Below are positions 1-64,000 of a stretch of DNA of 64,000 bases, in pieces. The notes under the pieces were generated by a model. It saw only the letters and a list, made by a program, of their open reading frames with translations, made no database searches and was not told where the DNA came from. Position numbers and translations under genes: made by a program. Where the stretch lies: contig NZ_AP025508.1 of the NCBI RefSeq assembly GCF_024347615.1, positions 2,232,001 through 2,296,000 of the forward strand, read 5' to 3'. The stretch is from Vibrio splendidus (GTDB lineage: Bacteria; Pseudomonadota; Gammaproteobacteria; Enterobacterales; Vibrionaceae). Within the stretch, counting starts at the first letter, position 1. Each line of letters begins with the position of its first letter.

Positions 1-268
1 AACGATCGGTTAAGTATGGGAGGTCACCAATAATGTGAGTATTTGGAGCACCTCGACGCACTGCCCCTACATGATATTCCATGTGCTCAATGGTCACATC
101 TCGCGTACTGCTAAAGCCCATTTCAACCATGCCAACAGTGTCACCAACGAGAATAATAGGTATCCCAGCAGATTCGATACTTGCAGCCACTGGGAATGTA
201 TAAGCGGTCAACATCGGAATACGTTGTTTCCCTTTCATTTCCACAAAAGAACTTGGAGTGTGTTTCAT
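1..268 (-). CDS. PanB-like ketopantoate hydroxymethyltransferase, C-terminal part off the window
   Basis: The minus strand reads from an ATG at 268 to the window edge without a stop, giving about 89 residues. The protein starts MKHTPSSFVEMKGKQ and then shows LTAYTFPVAASIESAGIP, IILVGDTVGMVEMGFSST and VGAVRRGAPNTHIIGDLPY, the N-terminal signature of 3-methyl-2-oxobutanoate hydroxymethyltransferase. That family uses methylene-tetrahydrofolate to convert 2-oxoisovalerate to ketopantoate in pantothenate synthesis, in the cytoplasm. The aspartate of GDTVG aligns with a magnesium ligand in the family. A full PanB is about 265 residues, so two thirds lies outside. No panC is visible, so it may be a stand-alone paralog rather than the housekeeping panBC gene. 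Confidence 0.8.
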   Translation of the reverse strand, partial: MKHTPSSFVEMKGKQRIPMLTAYTFPVAASIESAGIPIILVGDTVGMVEMGFSSTRDVTIEHMEYHVGAVRRGAPNTHIIGDLPYLTDR

Positions 269-386
269 GTTCTTGCTCTCATTAAATCATGTGTTATTAA
301 AGCACTGATACTATCTAGCTTAAATTTTACTAGGGAAAAGTCACCACGTGTTACGAATCGTATATCAATGTTCGACTAAGTGATCT

Positions 387-758
387 CTAAAGACGTTCTA
401 CTAAATTAAACTTCTTTAGAAAATCTGAAAAGTCTAAAGTTGCTAAATCCTTAAATTCGCCTGCGTCATAGAAACGCCCTTTACATGTAGGGCAACTCTC
501 AAACCAGATATGAGGTTGCTTTGGATCAACTAACCGCAGCATTTTATTGTTCGGACAAACTGGGCAACTAATGCGATCAATCACGTTGAACGTTTTACCC
601 ACTTCTTCGTCTCCAGAATCGATGACATCCGCTAGAGGCTTCATCGCTTCAACTTCATAGGCATCAATCCACAACCCTTTACATTCAGTACACCTTTCAA
701 CATCACCTAATGGAGTCTGAAGCTGTTCAAAATTTGAATTACATTTCGGACATTTCAT
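387..758 (-). CDS. Double zinc-ribbon (zf-TFIIB type) protein
   Basis: This 123-residue cytoplasmic protein has two zinc ribbons. The first is at residues 1-26 (MKCPKCNSNFE ... VERCTECKGLWID). The second is at about 65-100 (ISCPVCPNNKMLRL ... ESCPTCKGRFYDAGEF). Both keep the CxxC pairs and the G-x-[WF] turn with following acidic residues typical of the zf-TFIIB family (PF13453). The start has a good ribosome binding site (AAGGAAACGAA before ATG). The function of the family is not established; nucleic-acid or protein binding through zinc is a family expectation, not something shown here. The gene stands alone between panB-like and membrane-protein genes. Confidence 0.8.
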   Translation of the reverse strand: MKCPKCNSNFEQLQTPLGDVERCTECKGLWIDAYEVEAMKPLADVIDSGDEEVGKTFNVIDRISCPVCPNNKMLRLVDPKQPHIWFESCPTCKGRFYDAGEFKDLATLDFSDFLKKFNLVERL

Positions 759-908
759 TTCGTTTCCTTCTGTATATTATTTATTTACTATTTTTAGTAA
801 CACCACACTTGCAAGCTAGTCCAATACGCTAGTATTTCGAGATTATCTTTGTTCTCATAAATCAAACATCGTTATAGAAAATTCTAACTAAACGGCACAC
901 TCTTATAC

Positions 909-1364
909 TCAACTTATACCGGTATGTTCCTCTAAATAATCCAAAAGATCACCCAGCCTTTCAACATGGAGTGAAATGTAAACTTTGCCATATGAGCCAG
1001 CTTCAACCACTACAGATTGAAGAGCGTCATTTTTTGCTAGATAGATCTGTTCAATATATTTTATTGGTATGTTTCTTTTTATCATCCATATATTAGGAGC
1101 AATTAAACAACCACCTTTAACCTCAACGCCTGACAATCTATAAATAAGAGCAACTAAAAGAGACAAAACTACTGAAATCATGAAAATGCCAAGAAAGAAA
1201 AATGGTAGTTGAGCAATAGTTATGTATTCAAAAGTTGCTTCTGCACTCATATCACTTTTAAAAAATCGAATAATAATCAATGAAACAAAAGTCAAAGACA
1301 GACTTTTATTCATGATTTTGGATAGTTCTTTCCATATTTTCACCCACAAAATTGGATACTTCAC
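909..1364 (-). CDS. Hypothetical membrane protein, two TM segments
   Basis: I do not recognise this 151-residue protein by family. It has two hydrophobic stretches, about residues 22-34 (SLSLTFVSLIIIRFF) and 50-74 (IAQLPFFFLGIFMISVVLSLLVALIY). A soluble C-terminal domain with mixed beta-type sequence follows, ending in an amphipathic helix (ERLGDLLDYLEEHTG). The layout of a TM hairpin followed by a small beta-rich domain is like that of bacterial PH-domain membrane proteins, but this is only a layout resemblance. The start is GTG at 1364, with a very purine-rich site (AAGGGGGGGAA) directly in front. The gene is single, with no clear operon partner. Confidence 0.6.
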   Translation of the reverse strand: MKYPILWVKIWKELSKIMNKSLSLTFVSLIIIRFFKSDMSAEATFEYITIAQLPFFFLGIFMISVVLSLLVALIYRLSGVEVKGGCLIAPNIWMIKRNIPIKYIEQIYLAKNDALQSVVVEAGSYGKVYISLHVERLGDLLDYLEEHTGIS

Positions 1365-1462
1365 TTCCCCCCCTTGTTTTTATGATAAATAACCCACAAA
1401 AAACAATGTCTTATTAGATTGTAACTTACTGTAAATCAAGTAGTATGACACATTATTTAGAT

Positions 1463-2122
1463 CTATTTCCGCCCCATAATACGAACAATTCTTAAGAATA
1501 AGTTAATGATGTCCATGTAGAGAGCTGCTGCACTATCAACCGCATTATCTAAGGTTTTGGGTATTCGATTTGCACGCCCCCAATCATAACCTATGTACCC
1601 GCAGAATATGATGACGACCGCCCAATCCAACCACTCTTGATGGATACCAAGCACAAATACCTGGAAAAGTTCAACGACAATAACTGCTATTAATGAAATC
1701 GCTAGCACTCCAGAAATTCTCTGAAAAAAAACAGGGAATATTGTACCGAGCAACATCATGATACCTGTCACTAAGCCTGTCACCTTAATAGCATCAAGAA
1801 CCAAAGATGGAGAGTAGTTAGATACGACCATATTTATAATAAGCCCAAAAGGGACAACTACGAAATTGTAACCAACAAAACTAACCAGTGGGTTTGATGA
1901 CTTGCTAAACAGATAGATTCCGAAGAAGCAACTTGTAAAGTAACCTATAAAAAATATCCAAGGGTTGAACGCAGTTATAGATTCAACCGGTATACTCGAT
2001 ACCATTAGCCAATTGACCCAAAAACCCCAACAAAGAACGGCTCCGATGGTAAGGTTATATAACCTTGAGTTTATTTCTTTTTCACCGGTATTCTTTCGTT
2101 CAAAAACATTGGATTCCATCAT
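1463..2122 (-). CDS. Bax inhibitor-1/YccA-like family integral membrane protein
   Basis: This 219-residue protein is predicted to cross the membrane six or seven times. The C-terminus is the best marker: a Gly/Tyr-rich last segment (VIIFCGYIGYDWGRA) is followed by DNAVDSAAALYMDIINLFL and a basic tail, which is the ending of the Bax1-I (PF01027) family, where an aspartate in the last helices serves as a calcium/proton switch in studied members. In Escherichia coli, family members such as YccA act at the inner membrane near FtsH and translocon control. The role of this divergent copy is unknown. It is one of several single membrane genes here and is shorter at the N-terminus than YbhL-type members. 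Confidence 0.75.
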   Translation of the reverse strand: MMESNVFERKNTGEKEINSRLYNLTIGAVLCWGFWVNWLMVSSIPVESITAFNPWIFFIGYFTSCFFGIYLFSKSSNPLVSFVGYNFVVVPFGLIINMVVSNYSPSLVLDAIKVTGLVTGIMMLLGTIFPVFFQRISGVLAISLIAVIVVELFQVFVLGIHQEWLDWAVVIIFCGYIGYDWGRANRIPKTLDNAVDSAAALYMDIINLFLRIVRIMGRK

Positions 2123-2250
2123 CTCTAATTATCCTTTCTCAGTTAACAGAACATCTTACCCAAATGGCGCAAACAATTAACGTTATCAAACACACCAAAC
2201 TCTGTTCTAAAAATGCCAAACGGCATGCATCAATTTAATTGACACCTTGA

Positions 2251-2754
2251 TTACAGTAATAAAGTAAAACCTTCTTTTTCAAATTGCTTCTTCACTTCTT
2301 TAATTGCAATAGGCGCTACTCGCTTGCCCCAAGCTTAGCCTATGCTAAAGCTCTCTTGGACAATGTTAGGCATTATTTTTATGCTCTTTTTCCCCAGTGC
2401 TGTCTCATAGAAAGCAATAAGCTCTTCGATTTCTTGATTGGTGTAATACTTGTGATAAATGGGAGTCATCATTTTGAAAAATCCATTTTTACCTCTTAGT
2501 TGCTCTTCAACCACAGAGTTAACAGTTCTTTCAATTATTTCAAATTTTTCTTTGGGGATATCAGGGTTATTTTTTGATACGATTACAACCAACTGACTAG
2601 TCATCGTTTGAGACATCTGTAATCCAAGGTCAATTGAGCCGGTCATCTCCATGAGCTTAATAATATTATTGTACTTTTCTTCAGTAAGGGGCTGCTCACC
2701 AGCATAAATAATTGACGAGAAGAACAGTACACAGACGCAAATTACCTTTCTCAT
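2251..2754 (-). pseudogene. DUF2059 periplasmic protein interrupted by an in-frame stop
   Basis: The N-terminal part (start at 2754, with AAAAGGG as ribosome binding site) has a signal peptide ending near SSIIYAGEQ, then a helical DUF2059-like body (KYNNIIKLMEMTGSIDLG, YTNQEIEELIAFYETALGKK). The frame stops at TAA 2335-2337 after NIVQESFSIG. Reading past that single codon in the same frame gives AWGKRVAPIAIKEVKKQF and then EKEGFTLLL with a stop at 2251-2253, which is what the end of a DUF2059 domain looks like (helix with xWGxK). The gene therefore appears to have suffered one nonsense substitution, losing 27 codons. The truncated 139-residue product could still be made. An upstream ATG at 2775 lacks a ribosome site. 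Confidence 0.7.
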
Positions 2755-3467
2755 TGTGACCCTTTTAATTTTCATTAAACATAACTATATGAATACCAAA
2801 CTTTGCAAAATGATAACCAAGCCTAAATTAAAAACCCAATACGGTAAGTGAATGTTTTAGGTTGACAAATTGTTCCCTAAAGATAGTCACCAACCAGAAA
2901 ATTTGCTTTTAGAATAAGGATTCATTCAGTTAATTATCATGTAAATCTTACCTGACCCACCTTATAAATAACAAGAGGTTATATAAATTTATTTATGATT
3001 AACTACGAAAATTCAACATCATCCTGCCCAATAAGAGGCTATTTACAAAAAACCAAATAACATATCTAGCAGTACGCATTAAAAACCTCCATATAGATAG
3101 AAAGCATAACAAAAACCTAAAACAACCTTTGTTGTCAATTTTGTAATTTATTTAAATTTGGATAACTAGCTCGTTGTATAAGGATATTTGAGGCATGAAA
3201 CAAAAAATATCGAGTTCAAATAAACCCACTACTCTCATACGTTTACGATAAATAACAAACTTAAATTTTATAAAAACAATTTGGTTAATAAGAACTTTTG
3301 TAAACTTTGAATTACATACTCTAAAAATAAATCTCCTTGATAAACTTGTCATAAATCCAAATGCTCTTCCAATCTTGATTCGCAACACATGGCATTATCG
3401 TGTTGCATATAGACTTCCTATAAAGCCGTTGGGAAGAAGGAGTTTATATTAAAATCAGGAACGAAAA
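2755..3467. other. AT-rich intergenic region, no gene seen
   Basis: About 700 bases are strongly AT-rich and separate the DUF2059 gene from the vibriolysin gene. A 78-codon minus-strand frame at 3152-3388 is present, but it has no ribosome site, odd composition and no recognisable motif, so I do not call it. The last 60 bases should hold the vibriolysin promoter; a ribosome site is weak. I see no terminator-like hairpin with a U tract in this stretch. Confidence 0.5.
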
Positions 3468-5291
3468 ATGAACCAACAACGTCAACTAAGCTGGAAAATA
3501 GCAGCTATTCTAGGTACATCTTTTGGCTTTAATGCACACGCTGCAGAAATGGTCAGAGTCGATAATGATGCATTACTACAACAAAGCCTCGTCGCTCAGT
3601 CGAAGAGTGTTGCCCCACTAGAATTAGGTTTTTCTGAAGTAAAACGGGTGGTATTACCCAATGGAAAAACCAAAGTCCGCTATCAACAAACTCACCTAGG
3701 CTTACCCGTCTTTGATACCTCCGTTGTCGCCACTCTTTCCAAGAACCAACCCACTCAGGTGTTCGGTTCAATGGCACAAGGGATCAGCGGTGACCTATCC
3801 AGCATCGCACCAAAACTGAATCAGGAACAAGCGATTGAAGCCGCACTGTCTGCTCACCGCACGTTTACCGTTGGCAAAAAGTCGATTGAAAACAAAAATG
3901 CCAAACTGATGGTGAGACTGGATGAGAACCAAACCGCGCAAGTGGTGTATCTGGTCGATTTCTTTATCGCGTCCTCAATGCCAGAGCGCCCTTTCTACTT
4001 TATTGATGCCACGACTGGTGATGTGCTCCAAAAATGGAATGGGCTAAACCACGCTAAAGCATTAGGTACTGGCCCAGGTGGTAATATCAAAACCACTCGA
4101 TATGAATATGGCAGTGACTTCCCTAGCTTTCCCATCGACAAAACAGGCACGACGTGTAAGTTAGAGAACGATTCGGTTAAGACGGTCAACTTGAATCATG
4201 GAACCTCTGGCAGCGCTGCCTACAGCTACAACTGTGCCGACGGAACTAACTACACCGATCATAAATACATCAACGGGGCTTACTCGCCTCTTAACGATGC
4301 ACACTACTTTGGTAATGTCGTGTTTGATATGTACAAAGAGTGGATGAACACATCGCCTTTAACTTTCCAGCTGACGATGCGAGTTCATTACAGCACCGAT
4401 TATGAAAATGCTTTCTGGAATGGTACATCAATGACTTTTGGAGATGGCAAAAACACCTTTTACCCATTGGTCGATATCAACGTGAGTGCTCACGAAGTCA
4501 GCCACGGCTTCACAGAGCAAAACTCCGGTCTTGTGTACCGAAATATGTCGGGTGGTATGAATGAAGCCTTCTCAGACATTGCAGGCGAAGCGGCTGAATA
4601 CTACTTGCGTGGCAATGTGGATTGGGTGGTCGGTAGCGATATCTTCAAATCGGAAGGTGGCTTGCGTTACTTTGATCAACCTTCAAAAGATGGCCGCTCG
4701 ATTGATCATGCCTCTCAATATTACGACGGTTTGAACGTTCACTTATCTAGCGGTGTTTACAACCGCGCCTTTTACCTTTTAGCGAACAAATCGGGTTGGA
4801 ATGTACGTAAGGGCTTTGAAATATTCACAGTCGCAAACCAACTGTATTGGACGGCAAACAGTACCTTTGATGCCGGTGCGTGTGGCGTAGCGAAAGCCGC
4901 AGCCGACATGGGCTATGTGGTTGCCGATGTTGAAGATGCTTTTAATACCGTCGGCGTGAATGCAAGTTGTGGTGTCACGCCTCCAACTGGCAATGTATTA
5001 ACGAAAGGCACACCGATTTCGAACTTAAGTGGAAACCAATCTTCAGAGAGCTTCTACACGTTCACCGTTGATTCTGCATCCAACGTGACGGTTTCAATGT
5101 CTGGTGGTTCAGGTGATGCCGACCTTTATGTGAAATCGGGAAGCAAGCCAACAACATCAAGTTACGACTGTCGCCCTTACCGTCCTGGAAACATTGAGCA
5201 GTGCAGTGTGAGCGCTCAGTCGGGTGTGACCTATCATGTGTTACTGCGCGGATACTCGAACTACTCTGGCCTAACGTTACGTTTAGATTGA
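3468..5291 (+). CDS. Vibriolysin-type M4 zinc metalloprotease (secreted)
   Basis: This 607-residue precursor matches the size of Vibrio vibriolysins (HapA/Vvp type, about 609). The order is: signal peptide (cut after FNAHA, about residue 25), FTP and PepSY propeptide domains (about 50-195, an intramolecular chaperone), the M4 catalytic domain (about 200-500), and a C-terminal PPC domain (about 515-605, NLSGNQSSESFYTF ... YHVLLRGYSNYSG). Catalytic residues are visible: H342-E343-V-S-H346 and the third zinc ligand E366 in GGMNEAFSD. The expected product is an extracellular neutral elastase-like protease secreted by the type II system. Its intrinsic terminator has been split by an insertion sequence 67 bases past the stop. 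Confidence 0.93.
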   Translation: MNQQRQLSWKIAAILGTSFGFNAHAAEMVRVDNDALLQQSLVAQSKSVAPLELGFSEVKRVVLPNGKTKVRYQQTHLGLPVFDTSVVATLSKNQPTQVFGSMAQGISGDLSSIAPKLNQEQAIEAALSAHRTFTVGKKSIENKNAKLMVRLDENQTAQVVYLVDFFIASSMPERPFYFIDATTGDVLQKWNGLNHAKALGTGPGGNIKTTRYEYGSDFPSFPIDKTGTTCKLENDSVKTVNLNHGTSGSAAYSYNCADGTNYTDHKYINGAYSPLNDAHYFGNVVFDMYKEWMNTSPLTFQLTMRVHYSTDYENAFWNGTSMTFGDGKNTFYPLVDINVSAHEVSHGFTEQNSGLVYRNMSGGMNEAFSDIAGEAAEYYLRGNVDWVVGSDIFKSEGGLRYFDQPSKDGRSIDHASQYYDGLNVHLSSGVYNRAFYLLANKSGWNVRKGFEIFTVANQLYWTANSTFDAGACGVAKAAADMGYVVADVEDAFNTVGVNASCGVTPPTGNVLTKGTPISNLSGNQSSESFYTFTVDSASNVTVSMSGGSGDADLYVKSGSKPTTSSYDCRPYRPGNIEQCSVSAQSGVTYHVLLRGYSNYSGLTLRLD

Positions 5292-5349
5292 GTTGGAGCG
5301 AGCCTCTCAAACAAGTTGTGAATCGAGAACTAGCGGTTAACCGCGAAAT

Positions 5350-5370
5350 AAAAACCTACTCACTTTGAGT
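5350..5370 (+). terminator. Left half of the vibriolysin terminator, disrupted by the IS (includes target duplication)
   Basis: The bases left of the IS (AAAACCTACTCACTTTGAGT) and right of it (ACTCACTTTGAGTAGGTTTT, then more T) reassemble into one hairpin, AACCTACTCA-CTT-TGAGTAGGTT, followed by a run of T. That is a textbook intrinsic terminator for the vibriolysin gene. The element sits after the loop and has duplicated ACTCACTTTGAGT (5358-5370 and 6795-6807). Each copy keeps only one outer arm, so neither half can fold as the original. Confidence 0.8.
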
Positions 5371-5390
5371 TAATGCCGTTCGGATAAGCA

Positions 5391-6713
5391 TTATTGCTTG
5401 AACCTGAACGGATATTTGGCTGGGACAAAGAGGACCGAACGTGGAAACGTTCGGTCCTTTCTTTTATCTGGAAGAATGAAGTGACTCAAACTGTCTCTCA
5501 TCCTTTTCAGTTTTACAGGGAGAGTTCCGTCTGGACTTAAAGCTAACCAACGTAATTGCGCATCAATAAGGTTAATTGCGGCGGTAAAACTGACCCTAGT
5601 CGCTCGAACCCCGGCTTCTGAAGCTATCTTAACCATCTCTAATCGCACTAAGTTATAGGCAAGTAATACGCCCCAAAGCTCTTGCTTCACACCGGCAGAA
5701 AAACGACTTCGTAAAGTGACGTGACTTTGCAGTTGAGTCTGTTTAATTTCACCATAACCTTCTTCTATCTCCCAGCGTTGCCAATAAATACGCAGCAGGC
5801 TTTCTAGCGAGTATTTACTAGGGTCTGTAAGTGAAGTAATAAAACCTTTTATCTCACCTTTTGGCTCTTGATATAGGACTAATCTGGCTTCCCAACGTGC
5901 GGGTAAATTCGGATTCTGCCGTTGAGCTTGAGGAGAGATGGGCATTGAGATGAGCATGTCGTTCTCCGCATATTTCTCCAACACTTCATAGCGTAGCTTA
6001 CGTTTTGCAGGCATTAACCAATGAGCATTTTCCGCACTATCTTGCCACGACAACAAAAGGTCTGCCGAGAAATAACAACGATCAAATAAGGTCAATGAAT
6101 GTGCGGGGATATCATTGAATAGACGCTTAGCTAAGGTCGTTTCACCGACATGACAGCCATCAAAAGCCGCACCCATAATCATTCGTGTTTCTGTTGACAT
6201 CAAAGCGACTAAACGAAGTTGAGGGTAAGGTTTCAATTTTTTAGAGATGAACCCAAATTCTTCAGCGTTCTCTGGAGAATCTTGGCACCTAAATGTTGTT
6301 CCATCGACAGCAAGAACATTAAGCTCTAAGTCCTTATCTTGTTGAAGGATATCTCCGTTCCAAGCCTTTACCGTTGTGTGAAACAGAGCCGCTAACGGAC
6401 TCTCATCTAGACGTCGGCGTGAATCAGTTAGGACACTGGGCGCAACACGAGACCAGCTATCTTCAGGTTTAGGCTGAAGTGCAATGTCTAATGAACTGCA
6501 TACCTCTTTGATAGACATGTTGCGTTGCAGCCCCATCCAAATAACTAACCAGACAGCTTGCTGAGCGGGAAGTCGGCGTCGTCTTATGCTCGCTTTATTG
6601 GTTTCAAGAAGAGCTTGTTCTATCCACTCAATCTGAATGGCGTCGACGACAGATTCATAATTGTCGGCATCTTCAATGGTCTCGTGTGCCATTGCTAATT
6701 CTTGTTCAAGCAT
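5391..6713 (-). CDS. IS4-family DDE transposase
   Basis: The 440-residue protein is full length for an IS4-type transposase. The N-terminal region (RRRRLPAQQAVWLVIWMGL) is the usual DUF4372-like/HTH area of this group. The DDE core includes D in VLAVDGTTFRCQDS, D in HSLTLFDRCYFSADLLLSW and the Y-R-x-R-W-E-I-E region near IYWQRWEIEEGYGEIKQ, the YREK-like signature with the catalytic glutamate. No frameshift or stop breaks it, so the element may be mobile. The start at 6713 is preceded by GGGGA, which lies inside a hairpin (see 6719-6745). Confidence 0.93.
   Translation of the reverse strand: MLEQELAMAHETIEDADNYESVVDAIQIEWIEQALLETNKASIRRRRLPAQQAVWLVIWMGLQRNMSIKEVCSSLDIALQPKPEDSWSRVAPSVLTDSRRRLDESPLAALFHTTVKAWNGDILQQDKDLELNVLAVDGTTFRCQDSPENAEEFGFISKKLKPYPQLRLVALMSTETRMIMGAAFDGCHVGETTLAKRLFNDIPAHSLTLFDRCYFSADLLLSWQDSAENAHWLMPAKRKLRYEVLEKYAENDMLISMPISPQAQRQNPNLPARWEARLVLYQEPKGEIKGFITSLTDPSKYSLESLLRIYWQRWEIEEGYGEIKQTQLQSHVTLRSRFSAGVKQELWGVLLAYNLVRLEMVKIASEAGVRATRVSFTAAINLIDAQLRWLALSPDGTLPVKLKRMRDSLSHFILPDKRKDRTFPRSVLFVPAKYPFRFKQ
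5431..5465 (+). terminator. Inward-facing terminator near the left IS end, inside the transposase 3' end
   Basis: AGGACCGAACGT (5431-5442), loop GGAA, ACGTTCGGTCCT (5447-5458), then TTCTTTT form a perfect 12-bp stem with a tetraloop and a U tract, oriented on the plus strand. It would stop transcription entering the element from the protease side. It lies within the last codons of the minus-strand transposase gene, so the coding sequence accommodates it. Confidence 0.7.
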
Positions 6714-6718
6714 AAAAA

Positions 6719-6745
6719 ATCCCCATCAACGTTGTTGATGGGGAT
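6719..6745 (-). terminator. Inward-facing terminator and ribosome-site lock at the right IS end
   Basis: ATCCCCATCAAC (6719-6730), loop GTT, GTTGATGGGGAT (6734-6745) is a perfect 12-bp stem. Read on the minus strand it is followed by a run of T and then the transposase ATG. The 3' arm contains the only plausible ribosome site (GGGGA). Read-through RNA from outside would fold the stem, terminating or hiding the site. Confidence 0.75.
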
Positions 6746-6771
6746 TATCTGCTAACTGCAAGATCGTTCAA
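6744..6771 (-). promoter_or_regulatory. Transposase promoter overlapping the protective hairpin
   Basis: On the minus strand, TTGAAC (6771-6766), a 16-base spacer and GATAAT (6749-6744) form a sigma70-like promoter. The expected start, about 7 bases further, falls inside the 5' arm of the 6719-6745 hairpin. Transcripts from this promoter would therefore lack the bases that pair with GGGGA, leaving the ribosome site open. Confidence 0.6.
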
Positions 6772-7052
6772 GTCTTCTTAAACGATCGGCATTAACTCAC
6801 TTTGAGTAGGTTTTTTTATGACACACCGTAGTAGCTAATAATATTGAAAGTTATTTACTGATACGTTTATTAATTTATAAATATCAAGGTTGCTTAGGTA
6901 TTATTTTATAAAAACAGTTTAAGTTGAGATCCTGTGCTGCACAACGAAACAAAAATAACTGACTAACTTTTGAACACATTCACGTTGCTGATAGGTTAAT
7001 CCTTATAGGGCAAATGCTCTATTAATGATAAAAATTAAAATAAGGATTATTT

Positions 7053-8261
7053 ATGAGACCATCTTTTCCTATCAGTATGGTGCTTGCAACGACAGTGGTT
7101 GGCTTCCAGTCTTTTGCGCAAAATATTGAGACAACTGATTCATTAGGTATTGCAGAAAGTAGCGCAGCGCAAAAGCAATCTCTGGCGTTGCAAATCAGCG
7201 AGCGTTATTCCGATCTTGAGCTTTCATTGAAGGCTCAGATCTCAGAAAAGAACTTATCCGCGCCTGTAGATAAATTGAGCTCTACTCAGCCCTACTCTGC
7301 ATTTTCAAGCCGGATGCAGAAAGCGGATCTGGGTTATCGCAAGATGAAAGGGATCAACGACTTCAGCGACTCTGTGTTAGAGGTTCGCATGGCTGATGAA
7401 GCGATGATTGAAGCTTGGAAGAACGGTGAGAGCCCGCTGTTTGCCTTCGAACCATCAGGCGATGATTCAAACTGGCAATACATTGAAGCCTATGATGTGT
7501 ATGGGCAGGTTCACGAACTAGACGTGTACCAAACGCCAGACGTTCCTGTATTTGTCATTGATAGTAACGGTGCAGAAGAACTCAAAGCTGGCTTAATGGC
7601 GATGCAGACTGAGATGAACAAACTGGGTACTGCAACTCAAATCAATGCCAACAGTGATAAAATCAGCGTCCACAAGTCTCAACAACAGCCTTTAATGAAC
7701 AAAGTTCGTCGCTCTATTTCAGAATCTGAACCTGAAGAATTGAACACCACCCAATTATCTAAGATTCGTTTGGCCATTGATAGAGAACCGTGGATCTCTG
7801 GCAAAGCTGAAATCTACGCTATTGTCACTGGGGTTAATGCAAGCCGTATAGAACCACAGATCGACCTCGTTGAGATGCCTTATCTGGATTACGACAAACA
7901 AACCTACTACCCAAATCAAACGGTAATCTTCTGGCCTCGCTACCGTTGGGGTGCTGCCGATATGATTTTGATGGAGCACGATGACGGCACCGATTATAAA
8001 GCGTTAGCCAAACTGCTAGTTGAAGCCGCAGAAGAGATATTGAAGATGATTCCAGATCCTGAAGTTCAGGGTTATGCGATCATTCCTCAGATCACAGGCA
8101 AGATTATCGACGTGATTCCTGAAGGCGTATTAGTGAATGATGATGACTTCGTGGACGTGTATTACACCTTAATGCAAAACACCCCTTATGTTGATCGTCC
8201 GGGTGCTGGCGGTAATGCGGTTGCTTCGTTCACCCCTGTTACGATTTCACCGACAGAGTAA
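7053..8261 (+). CDS. Secreted protein of the DUF3103 type
   Basis: This 402-residue protein has a signal peptide (MRPSFPISMVLATTVVGFQ, cut after SFA). No TM segment follows and no catalytic motif is recognisable. The body is acidic with an alpha/beta mix, and the C-terminal half (IYAIVTGVNASRIEPQIDLV ... FWPRYRWGAADMILMEHDDG ... VYYTLMQNTPY) resembles Vibrio proteins annotated DUF3103. I recognise the family only by this general look. Start support is good: TAAGGATTATTT in front of ATG. It is a single gene after the IS and is probably periplasmic or secreted. Function is unknown. Confidence 0.65.
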   Translation: MRPSFPISMVLATTVVGFQSFAQNIETTDSLGIAESSAAQKQSLALQISERYSDLELSLKAQISEKNLSAPVDKLSSTQPYSAFSSRMQKADLGYRKMKGINDFSDSVLEVRMADEAMIEAWKNGESPLFAFEPSGDDSNWQYIEAYDVYGQVHELDVYQTPDVPVFVIDSNGAEELKAGLMAMQTEMNKLGTATQINANSDKISVHKSQQQPLMNKVRRSISESEPEELNTTQLSKIRLAIDREPWISGKAEIYAIVTGVNASRIEPQIDLVEMPYLDYDKQTYYPNQTVIFWPRYRWGAADMILMEHDDGTDYKALAKLLVEAAEEILKMIPDPEVQGYAIIPQITGKIIDVIPEGVLVNDDDFVDVYYTLMQNTPYVDRPGAGGNAVASFTPVTISPTE

Positions 8262-8354
8262 ACCGTTTCTTATTTAGTTAGGGCTTAGTCACATAAGCCC
8301 TAACTCTTCATTATCGAAGGTGAGTAAAACATAAGAGACATACTGAGAAGCTGA

Positions 8355-8672
8355 TTACAGGGAGTAATCGAACACGATGATGTCATCTAACAAAGGACGA
8401 AACACATCTTTCAGCGCATCATGCTCTGGGTGCGGAAGATAGTTTTGACGCCCTGCTTCATCTGCGAACGTCATTAAAACGGAATGGGTATAACCTTGGT
8501 TCTTGTTTTCAGGACTGTCGTTTAGCCCCCACTCGACTGAAGTTACTCCTTCCACCTTACTGGGCATCGCTTCAAACAGTCCTTTCAGTTTCTCTATTTC
8601 AGAAGCTTCAGCCTCTTCTTTAAACTTAATCAGCAAAATATGACGAATCATTCCCGTTTCTTTTCGATTCAT
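8355..8672 (-). CDS. Dabb-family (stress-responsive alpha/beta barrel) protein
   Basis: The body MIRHILLIKFKEEAEASEIE ... VTSVEWGLNDSPENKNQGYT ... YLPHPEHDALKDVFRPLLDD is the ferredoxin-like Dabb domain (PF07876), about 98 residues, keeping the H of xRHxxxxKF and the PxHxxLxxxF motif. I use the ATG at 8672 (MNRKETGMIRH) because AAAGGA lies six bases ahead; an ATG at 8651 is the alternative. The longer frame up to 8777 adds unlike sequence and is unlikely. Dabb proteins form dimeric barrels. Some cyclise polyketides, but most bacterial ones are unassigned. It is a single gene. Confidence 0.8.
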   Translation of the reverse strand: MNRKETGMIRHILLIKFKEEAEASEIEKLKGLFEAMPSKVEGVTSVEWGLNDSPENKNQGYTHSVLMTFADEAGRQNYLPHPEHDALKDVFRPLLDDIIVFDYSL

Positions 8673-8828
8673 TCCTAGTCCTTTCGAGTCTTCGTTTGCT
8701 TGTGTGTCATTCTGAGACCACATCGAGTCACGAGTTAAAGTTAATAGAAAGACAAAATGCCACACGTTACACACCATGCCAAGGCTAGACCACTAGAGTT
8801 TATAAAATACCCCAAATCCCAAAACGAA

Positions 8829-8856
8829 AAATGCTGCACCCAAGGGCGCAGCATTT
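8829..8856 (-). terminator. Intrinsic terminator after the 79-residue secreted protein gene
   Basis: AAATGCTGC and GCAGCATTT (8829-8837 and 8848-8856) pair as a 9-bp stem. On the minus strand the stem is followed by a T-rich stretch, placing it just after the gene ending at 8887. Confidence 0.7.
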
Positions 8857-8886
8857 CTCATGACAATAGTAAGCACATCTTTAACG

Positions 8887-9126
8887 TTAGTCACGACGAC
8901 CTGTAAGCTGGATCGTTTGGTCTTGATCAACGTTCTTTTGGAATTGGATTCCGCCGTTAGACGCTTCATTTCTTCCTTCCAGTGTTAAGTCAGATTCAAC
9001 ACGCTCAGCCTTTACTTGATTACCTTCGCTTCTTGTCATGTCGATAGTCCCTGTATACGTACCGTCGGCAGCAAAAGCAGTATTCATTGAAAGAGCCATT
9101 AAGCCTAGTGCGATTAACTTTTTCAT
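8887..9126 (-). CDS. Small secreted protein of unknown function
   Basis: This 79-residue precursor has a clear signal peptide (MKKLIALGLMALSMNTAFA, cut before ADGTYTG). The mature part is about 60 residues, polar and charged, and ends LTGRRD. I do not recognise a family. A putative ribosome site (AGGTGATG) precedes the start, and a terminator follows the stop, so it looks like a real single-gene unit. The expected location is the periplasm. The sequence pattern DGTYTGTIDMT looks like one beta strand pair of a lipocalin-like or binding fold, but that is a guess. Confidence 0.7.
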   Translation of the reverse strand: MKKLIALGLMALSMNTAFAADGTYTGTIDMTRSEGNQVKAERVESDLTLEGRNEASNGGIQFQKNVDQDQTIQLTGRRD

Positions 9127-9382
9127 ACATCACCTCATATTATTTTTAATTATTTGTTCGTTTGGTATCTGTGTTTCTTTGTTGAGGTAACTTTAGCGCT
9201 TGAGTGCAAGCCATTCGAGGAAAAGCAAGATTTACCAAATGGAAAATCAAGGGATTAGCGAAGTTCTGACGCTGTTCTGTCTTATCTGTTTTGTACTACC
9301 ACTATGATATTAGAGTCACATAATTTCTGTACGCATACCGCACCGAAATTACTGCCTATAAAAGGATTCATTTGGAGAGCCT

Positions 9383-10267
9383 GTGGACATCAATCTAGAC
9401 ATTCAAAATATCCTCGTCATCAAGCGTATGTATGAACTTCGCAATGTTGGACTGGTTGCGGAGTCGCTAGGCAAAACCTCTGGGGCGATCAGCAAGAACC
9501 TCTCGAAGTTAAAGTTGCAGCTCGACGATCCACTGTTCATTCAAACCAAACACGGGTTTGAACCCACGACTTTTATTGAAACCAACATCGAAAATTTTGA
9601 GCAGATCTTGAGCAGCGTTGAAGCCATTAAACACCAAGTATTTTCGCCAGAAACTTACCAAGGTGATATCAAAATCTACGCAAATACACTGTTCTGGGAG
9701 CGCTTTGGCTCGAAGCTCTACTTTGCTCTGAGTAAAGAAGCCCCGCATGCTCACTACTCATTCGTTCGGTGGGGAAGCAATGTGAGGAACAGGCTCATCG
9801 ACGGCGAAGAATCCATAGCGGTTCATTACTTTGATGAAACCTTGCCACAATCAATTTCTCAAATGGAATTCGGCAAAGGAAAAGTGGTGTTCTTCGTGAG
9901 AGAGGCTCATCCAGCGAAAGACTTTGAGTCGCTCGCCAACTATCCAATCATTCTATTTAAAACCCCGGGATGGAATGACAATAAATACCCGATCCTTGAT
10001 CGCCTTAGGAATATCGGATTTCACGTCAACCCAAGAGTGGAAGTCGACCACCCTGCGATGATTCACGATGTTGTGTTCAAATCCGACTATTTTGGTATCA
10101 CCCTCAATGGCAGCGTACCAGAAGGCTGTCGTAGTATTGATTTGCCCGAAAAGCTGACGATCGATGTGGGTTATGTGATGAGCTGCCGTCGTTCACAGAA
10201 AGACGCGCCTTTGAATCAGTGGCTATTCCAAATGTTGAAATCCACCCTAAAAAACAAACAAGCGTAG
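9383..10267 (+). CDS. LysR-family transcriptional regulator
   Basis: The 294-residue protein has an N-terminal winged helix (residues 5-65: NILVIKRMYELRNVGLVAES, LGKTSGAISKNLSKLKLQL, LDDPLFIQTKHGFEPT) in the LysR form, and a substrate-binding-like C-terminal domain (about 90-290). The start is GTG at 9383 with GGAGAG seven bases ahead. It faces tnaA: the two genes converge with terminators between them, so it does not share a promoter with tnaA. A role in tryptophan/indole control is possible from position only. It is weakly similar to typical LysR effectors; no ligand can be named. Confidence 0.85.
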   Translation: MDINLDIQNILVIKRMYELRNVGLVAESLGKTSGAISKNLSKLKLQLDDPLFIQTKHGFEPTTFIETNIENFEQILSSVEAIKHQVFSPETYQGDIKIYANTLFWERFGSKLYFALSKEAPHAHYSFVRWGSNVRNRLIDGEESIAVHYFDETLPQSISQMEFGKGKVVFFVREAHPAKDFESLANYPIILFKTPGWNDNKYPILDRLRNIGFHVNPRVEVDHPAMIHDVVFKSDYFGITLNGSVPEGCRSIDLPEKLTIDVGYVMSCRRSQKDAPLNQWLFQMLKSTLKNKQA

Positions 10268-10373
10268 TTCAACATCTAAAGGCCTAAATGATTAACGGGT
10301 TAAGAGCTTATAAAGCTTAAAGACTTAGCCGCTTAGCTGCTTGATGACTTAACTCCCTACCATCCAAAAAAGA

Positions 10374-10395
10374 AAAGGCTCCCGAGGGGGCCTTT
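10374..10395 (-). terminator. Terminator between the LysR gene and tnaA
   Basis: AAAGGCTCC and GGGGCCTTT pair around a short loop. On the minus strand the stem is followed by TTCTTTTTT, so it should serve tnaA, which ends at 10434. The plus-strand side is less T-rich. Confidence 0.65.
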
Positions 10396-10433
10396 GATTA
10401 GGGTTCTAGTGACTATTCGCTTATGTTTTTATT

Positions 10434-11906
10434 TTAAAATGCTTCTTCGAGCGTTTGTTCGTTCTTTTTTTCTGTTTGTTTCTCGCTGGTCTCTACCTCT
10501 TTCAAGCGCGCAGTGAAATGTCTTAACACCGGCGGTTCGTAAGTAAAATCGAGCCCTTTCACTTTCCCAGCATTCTCTTTCACTTTTTCGAATGCTTCGA
10601 TGATGAAGTCCATGTGCGTTTGTGTGTAGGTCGCGCGAGGAATGGTAAGGCGTAACAACTCAGCAGGACATGGGTGTTGTTCACCGGTTACTGGGTCGCG
10701 ACCTTGCAGCAATGAGCCAATCTCAACCGCTCTGATACCCGCGACTTTATAGAGTTCACACGCCAAAGCATGTGCCGGGAACTGACCTGCTGGAATATGA
10801 GGAAGCAGTTTACCCGCATCGACAAACGCAGCGTGACCACCTGCTTGCTGGCACACGATGCCCATCGCTTCTAAGCCATCGACTAAGTATTGAACCTGAC
10901 CAATACGGTACTCTAACCAATCTTGGCGCATGCCGTCATAAAGGCCAACCGCAAGACGCTCCATCGCGCCACCTTCTAAGCCACCATAGGTTGGGAAGCC
11001 TTCTTGCACCACACACAAAGTTCGACACTCTGTGTACACATCCATGAAAGAGTCGTCTTTAAAGCACAACAAGCCGCCCATTTGTACCATGGCATCTTTC
11101 TTGGCAGACATGGCTAAGCCATCCGCGTATTTGTAAGACTCACGAGTGATCTGTTCGATTGTCCAATCTTGATAACCCGCTTCTCGTTGTTGAATGAAGT
11201 AGGCATTTTCAGCGTAGCGTGCAGAGTCCATGATCACAGGGATGTCGTACTTCTGAGCAACTTGATACACGGCTTTTAGATTGGCGATAGACACTGGCTG
11301 CCCACCAGCAGAGTTACAAGTAATGGTGCTCACAATGTAAGGAACATTAGCCGCGCCCGCTTCTAAGATCGCTTCTTCCAGCTTCGCCACATCGAAGTTG
11401 CCTTTGAAGTCCGCATTCACTGAGGTATCGAACGCTTCTTTGGTATAAACGTTCTTCGCCACACAGCAATTCACTTGGGTGTGGCCTTGTGTTGTGTCGA
11501 AGAAGTAGTTCGACAGAGCGACCATTTTGCTGCGATCGAGTCCCTTTTCCATTTCACGCTTCTTGATAAGAACAGGTATGTAGATCTGCTCTGCGCCGCG
11601 CCCTTGGTGTGTTGGAATCGTCAACTCGTAACCGAAGATATCCTTAACCGCATTCGACAATGCGTAGTAACTGCGACTACCACTGTAAGCTTCATCCCCC
11701 ATTAACATCGCGGCTTGCATACGTTGGGTGATAGATCCGGTTCCGCTGTCTGTCAGTAAGTCGATAAACACATCATCACTATCCAGTAAGAATGGGTTCA
11801 TGCCCGCTTCAACAATGGCTTGCTCACGATATGCAGAGGTTGTTCTTTTTACTGGTTCTACAACACGAATACGAAACGGTTCTGGTAGATGTTTGAAGTT
11901 TTCCAT
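10434..11906 (-). CDS. tnaA: Tryptophanase (tryptophan indole-lyase)
   Basis: The 490-residue protein starts [15 protein letters not shown] and follows E. coli TnaA closely along its length, for example [67 protein letters not shown] and [20 protein letters not shown]. The PLP lysine sits in [15 protein letters not shown]. The enzyme splits L-tryptophan to indole, pyruvate and ammonia in the cytoplasm; indole is a signal in vibrios. The C-terminus carries an extra charged tail ([19 protein letters not shown]) not in the E. coli enzyme. No tnaB permease follows, and no TnaC-type W-x-D-x-P leader peptide is visible upstream. Tyrosine phenol-lyase is the near alternative but fits less well. Confidence 0.95.
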
Positions 11907-12655
11907 AATAGTACCTTTCTATACATTCCGATCAGGTCGAAATCTATTTTCTTTAGATGTCACGAATCCTCACCATTAATTTAATAGCTCCGCATAAAGA
12001 TAGACGGAAAATTAACAGTGAAAATAAACAAGTTAAATAATTAGTTATTAATCGAACCTAAACAGAGGCTGAGATAATTAGCGAGAACGACAAAACAACG
12101 AATATTCTGCACGAAATAATAAGTGCGACATTCATGCGTTCAAAGGTTATCAAAGCTGCTAATAGGTAAACAAAGCACGCTGCTTTGCTGGCGCGTGACG
12201 CCTAGAGGGTACTACTCTGAAGAAAGGCGGAACGAGAGCTGGTGATCTAAGGTATACCAAGCTAACAAGGTTAGCCATGTTGTTGATTGCCATTTCAGAT
12301 ACATGTTCACAATATATCCCTACGTTGAAATCAAGATGATCCGAAATTTAAATATAGTGCAATTGTTTTATAAATACAGCTTAGAAAAGTATAAATGTGA
12401 TCAACATTTAGAATGATAATTAAATACGATAGCATGTTATATAAACTGTGAATCACAGCCGTTTACATACTATTAAACTAGTTCAGCGAGTTACTTAATA
12501 ATATCGAATCTCTTTTAAACTCAATACATCTCTAATAAGGGGCAAATATGGCTGTTTTCTGGAAATCTATTGAGCTAAAAAGCCAAGATCTAGAAAAGAT
12601 AAGCTCTGATGAGTCTCAAGCCTCATCAGAACCGTTTTGCAGCCGCAGTCGTGGA
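11907..12655. other. Long tnaA upstream region with a possible leader element
   Basis: The 750 bases upstream of tnaA hold no gene on either strand that I trust. A 44-codon minus-strand frame (12293 to 12159, MAINNMANLV ... KQRALFTY) lies in a less AT-rich block. It overlaps a hairpin, CAAAGCA-CGC-TGCTTTG, at about 12171-12188. It has no tryptophan, so it is not TnaC-like. A weak terminator-type hairpin for the GTPase operon is at 12605-12630 (TCTGATGAG / CTCATCAGA). The rest is AT-rich and without structure I can name. Confidence 0.4.
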
Positions 12656-14356
12656 TTACTTTTTCTTCACGACTTGCTTGATGGCCATTTCAGCCAGTTT
12701 TGGCGTCGCTGCTTTCAATGCACTGGGGGCAACCTTCTTACCCGCCTTGACCGCTTTATTCAGTTGGCCTTTAACCGACGTGCCTCTTTTCATGGCTTCT
12801 AAACGTTGGCGGTTTCTCTGCACGTTATTTGCGTCAGCGATACGTTCGAGTAACGTCTGCCTTAAAGTATCTAAACCAAACTGTACCTTTTCTGGCGCAA
12901 TCGCCAGCGGTAACACGATATCGGTTTGCAGCAATATATGATTGTATTCGAGCGCTTGAGCAATGATCTTTGCTTTGGTTGATGTTGGATTCTCTAAGTC
13001 ATACGGCGGTTGCCAATCGTCTACAGGCTTTAATCGGTCTACCTGATTCACAACCGACACCACAATCGGTTTCTTGCGTGAGATGTTCTTAGGATCGTCA
13101 TAGAAAGCATCAAATCTATCTTTCAATTGCTTATCCAAATCACGCGCAGATTGATTGGCTTTAAGCACCCATAACACCACATCGGCTTGGGTCATCTCTT
13201 TCAGCATTAAGGCTTCGGTTTTAGGATTGCCATCAAGCCCTTGAAGATCAACCACGCGAACATCATTGTCGTCGACAAACGCGTTGTATACCGTTGAAGT
13301 GTCGGTTGATGGCAGTACATCCACTTCAGCTACCAACTCTTGCTTAAGCGCATTGATAAGCGAAGATTTACCAGAACTGGTTTGCCCCACCAGCACGATT
13401 CGCACGGGTTCTAACTCTGGAGCAAAGCGTTGTTCGTCGAGTTCAGAAACATCAGACGCTTTCAGTGCTTCATCTTCAATGCTGAAACGTCCGCTATAGA
13501 GATCAATCGCCACCGCCGCAACTTCATCTAATAAGGCTTGCTTGGCGGCGTATTGCATGTCATCAACCACACCTCTTGTCATTGAAGATGTCGCTTGCTC
13601 TCTCCCTAAATCAGAAACAACTTTTAACGGGTTCAAATAGAGGTTTTTGAGGTGATTCCCCCAAATAGCGGCCTTAACGATCTTCTGCCCTAGCTCGCCA
13701 TATTTATCATAGGCTTCGTAGCCCGCCTTAATGTAAGAAACCTTGAGATACTCAATGCCCGGTATATGCTCTCGCACTACCAGTTTGTAGCGTCGGCTTA
13801 CCTCTTCGAACAGCTTTAGCCCTTCAGGAATCGAGAAATCGAGCGATTTCTTATCAAACTTTTTCGCCACAAACTCAAGTACTTCTAAACCGGTTTGGTC
13901 TAGGTTGCCCCACTCTATGTCGACCATTAATTGTTGGCGTACATGGTGTTTTGAATCATTCCAGATCGACAGTTCTTTTTGAGACCAATCAGTCGAAGCC
14001 TTAACCAATGCATCGTTGATATCAGCTTTGTTATGTTGTGATTCAGATTCAGAAGCATCTTCGCCAAGGCCGTCGCTCTCTTTATTTGAGAAGGGCTCCG
14101 TACTTGAAGATCGGCGTGAAGAGCGGCTTGAAGAATCGCGAGAAGAACGGCTAGAAATAAACAAAGGAATGGTGAATACCAAGGTACTCACGGCAATGGC
14201 AATCGACATTTCGAGTAGGTAACCGTATTTGATCGCCAAGAAGACACCAAAACCCATCATGATAATGCTAGGGAAGATGGCAGAAATCAGGGCAATACCC
14301 CAGCGGCCGCTCGATAGCACTGCCAGTAATCGAAATAGGTTTCTAATTTTCTTCAT
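12656..14356 (-). CDS. Membrane-anchored dynamin-like/Era-type GTPase
   Basis: The 566-residue protein has two TM segments (about 21-43 and 46-68), a Ser/Arg/Asp-rich linker (70-90), a helical region (110-300) and a GTPase domain. G motifs are clear: P-loop GQTSSGKSS at 324-332, G3 DLQG at 370-373 (D-x-x-G), and G4 NQVD at 437-440. The end is strongly basic (AIKQVVKKK). It overlaps the next upstream GTPase gene by 14 bases, so the two are translated as a coupled pair. Such TM-GTPase pairs of the YfjP/YkfA type occur widely; their cellular role is not settled. It is not FeoB, Der or Era, since it lacks their domains. Confidence 0.8.
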   Translation of the reverse strand: MKKIRNLFRLLAVLSSGRWGIALISAIFPSIIMMGFGVFLAIKYGYLLEMSIAIAVSTLVFTIPLFISSRSSRDSSSRSSRRSSSTEPFSNKESDGLGEDASESESQHNKADINDALVKASTDWSQKELSIWNDSKHHVRQQLMVDIEWGNLDQTGLEVLEFVAKKFDKKSLDFSIPEGLKLFEEVSRRYKLVVREHIPGIEYLKVSYIKAGYEAYDKYGELGQKIVKAAIWGNHLKNLYLNPLKVVSDLGREQATSSMTRGVVDDMQYAAKQALLDEVAAVAIDLYSGRFSIEDEALKASDVSELDEQRFAPELEPVRIVLVGQTSSGKSSLINALKQELVAEVDVLPSTDTSTVYNAFVDDNDVRVVDLQGLDGNPKTEALMLKEMTQADVVLWVLKANQSARDLDKQLKDRFDAFYDDPKNISRKKPIVVSVVNQVDRLKPVDDWQPPYDLENPTSTKAKIIAQALEYNHILLQTDIVLPLAIAPEKVQFGLDTLRQTLLERIADANNVQRNRQRLEAMKRGTSVKGQLNKAVKAGKKVAPSALKAATPKLAEMAIKQVVKKK

Positions 14357-15455
14357 AGCCCGACGCCGCCTTTCCTTTTTTCAGGGATTCTTTGTAGATC
14401 TTCTGCATCTCTTGTTCAGACACTTCTTCGCCTTTGTTCTTATGATAGAAGTAAAAACAAGCCGCGCGACCTAAACCATAAGAGGTGCCGAAACTCATTG
14501 CCGCTGCAGCCACTGCCCCTACCGTTTGACCATAAACTGGAATCAGCTTTATCAACTGTCGAGTGCCCAGCTTCATTCCGTATTGCAAAGCAAAGCTGCT
14601 TCCCAGAGTGCCTATCAGCTCACTGAAGACTCTCTTGTTCCACTCGACCCCATATTGATTCGCTAAACTATGTAGCATTTTCGCTTGAATCGCAGGCACC
14701 GACACCAAACCAACACCCGGAATCAGGTCGCTCGCTGCCGTGCTTCCTGCGTACCAAAGCACTTCATTTTCTACTTGATCAAAGTTGGCTTCTTCTTGCG
14801 TGGAATGCTCTTTGTCTTGCACCATCATTCCAATAACAGGAAGAATACTGGTCAGCTTTTCTAACAAGATGTCATAGTTGTAAATTGAACCACTGTTATT
14901 GCTCGAGTCATCCGTTTCGAAATCGACTGCTACCGATTCAAACTCTTTACCCCAAGCCTTCTCGACTTGGTTGGTGTTGAACTGAACCTGCCTTGCTCGA
15001 TCTGGTTCACTGGAAGACAACACTGCAGTATGAACAAGCAACAAGTGTTTAATTTTCTTCTGTTTCTTAATCTGCTTTAGAGCCGCAAGCACTGAGGATT
15101 GTTCAGGTTCGTCGGCTTTCATTACAACGACTAACGCATTACCTGCCTGGCCAATCTCTTCCAGATCCTCTTTCGCATCATAATTCGCTTCGCTTAATCC
15201 TCTGGTATCGAGAAAGCGCATCACGGGTTTGTCTTGTGGAAATTCGTAAGACATCGCCGTCATGGTACAAGGCGCAAAACCATTGCCCACTTCTACAGAC
15301 GAGTCACCAGTCACCGCCTGAATAAACGATGACTTGCCCGCCCCCGTTTTTCCCAAGAGCCACAATGTCGGCAGATGCTGACGCTGGTATTCATGAGCCT
15401 GAGTAAGATCTGGGTTCTTGCTCGGATTAATGAAGTCTTTTATTTGATCAAACAT
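14343..15455 (-). CDS. GTPase with C-terminal hydrophobic DUF697-like domain
   Basis: From the ATG at 15455 the protein has 370 residues. The P-loop GKTGAGKSS is at 35-43, G3 DTRGL at 83-87. A standard NKxD is not evident, the equivalent strand reading HLLLVHTAVLSSS. The C-terminal third (LIPGVGLVSVPAIQAKMLHS ... LIPVYGQTVGAVAAAAMSFG) is glycine- and alanine-rich, as in DUF697/YcjF proteins, and probably inserts in or docks on the membrane. The longer frame to 15506 adds 17 residues without a better ribosome site; a GTG at about 15470 is another option. It is the promoter-proximal gene of a two-gene operon. Confidence 0.78.
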   Translation of the reverse strand: MFDQIKDFINPSKNPDLTQAHEYQRQHLPTLWLLGKTGAGKSSFIQAVTGDSSVEVGNGFAPCTMTAMSYEFPQDKPVMRFLDTRGLSEANYDAKEDLEEIGQAGNALVVVMKADEPEQSSVLAALKQIKKQKKIKHLLLVHTAVLSSSEPDRARQVQFNTNQVEKAWGKEFESVAVDFETDDSSNNSGSIYNYDILLEKLTSILPVIGMMVQDKEHSTQEEANFDQVENEVLWYAGSTAASDLIPGVGLVSVPAIQAKMLHSLANQYGVEWNKRVFSELIGTLGSSFALQYGMKLGTRQLIKLIPVYGQTVGAVAAAAMSFGTSYGLGRAACFYFYHKNKGEEVSEQEMQKIYKESLKKGKAASGYEEN

Positions 15456-15695
15456 GTTTAGAGTAACGCTCACTTGATGTTGAGATTCGAGTTGATGACA
15501 AAGCAATACTGATTTATATAATCACAAATCATATTAAACTTATGTTTGTTCAGTCGCACAGGTTTACAATACCTAAACGCTTGTTTTTATTTGCGCGCTC
15601 ATTTTTTATAGGCGCTTTTTTATACGTGCGGGTATCATCGTATTGATTCACGCATCGAACAAACATCAACAAACACAGAGAAGTAAAAGGTAAGT

Positions 15696-16193
15696 ATGGA
15701 ACAAATTTATTTAGCTGGCGGTTGCTTATGGGGCGTACAGGAATTTATTAAGTACGTTCCTGGTGTTATCAGCACAGAAGCAGGCCGTGCCAATGGAAGC
15801 GCCCAGCTAACAGAAAACGGGTCGACGCAAGGCGATTACGATGGCTATGCAGAGTGCGTACAAATTGAATTTGATCCAAGCGTCACGTCTGTAATGATTT
15901 TGATGAAACACTTGTTTGAGATTATCAACCCTTACAGCGTCAATAAACAAGGTGTCGATGTCGGAGAGAAGTACCGCACAGGCGTATACAGCACCAACGC
16001 AGCACACTTAACAGAAGCTAAGCACTATGTTGCCTCTCGTGACGACGCCGACCGTATCGCACTCGAGATATTGCCATTGACCAATTATGTTGCCAGCGAC
16101 GACATCCACCAGCATCATTTGAGCCTATTTCCTGAAGATCATCACTTATGCCATATCCCTTGGGATCTGCTGCATAAGTATAAATCACAGTAG
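15696..16193 (+). CDS. msrA: Peptide-methionine (S)-S-oxide reductase, MsrA family
   Basis: The 165-residue protein begins MEQIYLAGGCLWGVQEFIKY; the nucleophile is Cys10 in GGCLWG, where most MsrA enzymes have GCFWG. Further MsrA landmarks are the region YDGYAECVQIEFDPS and NPYSVNKQGVDVGEKYRTGVY, which corresponds to the usual D-x-G-x-Q-Y-R motif. It reduces methionine-S-sulfoxide in free or protein form in the cytoplasm. The sequence is divergent (L for F beside the catalytic Cys), so it may be one of several MsrA paralogs in the genome. It is a single gene with its own terminator, in front of the alginate locus. Confidence 0.85.
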   Translation: MEQIYLAGGCLWGVQEFIKYVPGVISTEAGRANGSAQLTENGSTQGDYDGYAECVQIEFDPSVTSVMILMKHLFEIINPYSVNKQGVDVGEKYRTGVYSTNAAHLTEAKHYVASRDDADRIALEILPLTNYVASDDIHQHHLSLFPEDHHLCHIPWDLLHKYKSQ

Positions 16194-16233
16194 TCACGAC
16201 GTAAGATCGAGATAGTCACAACCTAAGATCGAT

Positions 16234-16268
16234 AAAGCCTCAACAGACATTATCTGTTGAGGCTTTTT
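16234..16268 (+). terminator. Intrinsic terminator after msrA
   Basis: AAAGCCTCAACAGA (16234-16247) pairs with TCTGTTGAGGCTTT (16253-16266), 14 bp, loop CATTA, followed by further T. It is a strong terminator on the plus strand. Confidence 0.9.
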
Positions 16269-16360
16269 AAGTGTTAATGGTCAAGACAGCTATCGTGAAT
16301 TGATTTGATAGCTCAAACCATTAAGCATTAGCCATTAAGTAATGACCCATAGCCAATAAC

Positions 16361-17977
16361 TTACTTAGTCGTATTCTCAAGCACGTAGTCCGGACCCGCT
16401 GTTTCAGCCGTCACGACCGCAAGTTTAGACACGTCTGCACCTTCGCCTTGATAAGCGTTGATACCGTTCTCAACCGTCATTTTTGGCAGTTCAACCGAAT
16501 AGCTTTCAATCAGCTCAGAATCCGTCACTTGACCCACGTAAGTTTCGTCTGTGTAGGTTGCGCCGACTAATGGGAAATCTTGCGTTGCACGCACACTGAC
16601 AAACTCAGGTGATTGCGAGTTATCAACCACGTTGTGTTTGAACGCTACATCAACACCTGCATAAATCTTTTCAACTTCCGTATTATTGAACAGGCTAACA
16701 CGGTGAGTTTGGTTGCCATAGATAATGCCCCACTCAGTGTCGACTAGAGAGTTATTTTCGATGGTGATGTTTTTCGGCGTCCATTGCTTGTTCAGCTCTT
16801 TGCCCTTCACTGATTGATCTAGCTGTTCACCATTCGCTACGTCGATGATACCTGTGTTAATAACAATGCCGCCACGTAGGTCGGCATTGCCTTCAATCAC
16901 ACCGTCACGTCCACGAGTATTCGCAATGTAGTTATTACGGATCACATGGTCTTCGTCGTAGATTCGAATACCACCCGTTAAGTTCTTTTTATTACCTAGA
17001 ATAATGTTATTTTCAACACTACTTCCTTTACCATGACGCAAAGAAATCAAAGCTGAACTTTCAAAAATCGTATTACCAGAAATTGTGTTGCCACCCGACT
17101 TAACTGAGACAAGCTCGCGCTCGCCATCCATGTCGATCATCAAGTTATTAACGAATTTTGAATTAGAATCCCACTGAGAAGATTTTGAATCACCAATACG
17201 AAGTGCTTCCCAGCTGTTGCCGTTGTAACGAATCGCCTCTTTGATATCGAATTCGTTAAACTGGTTCGGCTTTTGATCCATGAAGATATTATTTGCGATC
17301 AGATGGTTGTCTGGCGTGTCATCTTTTTGCACACCAATCAACGTGCCGCGTTTTTGCTTACCTTCGAAACGGTTGTTGATGACTTTGCCGTCTTTACCCC
17401 ATAGAGAAACCCATAGGTATCTTGGGTATTCAGAACGACGCTCATCAGGTTGATATTCATAAGCGTGGTTGAAATAGTAAAATGTTGAATTCTTTAAAGT
17501 GTTGTTGTCGCCCATCATTCGTACGCCGCCAAACCTTTCGTTAGGACCGCCCTCAGTAAATACCAAGCCATCAAGCGTGATGTCATCGCCTTTCAGTTCA
17601 AACTGAATCAAACCAGTGATCCACGCAGAACCTGCTTGCTCAGCCTTGATAGTGATGTCATTCGCCGTAATAGTCACTTGACCTAAGTTCGCGTATTTAC
17701 CAGCAGGGATCACCACTTCGTCGCCATCTTTTAGGTTTTCAAATTGTGCTTTAAGTGCAGCAACTTGTTCTTCTGAAGCAACGGCTAAAGTGTCGCCATC
17801 GACCTCAGTTAAGCGGTCACTGCTCAACAGGTAACTACGGTCGATTTCGCTAATAGCTGGCGCAGCTTGTTCAGCGACACTGACTGCGGGTGCTGTTTTT
17901 TCTTGTGTTGTACAGCCAGTTGCAAAAGCGAGCGTGAACGCGCTAATAATGCTTACCGATAATAGTTTTTTGTTCAT
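16361..17977 (-). CDS. Polysaccharide lyase family 6 (alginate lyase), lipoprotein
   Basis: From the ATG at 17977 the precursor has 538 residues. It begins with a lipoprotein signal (SAFTLAFATGC, lipid Cys near residue 22). The rest is a right-handed parallel beta-helix: repeated N-rich turns such as NNTLKNSTFYYF, VINNRFEGKQKRGTLIG, NTISGNTIFESSALISLRHG and VIRNNYIANTRGRDGVIEG. The last two carry the K and R around NRFEGKQKRG that PL6 enzymes use as base and acid, with a calcium neutraliser. PL6 covers chondroitinase B and alginate lyases; the surrounding genes make alginate the likely substrate. It follows the first symporter gene, separated by a terminator-like hairpin. Confidence 0.88.
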   Translation of the reverse strand: MNKKLLSVSIISAFTLAFATGCTTQEKTAPAVSVAEQAAPAISEIDRSYLLSSDRLTEVDGDTLAVASEEQVAALKAQFENLKDGDEVVIPAGKYANLGQVTITANDITIKAEQAGSAWITGLIQFELKGDDITLDGLVFTEGGPNERFGGVRMMGDNNTLKNSTFYYFNHAYEYQPDERRSEYPRYLWVSLWGKDGKVINNRFEGKQKRGTLIGVQKDDTPDNHLIANNIFMDQKPNQFNEFDIKEAIRYNGNSWEALRIGDSKSSQWDSNSKFVNNLMIDMDGERELVSVKSGGNTISGNTIFESSALISLRHGKGSSVENNIILGNKKNLTGGIRIYDEDHVIRNNYIANTRGRDGVIEGNADLRGGIVINTGIIDVANGEQLDQSVKGKELNKQWTPKNITIENNSLVDTEWGIIYGNQTHRVSLFNNTEVEKIYAGVDVAFKHNVVDNSQSPEFVSVRATQDFPLVGATYTDETYVGQVTDSELIESYSVELPKMTVENGINAYQGEGADVSKLAVVTAETAGPDYVLENTTK

Positions 17978-18004
17978 CGTACATCTCACGTTAAAGTTTG
18001 GATT

Positions 18005-18038
18005 ATAAAAAATGACGGCCACCCATTTAGGTGGCCGT
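18005..18038 (-). terminator. Terminator or attenuator between the symporter and PL6 genes
   Basis: ACGGCCACC (18015-18023) and GGTGGCCGT (18030-18038) form a 9-bp stem. On the minus strand the stem is followed by CATTTTTTATAA. No FadR-type operator lies between this stem and the PL6 start, so PL6 probably depends on partial read-through from the symporter promoter. Confidence 0.75.
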
Positions 18039-18063
18039 GATGTTATTTAGGATGCGTATTAAA

Positions 18064-19836
18064 TTAGCCTTCGGCTGGAGTTACTTCGTCTTGTTGCTCG
18101 ACTTTGTCATCGACCGCTTTAACAAGTAACAGGCCGACAGAGAACACAATCAAACCACACAGAACGAATACCATGCGTCCCCACATTGGGTTTGGCAGTA
18201 CGAACATAGTCATTACGCCCACACCCGCTACCGCGATAAGTGAACCCAACATACGACGTTGCTTGTTATCCAGTTTCTTCTGTTCATTACTCTCAGCAAC
18301 TAATGGTGTCGCTAGGTTGTTGAAGAACTTGTCGACATCTTTCTCACGGTGTTCCGGTAATGGCTTGTAGAACAATGTTGAAAGAACGAAGAAGCCAGCA
18401 GTAAATACGATGTGACCGATAAGGCCGATAGCCACTTTCAGATCAGCCCACTCACGGCCAGTTAGTTCGTTTAGACCGAACCAGTTTTGAATCATGTCCG
18501 CTGTGATAACGAAACCAACGAAGTAAGAAACCACACCACCTACAACTAGCGTGCCCCAACCTGCCCAATCCGGTGTTTTACGGATGAAGAAGCCACAGAA
18601 TGCTGGAATCGTCATAGGGAAGCCGATCAATGCGCCCACGTACATCATGGTGTCGAAAAGGCTCAGACCTTTAAGAGAATTGATGAACAGAGCAACCAAG
18701 ATGATTGCGATACCGAAGAAAGTAGACGTTAGCTTAGAAACAACCATTAGCTCTTTCTCTGTCGCTTTAGGGCGAAGAATCGGCTCGTAGAAGTTCTTAA
18801 CAAAAATACCTGAGTTACGGTTTAGACCAGAGTCCATTGAAGACATTGTTGCTGCAAACATCGCGGCAATCAGAAGGCCAACCATACCAACCGGCATGTA
18901 CTCTTGAACAAAGTAAAGGTAAGCGAAGTCAGCGGCTTTGCTGCCAGCTTCTGGGTAAGCAGCGGCTAAATCAACACCTTGACCTGCCATGAACCATGAA
19001 GGCATGAACCAAATGATTGGACCCAGTGTCATTAGTACACAAGCAAGCAGTGCTGCTTTACGTGCGTTGTTTGAGTCTTTCGCTGCAAGGTAACGGTAAG
19101 AGTTCAGCATGTTATTGGTGATACTGAACTGCTTCAAGAAGATGAACACTGCCCAGATGCTGAAAATGCTTAGGTAGTTAAGGTTATCACCCGTAATAAA
19201 TGAATCGGTTGGGAAATCATTGATGATTTGCGTAACACCGCCACCGTGGTAGACCGCTACTACAGCACACGTTACGGTCACTGCCATAATGATAACCATC
19301 TGCATAAAGTCAGATGCGATTACCGCCCAAGAGCCGCCCGTTACTGACATCACCAGTACAACCAGACCCGTTAGGACAATCGTCGTTGTCATATCAAAGC
19401 CGAAGATACCCGATGCGATGATCGCAAGGCCATTCAACCAGATACCTGCGGAGATAACGCTGTTTGGCATGCCAGACCAAGTAAACACTTGCTCATTCAC
19501 CTTACCAAAACGCATACGAATCGCTTCAATAACCGTCACAACGCGCAGTTGGCGGAACTTCGGAGCGAAGTAAAGGTAGTTCATTAGGTAACCGAATGCG
19601 TTCGCGATAAAGATAATCGCTACGGCAAAACCATCGGTAAAGGCTTTACCTGCTGCACCAGTAAATGTCCACGCACTGAACTGGGTCATAAATGCGGTTG
19701 CACCTACCATCCACCACAGCATATTACCTCCCCCACGGAAGTAATCACTCGTCGTACTTGTAAACGTTCGGAACATCCACCCTATTGCAATTAAGAATAG
19801 GAAGTAGATGCCAACTATCAGGGTATTGAGTTCCAT
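18064..19836 (-). CDS. Sodium:solute symporter, candidate unsaturated uronate/alginate-monomer importer (copy 1)
   Basis: From the ATG at 19836 (MELNTLIVGIYFLFLIAIGW) the protein has 590 residues and about 13 to 14 TM segments, the SSS family (PF00474) fold. Family marks include TTSDYFRGGGNMLWWMVGAT and AATMSSMDSGLNRNSGIF, near the sodium-site helix. It pairs with a near-identical copy at 48019-49797. In Vibrio splendidus, related symporters in the alginate locus have been named Toa and assigned to oligoalginate/DEH uptake, so that is the likely substrate. A perfect FadR-type operator lies 59 bases upstream of the start. Alternative upstream start at 19872 is unlikely, since the second copy begins at the same MELNT. 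Confidence 0.9.
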   Translation of the reverse strand: MELNTLIVGIYFLFLIAIGWMFRTFTSTTSDYFRGGGNMLWWMVGATAFMTQFSAWTFTGAAGKAFTDGFAVAIIFIANAFGYLMNYLYFAPKFRQLRVVTVIEAIRMRFGKVNEQVFTWSGMPNSVISAGIWLNGLAIIASGIFGFDMTTTIVLTGLVVLVMSVTGGSWAVIASDFMQMVIIMAVTVTCAVVAVYHGGGVTQIINDFPTDSFITGDNLNYLSIFSIWAVFIFLKQFSITNNMLNSYRYLAAKDSNNARKAALLACVLMTLGPIIWFMPSWFMAGQGVDLAAAYPEAGSKAADFAYLYFVQEYMPVGMVGLLIAAMFAATMSSMDSGLNRNSGIFVKNFYEPILRPKATEKELMVVSKLTSTFFGIAIILVALFINSLKGLSLFDTMMYVGALIGFPMTIPAFCGFFIRKTPDWAGWGTLVVGGVVSYFVGFVITADMIQNWFGLNELTGREWADLKVAIGLIGHIVFTAGFFVLSTLFYKPLPEHREKDVDKFFNNLATPLVAESNEQKKLDNKQRRMLGSLIAVAGVGVMTMFVLPNPMWGRMVFVLCGLIVFSVGLLLVKAVDDKVEQQDEVTPAEG

Positions 19837-19894
19837 CTTGAGACCTTTATTTATGTTTTTTGTTGAGGTCACTATAGATAGATGGCAAGCATAT

Positions 19895-19905
19895 TTGTAC
19901 TACAA
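19895..19905. promoter_or_regulatory. FadR-type operator, upstream of symporter copy 1
   Basis: TTGTACTACAA is a perfect palindrome fitting TNGTNNNACNA, 59 bases before the start codon. The surrounding promoter sequence is shared with the second symporter gene (site at 49857). Confidence 0.65.
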
Positions 19906-20344
19906 TAGTCTAAATACGTGACAGTGATCTTACAGTCTGACACTCAATTAATCATACAAGTGATCGAGTTCAAAGTTGCACCACCTACGAGCATAATTCC
20001 TCAAGTGAGTGCAGCCATCCGTACTAGATTTCGACAAAAACCCCGAAAAACATGAACTAACCCTCTAAAAACGAATGATTATCGACAAAAACTATTATTT
20101 GTCACGATCAAAGCTCAAAGAAGAACAGCAAAAATATCGTTAGATATAATTTATAAAAATGAATCAAACCAACACACTTGTAGTACAAATAGAATTGGGA
20201 ATTCGCTTTTAAAAGTTCCCTATATTAGGTAGCCAATAATGAAAACTTGAAAACCACTATTAGATACTGACAGTGGTTCTCGGAAGTGAAATGCTTTTAA
20301 CACACCCGTTACACTTTCCCCTCGTCCATTAAAAAGGTGTCATT
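19906..20344. other. Intergenic region between symporter copy 1 and the YwqK-like gene
   Basis: The two genes are divergent. Besides the operators at 19895 and 20178, a hairpin AACCACT/AGTGGTT with a weak T-rich minus-strand tail lies at about 20250-20279. The rest is AT-rich with no gene. A short purine run AAAGGTG precedes the start at 20345. Confidence 0.5.
20178..20188. promoter_or_regulatory. FadR-type operator in the symporter/MORN intergenic region
   Basis: TTGTAGTACAA is a perfect palindrome. It lies 342 bases from the symporter start and 157 bases ahead of the plus-strand gene at 20345. It may act as an auxiliary site for looping or control the plus-strand gene. Confidence 0.55.
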
Positions 20345-20953
20345 ATGAAGAAATACGTTCCAATCTTAATTGCTCTTAGTACGGTATCTTCTATGAGCTA
20401 TGCAGCCACCAGCGATGATGCTGTTGACTACTTACAAATGCGCAAAGGTGTGGCTTATCAAGTAAACCACTCAAAACCCTTTACTGGTCAATTTGAAGAG
20501 AAGTTCGATAACGGCCAAGTCGCGACCCAAGCTCAATTTGCCGATGGCCTAGAACTTGGGTTAGAAACCAACTGGTATCCGAATGGCCAAGTCGCTTCTA
20601 AAGTGAATTACGTTAAAGGTGAGCTGCAAGGTAAGGCCGAGACCTGGTATCCAAACGGACAGAAAAAAGCGGAGCTCAACTATAAAGACAATGAGCTGTC
20701 GGGTGTTGCCTCTCGCTGGTATCCGAATGGCGAACAAAGCCTAACAGCCGAATTCAGTGACGGGCAAAAAGATGGATTGGTAACGGACTACTACCCTAAT
20801 GGCAATAAGGCCAGCCAAGCGAAATTTGATGAAGGCGAAGTAGCAAACGGGAAACTCACTCGCTGGAATGCTAACGGAGACAAGGTTGAAGAACTGACCT
20901 TTAAAGACCACAAAGTCACGTCTAAACAGGTTTGGATGCCGACGGAAAGCTAA
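20345..20953 (+). CDS. Periplasmic YwqK/MORN-repeat protein
   Basis: This 202-residue protein has a signal peptide (MKKYVPILIALSTVSSMSYA, cut before ATSDD). It then has about six repeats of a MORN_2 type unit, visible as WYPNGQVASKVNYVKGELQG, WYPNGQKKAELNYKDNELSG, WYPNGEQSLTAEFSDGQKDG and YYPNGNKASQAKFDEGEV. Each repeat is a beta hairpin. The label 'YwqK-family antitoxin' is often used for this repeat in databases, but an exported protein with no toxin neighbour is not an antitoxin by any evidence here. A surface or periplasmic scaffold is more plausible. A FadR-type operator lies 157 bases upstream, so it could belong to the alginate regulon. Confidence 0.75.
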   Translation: MKKYVPILIALSTVSSMSYAATSDDAVDYLQMRKGVAYQVNHSKPFTGQFEEKFDNGQVATQAQFADGLELGLETNWYPNGQVASKVNYVKGELQGKAETWYPNGQKKAELNYKDNELSGVASRWYPNGEQSLTAEFSDGQKDGLVTDYYPNGNKASQAKFDEGEVANGKLTRWNANGDKVEELTFKDHKVTSKQVWMPTES

Positions 20954-21434
20954 TACTAAAAAACGGCTCTCACAGGGTTAGTCTCATACATATAAACGAC
21001 TGCTGCGAATCCGCCTGCAGCTAACCGTCTGCTGCTAACCCGTCTGCAATTAAGCGACAAGAGCAAGAGACACAACAAGAGAAGACAAGAGAAGACAAGA
21101 GAAACGAGCATTCATGTGACTAAGCGTGAATGTTCGTGGCTTTTTCACTTGCTCTTTTCTCTACCACTTCCCCTCATCACTTTGGTCCGACTATACCTCA
21201 ATCTCTCGTTATTATTTACAGCACTCCATCTAGTGATAAAACAATCACCAATAGTCATTGAAAATAATAAATATTTAACTTGCGCATAACCTTTCCATAA
21301 AATACTGTAAGCAAACGTTTCCGTTGCGAGTCAGATCCCAGTTATCCGCTTGTAAGCTACTGATCACGCAAATAAGAGAAACGAGATTCCCAAATACGTT
21401 GTTGAGTCATATTGTTTTGCTTTGGTGCCTGCCT
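20954..21434. other. Intergenic region with tandem repeats and a terminator
   Basis: It holds imperfect repeats of CTGCTG/CTAACC type (20999-21050), a purine-rich repeat of AAGACAAGAG units (21070-21101), and a terminator: CGAGCATTCA (21105-21114) pairs with TGAATGTTCG (21127-21136), then TGGCTTTTTC. The rest should hold the chemoreceptor promoter; a 37-codon extension of that gene in front of 21435 is not convincing. Confidence 0.5.
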
Positions 21435-22988
21435 ATGAAAATTAAAACCTCCCTTTTTAGCCTTGCTTGTTTATCCATTATTTCGTTATTGGTTGTCGTC
21501 TCATTCACTGAAATGGCAAACCTAAAGCTGATCAAACTTGAGAAAACCCTGATCAAGGTGAAGTCGCTTGAAGTTTCGATGCTTCAACTAAATCGAACGG
21601 AACTAGAGTTTCTGATCAGTCACGACAAAGCCCTCAAGCCTGAATTCGCCAAAGAGTATTCACACTTCCAACAGTTGATGAATAGCTTCTCTGTTTTACT
21701 TGAAGAGTCAGATATAGCGGTGCCTGAGTTAGACAAGCTGACACGAGAAGTAAAACAATACGACAAAGATTTTTCCTTGATGGTAGACGCGATAGAACGC
21801 AACCCTGCAAAGGTCAGTGAGCTGAAATCAGAAATGAAAATGCTGTTTGAAGATATCATCTCGATATTTACCGGCGTTGAAGGTCGTTTAGAACAACAGG
21901 TCGAATCGATTCAACAAACCATCACTACGTTTATTGTGAGTTCCGTAATCGCCGTCACTGGATTACTGATCGCACTGTCCTTTGGGATCTCATCGCGTGT
22001 CGCTAAGAAGATAGCCTCGTTAAACGCAACCATGTTGCACGTATCCCAACAACGTGACTTTACCGTTAAAGCGGAAGACAGCGGTTCAGATGAAATTGCG
22101 GATATTGCCAAGTCATTTAACACCGTCTTAGAAGATATTCGTCAACTTGTTGGTCAAGTACAAGGGTCGATCCAAGAGCTCGGCAACATTTCGAACCAGT
22201 TGCAACACGACGGTATAGAAGTGGAAAGCGCTTTAAACAAGCAGCAACGACAAACAGAAAATATTGCGACCGCGATAAATCAAATGGGCAGCAATATCCA
22301 AAGTGTTGCGACCAATAGTGAAAATGCATCATCAAATGCTCAGACCAGCTTCTCCACGGCAAATGATGGCCTGAACGATGTGGCCTTCACCAGAGACACA
22401 ATCAATACGCTTTCAACTGACTTAGTGAGTGCGAGTGAAGAAGTGAATCGCCTTTCTGTGCACTCAGAAAAGATCAATACCGTACTAGAAGTGATTAAAG
22501 ACATTGCTGAACAAACCAACCTACTCGCTTTGAACGCCGCTATTGAAGCAGCGCGCGCTGGAGAGCAAGGTCGTGGTTTTGCGGTCGTCGCCGATGAAGT
22601 GAGAACCTTGGCTGGCAGAACACAGCTTTCAACCGAAGAGATCTCAACCATTATTCAAGGGGTTCAAGATCAAACCCAAATGGTGGTTAACACGATTCAA
22701 AATTGTTGTGAAAAAGGTAACAGCAGTGTCGACTCTTGTGAGAAGGCACATTCAAGAATCACATCGGTTATCGCAGACATGGAAACCATTCTAAATAACA
22801 GTTTAGAAGTCTCCAATGCAATGAAGGAGCAAAGTGAAGTGACGTCAGAGATCATCGAAAACGTAGATGCCATTAAACAACTGACACTGACGAATGTAAC
22901 GAGCGCTTCAAAAAACGCCGCTTCTGCAACTTCAGTGGTAGAACAGACAAACTCACTTGAACGCGCTGTCATCAACCTAAAAGCTTAG
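21435..22988 (+). CDS. Methyl-accepting chemotaxis protein
   Basis: From ATG 21435 ([20 protein letters not shown]) the protein has 517 residues. TM1 is at about 7-27, then a small, probably four-helix periplasmic domain (28-165), TM2 at about 166-188 ([17 protein letters not shown]), a HAMP domain (190-245) and a cytoplasmic signalling coiled coil with the conserved hairpin tip [19 protein letters not shown] and [12 protein letters not shown]. It would signal through CheA/CheW at the cell pole. The ligand is unknown. Its position next to symporter and porin genes suggests sensing of an alginate-related compound, which is inference. The C-terminus lacks a CheR-binding pentapeptide. Confidence 0.9.
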
Positions 22989-23048
22989 CTCTTAAGGCGC
23001 GGCTTACACGTTTTTGCTTATCAAACTATTCTCTACTCAAATTTCAGA

Positions 23049-23130
23049 TAAAAAAACGCTCATGTTGCCTGTATCAACATGAGCGCAAGGGTAGATCTTC
23101 GACTACCGTCTCCTACCTTTCTAAACGAAA
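23049..23130 (-). ncRNA. Candidate small RNA, three hairpins, about 82 nt
   Basis: The minus strand carries a strong orphan terminator: the stem CGCTCATGTTG (23057-23067) / CAACATGAGCG (23075-23085) is 11 bp and perfect, followed by seven U. No gene reads into it from the right on this strand for over 1.6 kb. Upstream on the same strand come GGTAG-TCGAAGAT-CTACC and CTTTC-GTTTA-GAAAG hairpins, and a TATAAC -10 element at 23142-23137. This gives a compact transcript of about 82 nt with three stems. I do not recognise it as Spot 42, a Qrr or any other known Vibrio RNA. Confidence 0.55.
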
Positions 23131-23718
23131 GCAGAAGTTATAATTAGAATAGTTGGGAGCAATAATCAAAATGCTTTCGCAAGCACTTCAACGATTTCTT
23201 CTTTGTCGCTAATAAGAACAACGGGAAACCATTCGAACCCTGTTCATTCCTATCAAGTTCATATCTATATAGCAGGCTATGTCACTGCCTTGCCTACTAC
23301 ATTTCAAACCATCTCTGGTCGAGCTCTATAACACCTAAAACAAATGCTAGCGGTCTAAAGCATTTTGGCTTTCAGCCATTTTTCCTTTCTAACCATTTAG
23401 CCTTTAAATCGTTCTTACTTATCCGCTTCGCAGCGTCAGTTCATGCAATCAACACAGCAAAGTTATGTGTTGCTACAGAAAGCTAGTAAATAATAATGTA
23501 TTACAAATGAAAATAGCATCTAAAGATTCAATTTTTTGCTGTAGCGCACATTTATTGATGAACAAAACCCTTAAAAATCATGACCAACATACAAATAAAA
23601 CACTAAAAATCATAAACTTACCATCGCAAACTGACTTTGTAACCCTTTGTAAATAGTGGTTTTGTCCCCACAACACGATCCAATTCACAGATCATGCGCC
23701 TTCAAATCGTTAGCATAT

Positions 23719-23729
23719 TTGTATTATTT
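23719..23729. promoter_or_regulatory. FadR-type site, one half conserved, upstream of porin 1
   Basis: TTGTATTATTT keeps the left half of the regulon palindrome and the TA centre; the right half is degenerate. The same 11 bases occur upstream of the PL7 gene/second porin pair at 33382. Confidence 0.4.
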
Positions 23730-23867
23730 AAATGCAAAACAAATTTGAAATAGCCAAGAAAATGGCCAAGAAATCGTTTCAACAAAAAATTGCATTGAAG
23801 ACAAGAACTACTCTATTTGGCTTGTAATTATGGCCAATACTCAACCTATAAATATGGAATTAATACC

Positions 23868-24593
23868 ATGAATAAAACTAAAATCGTGATTGCTGTGGCA
23901 TCTGTACTCGCTGCTGGCTCTGTATCTGCTGCGTCTTTCGATATGAGACACGAATACAAGAGTCATACAGATCAACACGCTACTCGTGTAAAACTGGGCG
24001 ATAGCGTTGGCAACTTCCTTGTAGATATCGAAGCGAAATTCAAGGGAGAAGACGGTAAATTCATGGAAGATTTGAAGAACAACGGTTGGGAGCTTGGTCT
24101 AAATTACCGTCATGTACTAAACGATAACTGGACAATGACTTACGGTATGCCAATTGAAGGTCGTGAATCTGGCATTACGTACAAACCTCAAGTTCGTGCG
24201 ACATACAGCGTTGATAGCATTGATGGCTTAAGCCTAAGTGCTCGTTACCGTTACGATATGAGACAAAATACTAGCACGACTGAGTACGAGCTCGACGGTA
24301 ATGGTGACATTGTCGGTGTTGAGAAAAACATTGAAAACCAACGCCGCCACCGTCTAACGGCAAACGTTAACTACTCAATGGAAAACTGGCGCTTTGGTTT
24401 AGAGGGTAACTACTACAAAGCGGATGGATATGACATCTACGACAACGACGATACCAACTACGAGTTGAACGCAAGTATTCGCCACATGATGGGTCAATGG
24501 GCACCATATGTAGAGTTTGGTGATGTGAGTACTTCATCGACTAAAGCGACTCGTGAGCTACGTAGCCGTGTTGGTCTAACTTACAGCTTCTAA
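23868..24593 (+). CDS. KdgM-family oligouronate porin (copy 1)
   Basis: From ATG 23868 the precursor has 241 residues. It has a signal peptide (MNKTKIVIAVASVLAAGSV, cut after VSA), then SFDMRHEYKSHTDQHATRVK, the typical KdgM start, and alternating aromatic/polar strands to a terminal F (RVGLTYSF), the signal for outer-membrane assembly. KdgM is a 12-strand barrel first described for oligogalacturonate uptake; homologs in Vibrio alginate loci pass oligoalginate. Many basic residues face the pore in the family, suited to acidic sugars. It is followed by its own terminator and is a paralog of the gene at 33667. Confidence 0.9.
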   Translation: MNKTKIVIAVASVLAAGSVSAASFDMRHEYKSHTDQHATRVKLGDSVGNFLVDIEAKFKGEDGKFMEDLKNNGWELGLNYRHVLNDNWTMTYGMPIEGRESGITYKPQVRATYSVDSIDGLSLSARYRYDMRQNTSTTEYELDGNGDIVGVEKNIENQRRHRLTANVNYSMENWRFGLEGNYYKADGYDIYDNDDTNYELNASIRHMMGQWAPYVEFGDVSTSSTKATRELRSRVGLTYSF

Positions 24594-24651
24594 TCGATAG
24601 CTATATAAATAATCTAAGATAATTACTGTCCTAATTTTCTAAGACCTAAAC

Positions 24652-24681
24652 AAAAGCCAGCTTAATCGCTGGCTTTTCTTC
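24652..24681 (+). terminator. Terminator after porin 1
   Basis: AAAAGCCAGC (24652-24661) pairs with GCTGGCTTTT (24668-24677), then CTTCTTT. Confidence 0.85.
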
Positions 24682-24731
24682 TTTCCAATCAATTCATTTA
24701 AATAAGAGACGAGTACTTAACGCTCCTCACC

Positions 24732-25448
24732 CTAGTGACTGATCCGATAGAGAAATGCAACGGTCACTTCATCGTTAGGCACAACTCGCTTCTGCTGAGC
24801 TAAAAACAATTCCGCAGTTGATACTGCATCAGCAAGCGCATTATGATTGTTGTATTCAGGAAGCCCGTATCTTTCACGAGTGCCTGCTAGAGTCAAATCC
24901 ACCTCTTCATGATTGCTGATCGCTTTCTCCATACTCTTTTCGATACACAATGTGTCTAGCCAAAGCAGAGGAATCGCTCGTAAACCATAACAACGAAGAA
25001 GATATTGGCTAATGAACCTCTCTTCTACCATGCAAGCGTGCGCGACAATAATCTTGCCTTTCGCAGCTTCGAAGAACGTCAGCATCGCATCATGAATAGA
25101 AGCGCCCTCTTCTAACATTTGCGGTGTAATATGGTTGATCACGGCGGTTTCGGCGTTGATCTGCGAATCGTTATCCAGGTAAATATGCTTGGCGGACGCT
25201 AAGTCTATTCGCCCCTTGACCACATCGACCCAACCCATGGACAAAATCAGATCTTGTTCGCTGTCTAGACCCGTGGTCTCAAGATCCAACACGATATAGT
25301 CACTGTCTTTGGCCAAGTCCGTCATTTCAGGGCAAGGCTGATCTACGAGATCATGTAACGCTTCTGGCAACTTAACCGTTTCCAGATATTGCTTACGTTT
25401 ACGTTTAATTCGCTCAAGCGGATGAAAGTAATTTAAAAACGATTTCAT
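24732..25448 (-). CDS. DnaQ-like DEDDh 3'-5' exonuclease
   Basis: The 238-residue protein has the exonuclease III motif order of the DEDDh group: motif I DYIVLDLETTGLDSEQD (D and E), motif II around AHACMVEERFISQYLLRC, and motif III HNALADAVSTAELFLA (H and D). It resembles the epsilon subunit of DNA polymerase III in fold but is a stand-alone paralog with an N-terminal basic helix (ERIKRKRKQYLETVKLPE). Its start overlaps the stop of the DUF294 gene by one base, so the two are translationally coupled. In many vibrios this pair lies beside acetate permease genes; here it sits between porin and regulator genes of the alginate locus. Confidence 0.88.
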   Translation of the reverse strand: MKSFLNYFHPLERIKRKRKQYLETVKLPEALHDLVDQPCPEMTDLAKDSDYIVLDLETTGLDSEQDLILSMGWVDVVKGRIDLASAKHIYLDNDSQINAETAVINHITPQMLEEGASIHDAMLTFFEAAKGKIIVAHACMVEERFISQYLLRCYGLRAIPLLWLDTLCIEKSMEKAISNHEEVDLTLAGTRERYGLPEYNNHNALADAVSTAELFLAQQKRVVPNDEVTVAFLYRISH

Positions 25449-27310
25449 TAGCGCGCTCCGAAACGAATTTTCGCCGCTTCTTGAAGGTCAGCAATGATCC
25501 TAAAGGCATCTTTCAAGTGTTTACGCTCAAAGCTACCAAAGCTATCTGGATTGATATTGTTGTCGGGCACATCTCCGTTCTTCAACGCTTCAAGTTGATG
25601 ACCGAATCGGAAAGAGAGAATGAACTGGTAAGCACCTAGAATGTTTTTGAATGCGTCGTCGCTCAGCATGCCTTTTTCATTGGCTGCCGCAAAGCGTTCA
25701 TCAGTGGCCGACAAGTCACACTCCACTGCGAGACCATAAATACGCGCTAAATCAATAATCAAGTTGATGGCGTATTTCTTCACGTTCAAGGTTTTCTTGT
25801 TCTCACCCGATTTTTCTAACACCAAGCTGTTGAAGATACCCAAAGGTGGATTGGTATTGACCGCATCTTTCACGAGCGTACTTAGGAACTCACGGTTGCC
25901 GCGAATATTGGTATGCAGCTCATCACGAAGAATACCTTCGAACTCACTGTTGCCATAAATAGTACGGATCTCTAGGAACACACTGATGTTGAGTAGGCGT
26001 TCATACTCAGGGTTGGCAACCCACTTTTTATAGTAGTGCTTCCAAACCTTGAGTGGCTGACACCATTTTGGCGTCGCTGCCATGAATTTACCTGGGCATA
26101 ACGGATAATCGCAGCTTGCCAACCCGTTGGTCACCATCATCGCTAAGTGTTTGAAGTAAATACGGTCACTGTCTGTCGCATCATCAGCCAGTACAATCGC
26201 GCTGTCTTGATCCGACAACATGTGCACTTCATTACGCGCGTGCGATCCGGCTACGATCCAAGAGAAATCACACGGTGGTGGGCCTAATTTATCAATCGCG
26301 ATCTGAATCAATCGGCGGGTGTAGGCATCCATGATCATGGTCATTACCTTACCGACGGTTTCCGGTGCAACCTTGCCTTCCACCAGCGCTTCAAAAATAG
26401 CTTGTCGCTCTGGGGTAAACGAAGACATGGTTTTCACACTGCCCGCGTATTTGATTTTCTCGATTAAGAAGATCGCTTGGACACGGTGGTTTTGAACTAA
26501 GTGAGACGTGGTGAGGAGACCAACGACCTTATTCTCTTTCACAACGGGCAAGTTACGGATATTGAATTGCATCATGATAGATGCAGCATGCAGCACTAAA
26601 TCATCCGGTTTCACTGTGAGTGGAGAGTGTGTCATTACCTCTGAGATCAGGCTATCAGTACTGACACCGTGAGCGATCACTCGCTTAGTCATGTCACGGT
26701 CGGTAATCAAACCAACAATGGTTTCACCCTCATATATCACCGCACATGGAGAGCGTTGATGAAGCATTTCCACCGCTACCGATTGGATGGTTTGCTCAGA
26801 CTTAACAATGGCTACCTGCCCGCTTGCCACTTCTTCAACCTTACGAATGAACAAGCCTTTCTCTTTATTTGACCACACAACATCCAATGCCGACTTCAAA
26901 CGAACCTGAGCCTGTGAAGCAAAGTGTTCTGCGCAACTTGGAAAAGCTTTGAAAAGCGTTTGAAGTGCCGAGTGTGGAATCACATAAAGTAAGGTGTTCT
27001 CAATTGCGATGGCTCTATAGCCTTTCTCGTCGTTGACTTCAGAATCTAAGAATGTAAAACCGAACAAGTCTTCGCTACCTAGACGTGCGCGAAGCACACC
27101 GTCCGATTTTCGTTGCTCCATAGAGCCAGTTCGAATGATATAGAGCGACTTTTCCTTACCCGATTCACACAGATCAACCACATCACCTTTGCCGAGGTAA
27201 GTGATCTGAACATTAGAGGCAAGTTCACGCAGCGCTTCTTTAGGGATCTTATCGAATGGGTCTATCTGACCGATAAACTGAAGAATATTTGGTAATAAAG
27301 ACTGAGGCAT
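25448..27310 (-). CDS. cNMP-binding/CBS/DUF294 nucleotidyltransferase-like protein
   Basis: From ATG 27310 the protein has 620 residues with four parts. A cyclic-nucleotide-binding domain (about 10-130: ITYLGKGDVVDLCESG, GSEDLFGFTFLDSE), a CBS pair (about 165-285: AVIYEGETIVGLITDRDMTK, LPVVKENKVVGLLTTSHLV), a DUF294 nucleotidyltransferase-like domain (about 320-460: WIVAGSHARNEVHMLSDQDS, the G-S-x-x-R-x-E ... SDxD motif), and a C-terminal helical DUF294_C domain (470-615). It resembles GlnD-type uridylyltransferases in the catalytic part. No target is known. It is operonic with the DnaQ-like gene. A nucleotide-sensing signalling role is the family guess. Confidence 0.88.
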   Translation of the reverse strand: MPQSLLPNILQFIGQIDPFDKIPKEALRELASNVQITYLGKGDVVDLCESGKEKSLYIIRTGSMEQRKSDGVLRARLGSEDLFGFTFLDSEVNDEKGYRAIAIENTLLYVIPHSALQTLFKAFPSCAEHFASQAQVRLKSALDVVWSNKEKGLFIRKVEEVASGQVAIVKSEQTIQSVAVEMLHQRSPCAVIYEGETIVGLITDRDMTKRVIAHGVSTDSLISEVMTHSPLTVKPDDLVLHAASIMMQFNIRNLPVVKENKVVGLLTTSHLVQNHRVQAIFLIEKIKYAGSVKTMSSFTPERQAIFEALVEGKVAPETVGKVMTMIMDAYTRRLIQIAIDKLGPPPCDFSWIVAGSHARNEVHMLSDQDSAIVLADDATDSDRIYFKHLAMMVTNGLASCDYPLCPGKFMAATPKWCQPLKVWKHYYKKWVANPEYERLLNISVFLEIRTIYGNSEFEGILRDELHTNIRGNREFLSTLVKDAVNTNPPLGIFNSLVLEKSGENKKTLNVKKYAINLIIDLARIYGLAVECDLSATDERFAAANEKGMLSDDAFKNILGAYQFILSFRFGHQLEALKNGDVPDNNINPDSFGSFERKHLKDAFRIIADLQEAAKIRFGAR

Positions 27311-27440
27311 AATCACACTCGCAATAACTTAATTAGTATTATTATATAACTAACAAGGCTGGTTGCTAGTGGTTTTAACAAAACAGCAAAGAATAGGTCA
27401 AATATTGGACATCAGTCAGGTTTCCATCAAATTTAGATAC

Positions 27441-27467
27441 AAAAAAAGCACGTATTAAACGTGCTTT
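27441..27467 (-). terminator. Terminator after GntR regulator A
   Basis: AAAGCACGT and ACGTGCTTT form the stem; the minus strand continues with a run of T. It ends the regulator gene at 27538 and isolates the DUF294 operon. Confidence 0.85.
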
Positions 27468-27537
27468 CCTGGTGTACCTTTGAGTTCCAATGAACTGGTT
27501 CCAACAAAGATTCAAAGTAAAAATCTTTTTAAAACAA

Positions 27538-28257
27538 TTAACTAGCGATTGGTAACCTGTGGTTCGTTTCTAGCAAGTGACTCGCTGACGCTTGACGCGC
27601 TTTATCACTGTTCCCCGCCATGATTGCTTCATAAATTTGGCGGTGCTCTTCAATGCAGGTACTTCCCTCTTCAGAAGAGTGAGAAATAAAATTAACAAAC
27701 ATAGTCGTTAAGATATTGCCGAATGGTAGGTAAAAGTCGTTCCCTGTTGCGTTGAAGATTAGGCTATGGAACTTCATATCAATATCTAGCCAACGCTCTT
27801 TATCAAGAATCTCTTCGCTAGATATCTCCACCATTTTTTGGAAAATTTCTGATAATTCAATTCGTTGATCTGCAGTCGCAAATTTAGCGGCCAACGCACA
27901 AGCTTCAGGTTCGATGGCACGGCGCAAGCCTAAAAACTGATGGCAGAATTGGTCGGTGTCAGCTAAACCGTCCATCCATTCGATCAATTGTGGATCTAAG
28001 AAGTTCCAGAACGCGCGGTCAACAACACGAGTACCAATCTTAGGGCGAGATTCTAATAGGCCTTTTGAAGTAAGAAGCTTAACCGCTTCTCTTAATGCTG
28101 TTCTACTGATACCAAATTGCTCACACAGAGCCATTTCACCAGGGATAATAGAACCTTGAGGCAAATTGCCCGACAAAATACCACGAGCGATTTCACGTGC
28201 AACTTGCACATGAAGGCTTCGCTTAGAGCCTGAAATAGAATTGAAATGACCAGCCAT
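27538..28257 (-). CDS. FadR-subfamily GntR regulator A
   Basis: The 239-residue protein has an N-terminal GntR winged helix (about 10-78: GEMALCEQFGISRTALREAV, LLESRPKIGTRV) and a C-terminal FCD domain (about 95-230) with the histidines and aspartate that bind a metal and a carboxylate effector (H168 in DIDMKFHSLIFNATGN and H in FISHSSEEGSTC). It is almost the same protein as regulator C (54468-55184) and a more distant paralog of regulator B (29578-30300). The start region and upstream site (TCGTACTATAA) suggest autoregulation. By position it most likely controls alginate genes, with DEH or KDG as the natural effector candidates; that is inference. Confidence 0.9.
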   Translation of the reverse strand: MAGHFNSISGSKRSLHVQVAREIARGILSGNLPQGSIIPGEMALCEQFGISRTALREAVKLLTSKGLLESRPKIGTRVVDRAFWNFLDPQLIEWMDGLADTDQFCHQFLGLRRAIEPEACALAAKFATADQRIELSEIFQKMVEISSEEILDKERWLDIDMKFHSLIFNATGNDFYLPFGNILTTMFVNFISHSSEEGSTCIEEHRQIYEAIMAGNSDKARQASASHLLETNHRLPIAS

Positions 28258-28599
28258 GTGTCTACTTACTTATTAGATATGTATTATTTAATTCGTACTA
28301 TAACACTGATTTATATCTCTACCAACTCAGTATCAGAATAACGTGAGGTCACTACCAATATAGGCTAGAGCATTATTTTGACAATCTTGTAAGTATTAAG
28401 CTCATCAAACCAAACATACCCATTTATTCATACAAATAGTTCTTATTTACACATTTTTTGTATGCGTGAACTCACAAAACCACTCTTACTCTCACTATTT
28501 ATGTCGGTAATGATCAGTTTTTAGATGAACACTCTTGAATATAGCAAGTGTTATTGTATGATTTATTAACGCAAATAATCTACAATATAGGCGACTCTG
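28258..28599. other. Divergent promoter region between regulator A and the SDR gene
   Basis: It contains the site at 28293 and, 40 bases before the SDR start, TTGTATGATTT (28554-28564), one half of the regulon palindrome. The same TTGTATGATT core precedes the candidate DEH reductase gene (45094). No ribosome site stronger than a weak purine run precedes 28600. AT-rich, no ORF. Confidence 0.5.
28293..28303. promoter_or_regulatory. Degenerate FadR-type site upstream of regulator A
   Basis: TCGTACTATAA differs from the palindrome by two bases and lies 36 bases upstream of the start. The block GTATTATTTAA ... ACTATAACA is shared with the region in front of regulator C (55215-55240). Confidence 0.4.
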
Positions 28600-29376
28600 A
28601 TGTTTAACGATTTAAAAGGCAAACGCATTTTAATTACTGGCTCTACTGCTGGTATGGGCCTAGCTACTGCACGCATTTTTGCAAAGTACGGCGCAAAGAT
28701 TGGCATCAATAGTCGTGCTTTCAGCCCAAAAGTTGATGACGTTCTCACCGAACTCACCGCATTGGGTGGCGATGTTGCGTTTTTTCCTGCAAACCTAATG
28801 GACACATTAGAGTGCGAAAGGTTAGTCAAAGAGTTCACCGACCATTTTGGCGGCATGGATGTGTTGATTAACAACGCAGGTGGCCTTGGTGGGCGTGCAA
28901 GTCTAGAAAATATCGATGACGAGTTTTATGAGCGTGTGATGAACCTAAATGTTCGATCCGCGCTGATGACAACTAAGTTCTCCATCCCACACTTGCGTGC
29001 ATCTGCTGCTCTATCGGGGCAAACATCGTGTGTTATTAGCACGGGCTCTATTGCCGCTCGCGAAGGCGGTGGTGTGGGTGCTGGCGTCTATGCCGCATCT
29101 AAAGCGTGGTTACACGACATTCACCGCAATTGGGTGAAAGAGTTCGCGCAAGACAATATCCGTTTCAACATTGTTTCACCGGGCACTATTGACACCGCAT
29201 TTCACGATGGCAAAAGCGACGATCTGAAAGCGACCATTGCTAACAACATTCCAATGGGACGCTTTGGCAATATTGATGAAGTTGCCCCTTCATTTGCTTT
29301 CTTTGCATCACACGCTTGTAGCGGGTACATCACAGGGCAAATCCTAGATGTTAACGGCGGACAAATAACGCCCTAG
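28600..29376 (+). CDS. Short-chain dehydrogenase/reductase, candidate DEH or uronate reductase
   Basis: The 258-residue protein is a classical SDR. The cofactor motif is TGSTAGMGLATA (residues 13-24, T-G-x3-G-x-G); the NAG-like motif is INNAGGLGG; the catalytic set is S in ISTGSIAAREGG and Y-x-x-x-K in GVYAASKAWLHD; and the C-terminal GYITGQILDVNGGQ is standard. In Sphingomonas and Flavobacterium, SDR enzymes reduce 4-deoxy-L-erythro-5-hexoseulose uronate (DEH) to KDG, so this is one of two DEH reductase candidates here; the other is at 44191. A half operator TTGTATGATTT precedes it. Its cofactor preference cannot be read safely. It is a single-gene unit with a UUCG-loop terminator. Confidence 0.85.
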   Translation: MFNDLKGKRILITGSTAGMGLATARIFAKYGAKIGINSRAFSPKVDDVLTELTALGGDVAFFPANLMDTLECERLVKEFTDHFGGMDVLINNAGGLGGRASLENIDDEFYERVMNLNVRSALMTTKFSIPHLRASAALSGQTSCVISTGSIAAREGGGVGAGVYAASKAWLHDIHRNWVKEFAQDNIRFNIVSPGTIDTAFHDGKSDDLKATIANNIPMGRFGNIDEVAPSFAFFASHACSGYITGQILDVNGGQITP

Positions 29377-29399
29377 CTAGCTGACTAATATAAGCTCAC

Positions 29400-29440
29400 T
29401 AAGTTATATAGAATCGTTAAGTTATATAAAGTCGTTAAGA
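29400..29440. repeat. Short tandem repeat after the SDR gene
   Basis: AAGTTATATAGAATCGTT is followed directly by AAGTTATATAAAGTCGTT, an imperfect 18-bp tandem pair in the SDR 3' untranslated region. No function suggested. Confidence 0.5.
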
Positions 29441-29523
29441 TCGTCACACTAAATAAGGTCATCAGACCCAAATAGATGAGGGGAAACCTCACACTATATT
29501 AGACGTATACACTGACACTAAGC

Positions 29524-29547
29524 GCCAGATTCGTCTGGCTTTTTTTG
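29524..29547 (+). terminator. UUCG-tetraloop terminator after the SDR gene
   Basis: GCCAGA-TTCG-TCTGGC followed by eight T. A stable tetraloop stem, 31 bases before the start of regulator B. Confidence 0.85.
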
Positions 29548-29577
29548 TTTTCAAAGTTTCAATTTCAGGTGGTTTAA

Positions 29578-30300
29578 ATGTCAATATTTACATTGGTGGA
29601 AGATTCAAGCCGCCGAATTCATGTTCAAGTCGCTAGACAAATTGCTCGCAAAATCTTGTCTGGCGAGTTGAAAGAAAATCAGAAGTTACCTAGCGAAATG
29701 GAGTTGTGCGAGATCTTTGGAGTCAGCAGAACTGCCCTTCGAGAATCCACTAAACTGCTTTCAGCAAAAGGGTTGATTGAATCAAAGCCTAAAGTGGGCA
29801 CTCGTATCAAACCAAGAACGCAATGGCACTTTTTAGATCCTCAATTACTGTATTGGATCCAAGATTTAGAAGACACCAAACCCTTTTTATCTCAATTCTT
29901 GGGGTTAAGAAAAGCGATTGACCCAGAAGCGTGTGCGCTTGCAGCATCCAACGCTACGGTAGAGCAACGCAAAGAGCTTTCGATTCTTTTCCAAAAGATG
30001 ACCATCGCGGCAAACGGCTTTGATTATCAAGAGTGGACAACCAACGATCATCTGTTTCACCAAACGATTTTCTTATCGACGGGTAACCAGTTTTACATTC
30101 CGTTCGCGAACATTCTGTCGACAATTTTCAAACAGTTTATCGACCACTCTGCCGAAGGCGGTCGCTTCTGTTTAGAAGAGCACAAAGCGATATACGATGC
30201 GATTATGTCAGGCAATGCGAATCAGGCTCGAATAGCCTCTCAAGCTTTACTTGATGATGAAAACCAAAAGCTGTCTAGGGTTGAATTAGCCATCGCATAA
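29578..30300 (+). CDS. FadR-subfamily GntR regulator B
   Basis: The 240-residue protein has the same domain layout as regulators A and C (HTH about 10-78: SEMELCEIFGVSRTALREST; FCD about 95-230, with H in NDHLFHQTIFLSTGNQ and IDHSAEGGRFC), but is clearly more divergent in sequence. The HTH recognition helix (SRTALRES) is nearly identical to that of A and C (SRTALREA), so all three could bind the same or overlapping operators while answering different ligands. It has no strong operator immediately ahead. It is followed by the MATE gene with 156 bases between them. Confidence 0.88.
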   Translation: MSIFTLVEDSSRRIHVQVARQIARKILSGELKENQKLPSEMELCEIFGVSRTALRESTKLLSAKGLIESKPKVGTRIKPRTQWHFLDPQLLYWIQDLEDTKPFLSQFLGLRKAIDPEACALAASNATVEQRKELSILFQKMTIAANGFDYQEWTTNDHLFHQTIFLSTGNQFYIPFANILSTIFKQFIDHSAEGGRFCLEEHKAIYDAIMSGNANQARIASQALLDDENQKLSRVELAIA

Positions 30301-30456
30301 CCAAGATTGACCAGACTGAATCGTGTATCCCAATACACGAGTCAGTCAGTTTTAGCGCCCATTTTTAACCATCCATTACCGTAGTGTTTCATCTTTAAAT
30401 GTTGAACTCGGGTCCTCTCAGAGAAAACTTACGGTTACACACATAAGGTGTTGTTT

Positions 30457-31815
30457 GTGTCTACACAATCGTATGTAAGGAAAAATTTCTCTCTCGCCTG
30501 GCCCCTAGCCCTAAACGGTATATTGATGCAGTCGATGTTGATGATCGATACGCTGCAGATTTCTCCTCTTGGTGAAATACCTTTGGCTGCCATGGGAATT
30601 GCGACGACTATGGTTGCCTTTGTACTCGGTATTCAAATGGCGCTGGCAAACGGCACTCAGCTAGTATTGAGCCGCGCCGTGGGTTCTGGCATTACCGCTT
30701 CATTATCCAAAGCATTTTGGGCAGGTCTGTTCATCAACTTAGGTATCGCGACAATATTTTGGTTTCTGCTCACCTTTTTAGAACAGCCTTTAATTCAAGC
30801 CTTAACCGAAGATAAAGCCCTTTACTTAGAAATCAGCCACTACCTTGATATCTCAAAGTATCTCGTCATTTTCACAGCATTAACGCAAGTAATTATCGCC
30901 CTATTTAATGCATTAGGAAGAACCAAGATACCGTTTAAAGGGTATTTGATTGAATTGCCGATCAACGCTGGACTTTCTTATGGACTCATTCACGGCTTTT
31001 CAAATTTCGAAGGTATTGGTGTTCAAGGCGCCGCGCTAGGCAGTGTTATTGCTATCACCCTTCGCCTTGTGTATCTGGTTCTTTGCGTGTATCTAAGCTC
31101 GGCAATTTCACTCAAATTAGACGCCCAGCGATCTGAGTTCATGACAAACGTTCGTCGTCACTTTATCGAGATATTCCCTGTCGCAGCAAATGTAACCATG
31201 CTATTGATTGGCGCAACGATTTATCAGTTACTGTATTCGCAACTTAACATCAACGCGTATGTTGCGATTACTTTGGTGATGCCTTGGATCAGGGCTGTCT
31301 CTCAATTTATTACTGCTTGGGCTCACTCTTCCGCAATTACTATCAGCCAAGCGATTGGCTCTAAAAAGATGGATGACCTAGTCAAAAAAGTCGATACCAG
31401 TATTGATATTGCGGTCGTCATTTCTTTTGTGTGTGCAATCTTGTTCGCAGGATTAAGTCTGGTCATTGGTGACATTTACCCGAACTTGGATGAGTCTACC
31501 TATCAAGCATTGGCCGTTATCGCCCCACTCTACATCTTCTTGCCGATTGTCCGTGGCTACAACACGGTTCATGGGAATGTATTAAGAGCACTAGGAAAAA
31601 CGACCGCAGTCTTCAAAATCAACTTTACTGGTCAATGGGTAATTTCAATTCCATTGTGTGCATTGATCATCTTTGGATTAGACGGTTCTATCTTTTGGGC
31701 TTTCGCTATCCAACCTTTTGAAGAAGTCGTTAAAGCTTTTCCATTCCGTCATTTGGCTCGAAAGTCTCTTAAAGAGTTTGATGCCGACAAAGCCAAAGAG
31801 TTGATGTATGACTAA
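30457..31815 (+). CDS. MATE-family multidrug/metabolite exporter
   Basis: From the GTG at 30457 the protein has 452 residues and twelve predicted TM segments, typical of MATE (NorM-like) transporters. Supporting stretches are NFSLAWPLALNGILMQSMLM, AAMGIATTMVAFVLGIQMAL, AWAHSSAITISQAIGSKKMD and the second-half repeat. I choose 30457 because AAGG lies eight bases before it; a GTG at 30448 overlaps that site. MATE proteins export cationic or other organic compounds by Na+ or H+ antiport. The substrate is not predictable. The gene sits inside the alginate locus but has no regulon operator. It ends at a strong terminator. Confidence 0.88.
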   Translation: MSTQSYVRKNFSLAWPLALNGILMQSMLMIDTLQISPLGEIPLAAMGIATTMVAFVLGIQMALANGTQLVLSRAVGSGITASLSKAFWAGLFINLGIATIFWFLLTFLEQPLIQALTEDKALYLEISHYLDISKYLVIFTALTQVIIALFNALGRTKIPFKGYLIELPINAGLSYGLIHGFSNFEGIGVQGAALGSVIAITLRLVYLVLCVYLSSAISLKLDAQRSEFMTNVRRHFIEIFPVAANVTMLLIGATIYQLLYSQLNINAYVAITLVMPWIRAVSQFITAWAHSSAITISQAIGSKKMDDLVKKVDTSIDIAVVISFVCAILFAGLSLVIGDIYPNLDESTYQALAVIAPLYIFLPIVRGYNTVHGNVLRALGKTTAVFKINFTGQWVISIPLCALIIFGLDGSIFWAFAIQPFEEVVKAFPFRHLARKSLKEFDADKAKELMYD

Positions 31816-31860
31816 ACTCCGTATCGAGTTGCCGTCCTAAAATCTTCCTACGCTTTCTGA

Positions 31861-31896
31861 ATACAACCTTGTCTTTTGACAAGGTTGTATTGTTTT
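31861..31896 (+). terminator. Terminator after the MATE gene
   Basis: ATACAACCTTGTC-TTTT-GACAAGGTTGTAT is a perfect 13-bp stem, followed by TGTTTT. Confidence 0.85.
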
Positions 31897-31938
31897 AGCT
31901 GTACCTTTCATTGGTAGGCTTCAGCACACCCTCGTTGA

Positions 31939-31989
31939 TACCAAGGTCACATTAATACCAAGGTCACATTAATACCAAGGTCATCTTAA
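31939..31989. repeat. 17-bp tandem repeat, three copies
   Basis: TACCAAGGTCACATTAA occurs twice exactly (31939-31955, 31956-31972), and a third copy at 31973 differs near its end (TCATCTTAA). The repeat lies between the MATE gene and a PL7 gene that face each other. It is likely replication slippage; no function suggested. Confidence 0.75.
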
Positions 31990-32003
31990 AACTCATATAA
32001 AAC

Positions 32004-32037
32004 AAAAAGACCACTCAACATTCGGTTAAGTGGTCTT
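32004..32037 (-). terminator. Terminator after the single-domain PL7 gene
   Basis: AAGACCACT (32007-32015) and AGTGGTCTT (32029-32037) pair, with the inner AAC/GTT extending the stem; the minus strand continues TTTTTG. Confidence 0.8.
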
Positions 32038-32090
32038 CGAAAATATTCCTTAAGGACTGCGTCTAGCTAGCCTATTGGTTATGCTACGTG

Positions 32091-33128
32091 CTATTTACCG
32101 TTCAACTTAAGCGCTGAGAAAGTCACACTGTTGTAGTCGCCATTCTTTTTATCGACAGCGAAATCGCCAGTACCGCCACAACCAGGCCCCCATACAGGGT
32201 GAGAATCGCTCACGCTACATTGGCCGTATGCGCCCGCTTTGTAGTAAAAATCATCTTCAGCATAGCCCGTTGGTGAATCAAGTTCATCGATGCCCTTACT
32301 CAGGTCGATTTCATACTTAACGGTATCGTGACGCTCGGTTTCAAACGTTAGGTACATCATGGTGCCTTTCACTTCCACTTTGTAACTAAACTCTTCACCA
32401 AGAGCAATACCCGCTTCACCCGGCTCTGCAGGGTTTTCCCACGTGTTACCCCACACTGGATAAGCGATATCGGCACGGTTAGGATCTTTTTTCTCTAGGT
32501 TACGTTCATAGTTCCAGAATACTGAACCCATTTCTTGGTCAGGAAACTTCTTATAGAAGATCTTCAGCGGTTCATTACCATGCCCATAACCGGTTCCAGC
32601 TTTGATTAGCTCGTTGTGTTTTTTAGCATGAATCTGACCAACCACAACAGAATGAGCTGGGTATTTTTCTGGGAACTTAGCGTTAACTGAGACGTGATTC
32701 ACTTTTAATGTCGCTTCTAATGTTCCGCCAACAGCACTGTATTCACTAGCCGCTGGGTGACTCGACAGTGCCCACTGGTTTCCTTTATCAGCCGTATCGA
32801 TAGAGAAATCTGAGCCTCTTGGCATCTGGCGTAACTCAGAACGCGCATTCTTCGAGTTTTTCGTCGTAATCGCTTGGTTCTGCACTTCAAATACAAGGTT
32901 GCCGTCTTTATCAAGATGGAAGAAATCACTATGTGAGTTGCTCATCATAGCGACCCCTTCTATTTCATCAACGCGACCATCTTCATTAATATCTGAAGGT
33001 ATGGTTATTTTCCAATTATGCATATCGAATTTATCGGCAGGTACGGGGTAAGAAACACCGTTATTTGCGAAAGTAACCATTGGCACAGTCGCTAATAACG
33101 CCACTGCTAATATGTTTTTCTTAAACAT
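32091..33128 (-). CDS. Alginate lyase, polysaccharide lyase family 7 (single domain, secreted)
   Basis: The 345-residue precursor has a signal peptide (MFKKNILAVALLATVPMVTF, cut near TFANNG), then one PL7 jelly-roll domain (about 30-343). The three family motifs are present: RSELR at 96-100 (substrate-binding arginines), QIH at 165-167 (catalytic His and neutralising Gln) and YYKAGAYGQ at 295-303 (catalytic Tyr). The QIH form rather than QVH is usually linked with activity on guluronate or mixed blocks. Four cysteines near the C-terminus (CSVSDS ... WGPGCGG) may form a disulfide. It faces the second porin gene across a 538-bp divergent promoter region, and ends at its own terminator. Confidence 0.92.
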   Translation of the reverse strand: MFKKNILAVALLATVPMVTFANNGVSYPVPADKFDMHNWKITIPSDINEDGRVDEIEGVAMMSNSHSDFFHLDKDGNLVFEVQNQAITTKNSKNARSELRQMPRGSDFSIDTADKGNQWALSSHPAASEYSAVGGTLEATLKVNHVSVNAKFPEKYPAHSVVVGQIHAKKHNELIKAGTGYGHGNEPLKIFYKKFPDQEMGSVFWNYERNLEKKDPNRADIAYPVWGNTWENPAEPGEAGIALGEEFSYKVEVKGTMMYLTFETERHDTVKYEIDLSKGIDELDSPTGYAEDDFYYKAGAYGQCSVSDSHPVWGPGCGGTGDFAVDKKNGDYNSVTFSALKLNGK

Positions 33129-33666
33129 GACTCATCCTTTATTGTTAACAGATACTGAGTACACTCTCAGCACAGAAACTACTTTTGAACACGAATTAGT
33201 ACTAAATATTTTCTCTTCGACTTAAATAAACCAACCAATAAATAGAATTTACATTTCGCCATCTTTTAACTTTTACCAAACATTTGGCGGTGGTTTATAT
33301 CTATATCCCTCAACATGCCCCGTTATGTTTAAACCACAACAACTAGAACATCGATATGAAAGTGTGGGAATATTCTTATATTTGTATTATTTTAACACAT
33401 ACAACCAACTGAGCTTACAAGGTTTGTTAATATGAGAACTGAGTCATGATTGATTTGATTGGTAAGCCTTAAATTGAGATATTCATAACATTTAGCTATA
33501 TAAATAGGCCATTAGTCGGAACTTTTGATAGATCTCACAGAAATCTACCCTGGGAATAAATACCATATTTGTCATACATTAATTTAATACCATATAAGGT
33601 ATTGGTTTGTGAGTCAGGGGTACATTGGATGTATCCAAAATAAAAAAATAATAGTGAGACAAAGGT
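33129..33666. promoter_or_regulatory. Divergent promoter region between PL7 and porin 2 genes
   Basis: Two FadR-type sites are visible: TTGTATTATTT at 33382 and TTGTCATACAT at 33569. The second fits the pattern but for the last base and lies 98 bases before the porin start. A palindrome TTAGTACTAAA is at 33196. The porin 2 leader near 33641-33664 holds an A-rich run, TAATAGTGAG, and the ribosome site ACAAAGG. The region is very AT-rich and has no ORF. Confidence 0.5.
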
Positions 33667-34527
33667 ATGAATTCTGTTACAAAAATTGCTGCAGCTGTTG
33701 CATGTACTCTTTTAGCGGGCACAGCTGCTGGTGCATCTCTTGATTATCGTTACGAGTATCGTGCTGCGACGGATTATACAAAGACTAATGGTGATACGGC
33801 TCACGTAGACGCTCGCCATCAACACCGAGTTAAGCTAGGTGAAAGCTTTAAGCTGTCAGACAAGTGGAAGCACTCTACTGGTCTAGAACTTAAGTTCCAC
33901 GGTGATGACTCTTACTATGATGAAGATTCAGGTTCTGTTAAATCAGCAAACAGCCAGAGTTTTTACGATGGCAATTGGTACATCTATGGTATGGAGATCG
34001 ATAACACTGCGACATACAAAATAGACAATAATTGGTATCTACAAATGGGTATGCCTATTGCCTGGGATTGGGATGAGCCTAATGCTAACGATGGCGACTG
34101 GAAGATGAAAAAGGTTACGTTTAAACCTCAGTTCCGCGTTGGCTATAAAGCAGACATGGGTTTAACAACTGCTATTCGTTACCGTCATGAATATGCTGAC
34201 TTCCGTAACCACACACAATTTGGCGACAAAGATTCTGAAACTGGCGAACGCTTAGAATCAGCTCAAAAATCTAAAGTTACACTGACGGGTTCTTACAAAA
34301 TTGAATCTCTACCTAAGCTTGGCCTTTCTTACGAAGCAAACTATGTAAAATCTTTGGATAACGTACTTCTTTATAATAGTGATGACTGGGAATGGGATGC
34401 TGGCTTAAAAGTAAACTACAAGTTCGGTTCTTGGAAACCTTTTGCTGAAATCTGGTCTTCTGATATCAGTTCATCTTCAAAAGATCGTGAAGCTAAATAC
34501 CGTGTTGGTATTGCTTATTCATTCTAA
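33667..34527 (+). CDS. KdgM-family oligouronate porin (copy 2)
   Basis: The 286-residue precursor has a signal peptide (MNSVTKIAAAVACTLLAGTA, cut after AGA), begins SLDYRYEYRAATDYTKTNGD, and ends in the outer-membrane barrel signal RVGIAYSF. Alternating strands with aromatic girdles (NWYLQMGMPIAWDWDE, FRVGYKADMGLTTAIRYRHE) and many basic residues fit KdgM. It is about 45 residues longer than copy 1, with longer loops near residues 75-95 and 190-200. The two porins may differ in oligomer size taken. A candidate base-pairing site for the RNA at 43647 overlaps the leader just upstream of the ribosome site. Confidence 0.9.
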   Translation: MNSVTKIAAAVACTLLAGTAAGASLDYRYEYRAATDYTKTNGDTAHVDARHQHRVKLGESFKLSDKWKHSTGLELKFHGDDSYYDEDSGSVKSANSQSFYDGNWYIYGMEIDNTATYKIDNNWYLQMGMPIAWDWDEPNANDGDWKMKKVTFKPQFRVGYKADMGLTTAIRYRHEYADFRNHTQFGDKDSETGERLESAQKSKVTLTGSYKIESLPKLGLSYEANYVKSLDNVLLYNSDDWEWDAGLKVNYKFGSWKPFAEIWSSDISSSSKDREAKYRVGIAYSF

Positions 34528-34720
34528 TAATAAAAATAGTCAGGATATAAAATAGCCCTCTCCTCTTGTAATTTATTTGGGCATATTTTAATTACTTTAT
34601 TTTAAATAATAGGATGTTCTAATCAGAATTAGCTTCATCCTAATAAATATTTAACGACTATTCATTATCTATTTCTTATGTGATTTACATATGGATTTAA
34701 TATCATAAAGAGAATATTTT

Positions 34721-36643
34721 ATGCAGATTTCTAAAGTCGCTACAGCTGTCGCTCTTTCGACAGGTTTATTATTCGGTTGTAACAGTGATGGTTTACCTAT
34801 TCCGACGGATGGTTCTACCGATCCAGCAACACCAACTTCAGCATTATTAAATGGTTATTGGGAGTTTTCTGATACAGCAGCATTCTCAGCTGCCTACTCT
34901 TCATCGAGTAGTGATGATTTACCCAACGTCTATCGCTTTTCTGCAGATGGTGAAACACTTTATTACTACACTGACAATTCAGCGGATACCACACTTGGTG
35001 AATACGAACGATTTGAAACCACTTATGAAGAGACAATTGAAGATGAAACTTCAGGTCAAGTTGCGTTCACGCTATTCAATGATGACGGTACGGTAAGTTC
35101 TGTATCTGTAGATGGCGATTACTCCGCAGCTGACGGTGGTCTTGCTATTGGCGGTAACATTCCTGTTTCAGGTACCGACCACAGTGATAATACTGAAGTT
35201 ACTGGCCCTGCAGACACCGCTGATGAAGCTTCAGGTGTGGATAACGCAGCTCAAATTTTAGATACATTAACGGATGACACAGGTGAACTAAGACTAAAGA
35301 TCTTGAACACCAGCTCCACAGTTGGAAAAACAATCTCTTCGGGTAAATTGACGGTTGATTTGACTTATCAACTCAACCCTGACAGTGAACAGGTTGATGA
35401 AGGTCAGAACAACTCTTATATTTCGCTTTACTCAACAAATGATGAAGACGATAAAGTCAGCAACGCATATCATCATGGTGATATAGCAATTGGTGACGGT
35501 ATTATTCAATATCGTGATGCTTCAGGCTCATTGACAGCAACAGGTGGCACTTTTGATGCAAACAGCACATTTGATGCGACTGTCGAGGTGGTTTGGACGC
35601 CAACGTCACACACGTTTACCATCAATGGCGAAACATACACTGGCGCAGTGTCTTCAGATCCAGGCAGCTTCAAAGAAGTTCAAGTTATCGCACTTCGTCT
35701 AGGCACAAACAGTGGCGTAACACCTTATGAGCTAATTGCTGACAACCTAAAAGTATACTCGCTTGACGAATCTTCTGGAGAGTATGTCGAAGAGTTCAAA
35801 GACAACTTTAACGACTACTCTGTGGGGTATGACTTAAACAATAGCCCTTATAACAGCAGCACTTCTGAAGCAACAGTTATTAGTTTAAGTGGCGATGATG
35901 GCAGTGGTGATGGTGACGGTGACGGTGACGGTGACGGTGACGGTGACGGAAATATTGCACAAGCGGATTTTGAATGGAACTTCTCAGATGTAGACGGCGG
36001 AACTGCACTTGGCAAAACTCTCACAACAAGTAAAAACGACAGTAACCCTAAACAGGTTGTAGATGGTGCTGCATCAACTGGTGGCGCTGTACATATTACT
36101 CAATCAACTGATAGTGGATCTTACGGTTATTACTACACGACAATGGACAGTTCCTCAGACCCACTAGCGTTTGAAGATGGTACGTACTCTATGGAAATCG
36201 TGTTTAGTGCTGATGACGTCAACTTTAACCCTGGCTTTAGCCAGGACCTGCAGCTATTGGAAAACACAGATAGCAATAAAGGATATAAGTTGATTATTGA
36301 TAAGTCTTCATTAAAGCCTAAATTCCGCATATATGATGGCTCTGGTTCGACATCAGTGGAAGCAGAAACGGTCTTAACAAATGATACCTTCATGCATATC
36401 CTAGCGACGTTCAATAATGGCGAAGCCAAGCTATACATCAATGGTGTACTTGAGAAAGAAGCAACTGGTTTAACTTTTGTTCCTAATACTAAAGACGGCG
36501 ATAAAGTCTATATTGGCGGTGGCTCTAACAGCTCTCAGAAAAACTTAGAGGGTGTAATTGATAATGCAGCGTTCTTTAACGATGTGTTAACTGCTGATGA
36601 AGTGGCTGCACGCGCAAACCAATTCGGTTTTAATGCAGAATAG
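34721..36643 (+). CDS. Surface lipoprotein with LamG-like domains, alginate-locus associated
   Basis: The 640-residue precursor has a lipoprotein signal (ALSTGLLFGC, lipid Cys20) and a short region with GYWEFSDTAAF. A beta-sandwich-like region (about 180-370: GKLTVDLTYQLNPDSEQVDE, VEVVWTPTSHTFTINGETYT) follows, then an acidic repeat linker (GDGDGDGDGDG, about residues 396-410), and a C-terminal LamG-type jelly roll (about 420-635: YSMEIVFSADDVNF, HILATFNNGEAKLYINGVLE, YIGGGSNSSQKNLEGVIDNAAFF). No lyase motif (RxELR, QxH) is present, so it is probably a binding protein, not an enzyme. A substrate-capture role on the cell surface is inference from position between porin and lyases. Confidence 0.7.
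   Translation: MQISKVATAVALSTGLLFGCNSDGLPIPTDGSTDPATPTSALLNGYWEFSDTAAFSAAYSSSSSDDLPNVYRFSADGETLYYYTDNSADTTLGEYERFETTYEETIEDETSGQVAFTLFNDDGTVSSVSVDGDYSAADGGLAIGGNIPVSGTDHSDNTEVTGPADTADEASGVDNAAQILDTLTDDTGELRLKILNTSSTVGKTISSGKLTVDLTYQLNPDSEQVDEGQNNSYISLYSTNDEDDKVSNAYHHGDIAIGDGIIQYRDASGSLTATGGTFDANSTFDATVEVVWTPTSHTFTINGETYTGAVSSDPGSFKEVQVIALRLGTNSGVTPYELIADNLKVYSLDESSGEYVEEFKDNFNDYSVGYDLNNSPYNSSTSEATVISLSGDDGSGDGDGDGDGDGDGDGNIAQADFEWNFSDVDGGTALGKTLTTSKNDSNPKQVVDGAASTGGAVHITQSTDSGSYGYYYTTMDSSSDPLAFEDGTYSMEIVFSADDVNFNPGFSQDLQLLENTDSNKGYKLIIDKSSLKPKFRIYDGSGSTSVEAETVLTNDTFMHILATFNNGEAKLYINGVLEKEATGLTFVPNTKDGDKVYIGGGSNSSQKNLEGVIDNAAFFNDVLTADEVAARANQFGFNAE
35906..35947. repeat. In-frame hexanucleotide repeat (GGTGAC) coding for a Gly-Asp linker
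   Basis: One GGTGAT and six exact GGTGAC units. Each adds Gly-Asp. The exact repeats predict length variation between strains without frameshift. Confidence 0.85.
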
Positions 36644-36666
36644 TTAAATTCATAACTAAGTACTCT

Positions 36667-36695
36667 AGCCAGCAGCGTTTGTTGCTGGCTTTTTT
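36667..36695 (+). terminator. Terminator after the LamG lipoprotein gene
   Basis: AGCCAGCA (36667-36674) and TGCTGGCT (36683-36690), then TTTTT. Confidence 0.8.
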
Positions 36696-37228
36696 GTAAC
36701 TATAAAATCATGACAGTGAACAAAAGAGGTAAACCTCAAAATAACCTAGTGAATACTACTCTTCTTTCTGCCTTTATAAGACCAAAGTCACCTACTCCCA
36801 TAAGCAACTGAGAATAATATTTTACATCTATCTCTTCTATTCGACCGTTCGTAAAGTCCTCTGAAGGTGACAACGAGACTCCTATGACCTGAGTTTCCAC
36901 CAAGGACTCTGTACTCCCTGCAATAGCTACCAATCGCTAGTTACAACACATTGACCTTTAAGGTTCAAGAGGTCGATCGAAACGCCTACGGGAGGTATGC
37001 TCCTCAGCTTCATGGTCCAGAAGTGACTAAGCCAATATTTGGGGCTAATCATAAATTGATACCCCTTTTCTCACGTTAAGCTTTCTAGAATAAACTATCG
37101 AGGATAAACCCAAGGTTCGCTAAGGAAAGTAGAACAGGGAAATCTCAAAATAGGAATTGAGCTCACTGGTCAAAACGTTAGTTGGACGTTTAATGGTAAC
37201 TGATAACTTCCACTCAACCAGCAGACAC
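36696..37228. other. Intergenic region, no confident gene
   Basis: About 530 bases lie between two terminators. A 65-codon minus-strand frame (36933-36736, VAIAGSTESLVETQVIGVSL ...) has a normal composition but starts with TTG, lacks a ribosome site, and resembles nothing I know. It could be a gene remnant. Short inverted runs occur around 36951-36976, but no terminator or operator is evident. Confidence 0.4.
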
Positions 37229-37261
37229 AAAAAAGCCTCCGAACTCTACGAGCTGGAGGCT
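37229..37261 (-). terminator. Terminator after the CBM32-PL7 gene
   Basis: AGCCTCC (37234-37240) and GGAGGCT (37255-37261) close a hairpin; the minus strand continues with six T. Confidence 0.8.
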
Positions 37262-37299
37262 ATTGCGATAGCTTTAATATTAAGTGTTATTCGATTAGA

Positions 37300-38868
37300 T
37301 TACTTTTGGTACTGATCGTGCGATACGTCTAGCTGGTAGAAAGTCGCTTGTGAGTAATCGTCTAGGTCGCCGCTGATGTTTTGATTGTAAACACCGGCTT
37401 TGAAGTACATGTACTTGCCGCCTGCGTCGTAGCCGCTGTTGCTCATATCAACTACTTGTACAACGTCGTCTTTACCTTCGCGCATTAAAGTAACTGTCAT
37501 CGTGTTGCCTTTAACGTCAATGCGGTAGCTGAACACTTCGCCAAGTGCGATACCATCTTCACCTACTTCTGCCGTCATATCGCCTACGAGAGGGTAGAAG
37601 TCCTCTTTTGTTGCGTCTTGGCTTTCATGTGCGAAGTAAACCGCACCCGTTGCTTGGTTTGGCAATTTACGGTAGTACAAACGAATCGGCTCATCGTTTT
37701 GATCGTGAATCTGACCAATGATAAAGCGACCTACTTCGTTCGCATTACCTGTCGTTGTTGCGTGGTCGATTTTCAACGTCGCTTCTAGAACGCCGTCAAT
37801 ACCCGCCGCCGACTCTAGGTCAGACTCAGGTGCGCTTGAGAATACCCAGTTGTTCTTGTTAACACCTTTAGTGCTAATAGACTGATCACCACGACGCATC
37901 ATTTCACGAAGCTCTGTACGTGCGTACTTAGTGTTTTTAGATGTACGTACACCTTTCACGTAAGCTTTGAATACTAGGCCGCCGTCATCAGCTGTGTAGA
38001 AGATTTCAGGGTGTTGGTAACCGTTTGCAAGGTTCCACTCAGAAACGTCATCAGGTTTGCCATTTTTGTCATGGTCAAATGGTTGAGATAGGTACCAATG
38101 CGTCATGTCAAAGTTTTCGCTCGGTGCGTTACCAGCAACAGGTGTCGCTGGCAGGCCTGTCGGAACTGGAAGTGCACTGCGAGTGTCACATTCAACGGTC
38201 GTCTCGCAAGGGTAAACCGCTGCTACGCCGAAGTTACCAGAGCGTAGATCTTTGCGCGCATCTTTACGTGCTTTTTCTGCCGCTTTCATTTCCGCGATAA
38301 TCACGGCTTCTGCTGCTACCACGTCTGAAGTGATGATATGGCTAGCAGGACATGCGTTAATGCTACAGTTAACCGCCGCTAATCCCGTCACACTGTTCCA
38401 ACCGTTTTTGGTGTTCCCGTGACCAACGTATCTTACGTAGCGTGCTTGCACTGCTGGCTCAAATTGGAAACGCTCTAGGCCGATCGCTTTACCTGAGCTT
38501 AGTTGGTTTTCTAGTACCGTTGTCCAGCTTTCGCCATCAACACTCACTTGGATATCAAATTTAGATTGGCGCTGATTACCTTTACTGAAAGATGCCTGAA
38601 CCGCGTCAAACTCTTGTACTGAACCATAGTCTAGCGTTGCCCACTCGCCGTCACCCGCAGATGACCAACGTGTAGTTAGGTCTTGGTCAACGAGACGATC
38701 AGGTCCGTTACCATCATGGCTACTAGCGGTAACAGCAACTGGCGTTAGAAGCGCTTCACCAGTTTCTTTGTTATTTGGAAAATCAGCAGTAGGCGTGCTC
38801 GTGCTCGCACAACCAACCGCAAGTAGAATAGAAGAAGCGAGTAAAGTTTTTAGAGTAATTTGTTTCAT
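37300..38868 (-). CDS. Alginate lyase PL7 with N-terminal CBM32, lipoprotein
   Basis: From ATG 38868 the precursor has 522 residues. Lipobox LLAVGC gives lipid Cys20. A CBM32 (F5/8 type C, about 38-168: VTASSHDGNGPDRLVDQDLT, RWSSAGDGEWATLDYG) follows, then a helical charged linker (178-215) and a PL7 domain (252-520). The PL7 motifs are RTELR 317-321, QIH 386-388 and YFKAGVYNQ 488-496. This domain order matches the AlyB type described from Vibrio splendidus. The CBM likely holds the enzyme on alginate near the outer membrane. Two regulon-type sites (TTGTATTATAA on the minus strand) lie close upstream, at 38882 and 38989. A longer start at 38892 has no better ribosome site. Confidence 0.92.
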   Translation of the reverse strand: MKQITLKTLLASSILLAVGCASTSTPTADFPNNKETGEALLTPVAVTASSHDGNGPDRLVDQDLTTRWSSAGDGEWATLDYGSVQEFDAVQASFSKGNQRQSKFDIQVSVDGESWTTVLENQLSSGKAIGLERFQFEPAVQARYVRYVGHGNTKNGWNSVTGLAAVNCSINACPASHIITSDVVAAEAVIIAEMKAAEKARKDARKDLRSGNFGVAAVYPCETTVECDTRSALPVPTGLPATPVAGNAPSENFDMTHWYLSQPFDHDKNGKPDDVSEWNLANGYQHPEIFYTADDGGLVFKAYVKGVRTSKNTKYARTELREMMRRGDQSISTKGVNKNNWVFSSAPESDLESAAGIDGVLEATLKIDHATTTGNANEVGRFIIGQIHDQNDEPIRLYYRKLPNQATGAVYFAHESQDATKEDFYPLVGDMTAEVGEDGIALGEVFSYRIDVKGNTMTVTLMREGKDDVVQVVDMSNSGYDAGGKYMYFKAGVYNQNISGDLDDYSQATFYQLDVSHDQYQK

Positions 38869-38881
38869 ATTTAATCCATTA

Positions 38882-38999
38882 TTATAATACAAAGACAGCG
38901 TTCGTAAGTGAAAGCTAAATCAGCAAACACGAGCTATAAGGCGATTCACCTATCAGTATTTGCGATAACACGAAAATATTACGTAATCTTATAATACAA
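38882..38999. promoter_or_regulatory. Two FadR-type sites upstream of the CBM32-PL7 gene
   Basis: TTATAATACAA occurs exactly twice, at 38882-38892 and 38989-38999 (reverse complement TTGTATTATAA). The first is only 14 bases before the start codon and would block initiation or early elongation; the second sits at promoter distance. Confidence 0.5.
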
Positions 39000-39221
39000 A
39001 TAAAACACTTCGTTGGATAAATGAGACTAGGAACACTTTCCGATTTTTCCATACTTTAACTGGATCACATTTCCTATTGATAAAAGACAATATATAAGAA
39101 TTTAGAATGCGAAATGAGCTAGCAAGGGCAGAACAAGCAAGCTGTAATCGTGTGTATTTTCATGGTTCGGGCAGAATATTTGTCCTTCCAAACACATCAC
39201 TGTAAGTGTCCAAAAACAAAA

Positions 39222-39252
39222 AAGACCACATTGTAGGTATCAATATGGTCTT
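39222..39252 (-). terminator. Terminator after the tandem PL7 gene
   Basis: A 12-bp stem with one mismatch and a 7-base loop; the minus-strand continuation is TTTTTTGTTTTTGG. Confidence 0.8.
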
Positions 39253-39289
39253 CTTCATTACCGACATGGCTAATCAAACATCAGACAAC

Positions 39290-41032
39290 TCAGTTATGCT
39301 CTGCTCTTAGAGAACTAAAGCTCACATCAAACACCTCGCCGATGTAGTCGCTGTCCGGCTTAAACTGTGGATAGATGCCTGCTTTGAAATAGAAAGCAAT
39401 GTCTGTCGATGTCCAATCTGCTGTTAACGAAACCGTGTCCCCATTTTTATCTGAGTAATCCTTTCCCCACGGGATTAGGTGAGAAACTGTATTAGTTCCA
39501 TCTAAATCATGAGTCGCCAAGTAGATACCGTCTTGATTGGCTCGAATCGTATATCGCCACTCTTCACTTGCCGAATAAGTGCCTAACTCGACACTGAACG
39601 GGTCACAATGATTACAATCTTGGTTGTTGCGTTCAAAATCGGAGTTCAGTATCACTCTTACTGGCTTACTCTCGCCTTCCCATAACAGCTTCACCAATGC
39701 TTGATTGATCTTCCAACCATGGATTTGCCCAACTACCACTTTTGGATCTTGATTGTTAATGTTCGGGTAATCTTCAACTCGTAAGCTTGCGGTTAACTCG
39801 TGACTGGTAGCGTTCGTTCTGGTGTCGTCCAAATACCAACTAGTATCTTCATCGCTGGTGCTACAATCCGGTTGAGTACTACTTTGATACAACTCCCTTA
39901 ACTCAGAGCGAATATAGCTAGAATTTTCGGTAGATGTGCCATAACCCATATCCGCTCTAAAGTGCATTCTTCCTTCATCGGTATTGAAATAAGAAAGGTC
40001 AATATCGCTGTCGTAGACGTCACTGTCGTTGGCGAGAAGGTCTTTGCTCGATTCGCAGCGCTCAGGTTCTAGTTCAGCCGCACTGTCACCCCCACTTCCA
40101 TACCAAGTGTCTTTGCTCGCTGGAATCGTCAACTTCCAATCATTAATATCCCAATCGTTTGAGCCGTTGGTCTGTGTGGTGGTGTATCGCAGTGCCTGAA
40201 AATGAGCCGTGGCTTCGCCATTTTCAAATTGATTATAGATACCCGCTTTAAAATAACTCAGCAGATGCTGCCAGTAGGTGATGTCTTCGTCGACTTTAAC
40301 TTCATCGTTCACTTTGATCGAAAGGGTGTTTTCATAAACAGAGAGATCAAACTTGGTGAAGCTATCGAGCTCCGCCTCTCCTAAATCATAACGATTATAT
40401 GAAGTGGCGTAACAATCCGAAGAGTCAGCAGCGCTGCTACAGTCAATGGCATTATTTTTCATGATTGCCCAGTAGTGACCTGTGAGGCCATCTCGTTCTT
40501 GCTCCCAAACCACACGTAATAGTGGATGAGGGATATAACCCGTACCACTCTCGTCTGTACCTTTATTGTGGATCTGTAGCACGGTCACTTCATCGTGATC
40601 TGCGGGAGAACTCGCCATTACATGCTCAATATTAGGCAGACTTATTTCCGCATGTAGACTGCGTCTTACGCCTGCTTCATTGATATCGAAGTTTTCTCCT
40701 TCACGAACTTCAGAGCGCATCTTGTAGTTCGCCATTTTGAAGATAAGATTTTCCGTCTCTTCGTCAGCATAAAAATAATCACTGACATAACCATCGAAGT
40801 TACCATCTTTGACTTCAGAGGTTTTATTGCCCTCCTCTCCATTAGGATCAGACACCTGAAGATCTGAGCTGGAAAGGATGCTTTGATACTTGGCAATATC
40901 ATAGGGAGCAACAACACCATAAGATGCTCCTGGGTTATTGGTATCAGAAGGGTCACTTGAGTCACCGGAACTGCTTCCACCGCAGCCATACGTAAACGAA
41001 GCGAGTACGACGACAAAGATTGGCTTATTCAC
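39290..41032 (-). CDS. Bimodular alginate lyase with two PL7 domains, lipoprotein
   Basis: The 580-residue precursor starts at GTG 41032, with a lipobox (ASFTYGC, lipid Cys17) and a Ser/Gly/Asp linker. Two PL7 domains follow. Domain 1 (about 38-287) has RSEVR 106-110, QIH 153-155 and YFKAGIYNQ 260-268. Domain 2 (about 292-578) has RSELR 375-379, QIH 436-438 and YFKAGIYPQ 548-556. All catalytic positions appear intact in both domains, so both may be active. The two are quite different in sequence, with different cysteine sets (CSS ... DC in domain 1; DCNHC in domain 2), so this is an old fusion, not a recent duplication. A half operator (TTGTACTATTT, 41075) precedes it. Confidence 0.92.
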   Translation of the reverse strand: MNKPIFVVVLASFTYGCGGSSSGDSSDPSDTNNPGASYGVVAPYDIAKYQSILSSSDLQVSDPNGEEGNKTSEVKDGNFDGYVSDYFYADEETENLIFKMANYKMRSEVREGENFDINEAGVRRSLHAEISLPNIEHVMASSPADHDEVTVLQIHNKGTDESGTGYIPHPLLRVVWEQERDGLTGHYWAIMKNNAIDCSSAADSSDCYATSYNRYDLGEAELDSFTKFDLSVYENTLSIKVNDEVKVDEDITYWQHLLSYFKAGIYNQFENGEATAHFQALRYTTTQTNGSNDWDINDWKLTIPASKDTWYGSGGDSAAELEPERCESSKDLLANDSDVYDSDIDLSYFNTDEGRMHFRADMGYGTSTENSSYIRSELRELYQSSTQPDCSTSDEDTSWYLDDTRTNATSHELTASLRVEDYPNINNQDPKVVVGQIHGWKINQALVKLLWEGESKPVRVILNSDFERNNQDCNHCDPFSVELGTYSASEEWRYTIRANQDGIYLATHDLDGTNTVSHLIPWGKDYSDKNGDTVSLTADWTSTDIAFYFKAGIYPQFKPDSDYIGEVFDVSFSSLRAEHN

Positions 41033-41074
41033 ATTTATCTCACTTATCCATAAGAGTAGAGTGATAATGTATAT

Positions 41075-41085
41075 TTGTACTATTT
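41075..41085. promoter_or_regulatory. FadR-type site, one half conserved, upstream of the tandem PL7 gene
   Basis: TTGTACTATTT keeps the left half and centre; it lies 43 bases from the start codon. Confidence 0.45.
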
Positions 41086-41269
41086 TATGTCAATTATCTA
41101 TTTATCAGAATGTGAGATGCGGCAAATGAAGTGAAATGAATGAGTATTGCGTAGAGTTAGACTCAAGAAAAACGCATAAAGGCCACTCTAAACTCGCAAG
41201 TTATTGAGTGGCTCTCAGATCAACAACTAAACTTAGTATGTTGATTTTTAAATATAAATATTAGAAAAG

Positions 41270-43186
41270 TTAAACCTTAAAGCTGCTCATCAAGTCACTA
41301 ACGCTGCCGTTAAGTGTTTTGATTTCTGCTGATTCAATCAGCTGATCTTGGCTTAGCTTATTAAGCTCCTCAACAAAGCTTTCAATCTTATGCATGTTCT
41401 TAGCAATGCTCTGAATAAGGGCGTTTTGCTCAACAGACGAACCCGAAATGTCATTATTAAAACGACTTACTGTTTCCATCTGCTCGGTTAGCTTCGCCAA
41501 CATGTTTACAGCTTGAACAACTTGAGCGCGAGTCAGTTCACAGTTACTTTTGGTCAACTCAATCGATTTAACCAAACCATCTGATTTAGATTGCAAGCCA
41601 GAGAGCGCTTCATCAATTTCAGAAGTACTGATTTGAGTTCGGTTGGCTAACGCACGGACTTCATCAGCAACCACCGCGAAACCTCGACCATGCTCACCCG
41701 CCCTTGCCGCCTCGATTGACGCATTCAATGCCAGCAAATTAGTTTGTTCCGCAATCCCGCCAATCACAGACACGATAGACTGGATGCTCTGCGTTTCATT
41801 GGCCATTGAGCGAATATCATCAGAGGTGGTGCAGACTTGCCTCTCAAGATCACTGATATAGGTTTCCGTCACCATGTTAATCTGTTTCGTCTCATCACTG
41901 AACACAGCCGCTTCTCTTGCTGCTTCTGCCGCCGACTGAGAACTCTTCTCGACTTCGTTTGATGCTTCAGACAAGCCGTTAATCGCAGAGACCACTTGAA
42001 CCGTTTCATCAGTATGAACTTTCAATACATCGCTGGTTTCTTTGCAACCTTCCCTAATACTCAATACCTTGGTATCGAGATCCGAGTTCTTGAATTTGAC
42101 GTCCTTAACCATCTCTTGTAAACCGATAATGAACAAGTTTATGTCTTTGGCGATATGCCCTAAGTCGTCATTCCCCTTCTCAGCAAGCCTTTGGGTCAAG
42201 TCTCCGTTACCTTGAGATAGGTCGTGGACGATTTTACGCAGTGAAACGATTGGGCGGTAAAAGCGATTTAGAAGCAAAATCATCAATATCACCGTGCCAA
42301 GCACACAAGCAACGATAAGGATGCGCGCACTCGACATCACGCCATTCAACTGATTGAGCGCGAGTTCAGGGTCAATACTGGAGATCATGAACCACTCTTT
42401 CTGGCTGCCAATATCCACTTTCTTGGCCATCAAGATTCTCTGGTTGCCATCAATCACACCCTCAATGAATTGATCAGGCTGTTCAATGGCACTATTGAGT
42501 TTCATCTGAGTGTCTGCAGAAGATATATTGCTTTGCGGAAGCACGTTTTCGATTGTTGAAGCGACCACCATCCCCGTCTCGTCGATGATAATGCCTTTGG
42601 CTTCGTAGATGCTGTCCAGCTGTTCAAGCTGCGTTTCCAAATCGTCAAAACGTATATCGGCCATGATGACACGATCTTGGTATGAGTACGTCACACCAAT
42701 CATAGGCACTTGAGTACTCTTAGTGAAAAACAGGTCACTAAAAGATAAGCCTGATTTCAATTTGGCTTGTTGATACCAAGGTCGAGTGGTTGGATTGTAC
42801 TTTTCTTTTATTCCAACACCGTTAGGGAAAGACTCTGAAGGGCGAGAGGTATAAGAACGGCCGTCGTCAAAACCCACCACAATCTTGTCAATGCCACCAA
42901 GCTTAGCCGCATAATGCATGAGTGCTTCATTCGGCACTTGGTATGGGGATTTCGTAAACTCTTGTGCAACAGAGTTAACGGTATCGATGGTGCGCTGAAC
43001 GGTACTTTCTATTTGATTGATTTCTATCGTAAGCGAGTGATCAATCTCGTTATAAATCGTTTGGTTTACCTGTTCAGTGGCCAAGTTAAGCGTAAACCAG
43101 TTCGTAAATGCCAAAGCACTAGAACTGACGACCGCTACCATTAAAATCAATTTTCCTTTAAACCCTAGAGACAATTTTGAATTCAT
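41270..43186 (-). CDS. Methyl-accepting chemotaxis protein with dCache periplasmic sensor
   Basis: From ATG 43186 ([20 protein letters not shown]) the protein has 638 residues. TM1 is at about 10-30, a large periplasmic dCache-type domain covers about 35-275 ([58 protein letters not shown]), TM2 about 280-300, a HAMP 305-355 and the signalling coiled coil with tip [20 protein letters not shown]. The R-P-W-Y motif is common in dCache sensors of amino or organic acids. Placed between alginate lyases and the DEH reductase, it is a candidate receptor for alginate products. ATGs at 43195/43198 are alternatives. A weak-U terminator at 41182-41212 follows. Confidence 0.9.
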
Positions 43187-43614
43187 AAAACTCATCATCC
43201 ATATCAACCTATGTCTATTATTTTCATCCGAATGAAATGGCCATTTTTTACATTTTCGAAGATACGGAAAGCGAAACTTGTTCATGCCGATCCATCGTCA
43301 CAACCATCAATTTAATTAATATTGTATGCTTAATTAACCAGGCATTCTGTGAGCGATCTTGATATATTAAAACTGGCTAAAACCGCCCTGTGACATAGGT
43401 ATCATTTATGAGTTTGGATTTTGTTCGAAGTTAAACATTGACGCATAACACATTCAAATAGATCGATTTTTAGATAATTTTCTCATCATTTCTCCGATAA
43501 CATCTTTTCGAAAACTCTTCTTCTTTACCTCACCCCGCTGAGTGTAAAAATGAGTCTTAACTCACACTTCTACCAACTAATCATTCACTAAAGGCATTCA
43601 ATCTTAAAATTTAT

Positions 43615-43625
43615 TTGTAATACAA
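43615..43625. promoter_or_regulatory. Perfect FadR-type operator in front of the orphan transcription unit
   Basis: TTGTAATACAA, ten bases ahead of a TACTAT -10-like element (43635-43640) on the plus strand. The nearest plus-strand protein gene is over 7 kb away, so the operator seems to serve the RNA candidate. The chemoreceptor gene at 43186 is divergent and could be a second target. Confidence 0.6.
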
Positions 43626-43646
43626 TAAATCTTGTACTATGGTGTA

Positions 43647-43856
43647 TTTGAATCATAACTTAAGTTCTTTCTGGATGCTTTTGTTCAATTCAAAGTGATA
43701 ATTGAAGCAGCCGCTTTAAGGTCATTGAACGCGTTTAACGTAGAAACTGTCGGGGGATCTCGTTATTCGTTTTTTCACTTACTATTGCTCATTTGTTTGT
43801 CCAGACGGCTCGTCCGAACATGCCCATACAGTCACCAGCTGTGTGGGCTTTTTTTT
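43647..43856 (+). ncRNA. Candidate regulatory RNA of about 210 nt under a FadR-type operator
   Basis: It starts by inference about seven bases after TACTAT (43635-43640) and ends at a strong terminator: GCCCATACAG (43822-43831), loop TCACCAG, CTGTGTGGGC (43839-43848, one G-U pair), then eight T. No ORF with a ribosome site lies between. An unpaired U-rich stretch (43770-43800) contains CTTACTATTG, which can pair over 10 bases (two G-U) with TAATAGTGAG in the leader of the second porin gene (33649-33658), just ahead of its ribosome site. The layout of promoter, operator and terminator without a gene is the evidence; the transcript itself is unproven. Confidence 0.5.
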
Positions 43857-43990
43857 ACTTTCTTTTCAGGCCCGATACACGAGCGGTGTTAAGTCATCAC
43901 CAACAATCCTGTAAGTGCACTGGTTTTAAGTTTGCGTAGAAAAGTAAGTGAACGAGTGGGTGCTAGAAGGCTTTGAATTTGCCGTTAGAA

Positions 43991-44081
43991 ATAGATATAG
44001 ATATAGATATAGAAAAAAATAGGAATTGAGGCAGTAACAGAGTTTTGATTAGGTGTAGCTGAGGAAGTAGAAGTAGAAGTA
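43991..44081. repeat. Two simple-sequence tracts
   Basis: ATAGAT units (43991-44012) and GAAGTA units (44064-44081) lie in noncoding DNA past the reductase terminator. They are typical slippage repeats. Confidence 0.7.
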
Positions 44082-44120
44082 GAAGATTTTAACGAGGGAA
44101 CAAAGGTTGGATATGGCAGA

Positions 44121-44179
44121 TAAAAACGAACCTCGCTGAGGTATCGCCGCCTAAAAAGACAGGCAATACCCTAGCGAGG
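44121..44179 (-). terminator. Terminator after the DEH reductase candidate
   Basis: CCTCGCTGAGGTATCGCC (44131-44148) and GGCAATACCCTAGCGAGG (44162-44179) pair over most of 18 positions; the minus strand continues TTCGTTTTTATC. Confidence 0.8.
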
Positions 44180-44190
44180 TCGTACGTCGA

Positions 44191-45072
44191 TTACTTCTCT
44201 AGTTTAGCGAAGTAGTCGAAGATTACTGGTACGTCGTTGTTACCCATGCCAGCATCTACAGCAGCTTGTAGGCTTGTTGCAGTACCTTGAGCGATTAGAG
44301 ACTCAGTACCTAGCTCTTCACAAAGAGCAAGGAAGTAACCAAGGTCTTTGTTTGCGTTAGCAACAGAGAAACCTAGCTTCTCTTCGCCGTCTACTGCGTA
44401 GAACTTACAGAATTGCATGAACGGAGAGTTAGATGGACCTGCAGACATGATGTCAAACAGTTGTTGGCCATCAACACCAGCGCGTTGAGCAACAGCGAAA
44501 GCTTGAGACATAGTCGCAACAGTTGTCATACCCATGAAGTTGTTTACAAGCTTAGTCACGTGACCAGAACCTAGAGCGCCTAGGTGGAATACGTTTTCGC
44601 CTTGCTCTTCAAGAACAGGTTTAACTTTGTTGAAAGTTTCCATGTCGCCAGCAGCCATGATGTTCAGAAGACCATCTTTAGCGTGTGCAGGAGTACGACC
44701 TAGAGGTGCGTCGATCATGCCCGCGCCTTTTTCAGCAAGAGCTGCGCCGATTTTCTTAGTAGAAGCAGGGATAGAAGTACCGAAGTCTACTAGTACTGCG
44801 CCTTCTTTGATGCCCGCTAGAACGCCGTCTTCGCCGTAAACGATTTTTTCAACAACAGCAGAAGTTGTCAGACAAAACTGAACGATGTCACTTGCAGCAG
44901 CTAGTTCTTTAGCAGAAGTGAATGCAGTTGCGTTGCCGCGATCTGTAACGCGAGCAACAGCTTCAGCGCTTAGATCCATTACGTTTACGTGGTAGCCGCG
45001 CTTTTGTAGGTTTTCAACCATGTTGCCGCCCATAAGGCCTAGGCCAATGAAACCGATTACAGGTTTAGTCAT
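44191..45072 (-). CDS. Beta-hydroxyacid dehydrogenase family NAD(P)H reductase, best DEH reductase candidate
   Basis: From ATG 45072 the protein has 293 residues: an N-terminal Rossmann domain with GFIGLGLMGGNMVENL, the family linker region (DAPLGRTPAHAKDGLLNIMA) and a helical C-terminal domain with the catalytic lysine in GSGHVTKLVNNFMGM. This is the 3-hydroxyisobutyrate/tartronate semialdehyde reductase family. In Vibrio splendidus the DEH reductase DehR belongs to this family and lies beside oligoalginate lyase genes, as here. It would reduce DEH to KDG in the cytoplasm. The start is chosen for GGAG eight bases ahead; a TTG six bases upstream is the alternative. A half operator TTGTATGATTA (45094-45104) precedes it. 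Confidence 0.88.
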   Translation of the reverse strand: MTKPVIGFIGLGLMGGNMVENLQKRGYHVNVMDLSAEAVARVTDRGNATAFTSAKELAAASDIVQFCLTTSAVVEKIVYGEDGVLAGIKEGAVLVDFGTSIPASTKKIGAALAEKGAGMIDAPLGRTPAHAKDGLLNIMAAGDMETFNKVKPVLEEQGENVFHLGALGSGHVTKLVNNFMGMTTVATMSQAFAVAQRAGVDGQQLFDIMSAGPSNSPFMQFCKFYAVDGEEKLGFSVANANKDLGYFLALCEELGTESLIAQGTATSLQAAVDAGMGNNDVPVIFDYFAKLEK

Positions 45073-45721
45073 GTTCAAACTCCAAATATAGTATTGTATG
45101 ATTATATGCTCATTATAATAACGACGTCTTTCTCGTTACGCAATAGTTTTAGGGCATTGATTTGATGGTTAGACGCAAGTTGTGACGGGGGTTCACTTTA
45201 CGAGAAAATATGGGGCACGCTTTGTACTTACAGGAACTATTTGCCACTTTAAAAACTGTCTATTGATGAAATAACATACGTTAAATGTCATACGATTAGT
45301 AAGAACAAGCTACGCCTTTATCTATGTATAGTTCACTACTCCCTTACTCAGCCAGTGATTAGGCTGTTCACGGAAAAGTAAGTCATATCAGTTTTTAGGA
45401 AACAGGTGTTGCGCCCTACTCTTCTAACAAAGCGACACATGCGAGTCTCGTATACGACTCCTGCACATTTCATTCAGCATAGTGGCTAAGTACATGCCCG
45501 GTCTTTGTGTGTATCAGTGTCCAGATTTAGCCCTGGGCCACTGACTTGGCATCGAGAAGCTATTTATCTCTGACCAATTAAGTTTTCTTGCAACCTGATG
45601 GGTTTGCCACTTATCCAACTTAACTGACTTATCCAACTCCAACTTAATTGGCTAGCCAAACAAAAAAACTCCGAGCTTTCACTCGGAGTTTTTAATATCT
45701 AGCTTCTGTTACTTCAGCGAA
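45073..45721. other. Intergenic region between the reductase and PL15 genes
   Basis: Near the reductase start lies TTGTATGATTA (45094), a half-conserved regulon site. Near the PL15 end lies the terminator 45662-45693 (AACTCCGAG / CTCGGAGTT with A and T runs on both sides, bidirectional). Repeats of TTATCCAACT type occur at 45612-45650. The 400 bases between show no gene. Confidence 0.5.
45662..45693. terminator. Bidirectional terminator after the PL15 gene
   Basis: AACTCCGAG (45667-45675) and CTCGGAGTT (45682-45690), flanked by a run of A on the left and T on the right. Confidence 0.85.
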
Positions 45722-47800
45722 TTACAGTTCGATTGAAACCGTTTCACCGTCAACATTTAGCAGTAGCGTGTTGCCTTCAAGCTTGTGAGACACTTCAACT
45801 TGCTCGCCTTCGTTCTTATTAGGAACAAGAAGCGTCAGGATGTTGTGCTCTTTCGATGGCTTGAATTCCACTTCAACGTGACGGTGGATCTCAAGATCTT
45901 TGAACTCGTATGGGTCAACTTCGCCAAAACCTTCAACGTTCTTAACTGACGTGATGTTATCAGCAGACTCGTTGATGAAGTTTACGTCTAGGTGCGCAAC
46001 TTCGCCACGGATAGTGAAAGACTTGTCTGCCACTTCGTTTGCGAAAGTTGTGTGCATTAGCCAAGTCATGTCTTTCTCTTCAGAAAGCGTTGCCTTGTCT
46101 TGCATTACGAAGACTTTACCTTGAACGAACCAGACTTTACGCTTGTAAGATTCGATTTCAGGAACGAAGTACTTGTAAGATGCCGTTGCATCACCTTCAA
46201 CCATCTTCACATCAGATTCTGTGTCAAAGTCAGAGATAGTGCCGCCCGCTTCGATACAGAAGCGATCTTGGTGGTTTTCGTAGCCTGTGTTCTTGTTCTC
46301 GCCGTACTGACCTTTACCGCCAAATAGTGGAAGGTTTTTAGAGAACGTTTGACGACGCCATTTCGTGTGCATATCAACACCGAAACCACCGTAGTAACCT
46401 GTTACTGACGCTAGCGTTTCACCAAATGCGTGAAGCGTAAATGCGTTTTGGTCACCGTGAGAGTGGCTGATTGAGCCAAACGGAGAACATTTGAATACCA
46501 TGTGAATATGGTTATCACGCTCAGTCATCTTGTTGTGGAATGCAGCCCAACCCGTGATTGGGAATACTTTCAACAATGGATCGTTCGATGGGGCTTTCTC
46601 TTCAGGTGCATCCCAAAGGAAGTTAAAACGAAGATCGTCATAACCGAAGTCCCACCAACCGAAGTTGTAGAATTTAGTGTGTGCTTCAGTATCACGGCCT
46701 TTCAGTTGGTTGTAGTACCAAACGTACTCAGGCTTCTGGTTAACACCTGCGTAATGCTTGATGTTGTAAGCCAGTTTTAGACCTGGGAAATCACCGATTG
46801 AAGACTGGTCACAGAAGCTCGCGCGCTTAGAGTGAACAGGCATGCAGTAAAGCGGGAAATCACCTGTGTTTTCGTAGAATGTTTTGTTAAACATGTCTAC
46901 ACCACAGTATGCTTTCAATAGGTCGAATGCTTCGCCTAGGAATGCAGTTTGCGTGTTCCAGTAATCAGGACCTTCAGCCCAACCGCCGTCTACACCGCCC
47001 CATGGTGGGTAATGTACTGCGTAGTATTCTAGCGCGTATGCAATGTACTCGCCTGCTTTCGGGTGATCGTGGTAAAGCGCGATACACGTTGGGATGATAG
47101 CAGAAGAGATAGAACGAACACCGTGGCTGTTTAGTGGGTTGTTCAATAGATCAACCGTCACTTTCAGGTGGTGCATGATTTCGTCTAGACGCTCAATCAA
47201 AGCATCTTGAACTTGCTGGCGTTCTTCATCTGTGAAGTAGCCGTGTAGCCAGTCGTAACCCCAAGCCATAGCAGCGATAACACGGAAAGCCGCTTCATCG
47301 TTATAGCCACGAGAAGTCACGCCTTCTGGATCGTACGTAGACAGTTTTAGAGTCCAAGCTTTTGCTTTCGCAATGAGCGCTTCGTCTTCTTTTACAACAC
47401 CAGCAATCGCTAGGTTACGTGTCGCGTTCAGTGCCATTTGGCAATCAACGTACATTTGACGCCAATAAGGACGCCATAAAGAAGCTTTACCTACCGTCTC
47501 AGCTGGGTACGCTTGAGGCTCTTCGAAAGGAGCAGTCTCAAGGAACTTAACGGTAGAGTTGTTGTAGAAATCATCAAACATACAGTGAGCTTGATCAGCT
47601 TTCACTTTTGCTTTGAATTCTTCTAGCTGATCAGCTTGAACGAGAAGACGCGGACGTGCTTCGCTCAAGGTGTCTAGGAATGATAGGTCGAAGTCACGTG
47701 TTTGAACTTCGATAGGGAGTAGGTCTACAAGATTACCTGCTGAAGTATCGTTTTCCAGCTTCATCTTCCTGATTGCATCAAGAGATTTTTGGTCGCTCAT
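45722..47800 (-). CDS. Exo-type oligoalginate lyase, polysaccharide lyase family 15
   Basis: The 692-residue protein has no signal peptide, so it acts in the cytoplasm. An alpha/alpha toroid fills about 80-400 (AAFRVIAAMAWGYDWLHGYF, NNPLNSHGVRSISSAIIPTC with the candidate catalytic His226, GGVDGGWAEGPDYWNTQTAF), then a heparinase II/III-like beta domain (about 410-690: FGSISHSHGDQNAFTLHAFG). The pattern matches PL15 exolyases such as Atu3025, which cut unsaturated or saturated monomers from alginate chain ends. Of the exolyases in this window it is the only PL15; the others are PL17. A regulon-type operator (TTGTAGGACAA) lies 58 bases upstream. It appears to be transcribed separately from the downstream reductase. 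Confidence 0.88.
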   Translation of the reverse strand: MSDQKSLDAIRKMKLENDTSAGNLVDLLPIEVQTRDFDLSFLDTLSEARPRLLVQADQLEEFKAKVKADQAHCMFDDFYNNSTVKFLETAPFEEPQAYPAETVGKASLWRPYWRQMYVDCQMALNATRNLAIAGVVKEDEALIAKAKAWTLKLSTYDPEGVTSRGYNDEAAFRVIAAMAWGYDWLHGYFTDEERQQVQDALIERLDEIMHHLKVTVDLLNNPLNSHGVRSISSAIIPTCIALYHDHPKAGEYIAYALEYYAVHYPPWGGVDGGWAEGPDYWNTQTAFLGEAFDLLKAYCGVDMFNKTFYENTGDFPLYCMPVHSKRASFCDQSSIGDFPGLKLAYNIKHYAGVNQKPEYVWYYNQLKGRDTEAHTKFYNFGWWDFGYDDLRFNFLWDAPEEKAPSNDPLLKVFPITGWAAFHNKMTERDNHIHMVFKCSPFGSISHSHGDQNAFTLHAFGETLASVTGYYGGFGVDMHTKWRRQTFSKNLPLFGGKGQYGENKNTGYENHQDRFCIEAGGTISDFDTESDVKMVEGDATASYKYFVPEIESYKRKVWFVQGKVFVMQDKATLSEEKDMTWLMHTTFANEVADKSFTIRGEVAHLDVNFINESADNITSVKNVEGFGEVDPYEFKDLEIHRHVEVEFKPSKEHNILTLLVPNKNEGEQVEVSHKLEGNTLLLNVDGETVSIEL

Positions 47801-47857
47801 TCTAACTCACTTATTTTTCAAGTTGATTGAAAGTAATTAGCAATAATATACGTCTTA

Positions 47858-47868
47858 TTGTAGGACAA
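47858..47868. promoter_or_regulatory. FadR-type operator upstream of the PL15 gene
   Basis: TTGTAGGACAA fits TNGTNNNACNA and lies 58 bases before the start codon, the same spacing as at both symporter genes. Confidence 0.6.
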
Positions 47869-47963
47869 TTGAATGTATTTCGATTCAATCGTACAATTTT
47901 TTACAGTTTTCGTGATTTAGGTCTGATGTTGTAAGGCTGACACGTTTACTCGCTTCGCCAAGC

Positions 47964-47996
47964 AAAAAATGCGACGCCCTTTCGAGTCGTCGCATT
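47964..47996 (-). terminator. Terminator after symporter copy 2
   Basis: AATGCGACG (47968-47976) and CGTCGCATT (47988-47996); the minus strand continues with T. Confidence 0.85.
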
Positions 47997-48018
47997 CTAT
48001 CTAAGTGTTCGTTATATA

Positions 48019-49797
48019 TTAGCTTTCAGTTACAACTTTAGCTTGCTTGCCGCCGTCATCGACCGCTTTCACAAGTAGAACACCGACACCACCAACTATC
48101 ACACCACATAAGATGAAGACTAGGCGTCCCCACATTGGGTTAGTCAGAAGAGCCATCAGCATAATACCAACACCCGCTACTGCGATAAGCTTACCAAGCA
48201 TTTGACGTTGTTTGTTATCCAACACTTTTTGCTCTGCCGATTCAGCTACTAATGGTGTATCTAAGTTGCCAAAGAACTTATCAACATCCGCTTGACGTTC
48301 TTTTGAGAGAGGCTTGTAGAACATCGTAGATAGTACGAAGAAGCCACCGGTTAGCGTGATGTGAGCAATGAGACCAATCGCAACTTTAACATCAGACCAT
48401 TCACGTCCTGTTAGAGTATCAAGACCAAACGCCGCTGCTACCATCTCTGCGTCGATAACAAAACCAACCACATAAGATACGATACCACCAACAACTAGCG
48501 TACCCCAACCAGCCCAGTCCGGAGTCTTCTTGATGAAGAAACCAAGGAATGCAGGAATCGTCATAGGGAAACCGATTAACGCACCTACGTACATCATCGT
48601 ATCAAACAGGCTCAAACCTTTAAGCGAGTTGATGAACTGTGCGATAAGGATAATAGCGAAGCCAAATACCGCTGAAGTAATTTTAGATACGGTTACTAGC
48701 TCTTTCTCTGATGCTTGACCTTTACGAACGATTGTTTCGTAGAAGTTCTTAACAAAAATACCTGAGTTACGGTTTAGACCTGAGTCCATTGAAGACATTG
48801 TCGCTGCAAACATCGCGGCAACTAGAAGACCAACCATACCTGCTGGCATGTACTCTTGTACGAAGTATAGGTAAGCAAAGTCACCCGCTTTTTTACCTGC
48901 ATTCGGGTAAGCCGCGGATAAATCAACACCTTGGCCTGCAATGAACCAAGAAGGCATGAACCAAATAAACACACCACACAACATCAACACACAAGCAAGC
49001 AATGCAGCTTTCTTAGCATTCTTTGAATCTTTTGCTGCTAGGTAACGGTATGAGTTAAGCATGTTGTTCGTGATTGAGAACTGCTTAACGAAGATGAAGA
49101 ATGCCCAAATCGTAAAGATGCTTAGGTAGTTGATGTTGTTGCCCCAAAGGAACGAACCACCATCTTGTACTGGGAAGTTGTTAACAATCTCACCAACACC
49201 GCCACCTTGAACAACCGCTACAACCGCACAAGTTACCGTTACCGCCATGATGATAACCATCTGCATGAAGTCAGATGCGTTTACCGCCCATGAACCACCC
49301 GTTACCGACATTGCCAATACCACTAGGCCAGTCACCCAGATAGTCATGTTCATGTCGAAACCGAAGATACCCGAAGCGATGATTGCCAATGCGTTTAACC
49401 AAACACCCGCAGATACCACTGAGTTCGGCATTGAAGACCAAGTGAATACTTGTTCGTTGGTCGCACCAAAACGCATACGAATCGCTTCGATTACCGTAAC
49501 AACGCGAAGTTGACGGAATTTCGGCGCGAAGTACGCGTAGTTCATGAAGTAACCAAATGCGTTGGCTACGAAGATGACCGCTACAGCGAAACCATCGTTA
49601 TACGCTTTACCTGCTGCACCGGTGAATGTCCATGCACTAAACTGGGTCATAAAGGCGGTTGCACCAACCATCCACCACAACATGTTACCGCCCCCGCGGA
49701 AGTAGTCACTAGTAGTACTTGTAAATGTTCTAAACATCCAACCTATCGCAATCAAGAATAGGAAATAAATGCCGACAATAATCGTGTTGAGTTCCAT
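48019..49797 (-). CDS. Sodium:solute symporter, candidate unsaturated uronate/alginate-monomer importer (copy 2)
   Basis: The 592-residue protein starts MELNTIIVGIYFLFLIAIGW and is close to copy 1 (18064-19836) along its whole length, for example SAWTFTGAAGKAYNDGFAVA and DTMMYVGALIGFPMTIPAF. It has about 13 to 14 TM segments in the SSS fold. Differences cluster at residues 215-235 (periplasmic loop, with DGGSFLWGNN inserted) and in the C-terminal tail. The promoter region is also shared with copy 1, including the operator at the same distance. It is likely the partner of the PL15 exolyase and reductase genes next to it. Two copies may differ in affinity or timing; this cannot be read from sequence. 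Confidence 0.9.
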   Translation of the reverse strand: MELNTIIVGIYFLFLIAIGWMFRTFTSTTSDYFRGGGNMLWWMVGATAFMTQFSAWTFTGAAGKAYNDGFAVAVIFVANAFGYFMNYAYFAPKFRQLRVVTVIEAIRMRFGATNEQVFTWSSMPNSVVSAGVWLNALAIIASGIFGFDMNMTIWVTGLVVLAMSVTGGSWAVNASDFMQMVIIMAVTVTCAVVAVVQGGGVGEIVNNFPVQDGGSFLWGNNINYLSIFTIWAFFIFVKQFSITNNMLNSYRYLAAKDSKNAKKAALLACVLMLCGVFIWFMPSWFIAGQGVDLSAAYPNAGKKAGDFAYLYFVQEYMPAGMVGLLVAAMFAATMSSMDSGLNRNSGIFVKNFYETIVRKGQASEKELVTVSKITSAVFGFAIILIAQFINSLKGLSLFDTMMYVGALIGFPMTIPAFLGFFIKKTPDWAGWGTLVVGGIVSYVVGFVIDAEMVAAAFGLDTLTGREWSDVKVAIGLIAHITLTGGFFVLSTMFYKPLSKERQADVDKFFGNLDTPLVAESAEQKVLDNKQRQMLGKLIAVAGVGIMLMALLTNPMWGRLVFILCGVIVGGVGVLLVKAVDDGGKQAKVVTES

Positions 49798-49856
49798 CGT
49801 GTATCCTTTGTCCGTTTTAATTTGTTATGAGGACTATAGGAAATTCGACTCTTTAT

Positions 49857-49867
49857 TTGTAGTACAA
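49857..49867. promoter_or_regulatory. FadR-type operator upstream of symporter copy 2
   Basis: TTGTAGTACAA, perfect palindrome, 60 bases before the start. The flanking bases resemble those of the copy 1 promoter (ATAATCCAAATAAGTG here, ATAGTCTAAATACGTG there). Confidence 0.65.
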
Positions 49868-50733
49868 TAATCCAAATAAGTGATGGTGATCTTATTTTGA
49901 TTGATTAAGTTAATTATATATATGACATAGGATGGAATATGGCTAATCCATTAAGGAAATTGTTAGAGTTTTAGGTAAAACCCAAAAGGTCAAACACTCA
50001 AAATAAATTAATAATTAAAAACAACAACTTAAAATAAAAGTAAGACTTTGCACACTTATTAACAAATACAACCAAACACATATAAACATAAAGACCTCAA
50101 AAATAATAAAAGAGAATCCGTGACCAAACCCACATCATTCATCACACAATAAACCAGTGTTTTTATCAAAATCGAGCGGGTAATATCATTAGAATTCAAT
50201 TTAAATTTGTGTAGTGCTCTTATCTTTAGATCTAAATATAAATGGATGAGAAATCACCTCAATCGAATGACTATTTCAACCATTTCCTGATGAGTTAAGA
50301 GAGGAAATTTAAGATGCTGTCTCTGGGAGTGATAAAGAGAACGTGCAAAGAATAGAGGGTATTGAGCAACCCGAATAGCTAAAGAAAAATGGAAAAATAA
50401 TTGAACCAAAACAGTGCAACACGCTTCCTAAAAACAAACAGATTAGCTCGCTAACATGTTCGTATGTCTCCCATTGTTTTATTGGGTGCTTATTATCACG
50501 CCAAAATTTTCGCCCATATGAATAAACAGAACGGTGACCATATGATGGTGAACTCATATCTAAAAAATCAGCCAAAATAAAACTGGGTCTTTGTGTATTT
50601 ATATCCAGCTTAAAAAAAGACCAGAATCACACTATTTCCGAAACAATACGGTTAAAACAAGATCGAAGTCTAGTTAGAAGACTTCCGGTTGTGATCGCTC
50701 CGCGCTTCCAAGCTTTCGTTAATTGAAGAATTA
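49868..50733. other. Long intergenic region, possible gene remnant
   Basis: Most of it is AT-rich without structure. On the minus strand, 50309-50630 is open (reading KLDINTQRPSFIL, then MSSPSYGHRSVYSYGRKFW and a hydrophobic end) with natural-looking codon use, but no good start or ribosome site; it may be the remnant of a gene. I do not assign a function. Runs of A/T and short inverted repeats around 50580-50625 (CTGGGTCTT / AAGACCAG) could be an old terminator. Confidence 0.4.
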
Positions 50734-50744
50734 TTGTCATACAA
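50734..50744. promoter_or_regulatory. FadR-type operator upstream of the TTT transporter operon
   Basis: TTGTCATACAA fits TNGTNNNACNA, and lies 38 bases before the first gene of the operon. Its reverse complement shares TTGTATGA with the half sites before the SDR and reductase genes. Confidence 0.6.
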
Positions 50745-50781
50745 TATTCTATATACCTAACCAGACATAAGGACATGTGGC

Positions 50782-51252
50782 ATGCGCTCAATGAAAGATA
50801 TCACTCAAGACGCTATCGATATCGTTAAACCCTCTATCGACAAACTGTTTGAAAGAACCAATAGAAAAGAACTGCATATTGTCGTTATGAATCCACACCT
50901 CAAGCCTTGGGAAGCCTCTTTCGAAGACGCCATTCTTTATGAAGAGTCTTTAGGAACCCCTGATAACTGGACTATCAAGTTTGATCACCTTGCTCGTAAG
51001 AAAGCTCAGCAAGCATGGCGAGAATCGACAAGCAATCTAACACTTCATTCTCAACACCCATCTTCATTACGTGACGAAGACTTACTGTTTTATGGTTCGT
51101 TTGTTTACGGAAACGTGGTTGTTGCCTGCAGTGGCGTACAACAATGGTATGACATGCTGATCAGTGGCTGGATAGCGGTAGCTATTGAACAGCTAGCAAT
51201 GCACGAATACCAAACAGAAAAAGCAGAAAACCCTACAAAAACATATCGCTAA
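50782..51252 (+). CDS. Unknown protein, first gene of the TTT operon (possibly GlcG/HbpS-like)
   Basis: I do not recognise this 156-residue cytoplasmic protein with confidence. It has an acidic N-terminal helix (ITQDAIDIVKPSIDKLFERT), a central stretch IVVMNPHLKPWEASFEDAI, then WTIKFDHLARKKAQQAWRES, and a C-terminal VVVACSGVQQWYDMLISGWI followed by a helix. The arrangement of 'A-x-x-KA' helix, then glycine strand with C/S-G, then helix is like the GlcG/HbpS fold, which often accompanies transporters and catabolic genes. There is no cupin motif, so it is not KdgF. It is directly after the operator and 25 bases before tctC, so it is probably co-regulated with the transporter. Start AGGACATGTGGC. 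Confidence 0.55.
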   Translation: MRSMKDITQDAIDIVKPSIDKLFERTNRKELHIVVMNPHLKPWEASFEDAILYEESLGTPDNWTIKFDHLARKKAQQAWRESTSNLTLHSQHPSSLRDEDLLFYGSFVYGNVVVACSGVQQWYDMLISGWIAVAIEQLAMHEYQTEKAENPTKTYR

Positions 51253-51277
51253 TAATTAGAAACAGAAGGAACTTACT

Positions 51278-52204
51278 ATGAGTAAATTATTAAAATCCAT
51301 CATGCTGGCAGCTGGCATACTTGTTTCGGCAACGTCGATTGCAGCAGACTACCCGAGCAAAAACATTCGCTTAGTTGTCCCATTTGGCGCGGGCGGCGGT
51401 ACAGATGCAGTTGGCCGCACCCTTGCAAATAGTGCGAAAGACATTCTAGGACAAAACATTTCAATCATGAACCGTACGGGTGGTGCGGGCGCCGTAGGTA
51501 TGAGCTTTGGTGCTCAGCAGCGCGCTGATGGTTACACGTTGACGGTAGTCACTCGTGAAATCGCTTCGCTCCCTCAAATGGGTTTGATGCGCCATACCGC
51601 AGACGATTTTAGACTCATTCGCTTAGTAAACCTCGACCCAGCGGTCGTATTAGTTGCAGCCGATAGCCCATACAACACCATTAATGATCTGATTAAAGAA
51701 GCCAAAGAAAAACCTGGTAGCGTGAAATTTGCTTCAACCGCTGCGCCAAACTTCTACTTAATGTCTCTTGAAAAAGACCAAGATATTAAACTCAACGCTA
51801 TCCCTTATAACGGTGCATCTGAAGCGATTCCTGCAGTACTAGGCCACCACACAGACGTAACCATGGTGACACCGGGTGAAGCTATCGCTCAACTTCGTTC
51901 AGGCCAACTAAAAGCATTAGGTGTCATGTCAGAAGAACGTATTCAGTACATTCCCGATGTTCCTACTTTGAAAGAGCAAGGTATTGATGTAGTAACAGGA
52001 ACATGGCGTGGTATCGGCGCTCCAAAAGATACGCCGGATGCAGTCATCGAGAAACTAGGTGCGGCATTTGATGAAGCAATGGCAAGTGAAGAGTTCAAGT
52101 CTTTCATGGCAAAAGGCGCAATGACTATCCACAATCTTGACGATAAAGCCTTCACTACGTTCGTTTCCGAAGATACAAAATCGCTTACTGAACTAATTCA
52201 ATAA
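51278..52204 (+). CDS. Tripartite tricarboxylate transporter substrate-binding protein (TctC/Bug family)
   Basis: The 308-residue precursor has a signal peptide (MSKLLKSIMLAAGILVSATS, cut after IAA), then DYPSKNIRLVVPFGAGGGTD, the diagnostic TctC/Bug start, which places the ligand carboxylate in a loop. Other marks are VGMSFGAQQRADGYTL, ILGQNISIMNRTGGAGAVG and GVMSEERIQYIPDVPTLKEQ. Known ligands include citrate, dicarboxylates, aromatic acids and sugar acids. It has a terminator right after it, consistent with higher expression than the membrane subunits. With the regulon operator upstream, an alginate-derived acid is a reasonable ligand, as inference. Confidence 0.9.
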   Translation: MSKLLKSIMLAAGILVSATSIAADYPSKNIRLVVPFGAGGGTDAVGRTLANSAKDILGQNISIMNRTGGAGAVGMSFGAQQRADGYTLTVVTREIASLPQMGLMRHTADDFRLIRLVNLDPAVVLVAADSPYNTINDLIKEAKEKPGSVKFASTAAPNFYLMSLEKDQDIKLNAIPYNGASEAIPAVLGHHTDVTMVTPGEAIAQLRSGQLKALGVMSEERIQYIPDVPTLKEQGIDVVTGTWRGIGAPKDTPDAVIEKLGAAFDEAMASEEFKSFMAKGAMTIHNLDDKAFTTFVSEDTKSLTELIQ

Positions 52205-52215
52205 CATTCATCCAG

Positions 52216-52243
52216 AGGCACAACGATCAGTTGTGCCTTTTTT
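52216..52243 (+). terminator. Partial terminator between tctC and tctB
   Basis: AGGCACAAC (52216-52224) and GTTGTGCCT (52230-52238), then TTTTT. It is strong by structure; the downstream tctBA genes must rely on read-through or a further promoter. Confidence 0.8.
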
Positions 52244-52289
52244 ATCGGTATGTACCTTTCCCTTGCTTTACTTTTTAGGGGTAAATTCT

Positions 52290-52745
52290 ATGTCTAACGC
52301 CAACTTAAATCGGAATGTCGTTTTCCCTTCCATAATCATCATATTAAGCGCAATAGCACTCGCGTTGATTACTCAGTTTGATCGTCCGATGTATCAAGAT
52401 GCAAGTGTTGATGCAAAATTCTTCCCAATGATGATTGTGATTGCTCAAATTGCTATCTGTATTGTTCTCATCGTTCAGCACAAACTCAAAGGTGTTCCAG
52501 AACAACAAGAAGCGATGATAAGCAAGATGTCTATCTTCGGCGTGGCCTTTCTTATTGGATACGCATTACTCATCAGTGTGGTTGGCTACCTTTACGCGAG
52601 TTTGATTGCCTTTATGTTCTACCTCGTTTACTTCAAAGTTAAGAAGCCAATCTACTACGTTGTCGCCGTTGTCTTTGTGTTTGCGGTTTACTATTTGTTT
52701 GGCGAGGTGTTCTACATCGCGCTTCCTGAAGCAACCTGGTCATAG
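52290..52745 (+). CDS. Tripartite tricarboxylate transporter small membrane subunit (TctB)
   Basis: From ATG 52290 the protein has 151 residues with four predicted TM segments: VVFPSIIIILSAIALALITQ, MMIVIAQIAICIVLIV, SIFGVAFLIGYALLISVVGY and FVFAVYYLFGEVFY. This is the size and topology of TctB (PF07331). The upstream frame to 52233 has no ribosome site. The stop is 9 bases before the tctA start, with GGAGG in between, so the two are translated together. TctB is part of the inner-membrane complex that works with TctC in the periplasm. Confidence 0.85.
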   Translation: MSNANLNRNVVFPSIIIILSAIALALITQFDRPMYQDASVDAKFFPMMIVIAQIAICIVLIVQHKLKGVPEQQEAMISKMSIFGVAFLIGYALLISVVGYLYASLIAFMFYLVYFKVKKPIYYVVAVVFVFAVYYLFGEVFYIALPEATWS

Positions 52746-52754
52746 GAGGTCATA

Positions 52755-54254
52755 ATGTTTGAATATCTAATCGATGGTCTCGCAACCGCTGTGAGTTTTG
52801 CAGTGCTACCTGTCCTTGTTTTTGGTGTACTGGGCGGCGTAATTTTAGGCGCACTACCCGGTCTAACGGCGACGATGGGCGTTGCGATTCTCCTTCCGTT
52901 TACCTTTGGCATGGAACCGACGTCAGCCCTCGTGATGTTAATTGGTGTATACATTGGTGGCATTTACGGTGGTTCTATTGCCGCAATACTACTTAAAACA
53001 CCAGGGACACCAGCGTCTGCAGCAAGTGTACTCGACGGCCACACCATGGCTGTGAGAGGGCAAGCAGCAAGAGCATTAAGTATCTCTGCAGTTGCTTCAT
53101 TTATTGGCGGGTTACTCAGTACGATCGTCCTTATTGCCATTGCACCTAAACTGGCGACCTTTGCGTTGCGTTTTAATGCACCAGAGTACTTCGCACTTGC
53201 TCTGTTTGGTTTAACTATCATTGCGAGTGTTTCTTCGAACAACATCTTTAAAGGGTTACTTGCGGGTACGATTGGACTACTGGTTTCTACCGTTGGGCTC
53301 GACCCAATCAGCAGTGTGCCAAGGTTTACTTTTGACATCATGGATCTCTACAGCGGAATCAATGTCATCCCTGTTTTGATTGGTTTGTTTGCTCTATCTG
53401 AAGCATTAAACCAACTAGAGAAACTGTTCTCTGAAAAGAAAGTCGTCGCGCCGAAGTTTGACCACAAATTATTGAGCAAAGGCGACCTTAAAGAAATGCT
53501 ACCAACCGCAATAAAAAGTGGTTTGATGGGAACAACCATCGGTTCTGTACCGGGTGCTGGTGCTGATATTTCGGCATTCGTTTGTTACAACGAAGCAAAA
53601 CGTTCATCGAAAAATCCCGAAGAGTTTGGTAAAGGATCAGTACGAGGTCTAGCAGCAGCCGAATCTGGAAACAACGGTGTAACGGGTGGTTCGTTAGTTC
53701 CATTGTTAACACTTGGCGTTCCGGGGGATGCTGTGGCAGCGGTTCTTTTAGGCGCACTCATTGTTCAAGGTTTAACACCGGGGCCTCTGCTGTTTGCCCA
53801 AAACCCCGAAGTGGTTTATGGCGTATTCAGCTCGATGTTGGTTGCTAATCTTGTGATGCTAGTGATTGGTTTACTGGGTATTCGTTTCTTCTGCCGTATC
53901 ATTGAAGTACCCAAGATCATCATGATCCCAATTATTGTCTTCTTGTCGATCGTTGGTGCTTACGCGATTAACAACTCGATGTTTGATGTGGGTATTGCGA
54001 TCGGTTTTGGTCTATTGGGCTTTATCTTAACTAAACTGGACATTCCGTCTTCGCCAATTCTGCTTGCGATCATTTTAGGGCCAATGGCAGAAACAAATCT
54101 GAGGAAATCGCTGCTGATGTACGATGGCAGTTGGTCTTTCCTTTATGAGCGCCCTATTGCACTCGCGTTTATCGTGCTGGCTATATTCTCTGTTTATTCA
54201 ACGTTAAAAATGAAGAAGAAACAGAAACAAAAGGAAACTGAACAATGTCCATAG
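52755..54254 (+). CDS. Tripartite tricarboxylate transporter large membrane subunit (TctA)
   Basis: The 499-residue protein has about 12 TM segments of the TctA family (PF01970). Diagnostic stretches are GVILGALPGLTATMGVAILL, KTPGTPASAASVLDGHTMAV, GSVPGAGADISAFVCYNEAK and NNGVTGGSLVPLLTLGVPGD, which correspond to the two conserved G-x-x-P-G loops that form the substrate site. It is the last gene of the unknown-tctC-tctB-tctA operon and is followed by a terminator (54331-54360). The transporter is secondary and driven by proton or sodium gradient, in the inner membrane. Confidence 0.92.
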   Translation: MFEYLIDGLATAVSFAVLPVLVFGVLGGVILGALPGLTATMGVAILLPFTFGMEPTSALVMLIGVYIGGIYGGSIAAILLKTPGTPASAASVLDGHTMAVRGQAARALSISAVASFIGGLLSTIVLIAIAPKLATFALRFNAPEYFALALFGLTIIASVSSNNIFKGLLAGTIGLLVSTVGLDPISSVPRFTFDIMDLYSGINVIPVLIGLFALSEALNQLEKLFSEKKVVAPKFDHKLLSKGDLKEMLPTAIKSGLMGTTIGSVPGAGADISAFVCYNEAKRSSKNPEEFGKGSVRGLAAAESGNNGVTGGSLVPLLTLGVPGDAVAAVLLGALIVQGLTPGPLLFAQNPEVVYGVFSSMLVANLVMLVIGLLGIRFFCRIIEVPKIIMIPIIVFLSIVGAYAINNSMFDVGIAIGFGLLGFILTKLDIPSSPILLAIILGPMAETNLRKSLLMYDGSWSFLYERPIALAFIVLAIFSVYSTLKMKKKQKQKETEQCP

Positions 54255-54330
54255 TTGACTGCTTGTTCAAAGGATAGCGATTAAGGCATAGCATTTAGCT
54301 TATGACCTAAAACCTATAACGTTAAAAATC

Positions 54331-54360
54331 AAAGCCAGGGACCTACGCCTCTGGCTTTTT
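54331..54360 (+). terminator. Terminator after tctA
   Basis: AAAGCCAG and CTGGCTTT close a hairpin with an inner GG/CC extension, followed by TT. Confidence 0.8.
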
Positions 54361-54401
54361 AGTACACAATAAACAATCAATTTATGTAAAAAACAGACAA
54401 T

Positions 54402-54431
54402 AAAAAAGGCATGCACTTGGCATACCTTTTT
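54402..54431 (-). terminator. Terminator after regulator C
   Basis: AAAGGCATGC and GCATACCTTT form a 10-bp stem with one mismatch around a short loop; the minus strand continues TTTATTGTC. Confidence 0.7.
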
Positions 54432-54467
54432 AGATCGTTTATCAGAACGTGAAGCTGTTCATCTCTA

Positions 54468-55184
54468 CTACGCTGTAGCCAAACGGTGGTTGGCATCTTG
54501 CAAGTGAACGGCAGAAGCAATTCTAGCCTTGTCACAATCACCGGCCATGATAGCTTCATAGATTCTGCGGTGTTCATTGATACATGTGCTTCCCTCTTCA
54601 GAAGAATGCACGATGAAGTTAACAAACATCGTAGTCAGAATATTACCGAACGGTAAATAGAAGTCGTTACCTGTCGCATTGAAGATCAAGCTATGGAAAC
54701 GAGTATCAATATCTGTCCAACGTTCTTGGTCAAACACTTCAGCTTCATCCACTTCGACCATCTTTTGGAAGATCTCTGAAAGCTCGATACGTTGCTCAGC
54801 CGTCGCAAATTTTGCCGCCAGTGCACACGCTTCAGGTTCAATCGCACGGCGAAGACCTAAGAACTGTGAACAGAATTGGTCTACGTCGGTTAGACCGTCC
54901 ATCCATTCAATCAGTTGAGGATCAAGGAAGTTCCAGTATGCGCGGTCGACTACACGAGTACCGATTTTCGGGCGGGACTCTAACAGACCTTTAGAGGTCA
55001 ATAGTTTAACTGCTTCACGAAGTGCCGTTCGGCTGATACCAAACTGTTCACACAACGCCATTTCACCAGGAATAATAGAACCTTGTGGCAGTTCGCCAGA
55101 CAAGATTCCACGAGCGATTTCACGAGCTACTTGCACGTGCAGGCTGCGCTTCGAGCCCGAAATTGAATTAAAAGTGGTAACCAT
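54468..55184 (-). CDS. FadR-subfamily GntR regulator C, near duplicate of regulator A
   Basis: The 238-residue protein matches regulator A almost residue for residue: the stretches FNSISGSKRSLHVQVAREIA and GEMALCEQFGISRTALREAV are identical, and most differences are in the first five residues and around 150-175 (VDEAEVFDQERWTDIDTRFH). The HTH is at about 10-78 and FCD at about 95-230. The DNA-binding part is the same, so both should bind the same operators; effector response may differ slightly. The upstream GTATTATTTAA ... ACTATAACA block is shared with regulator A. The pair brackets the lyase, symporter and porin genes. Confidence 0.9.
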   Translation of the reverse strand: MVTTFNSISGSKRSLHVQVAREIARGILSGELPQGSIIPGEMALCEQFGISRTALREAVKLLTSKGLLESRPKIGTRVVDRAYWNFLDPQLIEWMDGLTDVDQFCSQFLGLRRAIEPEACALAAKFATAEQRIELSEIFQKMVEVDEAEVFDQERWTDIDTRFHSLIFNATGNDFYLPFGNILTTMFVNFIVHSSEEGSTCINEHRRIYEAIMAGDCDKARIASAVHLQDANHRLATA

Positions 55185-55449
55185 AAGTTCACTTATTTTA
55201 TATGTTATGTTTATGTATTATTTAAGGATCACTATAACAGTATTTCAACCTACAGCCAATTGAGTAAAATCCAAACGAATCACAGGCTATTAATTTACTC
55301 TCCTAATCAAACACTTAGAAAGTATCTAATTCTACTCTGCTAGAAACATTATGTTACACCATTCATAAATCCGTCATCAAAAAGCATCGGTTCTGTCATC
55401 CTCGATTCCTATACTTCCTTCCAACAAATCACTCAATTGGACTGACATA

Positions 55450-56406
55450 ATGAAACCGACAAAAACAAATCTCACGCTTAAAAGCGCTATTACTGCTGCG
55501 CTGATTTTTTCTGGTTCTGCATTAGCGATGGATACGCGATACGAAGACCGCTCTGGTAACTTGGTTGCCGATGTACCCCAAGATGAATCACAATGGGTGG
55601 ATCCAAATACGCTAATTTTTGCTTACACGCCAGTTGAAGATCCAGCAGTATACGCTGATGTGTGGAGCGAGTTTTTGAGCCACCTTGAAAAAACAACGGA
55701 AAAAACGGTTCGTTTCTTCCCTGTACAAAATAACGCAGCTCAAATTGAAGCAATGCGTTCAGGTCGTCTGCATATCGCAGGTTTCAACACTGGTTCAACG
55801 CCTCTAGCAGTTAACTGTGCTGGCTTTGCTCCATTCACAATGATGGCGGCTGAAGATGGCTCTTTCGGTTACGAAATGGAAATCATCACACACCCAGGCT
55901 CAGGCATCGAAAAGGTTGAAGACCTAAAAGGCAAAAACCTAGCATTCACATCGCAAACGTCAAACTCTGGTTTCAAAGCCCCTTCTGCGATTCTGGATGC
56001 TGAATACCAGCTTCAACCTGAGCGTGATTTCAAACCGGCTTTCTCTGGCGCTCACGACAACTCAATTTTGGGTGTGGCACACAAAGATTACGACGCAGCA
56101 GCCGTCGCTAACTCAGTATTGAACCGTATGCTTTCACGTGAAGTCGTGAAAGAAGGTCAAATCAAGAGTATCTACAAGTCACAAACCTTCCCAACAACGG
56201 CTTACGGCACAGCGCACAACCTAACACCAGAGCTTCAAGAGAAGATTCAAAAAGCCTTCTTCACTTTCGACTGGGAAGGCACCAAGCTCCAAGAAGAATT
56301 TGAGCGTAACGGTGAAGCGAAGTTCGTTCCGATCACATACCAAGAGCACTGGGAAGTGATCCGCACTATCGATACCGCTAATAAAGTGTCTTACACGTGT
56401 AGCTAA
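55450..56406 (+). CDS. PhnD-type ABC transporter substrate-binding protein
   Basis: The 318-residue precursor has a signal peptide (cut after SALA, near MDTRYED). It then follows the phosphonate/phosphite-binding PhnD family: LIFAYTPVEDPAVYADVWSE, FFPVQNNAAQIEAMRSGRLH, TGSTPLAVNCAGFAPFTMMA and LKGKNLAFTSQTSNSGFKAP. In E. coli PhnD the corresponding region binds 2-aminoethylphosphonate. No C-P lyase or phosphonatase gene is in sight, so the ligand may be another acid. It is followed by a hairpin (56446-56471), then the ATPase and two permease genes in the order D-C-E-E. No regulon operator is evident in front of it. Confidence 0.88.
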   Translation: MKPTKTNLTLKSAITAALIFSGSALAMDTRYEDRSGNLVADVPQDESQWVDPNTLIFAYTPVEDPAVYADVWSEFLSHLEKTTEKTVRFFPVQNNAAQIEAMRSGRLHIAGFNTGSTPLAVNCAGFAPFTMMAAEDGSFGYEMEIITHPGSGIEKVEDLKGKNLAFTSQTSNSGFKAPSAILDAEYQLQPERDFKPAFSGAHDNSILGVAHKDYDAAAVANSVLNRMLSREVVKEGQIKSIYKSQTFPTTAYGTAHNLTPELQEKIQKAFFTFDWEGTKLQEEFERNGEAKFVPITYQEHWEVIRTIDTANKVSYTCS

Positions 56407-56445
56407 GTTCAACCGAACAAAAGCCAATCACACATTGATAAAACT

Positions 56446-56471
56446 AACTGCAGGCTTACGCGCCTGCAGTT
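56446..56471 (+). terminator. Hairpin between phnD-like and phnC-like genes
   Basis: AACTGCAGGC (56446-56455) and GCCTGCAGTT (56462-56471), perfect 10 bp, without a U tract. It is likely an mRNA stabiliser giving more binding protein than membrane subunits, rather than a full terminator. Confidence 0.6.
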
Positions 56472-56547
56472 ACTCACTACTCTCAGCGGTTTGCTTCCGA
56501 TTTCTGCCTCAGGCGAACTGTTAGTACACCGTCCTTATAGGAATTCT

Positions 56548-57366
56548 ATGTCTACTCTTACCCTTAAAGGGCTTACCAAGCACTACTCCAGTTCTGATAA
56601 AGCTCTGACCAACGTTAGCTTATCGGTGAATGCCGGCGAAGTCGTTGGATTGATTGGCCCATCTGGTGCGGGTAAATCAACGCTGATTCGCTGTATTAAC
56701 CGACTAACCGAGCCTACCAGCGGCGAAGTTATCTTCTCCAACACTAACCTAGAGACCTTGTCTAAGCGCCAACTGAGACATTCACGACGTGAAATTGGGA
56801 TGATTTTCCAAGAGTACGCATTGATTGAGCGCTTAACGGTTATGGAGAATGTGCTTTCAGGGCGTTTGGGATACGTAAACTTCTGGCAAAGCTTTACTCG
56901 TCGTTTCCCAGAATCAGATATCCAAGCCGCTTATGCGCTACTCGACCGCGTTGGATTATTAGAGCACGCCAATAAAAGAGCCGATGCCCTATCAGGTGGC
57001 CAGCGCCAACGCGTAGGTATCGCACGTGCACTCGCTCAGAAACCAAAATTACTGTTGATAGATGAACCCACGGCCGCGCTCGATCCACGCACTGCCCGCC
57101 AGATCATGCGATTGATCAGCGAAATTTGTTCAGAACAACAACTCCCAGCCATCATCAATATTCACGATGTTCAGTTAGCGAAACAGTTTGTCGACCGTGT
57201 TGTCGGCCTAAATGCTGGCTGTGTGGTATTTGATGACAAACCAAACTTGCTCACCGAAGACGTACTCACACAGATCTACGGTGAAGAAGATTGGAGCCAA
57301 CAAGCAGAAGAAGAGGAAGAGGATCTCATCATTATGAACCCTCGCTTGTCTGAGGCAACAGTATGA
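56548..57366 (+). CDS. PhnC-type ABC transporter ATPase
   Basis: From ATG 56548 ([20 protein letters not shown]) the protein has 272 residues. Walker A is GPSGAGKST, the signature [17 protein letters not shown], Walker [13 protein letters not shown], and the H-loop [11 protein letters not shown]. It powers the PhnCDE-type importer. The C-terminus carries an acidic tail ([20 protein letters not shown]) not usual in PhnC. The stop overlaps the start of the first permease (ATGA), so the genes are translationally coupled. AGGAATTCT precedes the start. Upstream frame to 56491 is not supported. Confidence 0.92.
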
Positions 57367-58241
57367 CTCAACCATATCCAAATCAAGCTCAAACTCAAAC
57401 TCAAACTCAAACTCAGCAACATTTAAATTCAGCACAACAAAATCCCAAACAATACCCGACACAATGGACAAAGCCGCCATTGATATCCAACTCATGGTTG
57501 CGTTGGAGTTTGATCATCATGGTTGCGGTTTACTTATACCTTGCGACTCAATCGGTACACGTCAACTGGACTCGAATTTACGAAGGCAGCGAACGCGGCT
57601 GGCAGTTCATTTTGGCTTTCATGAACCCAGATTTTGGCGGACGTTGGAACAACATCTCACAAGGTTTGATTGAGAGCTTAACCATGACGCTCACGTCAAC
57701 CGTGGCAGGTGTCATTCTCTCGATCCCATTCGGATTAGGCGCAGCCAAAAACCTTGCCCCTACTCCCGTTTATCTATTCTGCCGTGCGTTTATTTCGATC
57801 GCTCGTAGCTTACAAGAGATCATCGTTGCGATTCTGTGTGTGGCTCTGTTTGGCTTTGGTACGTTTGCAGGTTTTGTCACGCTGACATTCGCAACCATCG
57901 GCTTTCTCGCGAAATTGTTTGCCGATGAAATTGAAGCCATCGACCCAGCACCACTCACCGCAATGCGCGCAACTGGCGCAAGTTGGTTACAACAAGTGAA
58001 CTATGCGATTCAAGCGCAGGTAATGCCACGCTTTATCGGGCTTTCGATGTATCGACTCGACATCAACTTTCGTGAATCTGCTGTGATTGGCATTGTTGGC
58101 GCAGGGGGCATCGGCGCAACATTGAACACCGCCATGGACCGTTACGAATACAGTGCAGCGGCCGCTATACTATTGATTATTATCGTGATCGTGATGTTGT
58201 GTGAATACCTATCGACCATCATCCGCAAGCATGTGCAGTAA
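57363..58241 (+). CDS. PhnE-type ABC transporter permease 1
   Basis: The 292-residue protein has a long polar N-terminus with a Gln-Thr repeat ([14 protein letters not shown]), then the usual six TM segments of PhnE (from [20 protein letters not shown] onward). The EAA-like loop is [24 protein letters not shown], here read [20 protein letters not shown], followed by [20 protein letters not shown]. Two different PhnE proteins form the channel heterodimer. The N-terminal repeat is encoded by four exact CAAACT units (57390-57413). ATGA overlap with phnC upstream. Confidence 0.9.
57390..57413. repeat. In-frame hexanucleotide repeat (CAAACT) in the permease N-terminus
   Basis: Four exact CAAACT units code for Gln-Thr pairs. 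Slippage would add or remove two residues without frameshift. Confidence 0.8.
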
Positions 58242-58251
58242 GGAGCGACCA

Positions 58252-59082
58252 ATGAGCACGCTAAATGACACCTCTACAAGCTCCATGAATCGTACCCAAT
58301 GGCAGCGTTACGACAGTAAACAGAGCCTAATGCTTTGGATTGGCTGGCTTTGCTTTGTTGCGCTAACGGTTTTTGCATGGCAAGTCATGAACAAGGACAC
58401 GATTTGGTATTTTGTGACTGACTCACCGAATCAACTTGCTGATATCTCGTCACGTATGTGGCCACCAAGATGGAGCTATTTAGAGTCACTTTGGAGCCCT
58501 TTGTGGGACACCATTAACATCGCAACACTTGGCACACTGTTAGGAATCGTACTGGCATTTCCAGTTGCATTCTTAGCCGCACGCAACACAACGCCAAGTA
58601 CAACGTTTATCAGGCCTATCGCACTGTTCATCATTGCGGCTAGTCGTTCAATCAACTCATTAATTTGGGCACTCCTGTTAGTGGCTATCATCGGCCCAGG
58701 GTTACTGGCCGGTATTATCGCGATTGCGCTACGCTCGATTGGCTTCGTAGCTAAGTTGATGTACGAAGCGATTGAAGAAGTAAACGTCACGCAGATGTCA
58801 GCGATTCAATCGACGGGGGCATCCCCACTACAAGTATTGAACTACGGCATTCTTCCGCAAGTGATGCCAAGTTTCATCGGCACGAGCTTGTTCCGTTGGG
58901 ACATCAACATTCGAGAGTCTACCGTCTTAGGTTTGGTGGGCGCTGGCGGTATCGGCTTAAAACTGCAAGAATCGATGGCAATGCTGGCATGGCCTCAAGT
59001 GACTGTGATTTTCTGTGCGATTCTAGTGACAGTCATCTTCTCCGAATGGGTGGCAGCCAAAGCAAGAAAAGCCCTTATCTAA
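58252..59082 (+). CDS. PhnE-type ABC transporter permease 2
   Basis: From ATG 58252 (AAGGAGCGACC ahead) the protein has 276 residues and six TM segments. The EAA-type loop is TQMSAIQSTGASPLQVLNYG, followed by INIRESTVLGLVGAGGIGLK. It pairs with permease 1 to make the heterodimeric channel. The longer frame to 58201 overlaps the end of permease 1 and lacks a ribosome site. It is the last gene of the phnD-phnC-phnE-phnE order and ends at a strong terminator. Confidence 0.9.
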   Translation: MSTLNDTSTSSMNRTQWQRYDSKQSLMLWIGWLCFVALTVFAWQVMNKDTIWYFVTDSPNQLADISSRMWPPRWSYLESLWSPLWDTINIATLGTLLGIVLAFPVAFLAARNTTPSTTFIRPIALFIIAASRSINSLIWALLLVAIIGPGLLAGIIAIALRSIGFVAKLMYEAIEEVNVTQMSAIQSTGASPLQVLNYGILPQVMPSFIGTSLFRWDINIRESTVLGLVGAGGIGLKLQESMAMLAWPQVTVIFCAILVTVIFSEWVAAKARKALI

Positions 59083-59127
59083 ATACTAAAAACAACGTCA
59101 AATAGACGGTTAGCTAGTAATAAGATC

Positions 59128-59156
59128 AAAGCCTACTCACTGAGTAGGCTTTTTGT
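59128..59156 (+). terminator. Terminator after the phnE pair
   Basis: AAAGCCTAC and GTAGGCTTT close a hairpin with a short loop (TCACTGA), followed by a T tract. It also lies between convergent genes. Confidence 0.85.
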
Positions 59157-59185
59157 TTGTTAAGACTTTACAGACAAATTCACAC

Positions 59186-60040
59186 TTAGAACCGCACTTC
59201 GTTAACGACAGTACCTACTCCTTCAATGGTGACACTCACTTGGTCTTTATCGGATAAAGCAAACGTTCTGCCCGGTGTGCCCATAAAAATAAGATCGCCC
59301 GGCTTGAGAGTAAAATAGTGACTCAAGTAGCTGACGACTTTTCGAGGCTTGTGAATCATGAAAGACGTATTTTCTTGCTGCACAACCTCGCCGTTAACGC
59401 GTGTGGTCAGTTGCACGTTGTTATAATCGACACCACGAACAATCGTATTACCAATTGGGCCAAAGCCATCGGATGCTTTCGCTCGTAACCATTGTAAATC
59501 CGTGCCTTGCCAGCTTCTCTCTGTAATATCGTTACCCACAGTGACACCAAAGATCGCTTGTTCCGCCTCTTCTTCACTGGCTCGGCTCAACTCTTTACCA
59601 ATCACAACCACCAGCTCGCCTTCAAAATGAACGTTCTTCGCTTTCGGTGGCACTTGAATCACTTCGCCTGTGAGGGTTAAAGAAGAAGGAAGCTTAAGAA
59701 ACATAGGTGGCGGCGCATCGGCAGGTGATGCTAGGTGACTAGCGAAGTTCATGCCGACCGCAAACACCTTTTCAGGCTTGGTAGGCAATAATACTTCGAC
59801 TGACTCAAGAGGAATCGAGGTTTTTGCGACTGCATATTCACCGAAGATGTCACCACTGATTGGCAACACAGAGTCTTTATCTAACTTCCCATAGCTGATC
59901 TTATCTTGATATTGATAGCGCACGAACTCCTCAGTTTCGACGCTGCTATCAGACTCGTCATTTGCTAAAGCAGCGTTAGCAAAAACAAAGGTAGAACAAG
60001 ACACCGCAAGTATTGATACCAACCCTTTCATTAACTTCAT
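59186..60040 (-). CDS. Fumarylacetoacetate-hydrolase-fold enzyme with an export signal
   Basis: The 284-residue protein opens with a signal-like segment (MKLMKGLVSILAVSCSTFVF, then ANAALANDES). A lipobox reading (AVSC, Cys15) is less likely than cleavage after ALA. The body is the FAH fold (PF01557): KVFAVGMNFASHLA, the metal-binding set E-x-E in HFEGELVVVIGKE and D in TVGNDITERSWQG, and GDLIFMGTPGRTFALSDKDQ near the end. Family members act on 2-oxo acids (hydratases, decarboxylases, hydrolases) and are normally cytoplasmic. Placed between the PhnCDE-like transporter and the PL17 operon, a periplasmic 2-oxo acid reaction is conceivable. No regulon operator is seen upstream. Confidence 0.82.
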   Translation of the reverse strand: MKLMKGLVSILAVSCSTFVFANAALANDESDSSVETEEFVRYQYQDKISYGKLDKDSVLPISGDIFGEYAVAKTSIPLESVEVLLPTKPEKVFAVGMNFASHLASPADAPPPMFLKLPSSLTLTGEVIQVPPKAKNVHFEGELVVVIGKELSRASEEEAEQAIFGVTVGNDITERSWQGTDLQWLRAKASDGFGPIGNTIVRGVDYNNVQLTTRVNGEVVQQENTSFMIHKPRKVVSYLSHYFTLKPGDLIFMGTPGRTFALSDKDQVSVTIEGVGTVVNEVRF

Positions 60041-60355
60041 GGTTCACTCCCTAACCGTTTATTCCTATCAGTTACTGTAGTCTAAACACAAGTATGCATC
60101 GCTTATTCTCAGCGGATCAGGTTCTCTGTTTGTTCCTTTTCCTGTCTAGCAAACCGTTCGATTCTGTTTTCTACACGCATAAAAAAACCGAGCAACTCAC
60201 AGTGAGTTACTCGGTTTGACTTATTCCCGATGTATTCAGTCGTTGTTGGTATCAACGAACGATTTGCAATCACGACTGAATTCAATGTGATGCTTCGTTC
60301 CCGCAAAGCACCACATCAATACATGCCATCGTTAAACGGCATGTATGTTAATCAT
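60041..60355. other. Intergenic region between the FAH-like and PL17 genes
   Basis: It holds the terminator of the PL17 genes at 60180-60216: AACCGAGCAACTCAC (60186-60200) and GTGAGTTACTCGGTT (60202-60216) with one mismatch; the minus strand continues with seven T. Inverted TGCCGTTTAACGATGGCA-type sequence at 60325-60345 forms a second hairpin. The FAH promoter must lie within the first 120 bases (60041-60160). No ORF. Confidence 0.55.
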
Positions 60356-62509
60356 TTACAGTTGAGCAAATGATCCTTCCCACGAGTATGTCTCACCCGC
60401 GAACTCAACAGTGTGAGTTGCTTGCTGCGTGTCTTCAGCTTGGTTTGAGATACCGTAGTGGTAAGTGTTGCTAGAAGTAGTCTGAATGCGAACAACAGTC
60501 CCGACACTGTTATGGCCCACAACAGATACTGATTTAACTAGACCACGAGCGCCTACAGAGGCTTCGATAGACTCGTTAAAATAACCATGCGTTTCTAGTA
60601 CAGAAGCAAACACGTGGTTTTGACCAGACTGACGTAAGATGAACGCAGGCTCACTCTTAAGGTTGAAGTCTGGATCGTTAGCACCAGTGCGAGCAAAAAT
60701 CACTTCACTGCCCGCATTCGCGCTGGTTACTAGGCTGTAGTAGCTGCTGTCATGTAGCCAGCTTACTAGAGAACCTTCTTCGTTCACTTTGCCTGAAGCA
60801 ACGTTCCACAGATGTTGGTAACCGTTGTCTTCACCTAATGGCTTAAGCGTTTTTTCCATGTTGTAATCGAAGTCAGTACGGATGATCTGGCCAGAGTGGT
60901 GAACGGGCAGGTCGTACTGGTGCTCAGCGTCAGCTTCAATGCGGTATACATCGATCACTAGTGGCTTCTCGAACTCAGGAAGTTCAGCAAGAATCACGCT
61001 GCGTTGCATGTCTACGCCTGTGTAGTACTCAGAAATTGTGCCGCTCATGCCTTGTAGAGACTGGTCGTCTGCTACGAAGAAGTGCTTCTGACCAAACTTA
61101 GACTCAGCCAATGCTGTGTTGAAGTTGTTCTGCGTTTTCTGATCAACCGTTACCGTGTTGTGAGCAACCGTCTGCTTACAGTAAGACTTGTTCTCTGGGA
61201 TGTAACGACCGCCAAACTTAGGCTCAACGTTTACCCAGCGACCGAAGCCGTAATCGTGCAGCACTTCGTGGCCACGGTTGAATACGCTTAGGTGCAGGCC
61301 ATCGTAGTGACCGTGGTCTAGAGCAGAGTGGTACTGGTGATCAGAACCGTGTTGACCAAACCAGATCAACGCCATCGTGTCGTCATCTTGCTCGTCACGG
61401 TGACGAAGGATGCTTACGCCGCCTTTTTCGCCTTCAGGGCCGTCGGTTACAAACAGGCTACCCCAGTTGAATGCTTTGATGTCGTCTGCTGAATCAACCG
61501 CGTCAGACAATGTTTTACCTGAAGCATGAACCCAAACGTTTTGTTGGTGGTTAGCCATACCAAGCAGAGTTTCAGTCTGCTCGTAACGGTGGTAACACAC
61601 AGACGTTGCCATGATAACGCCTTCATCGTTGATAGAGATTGTCTTCGATGAATCGTTCAGTGCTGGCAATGTACCGTCTGGGAATGCCGTTTTGAATACA
61701 GAGTAAGACGTTGTCTTGATCACTGAATCGTTGAATTCATAGATACCAACTTCAGGCTGACGACGTTCGATCGCCTCTGCAAACAGGTAGATTGGACGTA
61801 GCGAGAAACGGTGGTAGTAAGGACCTTCCATGTAGTAGCCGTCTGGCGAAAACAGTTGGTCAAGTTGCGCTAAGAAACCGCCGCTGACTTTGTCTAGTTT
61901 CAGGCCGTAAAGCGCTTTGTCTACAGACTCTTGATCGTTAATTGCGTAACCACAGATACCTACTGCAGCCACTGCCCATAAACCGTGGTTGTGTACGATA
62001 TCGAAGTCGTGTGCGTAAGTCACAACGAACATTTCGATCATTTGCTTAAGAAGATCGTCTTCGATCAGACGCTTTTGCTCTTCAGAGATCGTGTGGTAGA
62101 TGCAGCTGTACGCGCAAGAAGCGTAAAGCATCCACATGTTCTCGTTCAACGTTTGGTGGAACAGCTTACCCGGAGGGTTAGAGTCACGGCTTACGTTGCT
62201 TTCAAGTGTTGGGTACACCGTCGCGTACGCTGTTAGCATATCAACGATGTAATCTCGGTATTTTGTTTCCTCAGTGATAAGGAACAAACGACCTGCTAGA
62301 TCCATATGGATGTAGTTTTGCTTGTGACGGTTGTGCTCGTAACCGCCGCCTTCACCGTGACCTGGTACTTCAATGCCAACTTCCGCCATGTAAGCGTCAG
62401 TTTGTTTAATGTCGCGAGTCAGTGCGTTACCTAATAGGCTATCCTTGCCAAGTTCTTTACGAAGTTCAGCTGCTTCATCAAAGTTAAGTAAAAGTGGTTG
62501 ATAGCTCAT
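60356..62509 (-). CDS. Exo-type oligoalginate lyase, polysaccharide lyase family 17
   Basis: The 717-residue protein lacks a signal peptide. The N-terminal alpha/alpha barrel (about 1-350) has N174-H175-G176 in IVHNHGLWAVA and the tyrosine pair at 231-232 in MEGPYYHRFSLRP, which match the asparagine and tyrosine of the PL17 active site. The C-terminal heparinase II/III-like beta domain (about 360-715) includes HYDGLHLSVFNRGHEVLHDY and GRWVNVEPKFGGRYIPENKS. PL17 enzymes release unsaturated monomers from alginate oligomers, preferring mannuronate ends. It follows directly behind a second PL17 gene with a 2-base gap, so the two are coupled. It acts in the cytoplasm after oligomer uptake. Confidence 0.9.
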   Translation of the reverse strand: MSYQPLLLNFDEAAELRKELGKDSLLGNALTRDIKQTDAYMAEVGIEVPGHGEGGGYEHNRHKQNYIHMDLAGRLFLITEETKYRDYIVDMLTAYATVYPTLESNVSRDSNPPGKLFHQTLNENMWMLYASCAYSCIYHTISEEQKRLIEDDLLKQMIEMFVVTYAHDFDIVHNHGLWAVAAVGICGYAINDQESVDKALYGLKLDKVSGGFLAQLDQLFSPDGYYMEGPYYHRFSLRPIYLFAEAIERRQPEVGIYEFNDSVIKTTSYSVFKTAFPDGTLPALNDSSKTISINDEGVIMATSVCYHRYEQTETLLGMANHQQNVWVHASGKTLSDAVDSADDIKAFNWGSLFVTDGPEGEKGGVSILRHRDEQDDDTMALIWFGQHGSDHQYHSALDHGHYDGLHLSVFNRGHEVLHDYGFGRWVNVEPKFGGRYIPENKSYCKQTVAHNTVTVDQKTQNNFNTALAESKFGQKHFFVADDQSLQGMSGTISEYYTGVDMQRSVILAELPEFEKPLVIDVYRIEADAEHQYDLPVHHSGQIIRTDFDYNMEKTLKPLGEDNGYQHLWNVASGKVNEEGSLVSWLHDSSYYSLVTSANAGSEVIFARTGANDPDFNLKSEPAFILRQSGQNHVFASVLETHGYFNESIEASVGARGLVKSVSVVGHNSVGTVVRIQTTSSNTYHYGISNQAEDTQQATHTVEFAGETYSWEGSFAQL

Positions 62510-62511
62510 TA

Positions 62512-64000
62512 TTATTTCCCCTGCCCTGCAGTGCTAAGTTCTTCTGAATTCGTTTCTTGTAAAGTTGTCTCGACTGAGTAGAAGCCTTTCCAGCTGTATA
62601 CTTTGCCGTTCAGTTCTACTTTGTGTTCAGTGTTGTCAGTCGCGCCAAGTTGGTTGCTGATCATCACTGTCACGTTTGATTTCTCTGTGGTGATCTCAAC
62701 TACCGAACCGATATTCGTGTGAGCCACGACTTTGATGTCTTTCACAACACCACGTGCATTAACTGATTGCTCGAACTCTTCGTTAAAGTAACCGTGCGTT
62801 TCAACAACAGAAGCAAACAGTGTTGTTTCGCCCTTGCTGCGTAGAATGAACGCCGGCTCTGAACGTAGGTTAAAGCTTGGGTCGTTAGCGCCAGTGCGAG
62901 TAAAGATCACTTCAGCATTATCGTTAGACGTTGCACCTAGCCATGTGTAGTAGGTGTTGTTTTGTAGCCAGCTTACAGTTGCTGTGCCCTTCACTTCACC
63001 GCTTGCGACGTTCCATAGGTGTTGGTAACCGAAATCGTCACCTAGCGTGTTCAGCTCTTTGTTTGCTTGGTATTCAAAGTTAGTACGAACAATCTGACCT
63101 TGATATTGGTGTGAGTAATCGTATTGATGCTCGCCTTCGCCGCCCTTTTCAGAATCTAAACGGTAAAGGTCTAATAGTAGCGGAGATTCTATCTCTTCAA
63201 GGTTTAGCATGAACACGCTGCGTTGCATGTCAAAGCCTTGGTAGTGATCGTTAGCAAATGCACTCATGCCGTTGATTTGCTCATCTTCTACTTTAAAGAA
63301 GTGAGGTAAACCGTGTACAGCGTCTGCACGTTCAACGTCAAAGTTGTTCTGACATTTTTCATCAATCGTGACTGCGTTGTGAGCAATCGTTTGACGAGCG
63401 TAAGATTTGTTTTCGTCTAGGTAACGGCCGCCGAATTTTGGCTCCACGTTAACCCAACGACAGAAACCGTATTCACGTAGCACTTCTTGACCGCGGTTGA
63501 AGAAAGAAATACCCAGCGTATCAAAGTTGCCGTGACCCATGCCGTGCTGGCCGTAGTTCATAACAAGTTGAGAAACGTCGCCTTTCTTGTCCTGCATGCG
63601 GATAAAGCCTTGCGCGCCGTTGTGACCTTGAGGGCCTTCATTCAATTCAACACTTGGCCAGAAAGGCATACCGATTTCTTTCTCTGCAGAAGCGGCTTCG
63701 TATGCTTTAGATAGCTCAAGACCACATGGGTGCATCCATACTGCGTCTTGAATCTTCGCCATACCAAGAATGTTTTGGTCAACGCCGTTTTCAGATGAGT
63801 AATGTTTGCTGTAAACACTGACGGCAACCTGAACACCCATGTCTGTGATACCCATTGTACGAGAAGCATCATTCAGAGCCGGGAACTCACCGTTCGGGTA
63901 AGCCGTCGCAAGCATCGCTTGTACTGTGTTGCCAATCACGCCACCTTTGTAGTTATAGATATCTACTTCAGGCATGTGGCGGTGAATCACTTCAGCGAAC
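62512..64000 (-). CDS. Second PL17 oligoalginate lyase, N-terminal part off the window
   Basis: The frame is open to the window edge, so the start lies outside; the ATG at 63990 is internal, since the preceding codons continue FAEV as in the first copy (YLFAEAIERR). About 496 residues are visible, the C-terminal two thirds of a PL17: FPALNDASRTMGITDMGVQV, GHGNFDTLGISFFNRGQEVL and CRWVNVEPKFGGRYLDENKS. It is a paralog of the gene at 60356-62509, similar but far from identical (for example the loops at DKKGDVSQLVMNYG and HQYDYSHQYQGQ). Its stop (TAA) is two bases before the next ATG, and the end GQGK supplies that gene's ribosome site. Confidence 0.9.
   Translation of the reverse strand, partial: FAEVIHRHMPEVDIYNYKGGVIGNTVQAMLATAYPNGEFPALNDASRTMGITDMGVQVAVSVYSKHYSSENGVDQNILGMAKIQDAVWMHPCGLELSKAYEAASAEKEIGMPFWPSVELNEGPQGHNGAQGFIRMQDKKGDVSQLVMNYGQHGMGHGNFDTLGISFFNRGQEVLREYGFCRWVNVEPKFGGRYLDENKSYARQTIAHNAVTIDEKCQNNFDVERADAVHGLPHFFKVEDEQINGMSAFANDHYQGFDMQRSVFMLNLEEIESPLLLDLYRLDSEKGGEGEHQYDYSHQYQGQIVRTNFEYQANKELNTLGDDFGYQHLWNVASGEVKGTATVSWLQNNTYYTWLGATSNDNAEVIFTRTGANDPSFNLRSEPAFILRSKGETTLFASVVETHGYFNEEFEQSVNARGVVKDIKVVAHTNIGSVVEITTEKSNVTVMISNQLGATDNTEHKVELNGKVYSWKGFYSVETTLQETNSEELSTAGQGK

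Follow-up and report, generated by a model that had tools for sequence, protein, structure and literature searches.

The intergenic stretch at 43615-43856 of the window (the whole 64,000-nt stretch of Vibrio splendidus DNA that was analysed) very probably holds a real noncoding transcription unit, here called sRNA1, which is likely an operator-controlled small RNA acting in trans. It is flanked by MCP2 (41270-43285, minus), a dCache chemoreceptor gene divergent from sRNA1, and by a 3-hydroxyisobutyrate-dehydrogenase-like reductase gene (44191-45078, minus), which is the next gene downstream and is convergent with sRNA1. The surrounding alginate locus comprises several lyase genes, two KdgM porins, two SSF symporters, a tripartite transporter (tct) and three GntR-FCD regulators; lyase labels (PL6, PL7, PL15, PL17) are our interpretation of Pfam matches. 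In coastal seas alginate is one of the major sources of carbon, and research on how vibrios use it has dealt mostly with enzymes and transporters. The features discussed below are collected in Table 1.

Table 1. Positions in the window of sRNA1, its putative sibling RNA3, and associated sites and regulators
Feature	Position	Strand	Basis
sRNA1, about 207 nt, noncoding, start predicted near 43650	43650..43857	+	Conservation; covariance-model matches; fold z -2.9
sRNA1 intrinsic terminator	43822..43856	+	Terminator scan, conservation, consensus structure
GntR-type operator TTGTAATACAA, core of invariant block TTTATTTGTAATACAAT	43615..43625	.	Exact match; alignment
Proposed -35 TTGTAA, within operator	43615..43620	+	17-nt spacing to 43638-43643; 4/6 to consensus; absent from scan list
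Proposed -10 TATGGT	43638..43643	+	4/6 to consensus
5' conserved region, proposed seed	43651..43671	+	43651-43666 invariant; predicted pairing with transporter ribosome sites
Predicted sRNA1 pairing site, tctC mRNA (Shine-Dalgarno and start codon)	51263..51282	+	Prediction
Predicted sRNA1 pairing site, SSF2 mRNA	49789..49814	-	Prediction
RNA3, putative sibling RNA of about 120 nt, TTGCTCCCA 5' region, TACAGGC-loop terminator	23046..23166	-	R2 match 23046-23164, 29.3 bits; relatives in other vibrios precede SSF genes
Operator TTGTAATACAT, about 330 nt upstream of RNA3	23496..23506	-	Operator scan
SSF1 symporter operator	19895..19905	-	Operator scan
SSF2 symporter operator	49857..49867	-	Operator scan
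Operator variant TTGTCATACAA before tct (TTT) genes	50734..50744	+	Operator scan
GntR-FCD regulator a	27538..28257	-	Pfam GntR and FCD
GntR-FCD regulator b	29578..30300	+	Domain search
GntR-FCD regulator c	54468..55184	-	Domain search

Conservation, terminator and structure of sRNA1

sRNA1 is an intergenic unit closed by an intrinsic terminator. The strong terminator named in the original prediction was recovered as an 11-pair stem (43822-43848) followed by T8 on the plus strand, ending at 43856; since the terminator scan as a whole performed at chance level (4 vs 3.8), the real evidence for it is its conservation. In an oriented alignment of 17 genomes, evaluated in 20-nt bins, conservation upstream of the operator amounts to 0.67-0.76 (43410-43549) and to 0.86-0.88 on the MCP2 side (43550-43609). 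It reaches 0.98 in the operator bin, stays at 0.91-0.99 throughout the RNA body with the exception of one bin (0.81), stands at 0.994 in the terminator bin (43830-43849), and past the terminator drops to 0.77 and then to 0.57. In the same alignment the MCP coding region scores 0.72-0.89 and most bins of the reductase gene 0.94-1.00. Pairwise identity of sRNA1 among the 17 genomes averages 91%, with a minimum of 84%.

The window sequence folds with a z of -2.9, and none of 200 shuffles was as low. In the consensus structure 98.6% of cells are paired and 11 cells are changed on both sides, neither value being matched in 500 shuffles. Covariation is thin: both partners are changed in only 3 of 59 pairs, a number reached by 73 of 500 shuffles, further pair types are fewer than in shuffles (18 vs 18.9), and most pairs never vary. 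Rfam gave no match above the gathering score in the window, and none up to E=1 at 43500-43950. The T8 tail behind the terminator stem is compatible with an Hfq-dependent sRNA.

Operator, proposed promoter and putative regulator

The perfect operator of the original prediction is indeed present as an exact TTGTAATACAA, and the whole block TTTATTTGTAATACAAT is without change in 17 of 17 aligned genomes; the operator was also found in three further sRNA1 members (G199, G205 and G221). The TACTAT element fared less well: it exists at 43635-43640, but in the window's row alone (1 of 17), and as an unconserved motif it was ruled out as the -10. TTGTAA-N17-TATGGT fits better as a promoter candidate. 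It is weak, agreeing with the sigma-70 consensus at 8 of 12 positions, and is kept in relatives, the -10 reading TAAGGT or TATTGT in some of them and TATAGT, at unchanged spacing, in G221. The sigma-70 scan does not list this pair, nor any other promoter at sRNA1, and gave 4 across 42000-46000 against 7.8 in shuffles. If TTGTAA-N17-TATGGT is the promoter, the RNA would start near 43650 and the operator would overlap the -35, an overlap that we consider probable.

An exact search for TTGTANTACAA over the genome (5.88 Mb) returned 13 palindromic sites; the reversed control gave 15, so there is no excess. Six of the 13, however, fall inside one 48-kb stretch around the alginate locus where 0.1 would be expected (binomial P ~5e-10, an optimistic value because the stretch is bounded by the sites themselves). 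Our operator scan of the window shows that the alginate genes and sRNA1 have the operator in common.

The operator core TTGTAGTACAA is also the core of IR1 of the Escherichia coli DgoR operator (PMC12288454). DgoR is a GntR/FadR dimer that represses through two inverted repeats overlapping the promoter. Both operators share the core, and that of sRNA1 would likewise lie over a promoter; the DgoR operator controls D-galactonate genes, and no sRNA is mentioned in the part of that paper compared here. An alginate locus much like that of the window, with three gntR genes, a porin, and SSS and TTT genes, has been described in Vibrio sp. C42, where most locus genes rise with alginate (PMC13390454, as far as the source was compared); the words sRNA, operator and promoter are absent from the main text of that paper. 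We infer that sRNA1 is switched by the same regulator as the alginate genes. Because the promoter would overlap a GntR-type operator, a GntR-FCD repressor of the locus can be expected to hold sRNA1 off until alginate products arrive, upon which the RNA would be co-induced with the alginate genes, end at its own terminator, and act in trans. The action in trans is suggested by the lack of a co-oriented gene downstream. Control by the alginate GntR system together with action in trans is, to our judgement, quite likely.

Distribution among Vibrio genomes

Conservation in Splendidus-clade genomes had been put forward as a check on the unit, and blastn, alignment and covariance model all find it kept in Splendidus-group genomes. 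By blastn, 17 of 196 Vibrio genomes contain the region at almost its full length, and three short matches were found in addition. The carriers named in an exact pattern scan (6 stretches) are V. crassostreae, V. splendidus, V. lentus, two Vibrio sp. and one uncultured Vibrio, and 'Splendidus group' is a label that we derive from these names. The covariance model R1, built from the 17 sRNA1 sequences, has matches of 166-263.5 bits in 20 of 227 Vibrio genomes, the next match scoring 27.3 bits. Among ten weaker matches (22-27 bits), nine share another sequence, which we take to be the start of guaC, and one, in G164, resembles a relative of sRNA1. Two low-scoring R1 matches may be recorded separately: one in the window at 39215-39346 (minus; 22.6 bits), near the PL7 lyase genes, which may be chance, and one at L060 2077-2159 (26.4 bits).

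An oligoalginate lyase (E<=1e-100) occurs in 16 of the 17 carriers among the 196 genomes and in 51 of the 196 overall, so most lyase genomes are without sRNA1. The exceptional carrier, G120, has no match to this lyase; it has SSF2, the tct genes, three GntR genes, two PL7 lyase genes and the reductase, to which sRNA1 is adjoined, and no MCP2 match within the 19.5 kb examined. Genome G163 has the lyase and a symporter and no sRNA1 match, nor a chemoreceptor match in the 14 kb examined of its 18.4-kb contig.

Probably related RNAs upstream of SSF symporters

The RNA in G164 that resembles sRNA1 has a terminator and is preceded, at 83 nt, by an operator; it is situated before an SSF2 gene that has an operator of its own. 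Its body is matched in six other Vibrio genomes, in G192 in part only. A model of these seven non-Splendidus RNAs, R2, was used in whole-genome scans of the 227 genomes. With a cut-off of E<=0.1 per genome it recovers the locus of sRNA1 in 14 of the 20 carriers, the best match having an E-value of 1.5e-6 and the one in the window 0.035. These values are rough, and the terminator contributes part of the score. The 49 R2 matches listed divide into 7 training members, 14 sRNA1, 14 upstream of listed SSF matches, and 14 elsewhere; the best of the last group has an E-value of 3.3e-4, and some are stronger than that of the window. The two-way link between R1 and R2 is good but not final evidence of kinship, and in view of the off-locus matches and the terminator's share of the score we regard the kinship as probable rather than proven.

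R2 led us to shorter RNAs upstream of SSF genes. SSF was found in 94 of the 227 genomes, and 80 SSF-upstream regions were picked by hand among the matches listed; one of them, of only 176 nt, was set aside, so that 79 were analysed. In 71 of these hand-picked regions an exact operator precedes the SSF match start by no more than 150 nt. R2 matches occur in 33 of the 79 (5 being training members), in all 33 cases on the symporter strand. Of the 33 matches, 23 (19 of 28 once the training members are excluded) are preceded within 700 nt by an operator with no more than 1 mismatch, compared with 68 of 1580 windows of letter-shuffled sequence. Some of these operators may in part serve KdgM genes, which are divergent in some loci. 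Seven SSF-upstream regions (L149, L150, L155, L157, L158, L160 and L166) have no operator at up to 1 mismatch, so symporter paralogues outside operator control may exist. We think it probable that sRNA1 belongs to a broader family of operator-linked RNAs.

The window itself contains a second probable member, RNA3, also an orphan RNA, which heads towards a convergent gene (21324-22988, plus) as sRNA1 likewise does. The operator upstream of it, TTGTAATACAT, could instead belong to the divergent porin gene KdgM1 (23817, plus). The comparative evidence bears out the orphan unit of the original prediction as noncoding, closed by a terminator and placed under an operator of the alginate type, with the correction that it has relatives, one of them at about 23166-23046 (minus).

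Two further observations concern this group of RNAs. In some relatives (L072-L075) a small hydrophobic frame of about 42-46 aa (e.g. L073 1160-1297) lies between a TTGTCATACAA operator and the RNA. By eye, the G-rich loop UCGGGGGAU of sRNA1 (window 43750-43758) is a near-complement of ACCCCUCGA in the SSF-linked RNAs (L072 1611-1619).

Alternative readings of the unit

The position of the related RNAs in other Vibrio lineages, upstream of an SSF symporter and on its strand, would suit a cis-acting leader or attenuator similar to the 5' leader of a transporter gene, as would Vsr217, which is located in the malK leader (PMC8265627). For sRNA1 this is unlikely, because the gene that follows it is convergent; the same holds for RNA3, and many of the SSF-linked cases have a terminator and a further operator between RNA and gene.

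A coding role for sRNA1, whether for a small protein or with a dual function as in VcdRP, also seems improbable to us. Six of the 17 genomes have an open ATG frame of 30 aa, but in the window it stops after 7 codons, and no frame of at least 8 codons is common to all 17. The ORF scan did find a 65-aa GTG frame at 43695-43892 in the window; the absence of an ORF asserted in the original prediction is therefore borne out as the absence of a conserved frame among the 17 genomes.

The conservation might further be ascribed to promoter DNA of the divergent MCP2 only, the operator being placed in the spacer upstream of that gene, which it could control too, and the flank on the MCP2 side being somewhat conserved. 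Yet the strongest block extends beyond the operator, away from MCP2, and ends at the terminator, and G120 keeps the block with no MCP2 match in the stretch examined, which makes this reading very unlikely.

Titration of a protein such as CsrA by the GGGGGA in a predicted hairpin loop (43752-43757) is highly improbable and was dropped, as CsrB-type RNAs carry many GGA motifs, whereas here one conserved GGA site was noticed and it is lost in G023 (row L006), which has GGGGGT.

Predicted targets of sRNA1

Returning to sRNA1 as a likely trans-acting RNA, its proposed seed is the 5' region, of which the invariant part has a mean predicted unpaired value of 0.60. The predicted duplex with tctC in the window has 13 contiguous pairs (one G-U) over the Shine-Dalgarno sequence and 5 over the start codon, and its energy of -21.8 kcal/mol places it no higher than the top 1% among segments of the window (322 of 31922). 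Among 44 ribosome sites of the window the ranking by duplex energy is tctC, tctB and SSF2, with KdgM1 and 59186-60040 sharing the next place; the starts taken for tctB (GTG) and KdgM1 (TTG) are putative. The SSF1 frame as listed begins with GTG at 19872 (minus), and the start common to its relatives (ATGGAACTCAA) is 19836; with this corrected start added, tctC, tctB, SSF2 and SSF1 come out on top. Of 400 shuffled 41-nt seeds none placed all four transporters on top, four placed three or more, and none reached the tctC energy; the transporter set was named only after the ranking was known, and SSF1 and SSF2 are paralogues. By an accessibility-based score tctC ranks fourth of 35, and 7% of controls are as good.

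Predicted tctC pairing in thirteen carriers ranges from -14.1 to -22.5, and is weak in G205 (-14.1) and G221 (-10.5); no tctC match was found in 6 of the 20 carriers. With the window seed, tctC of 16 genomes without sRNA1 (39 genomes have tctC; among 30 loci listed) gives -9.8 to -16.1, so that the ranges of carriers and non-carriers overlap, and kinship confounds their comparison. Pairing with SSF2 is kept in the seven genomes where it could be checked (-14.2 to -20.1), and the window seed pairs with SSF1 in three genomes without sRNA1 (G222, G115 and G108) at -15.7 to -16.2.

Three other pairings were discarded. Other family members and their own neighbouring SSF sites had no excess pairing (22 of the 33 were tried and 17 could be scored, with z from -1.0 to 1.2), which leaves pairing of these RNAs with the adjoining SSF mRNA unsupported. 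A 14-nt perfect complement to the sRNA1 5' region, presumably at the start of guaC, is also present in vibrios without sRNA1, with own-genome counts of 4 and 3 against 3 and 5 in the reversed control. Complements of CAGAARGAACTT occur at 5 places in the own genome (one in sRNA1 itself and one in tctC), the reversed control also giving 5, and no clear ribosome site was found at the other three.

These predictions suggest that the conserved 5' region could pair with the ribosome-binding sites of the mRNAs of alginate-oligomer transporters, tctC first and then SSF2 and SSF1, and that such pairing would trim uptake while the degradation genes are on. That the transporters are the main targets we hold to have somewhat less than an even chance. 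More tentative, and in our view rather doubtful, is the broader reading that a family of sibling sRNAs evolves in the uronate/alginate uptake loci of Vibrio under the GntR operator of the symporters, is induced by substrate, and pairs with transporter ribosome sites, thereby forming an incoherent feed-forward loop that would limit the uptake of alginate oligomers; in Splendidus-group strains there would be two such siblings, one of them having moved next to the reductase gene. This reading is weakened by the off-locus R2 matches and by the SSF1 pairing in genomes without sRNA1.

Relation to known small RNAs and significance

The nearest concepts to sRNA1 are Vsr217 and VcdRP. Vsr217 of Vibrio tasmaniensis LGP32, from the malK 5' UTR, is likewise an sRNA from this group of vibrios that is linked to a sugar regulon and induced through the regulator of that regulon; as described, it differs in being leader-derived, activated by MalT, and needed in cis (PMC8265627), whereas sRNA1 is free-standing, in the alginate locus, and has a GntR-type operator. 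VcdRP of V. cholerae is Hfq-dependent and represses sugar-transporter mRNAs at their ribosome sites (PMC8672173), an action that for sRNA1 is predicted only. In the same account VcdRP is repressed by CRP, is 306 nt long, encodes a 29-aa protein and has a CCCC seed; sRNA1 lacks a conserved frame, and no CCCC occurs in the window RNA. Another Vibrio sRNA affecting carbon use, srvg23535 of V. alginolyticus, adjoins rctB and measures 107 nt, unlike sRNA1 (PMC6186989, as far as compared).

The literature searched, mostly open papers, gave no description of sRNA1; a list of 250 sRNA candidates of LGP32 (Toffano-Nioche 2012, cited in PMC8265627) was outside this comparison and may include it. RNAs of this kind are known; in the literature searched, neither the family nor its place in the use of alginate appears to have been described. 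sRNA1 may tune the amount of alginate breakdown product that is taken up, and natural variants are at hand in G163 (oligoalginate lyase, no sRNA1 match) and G120 (sRNA1, no oligoalginate lyase). An sRNA family inside the alginate regulon, if true, would add to it a post-transcriptional layer that is directly testable.
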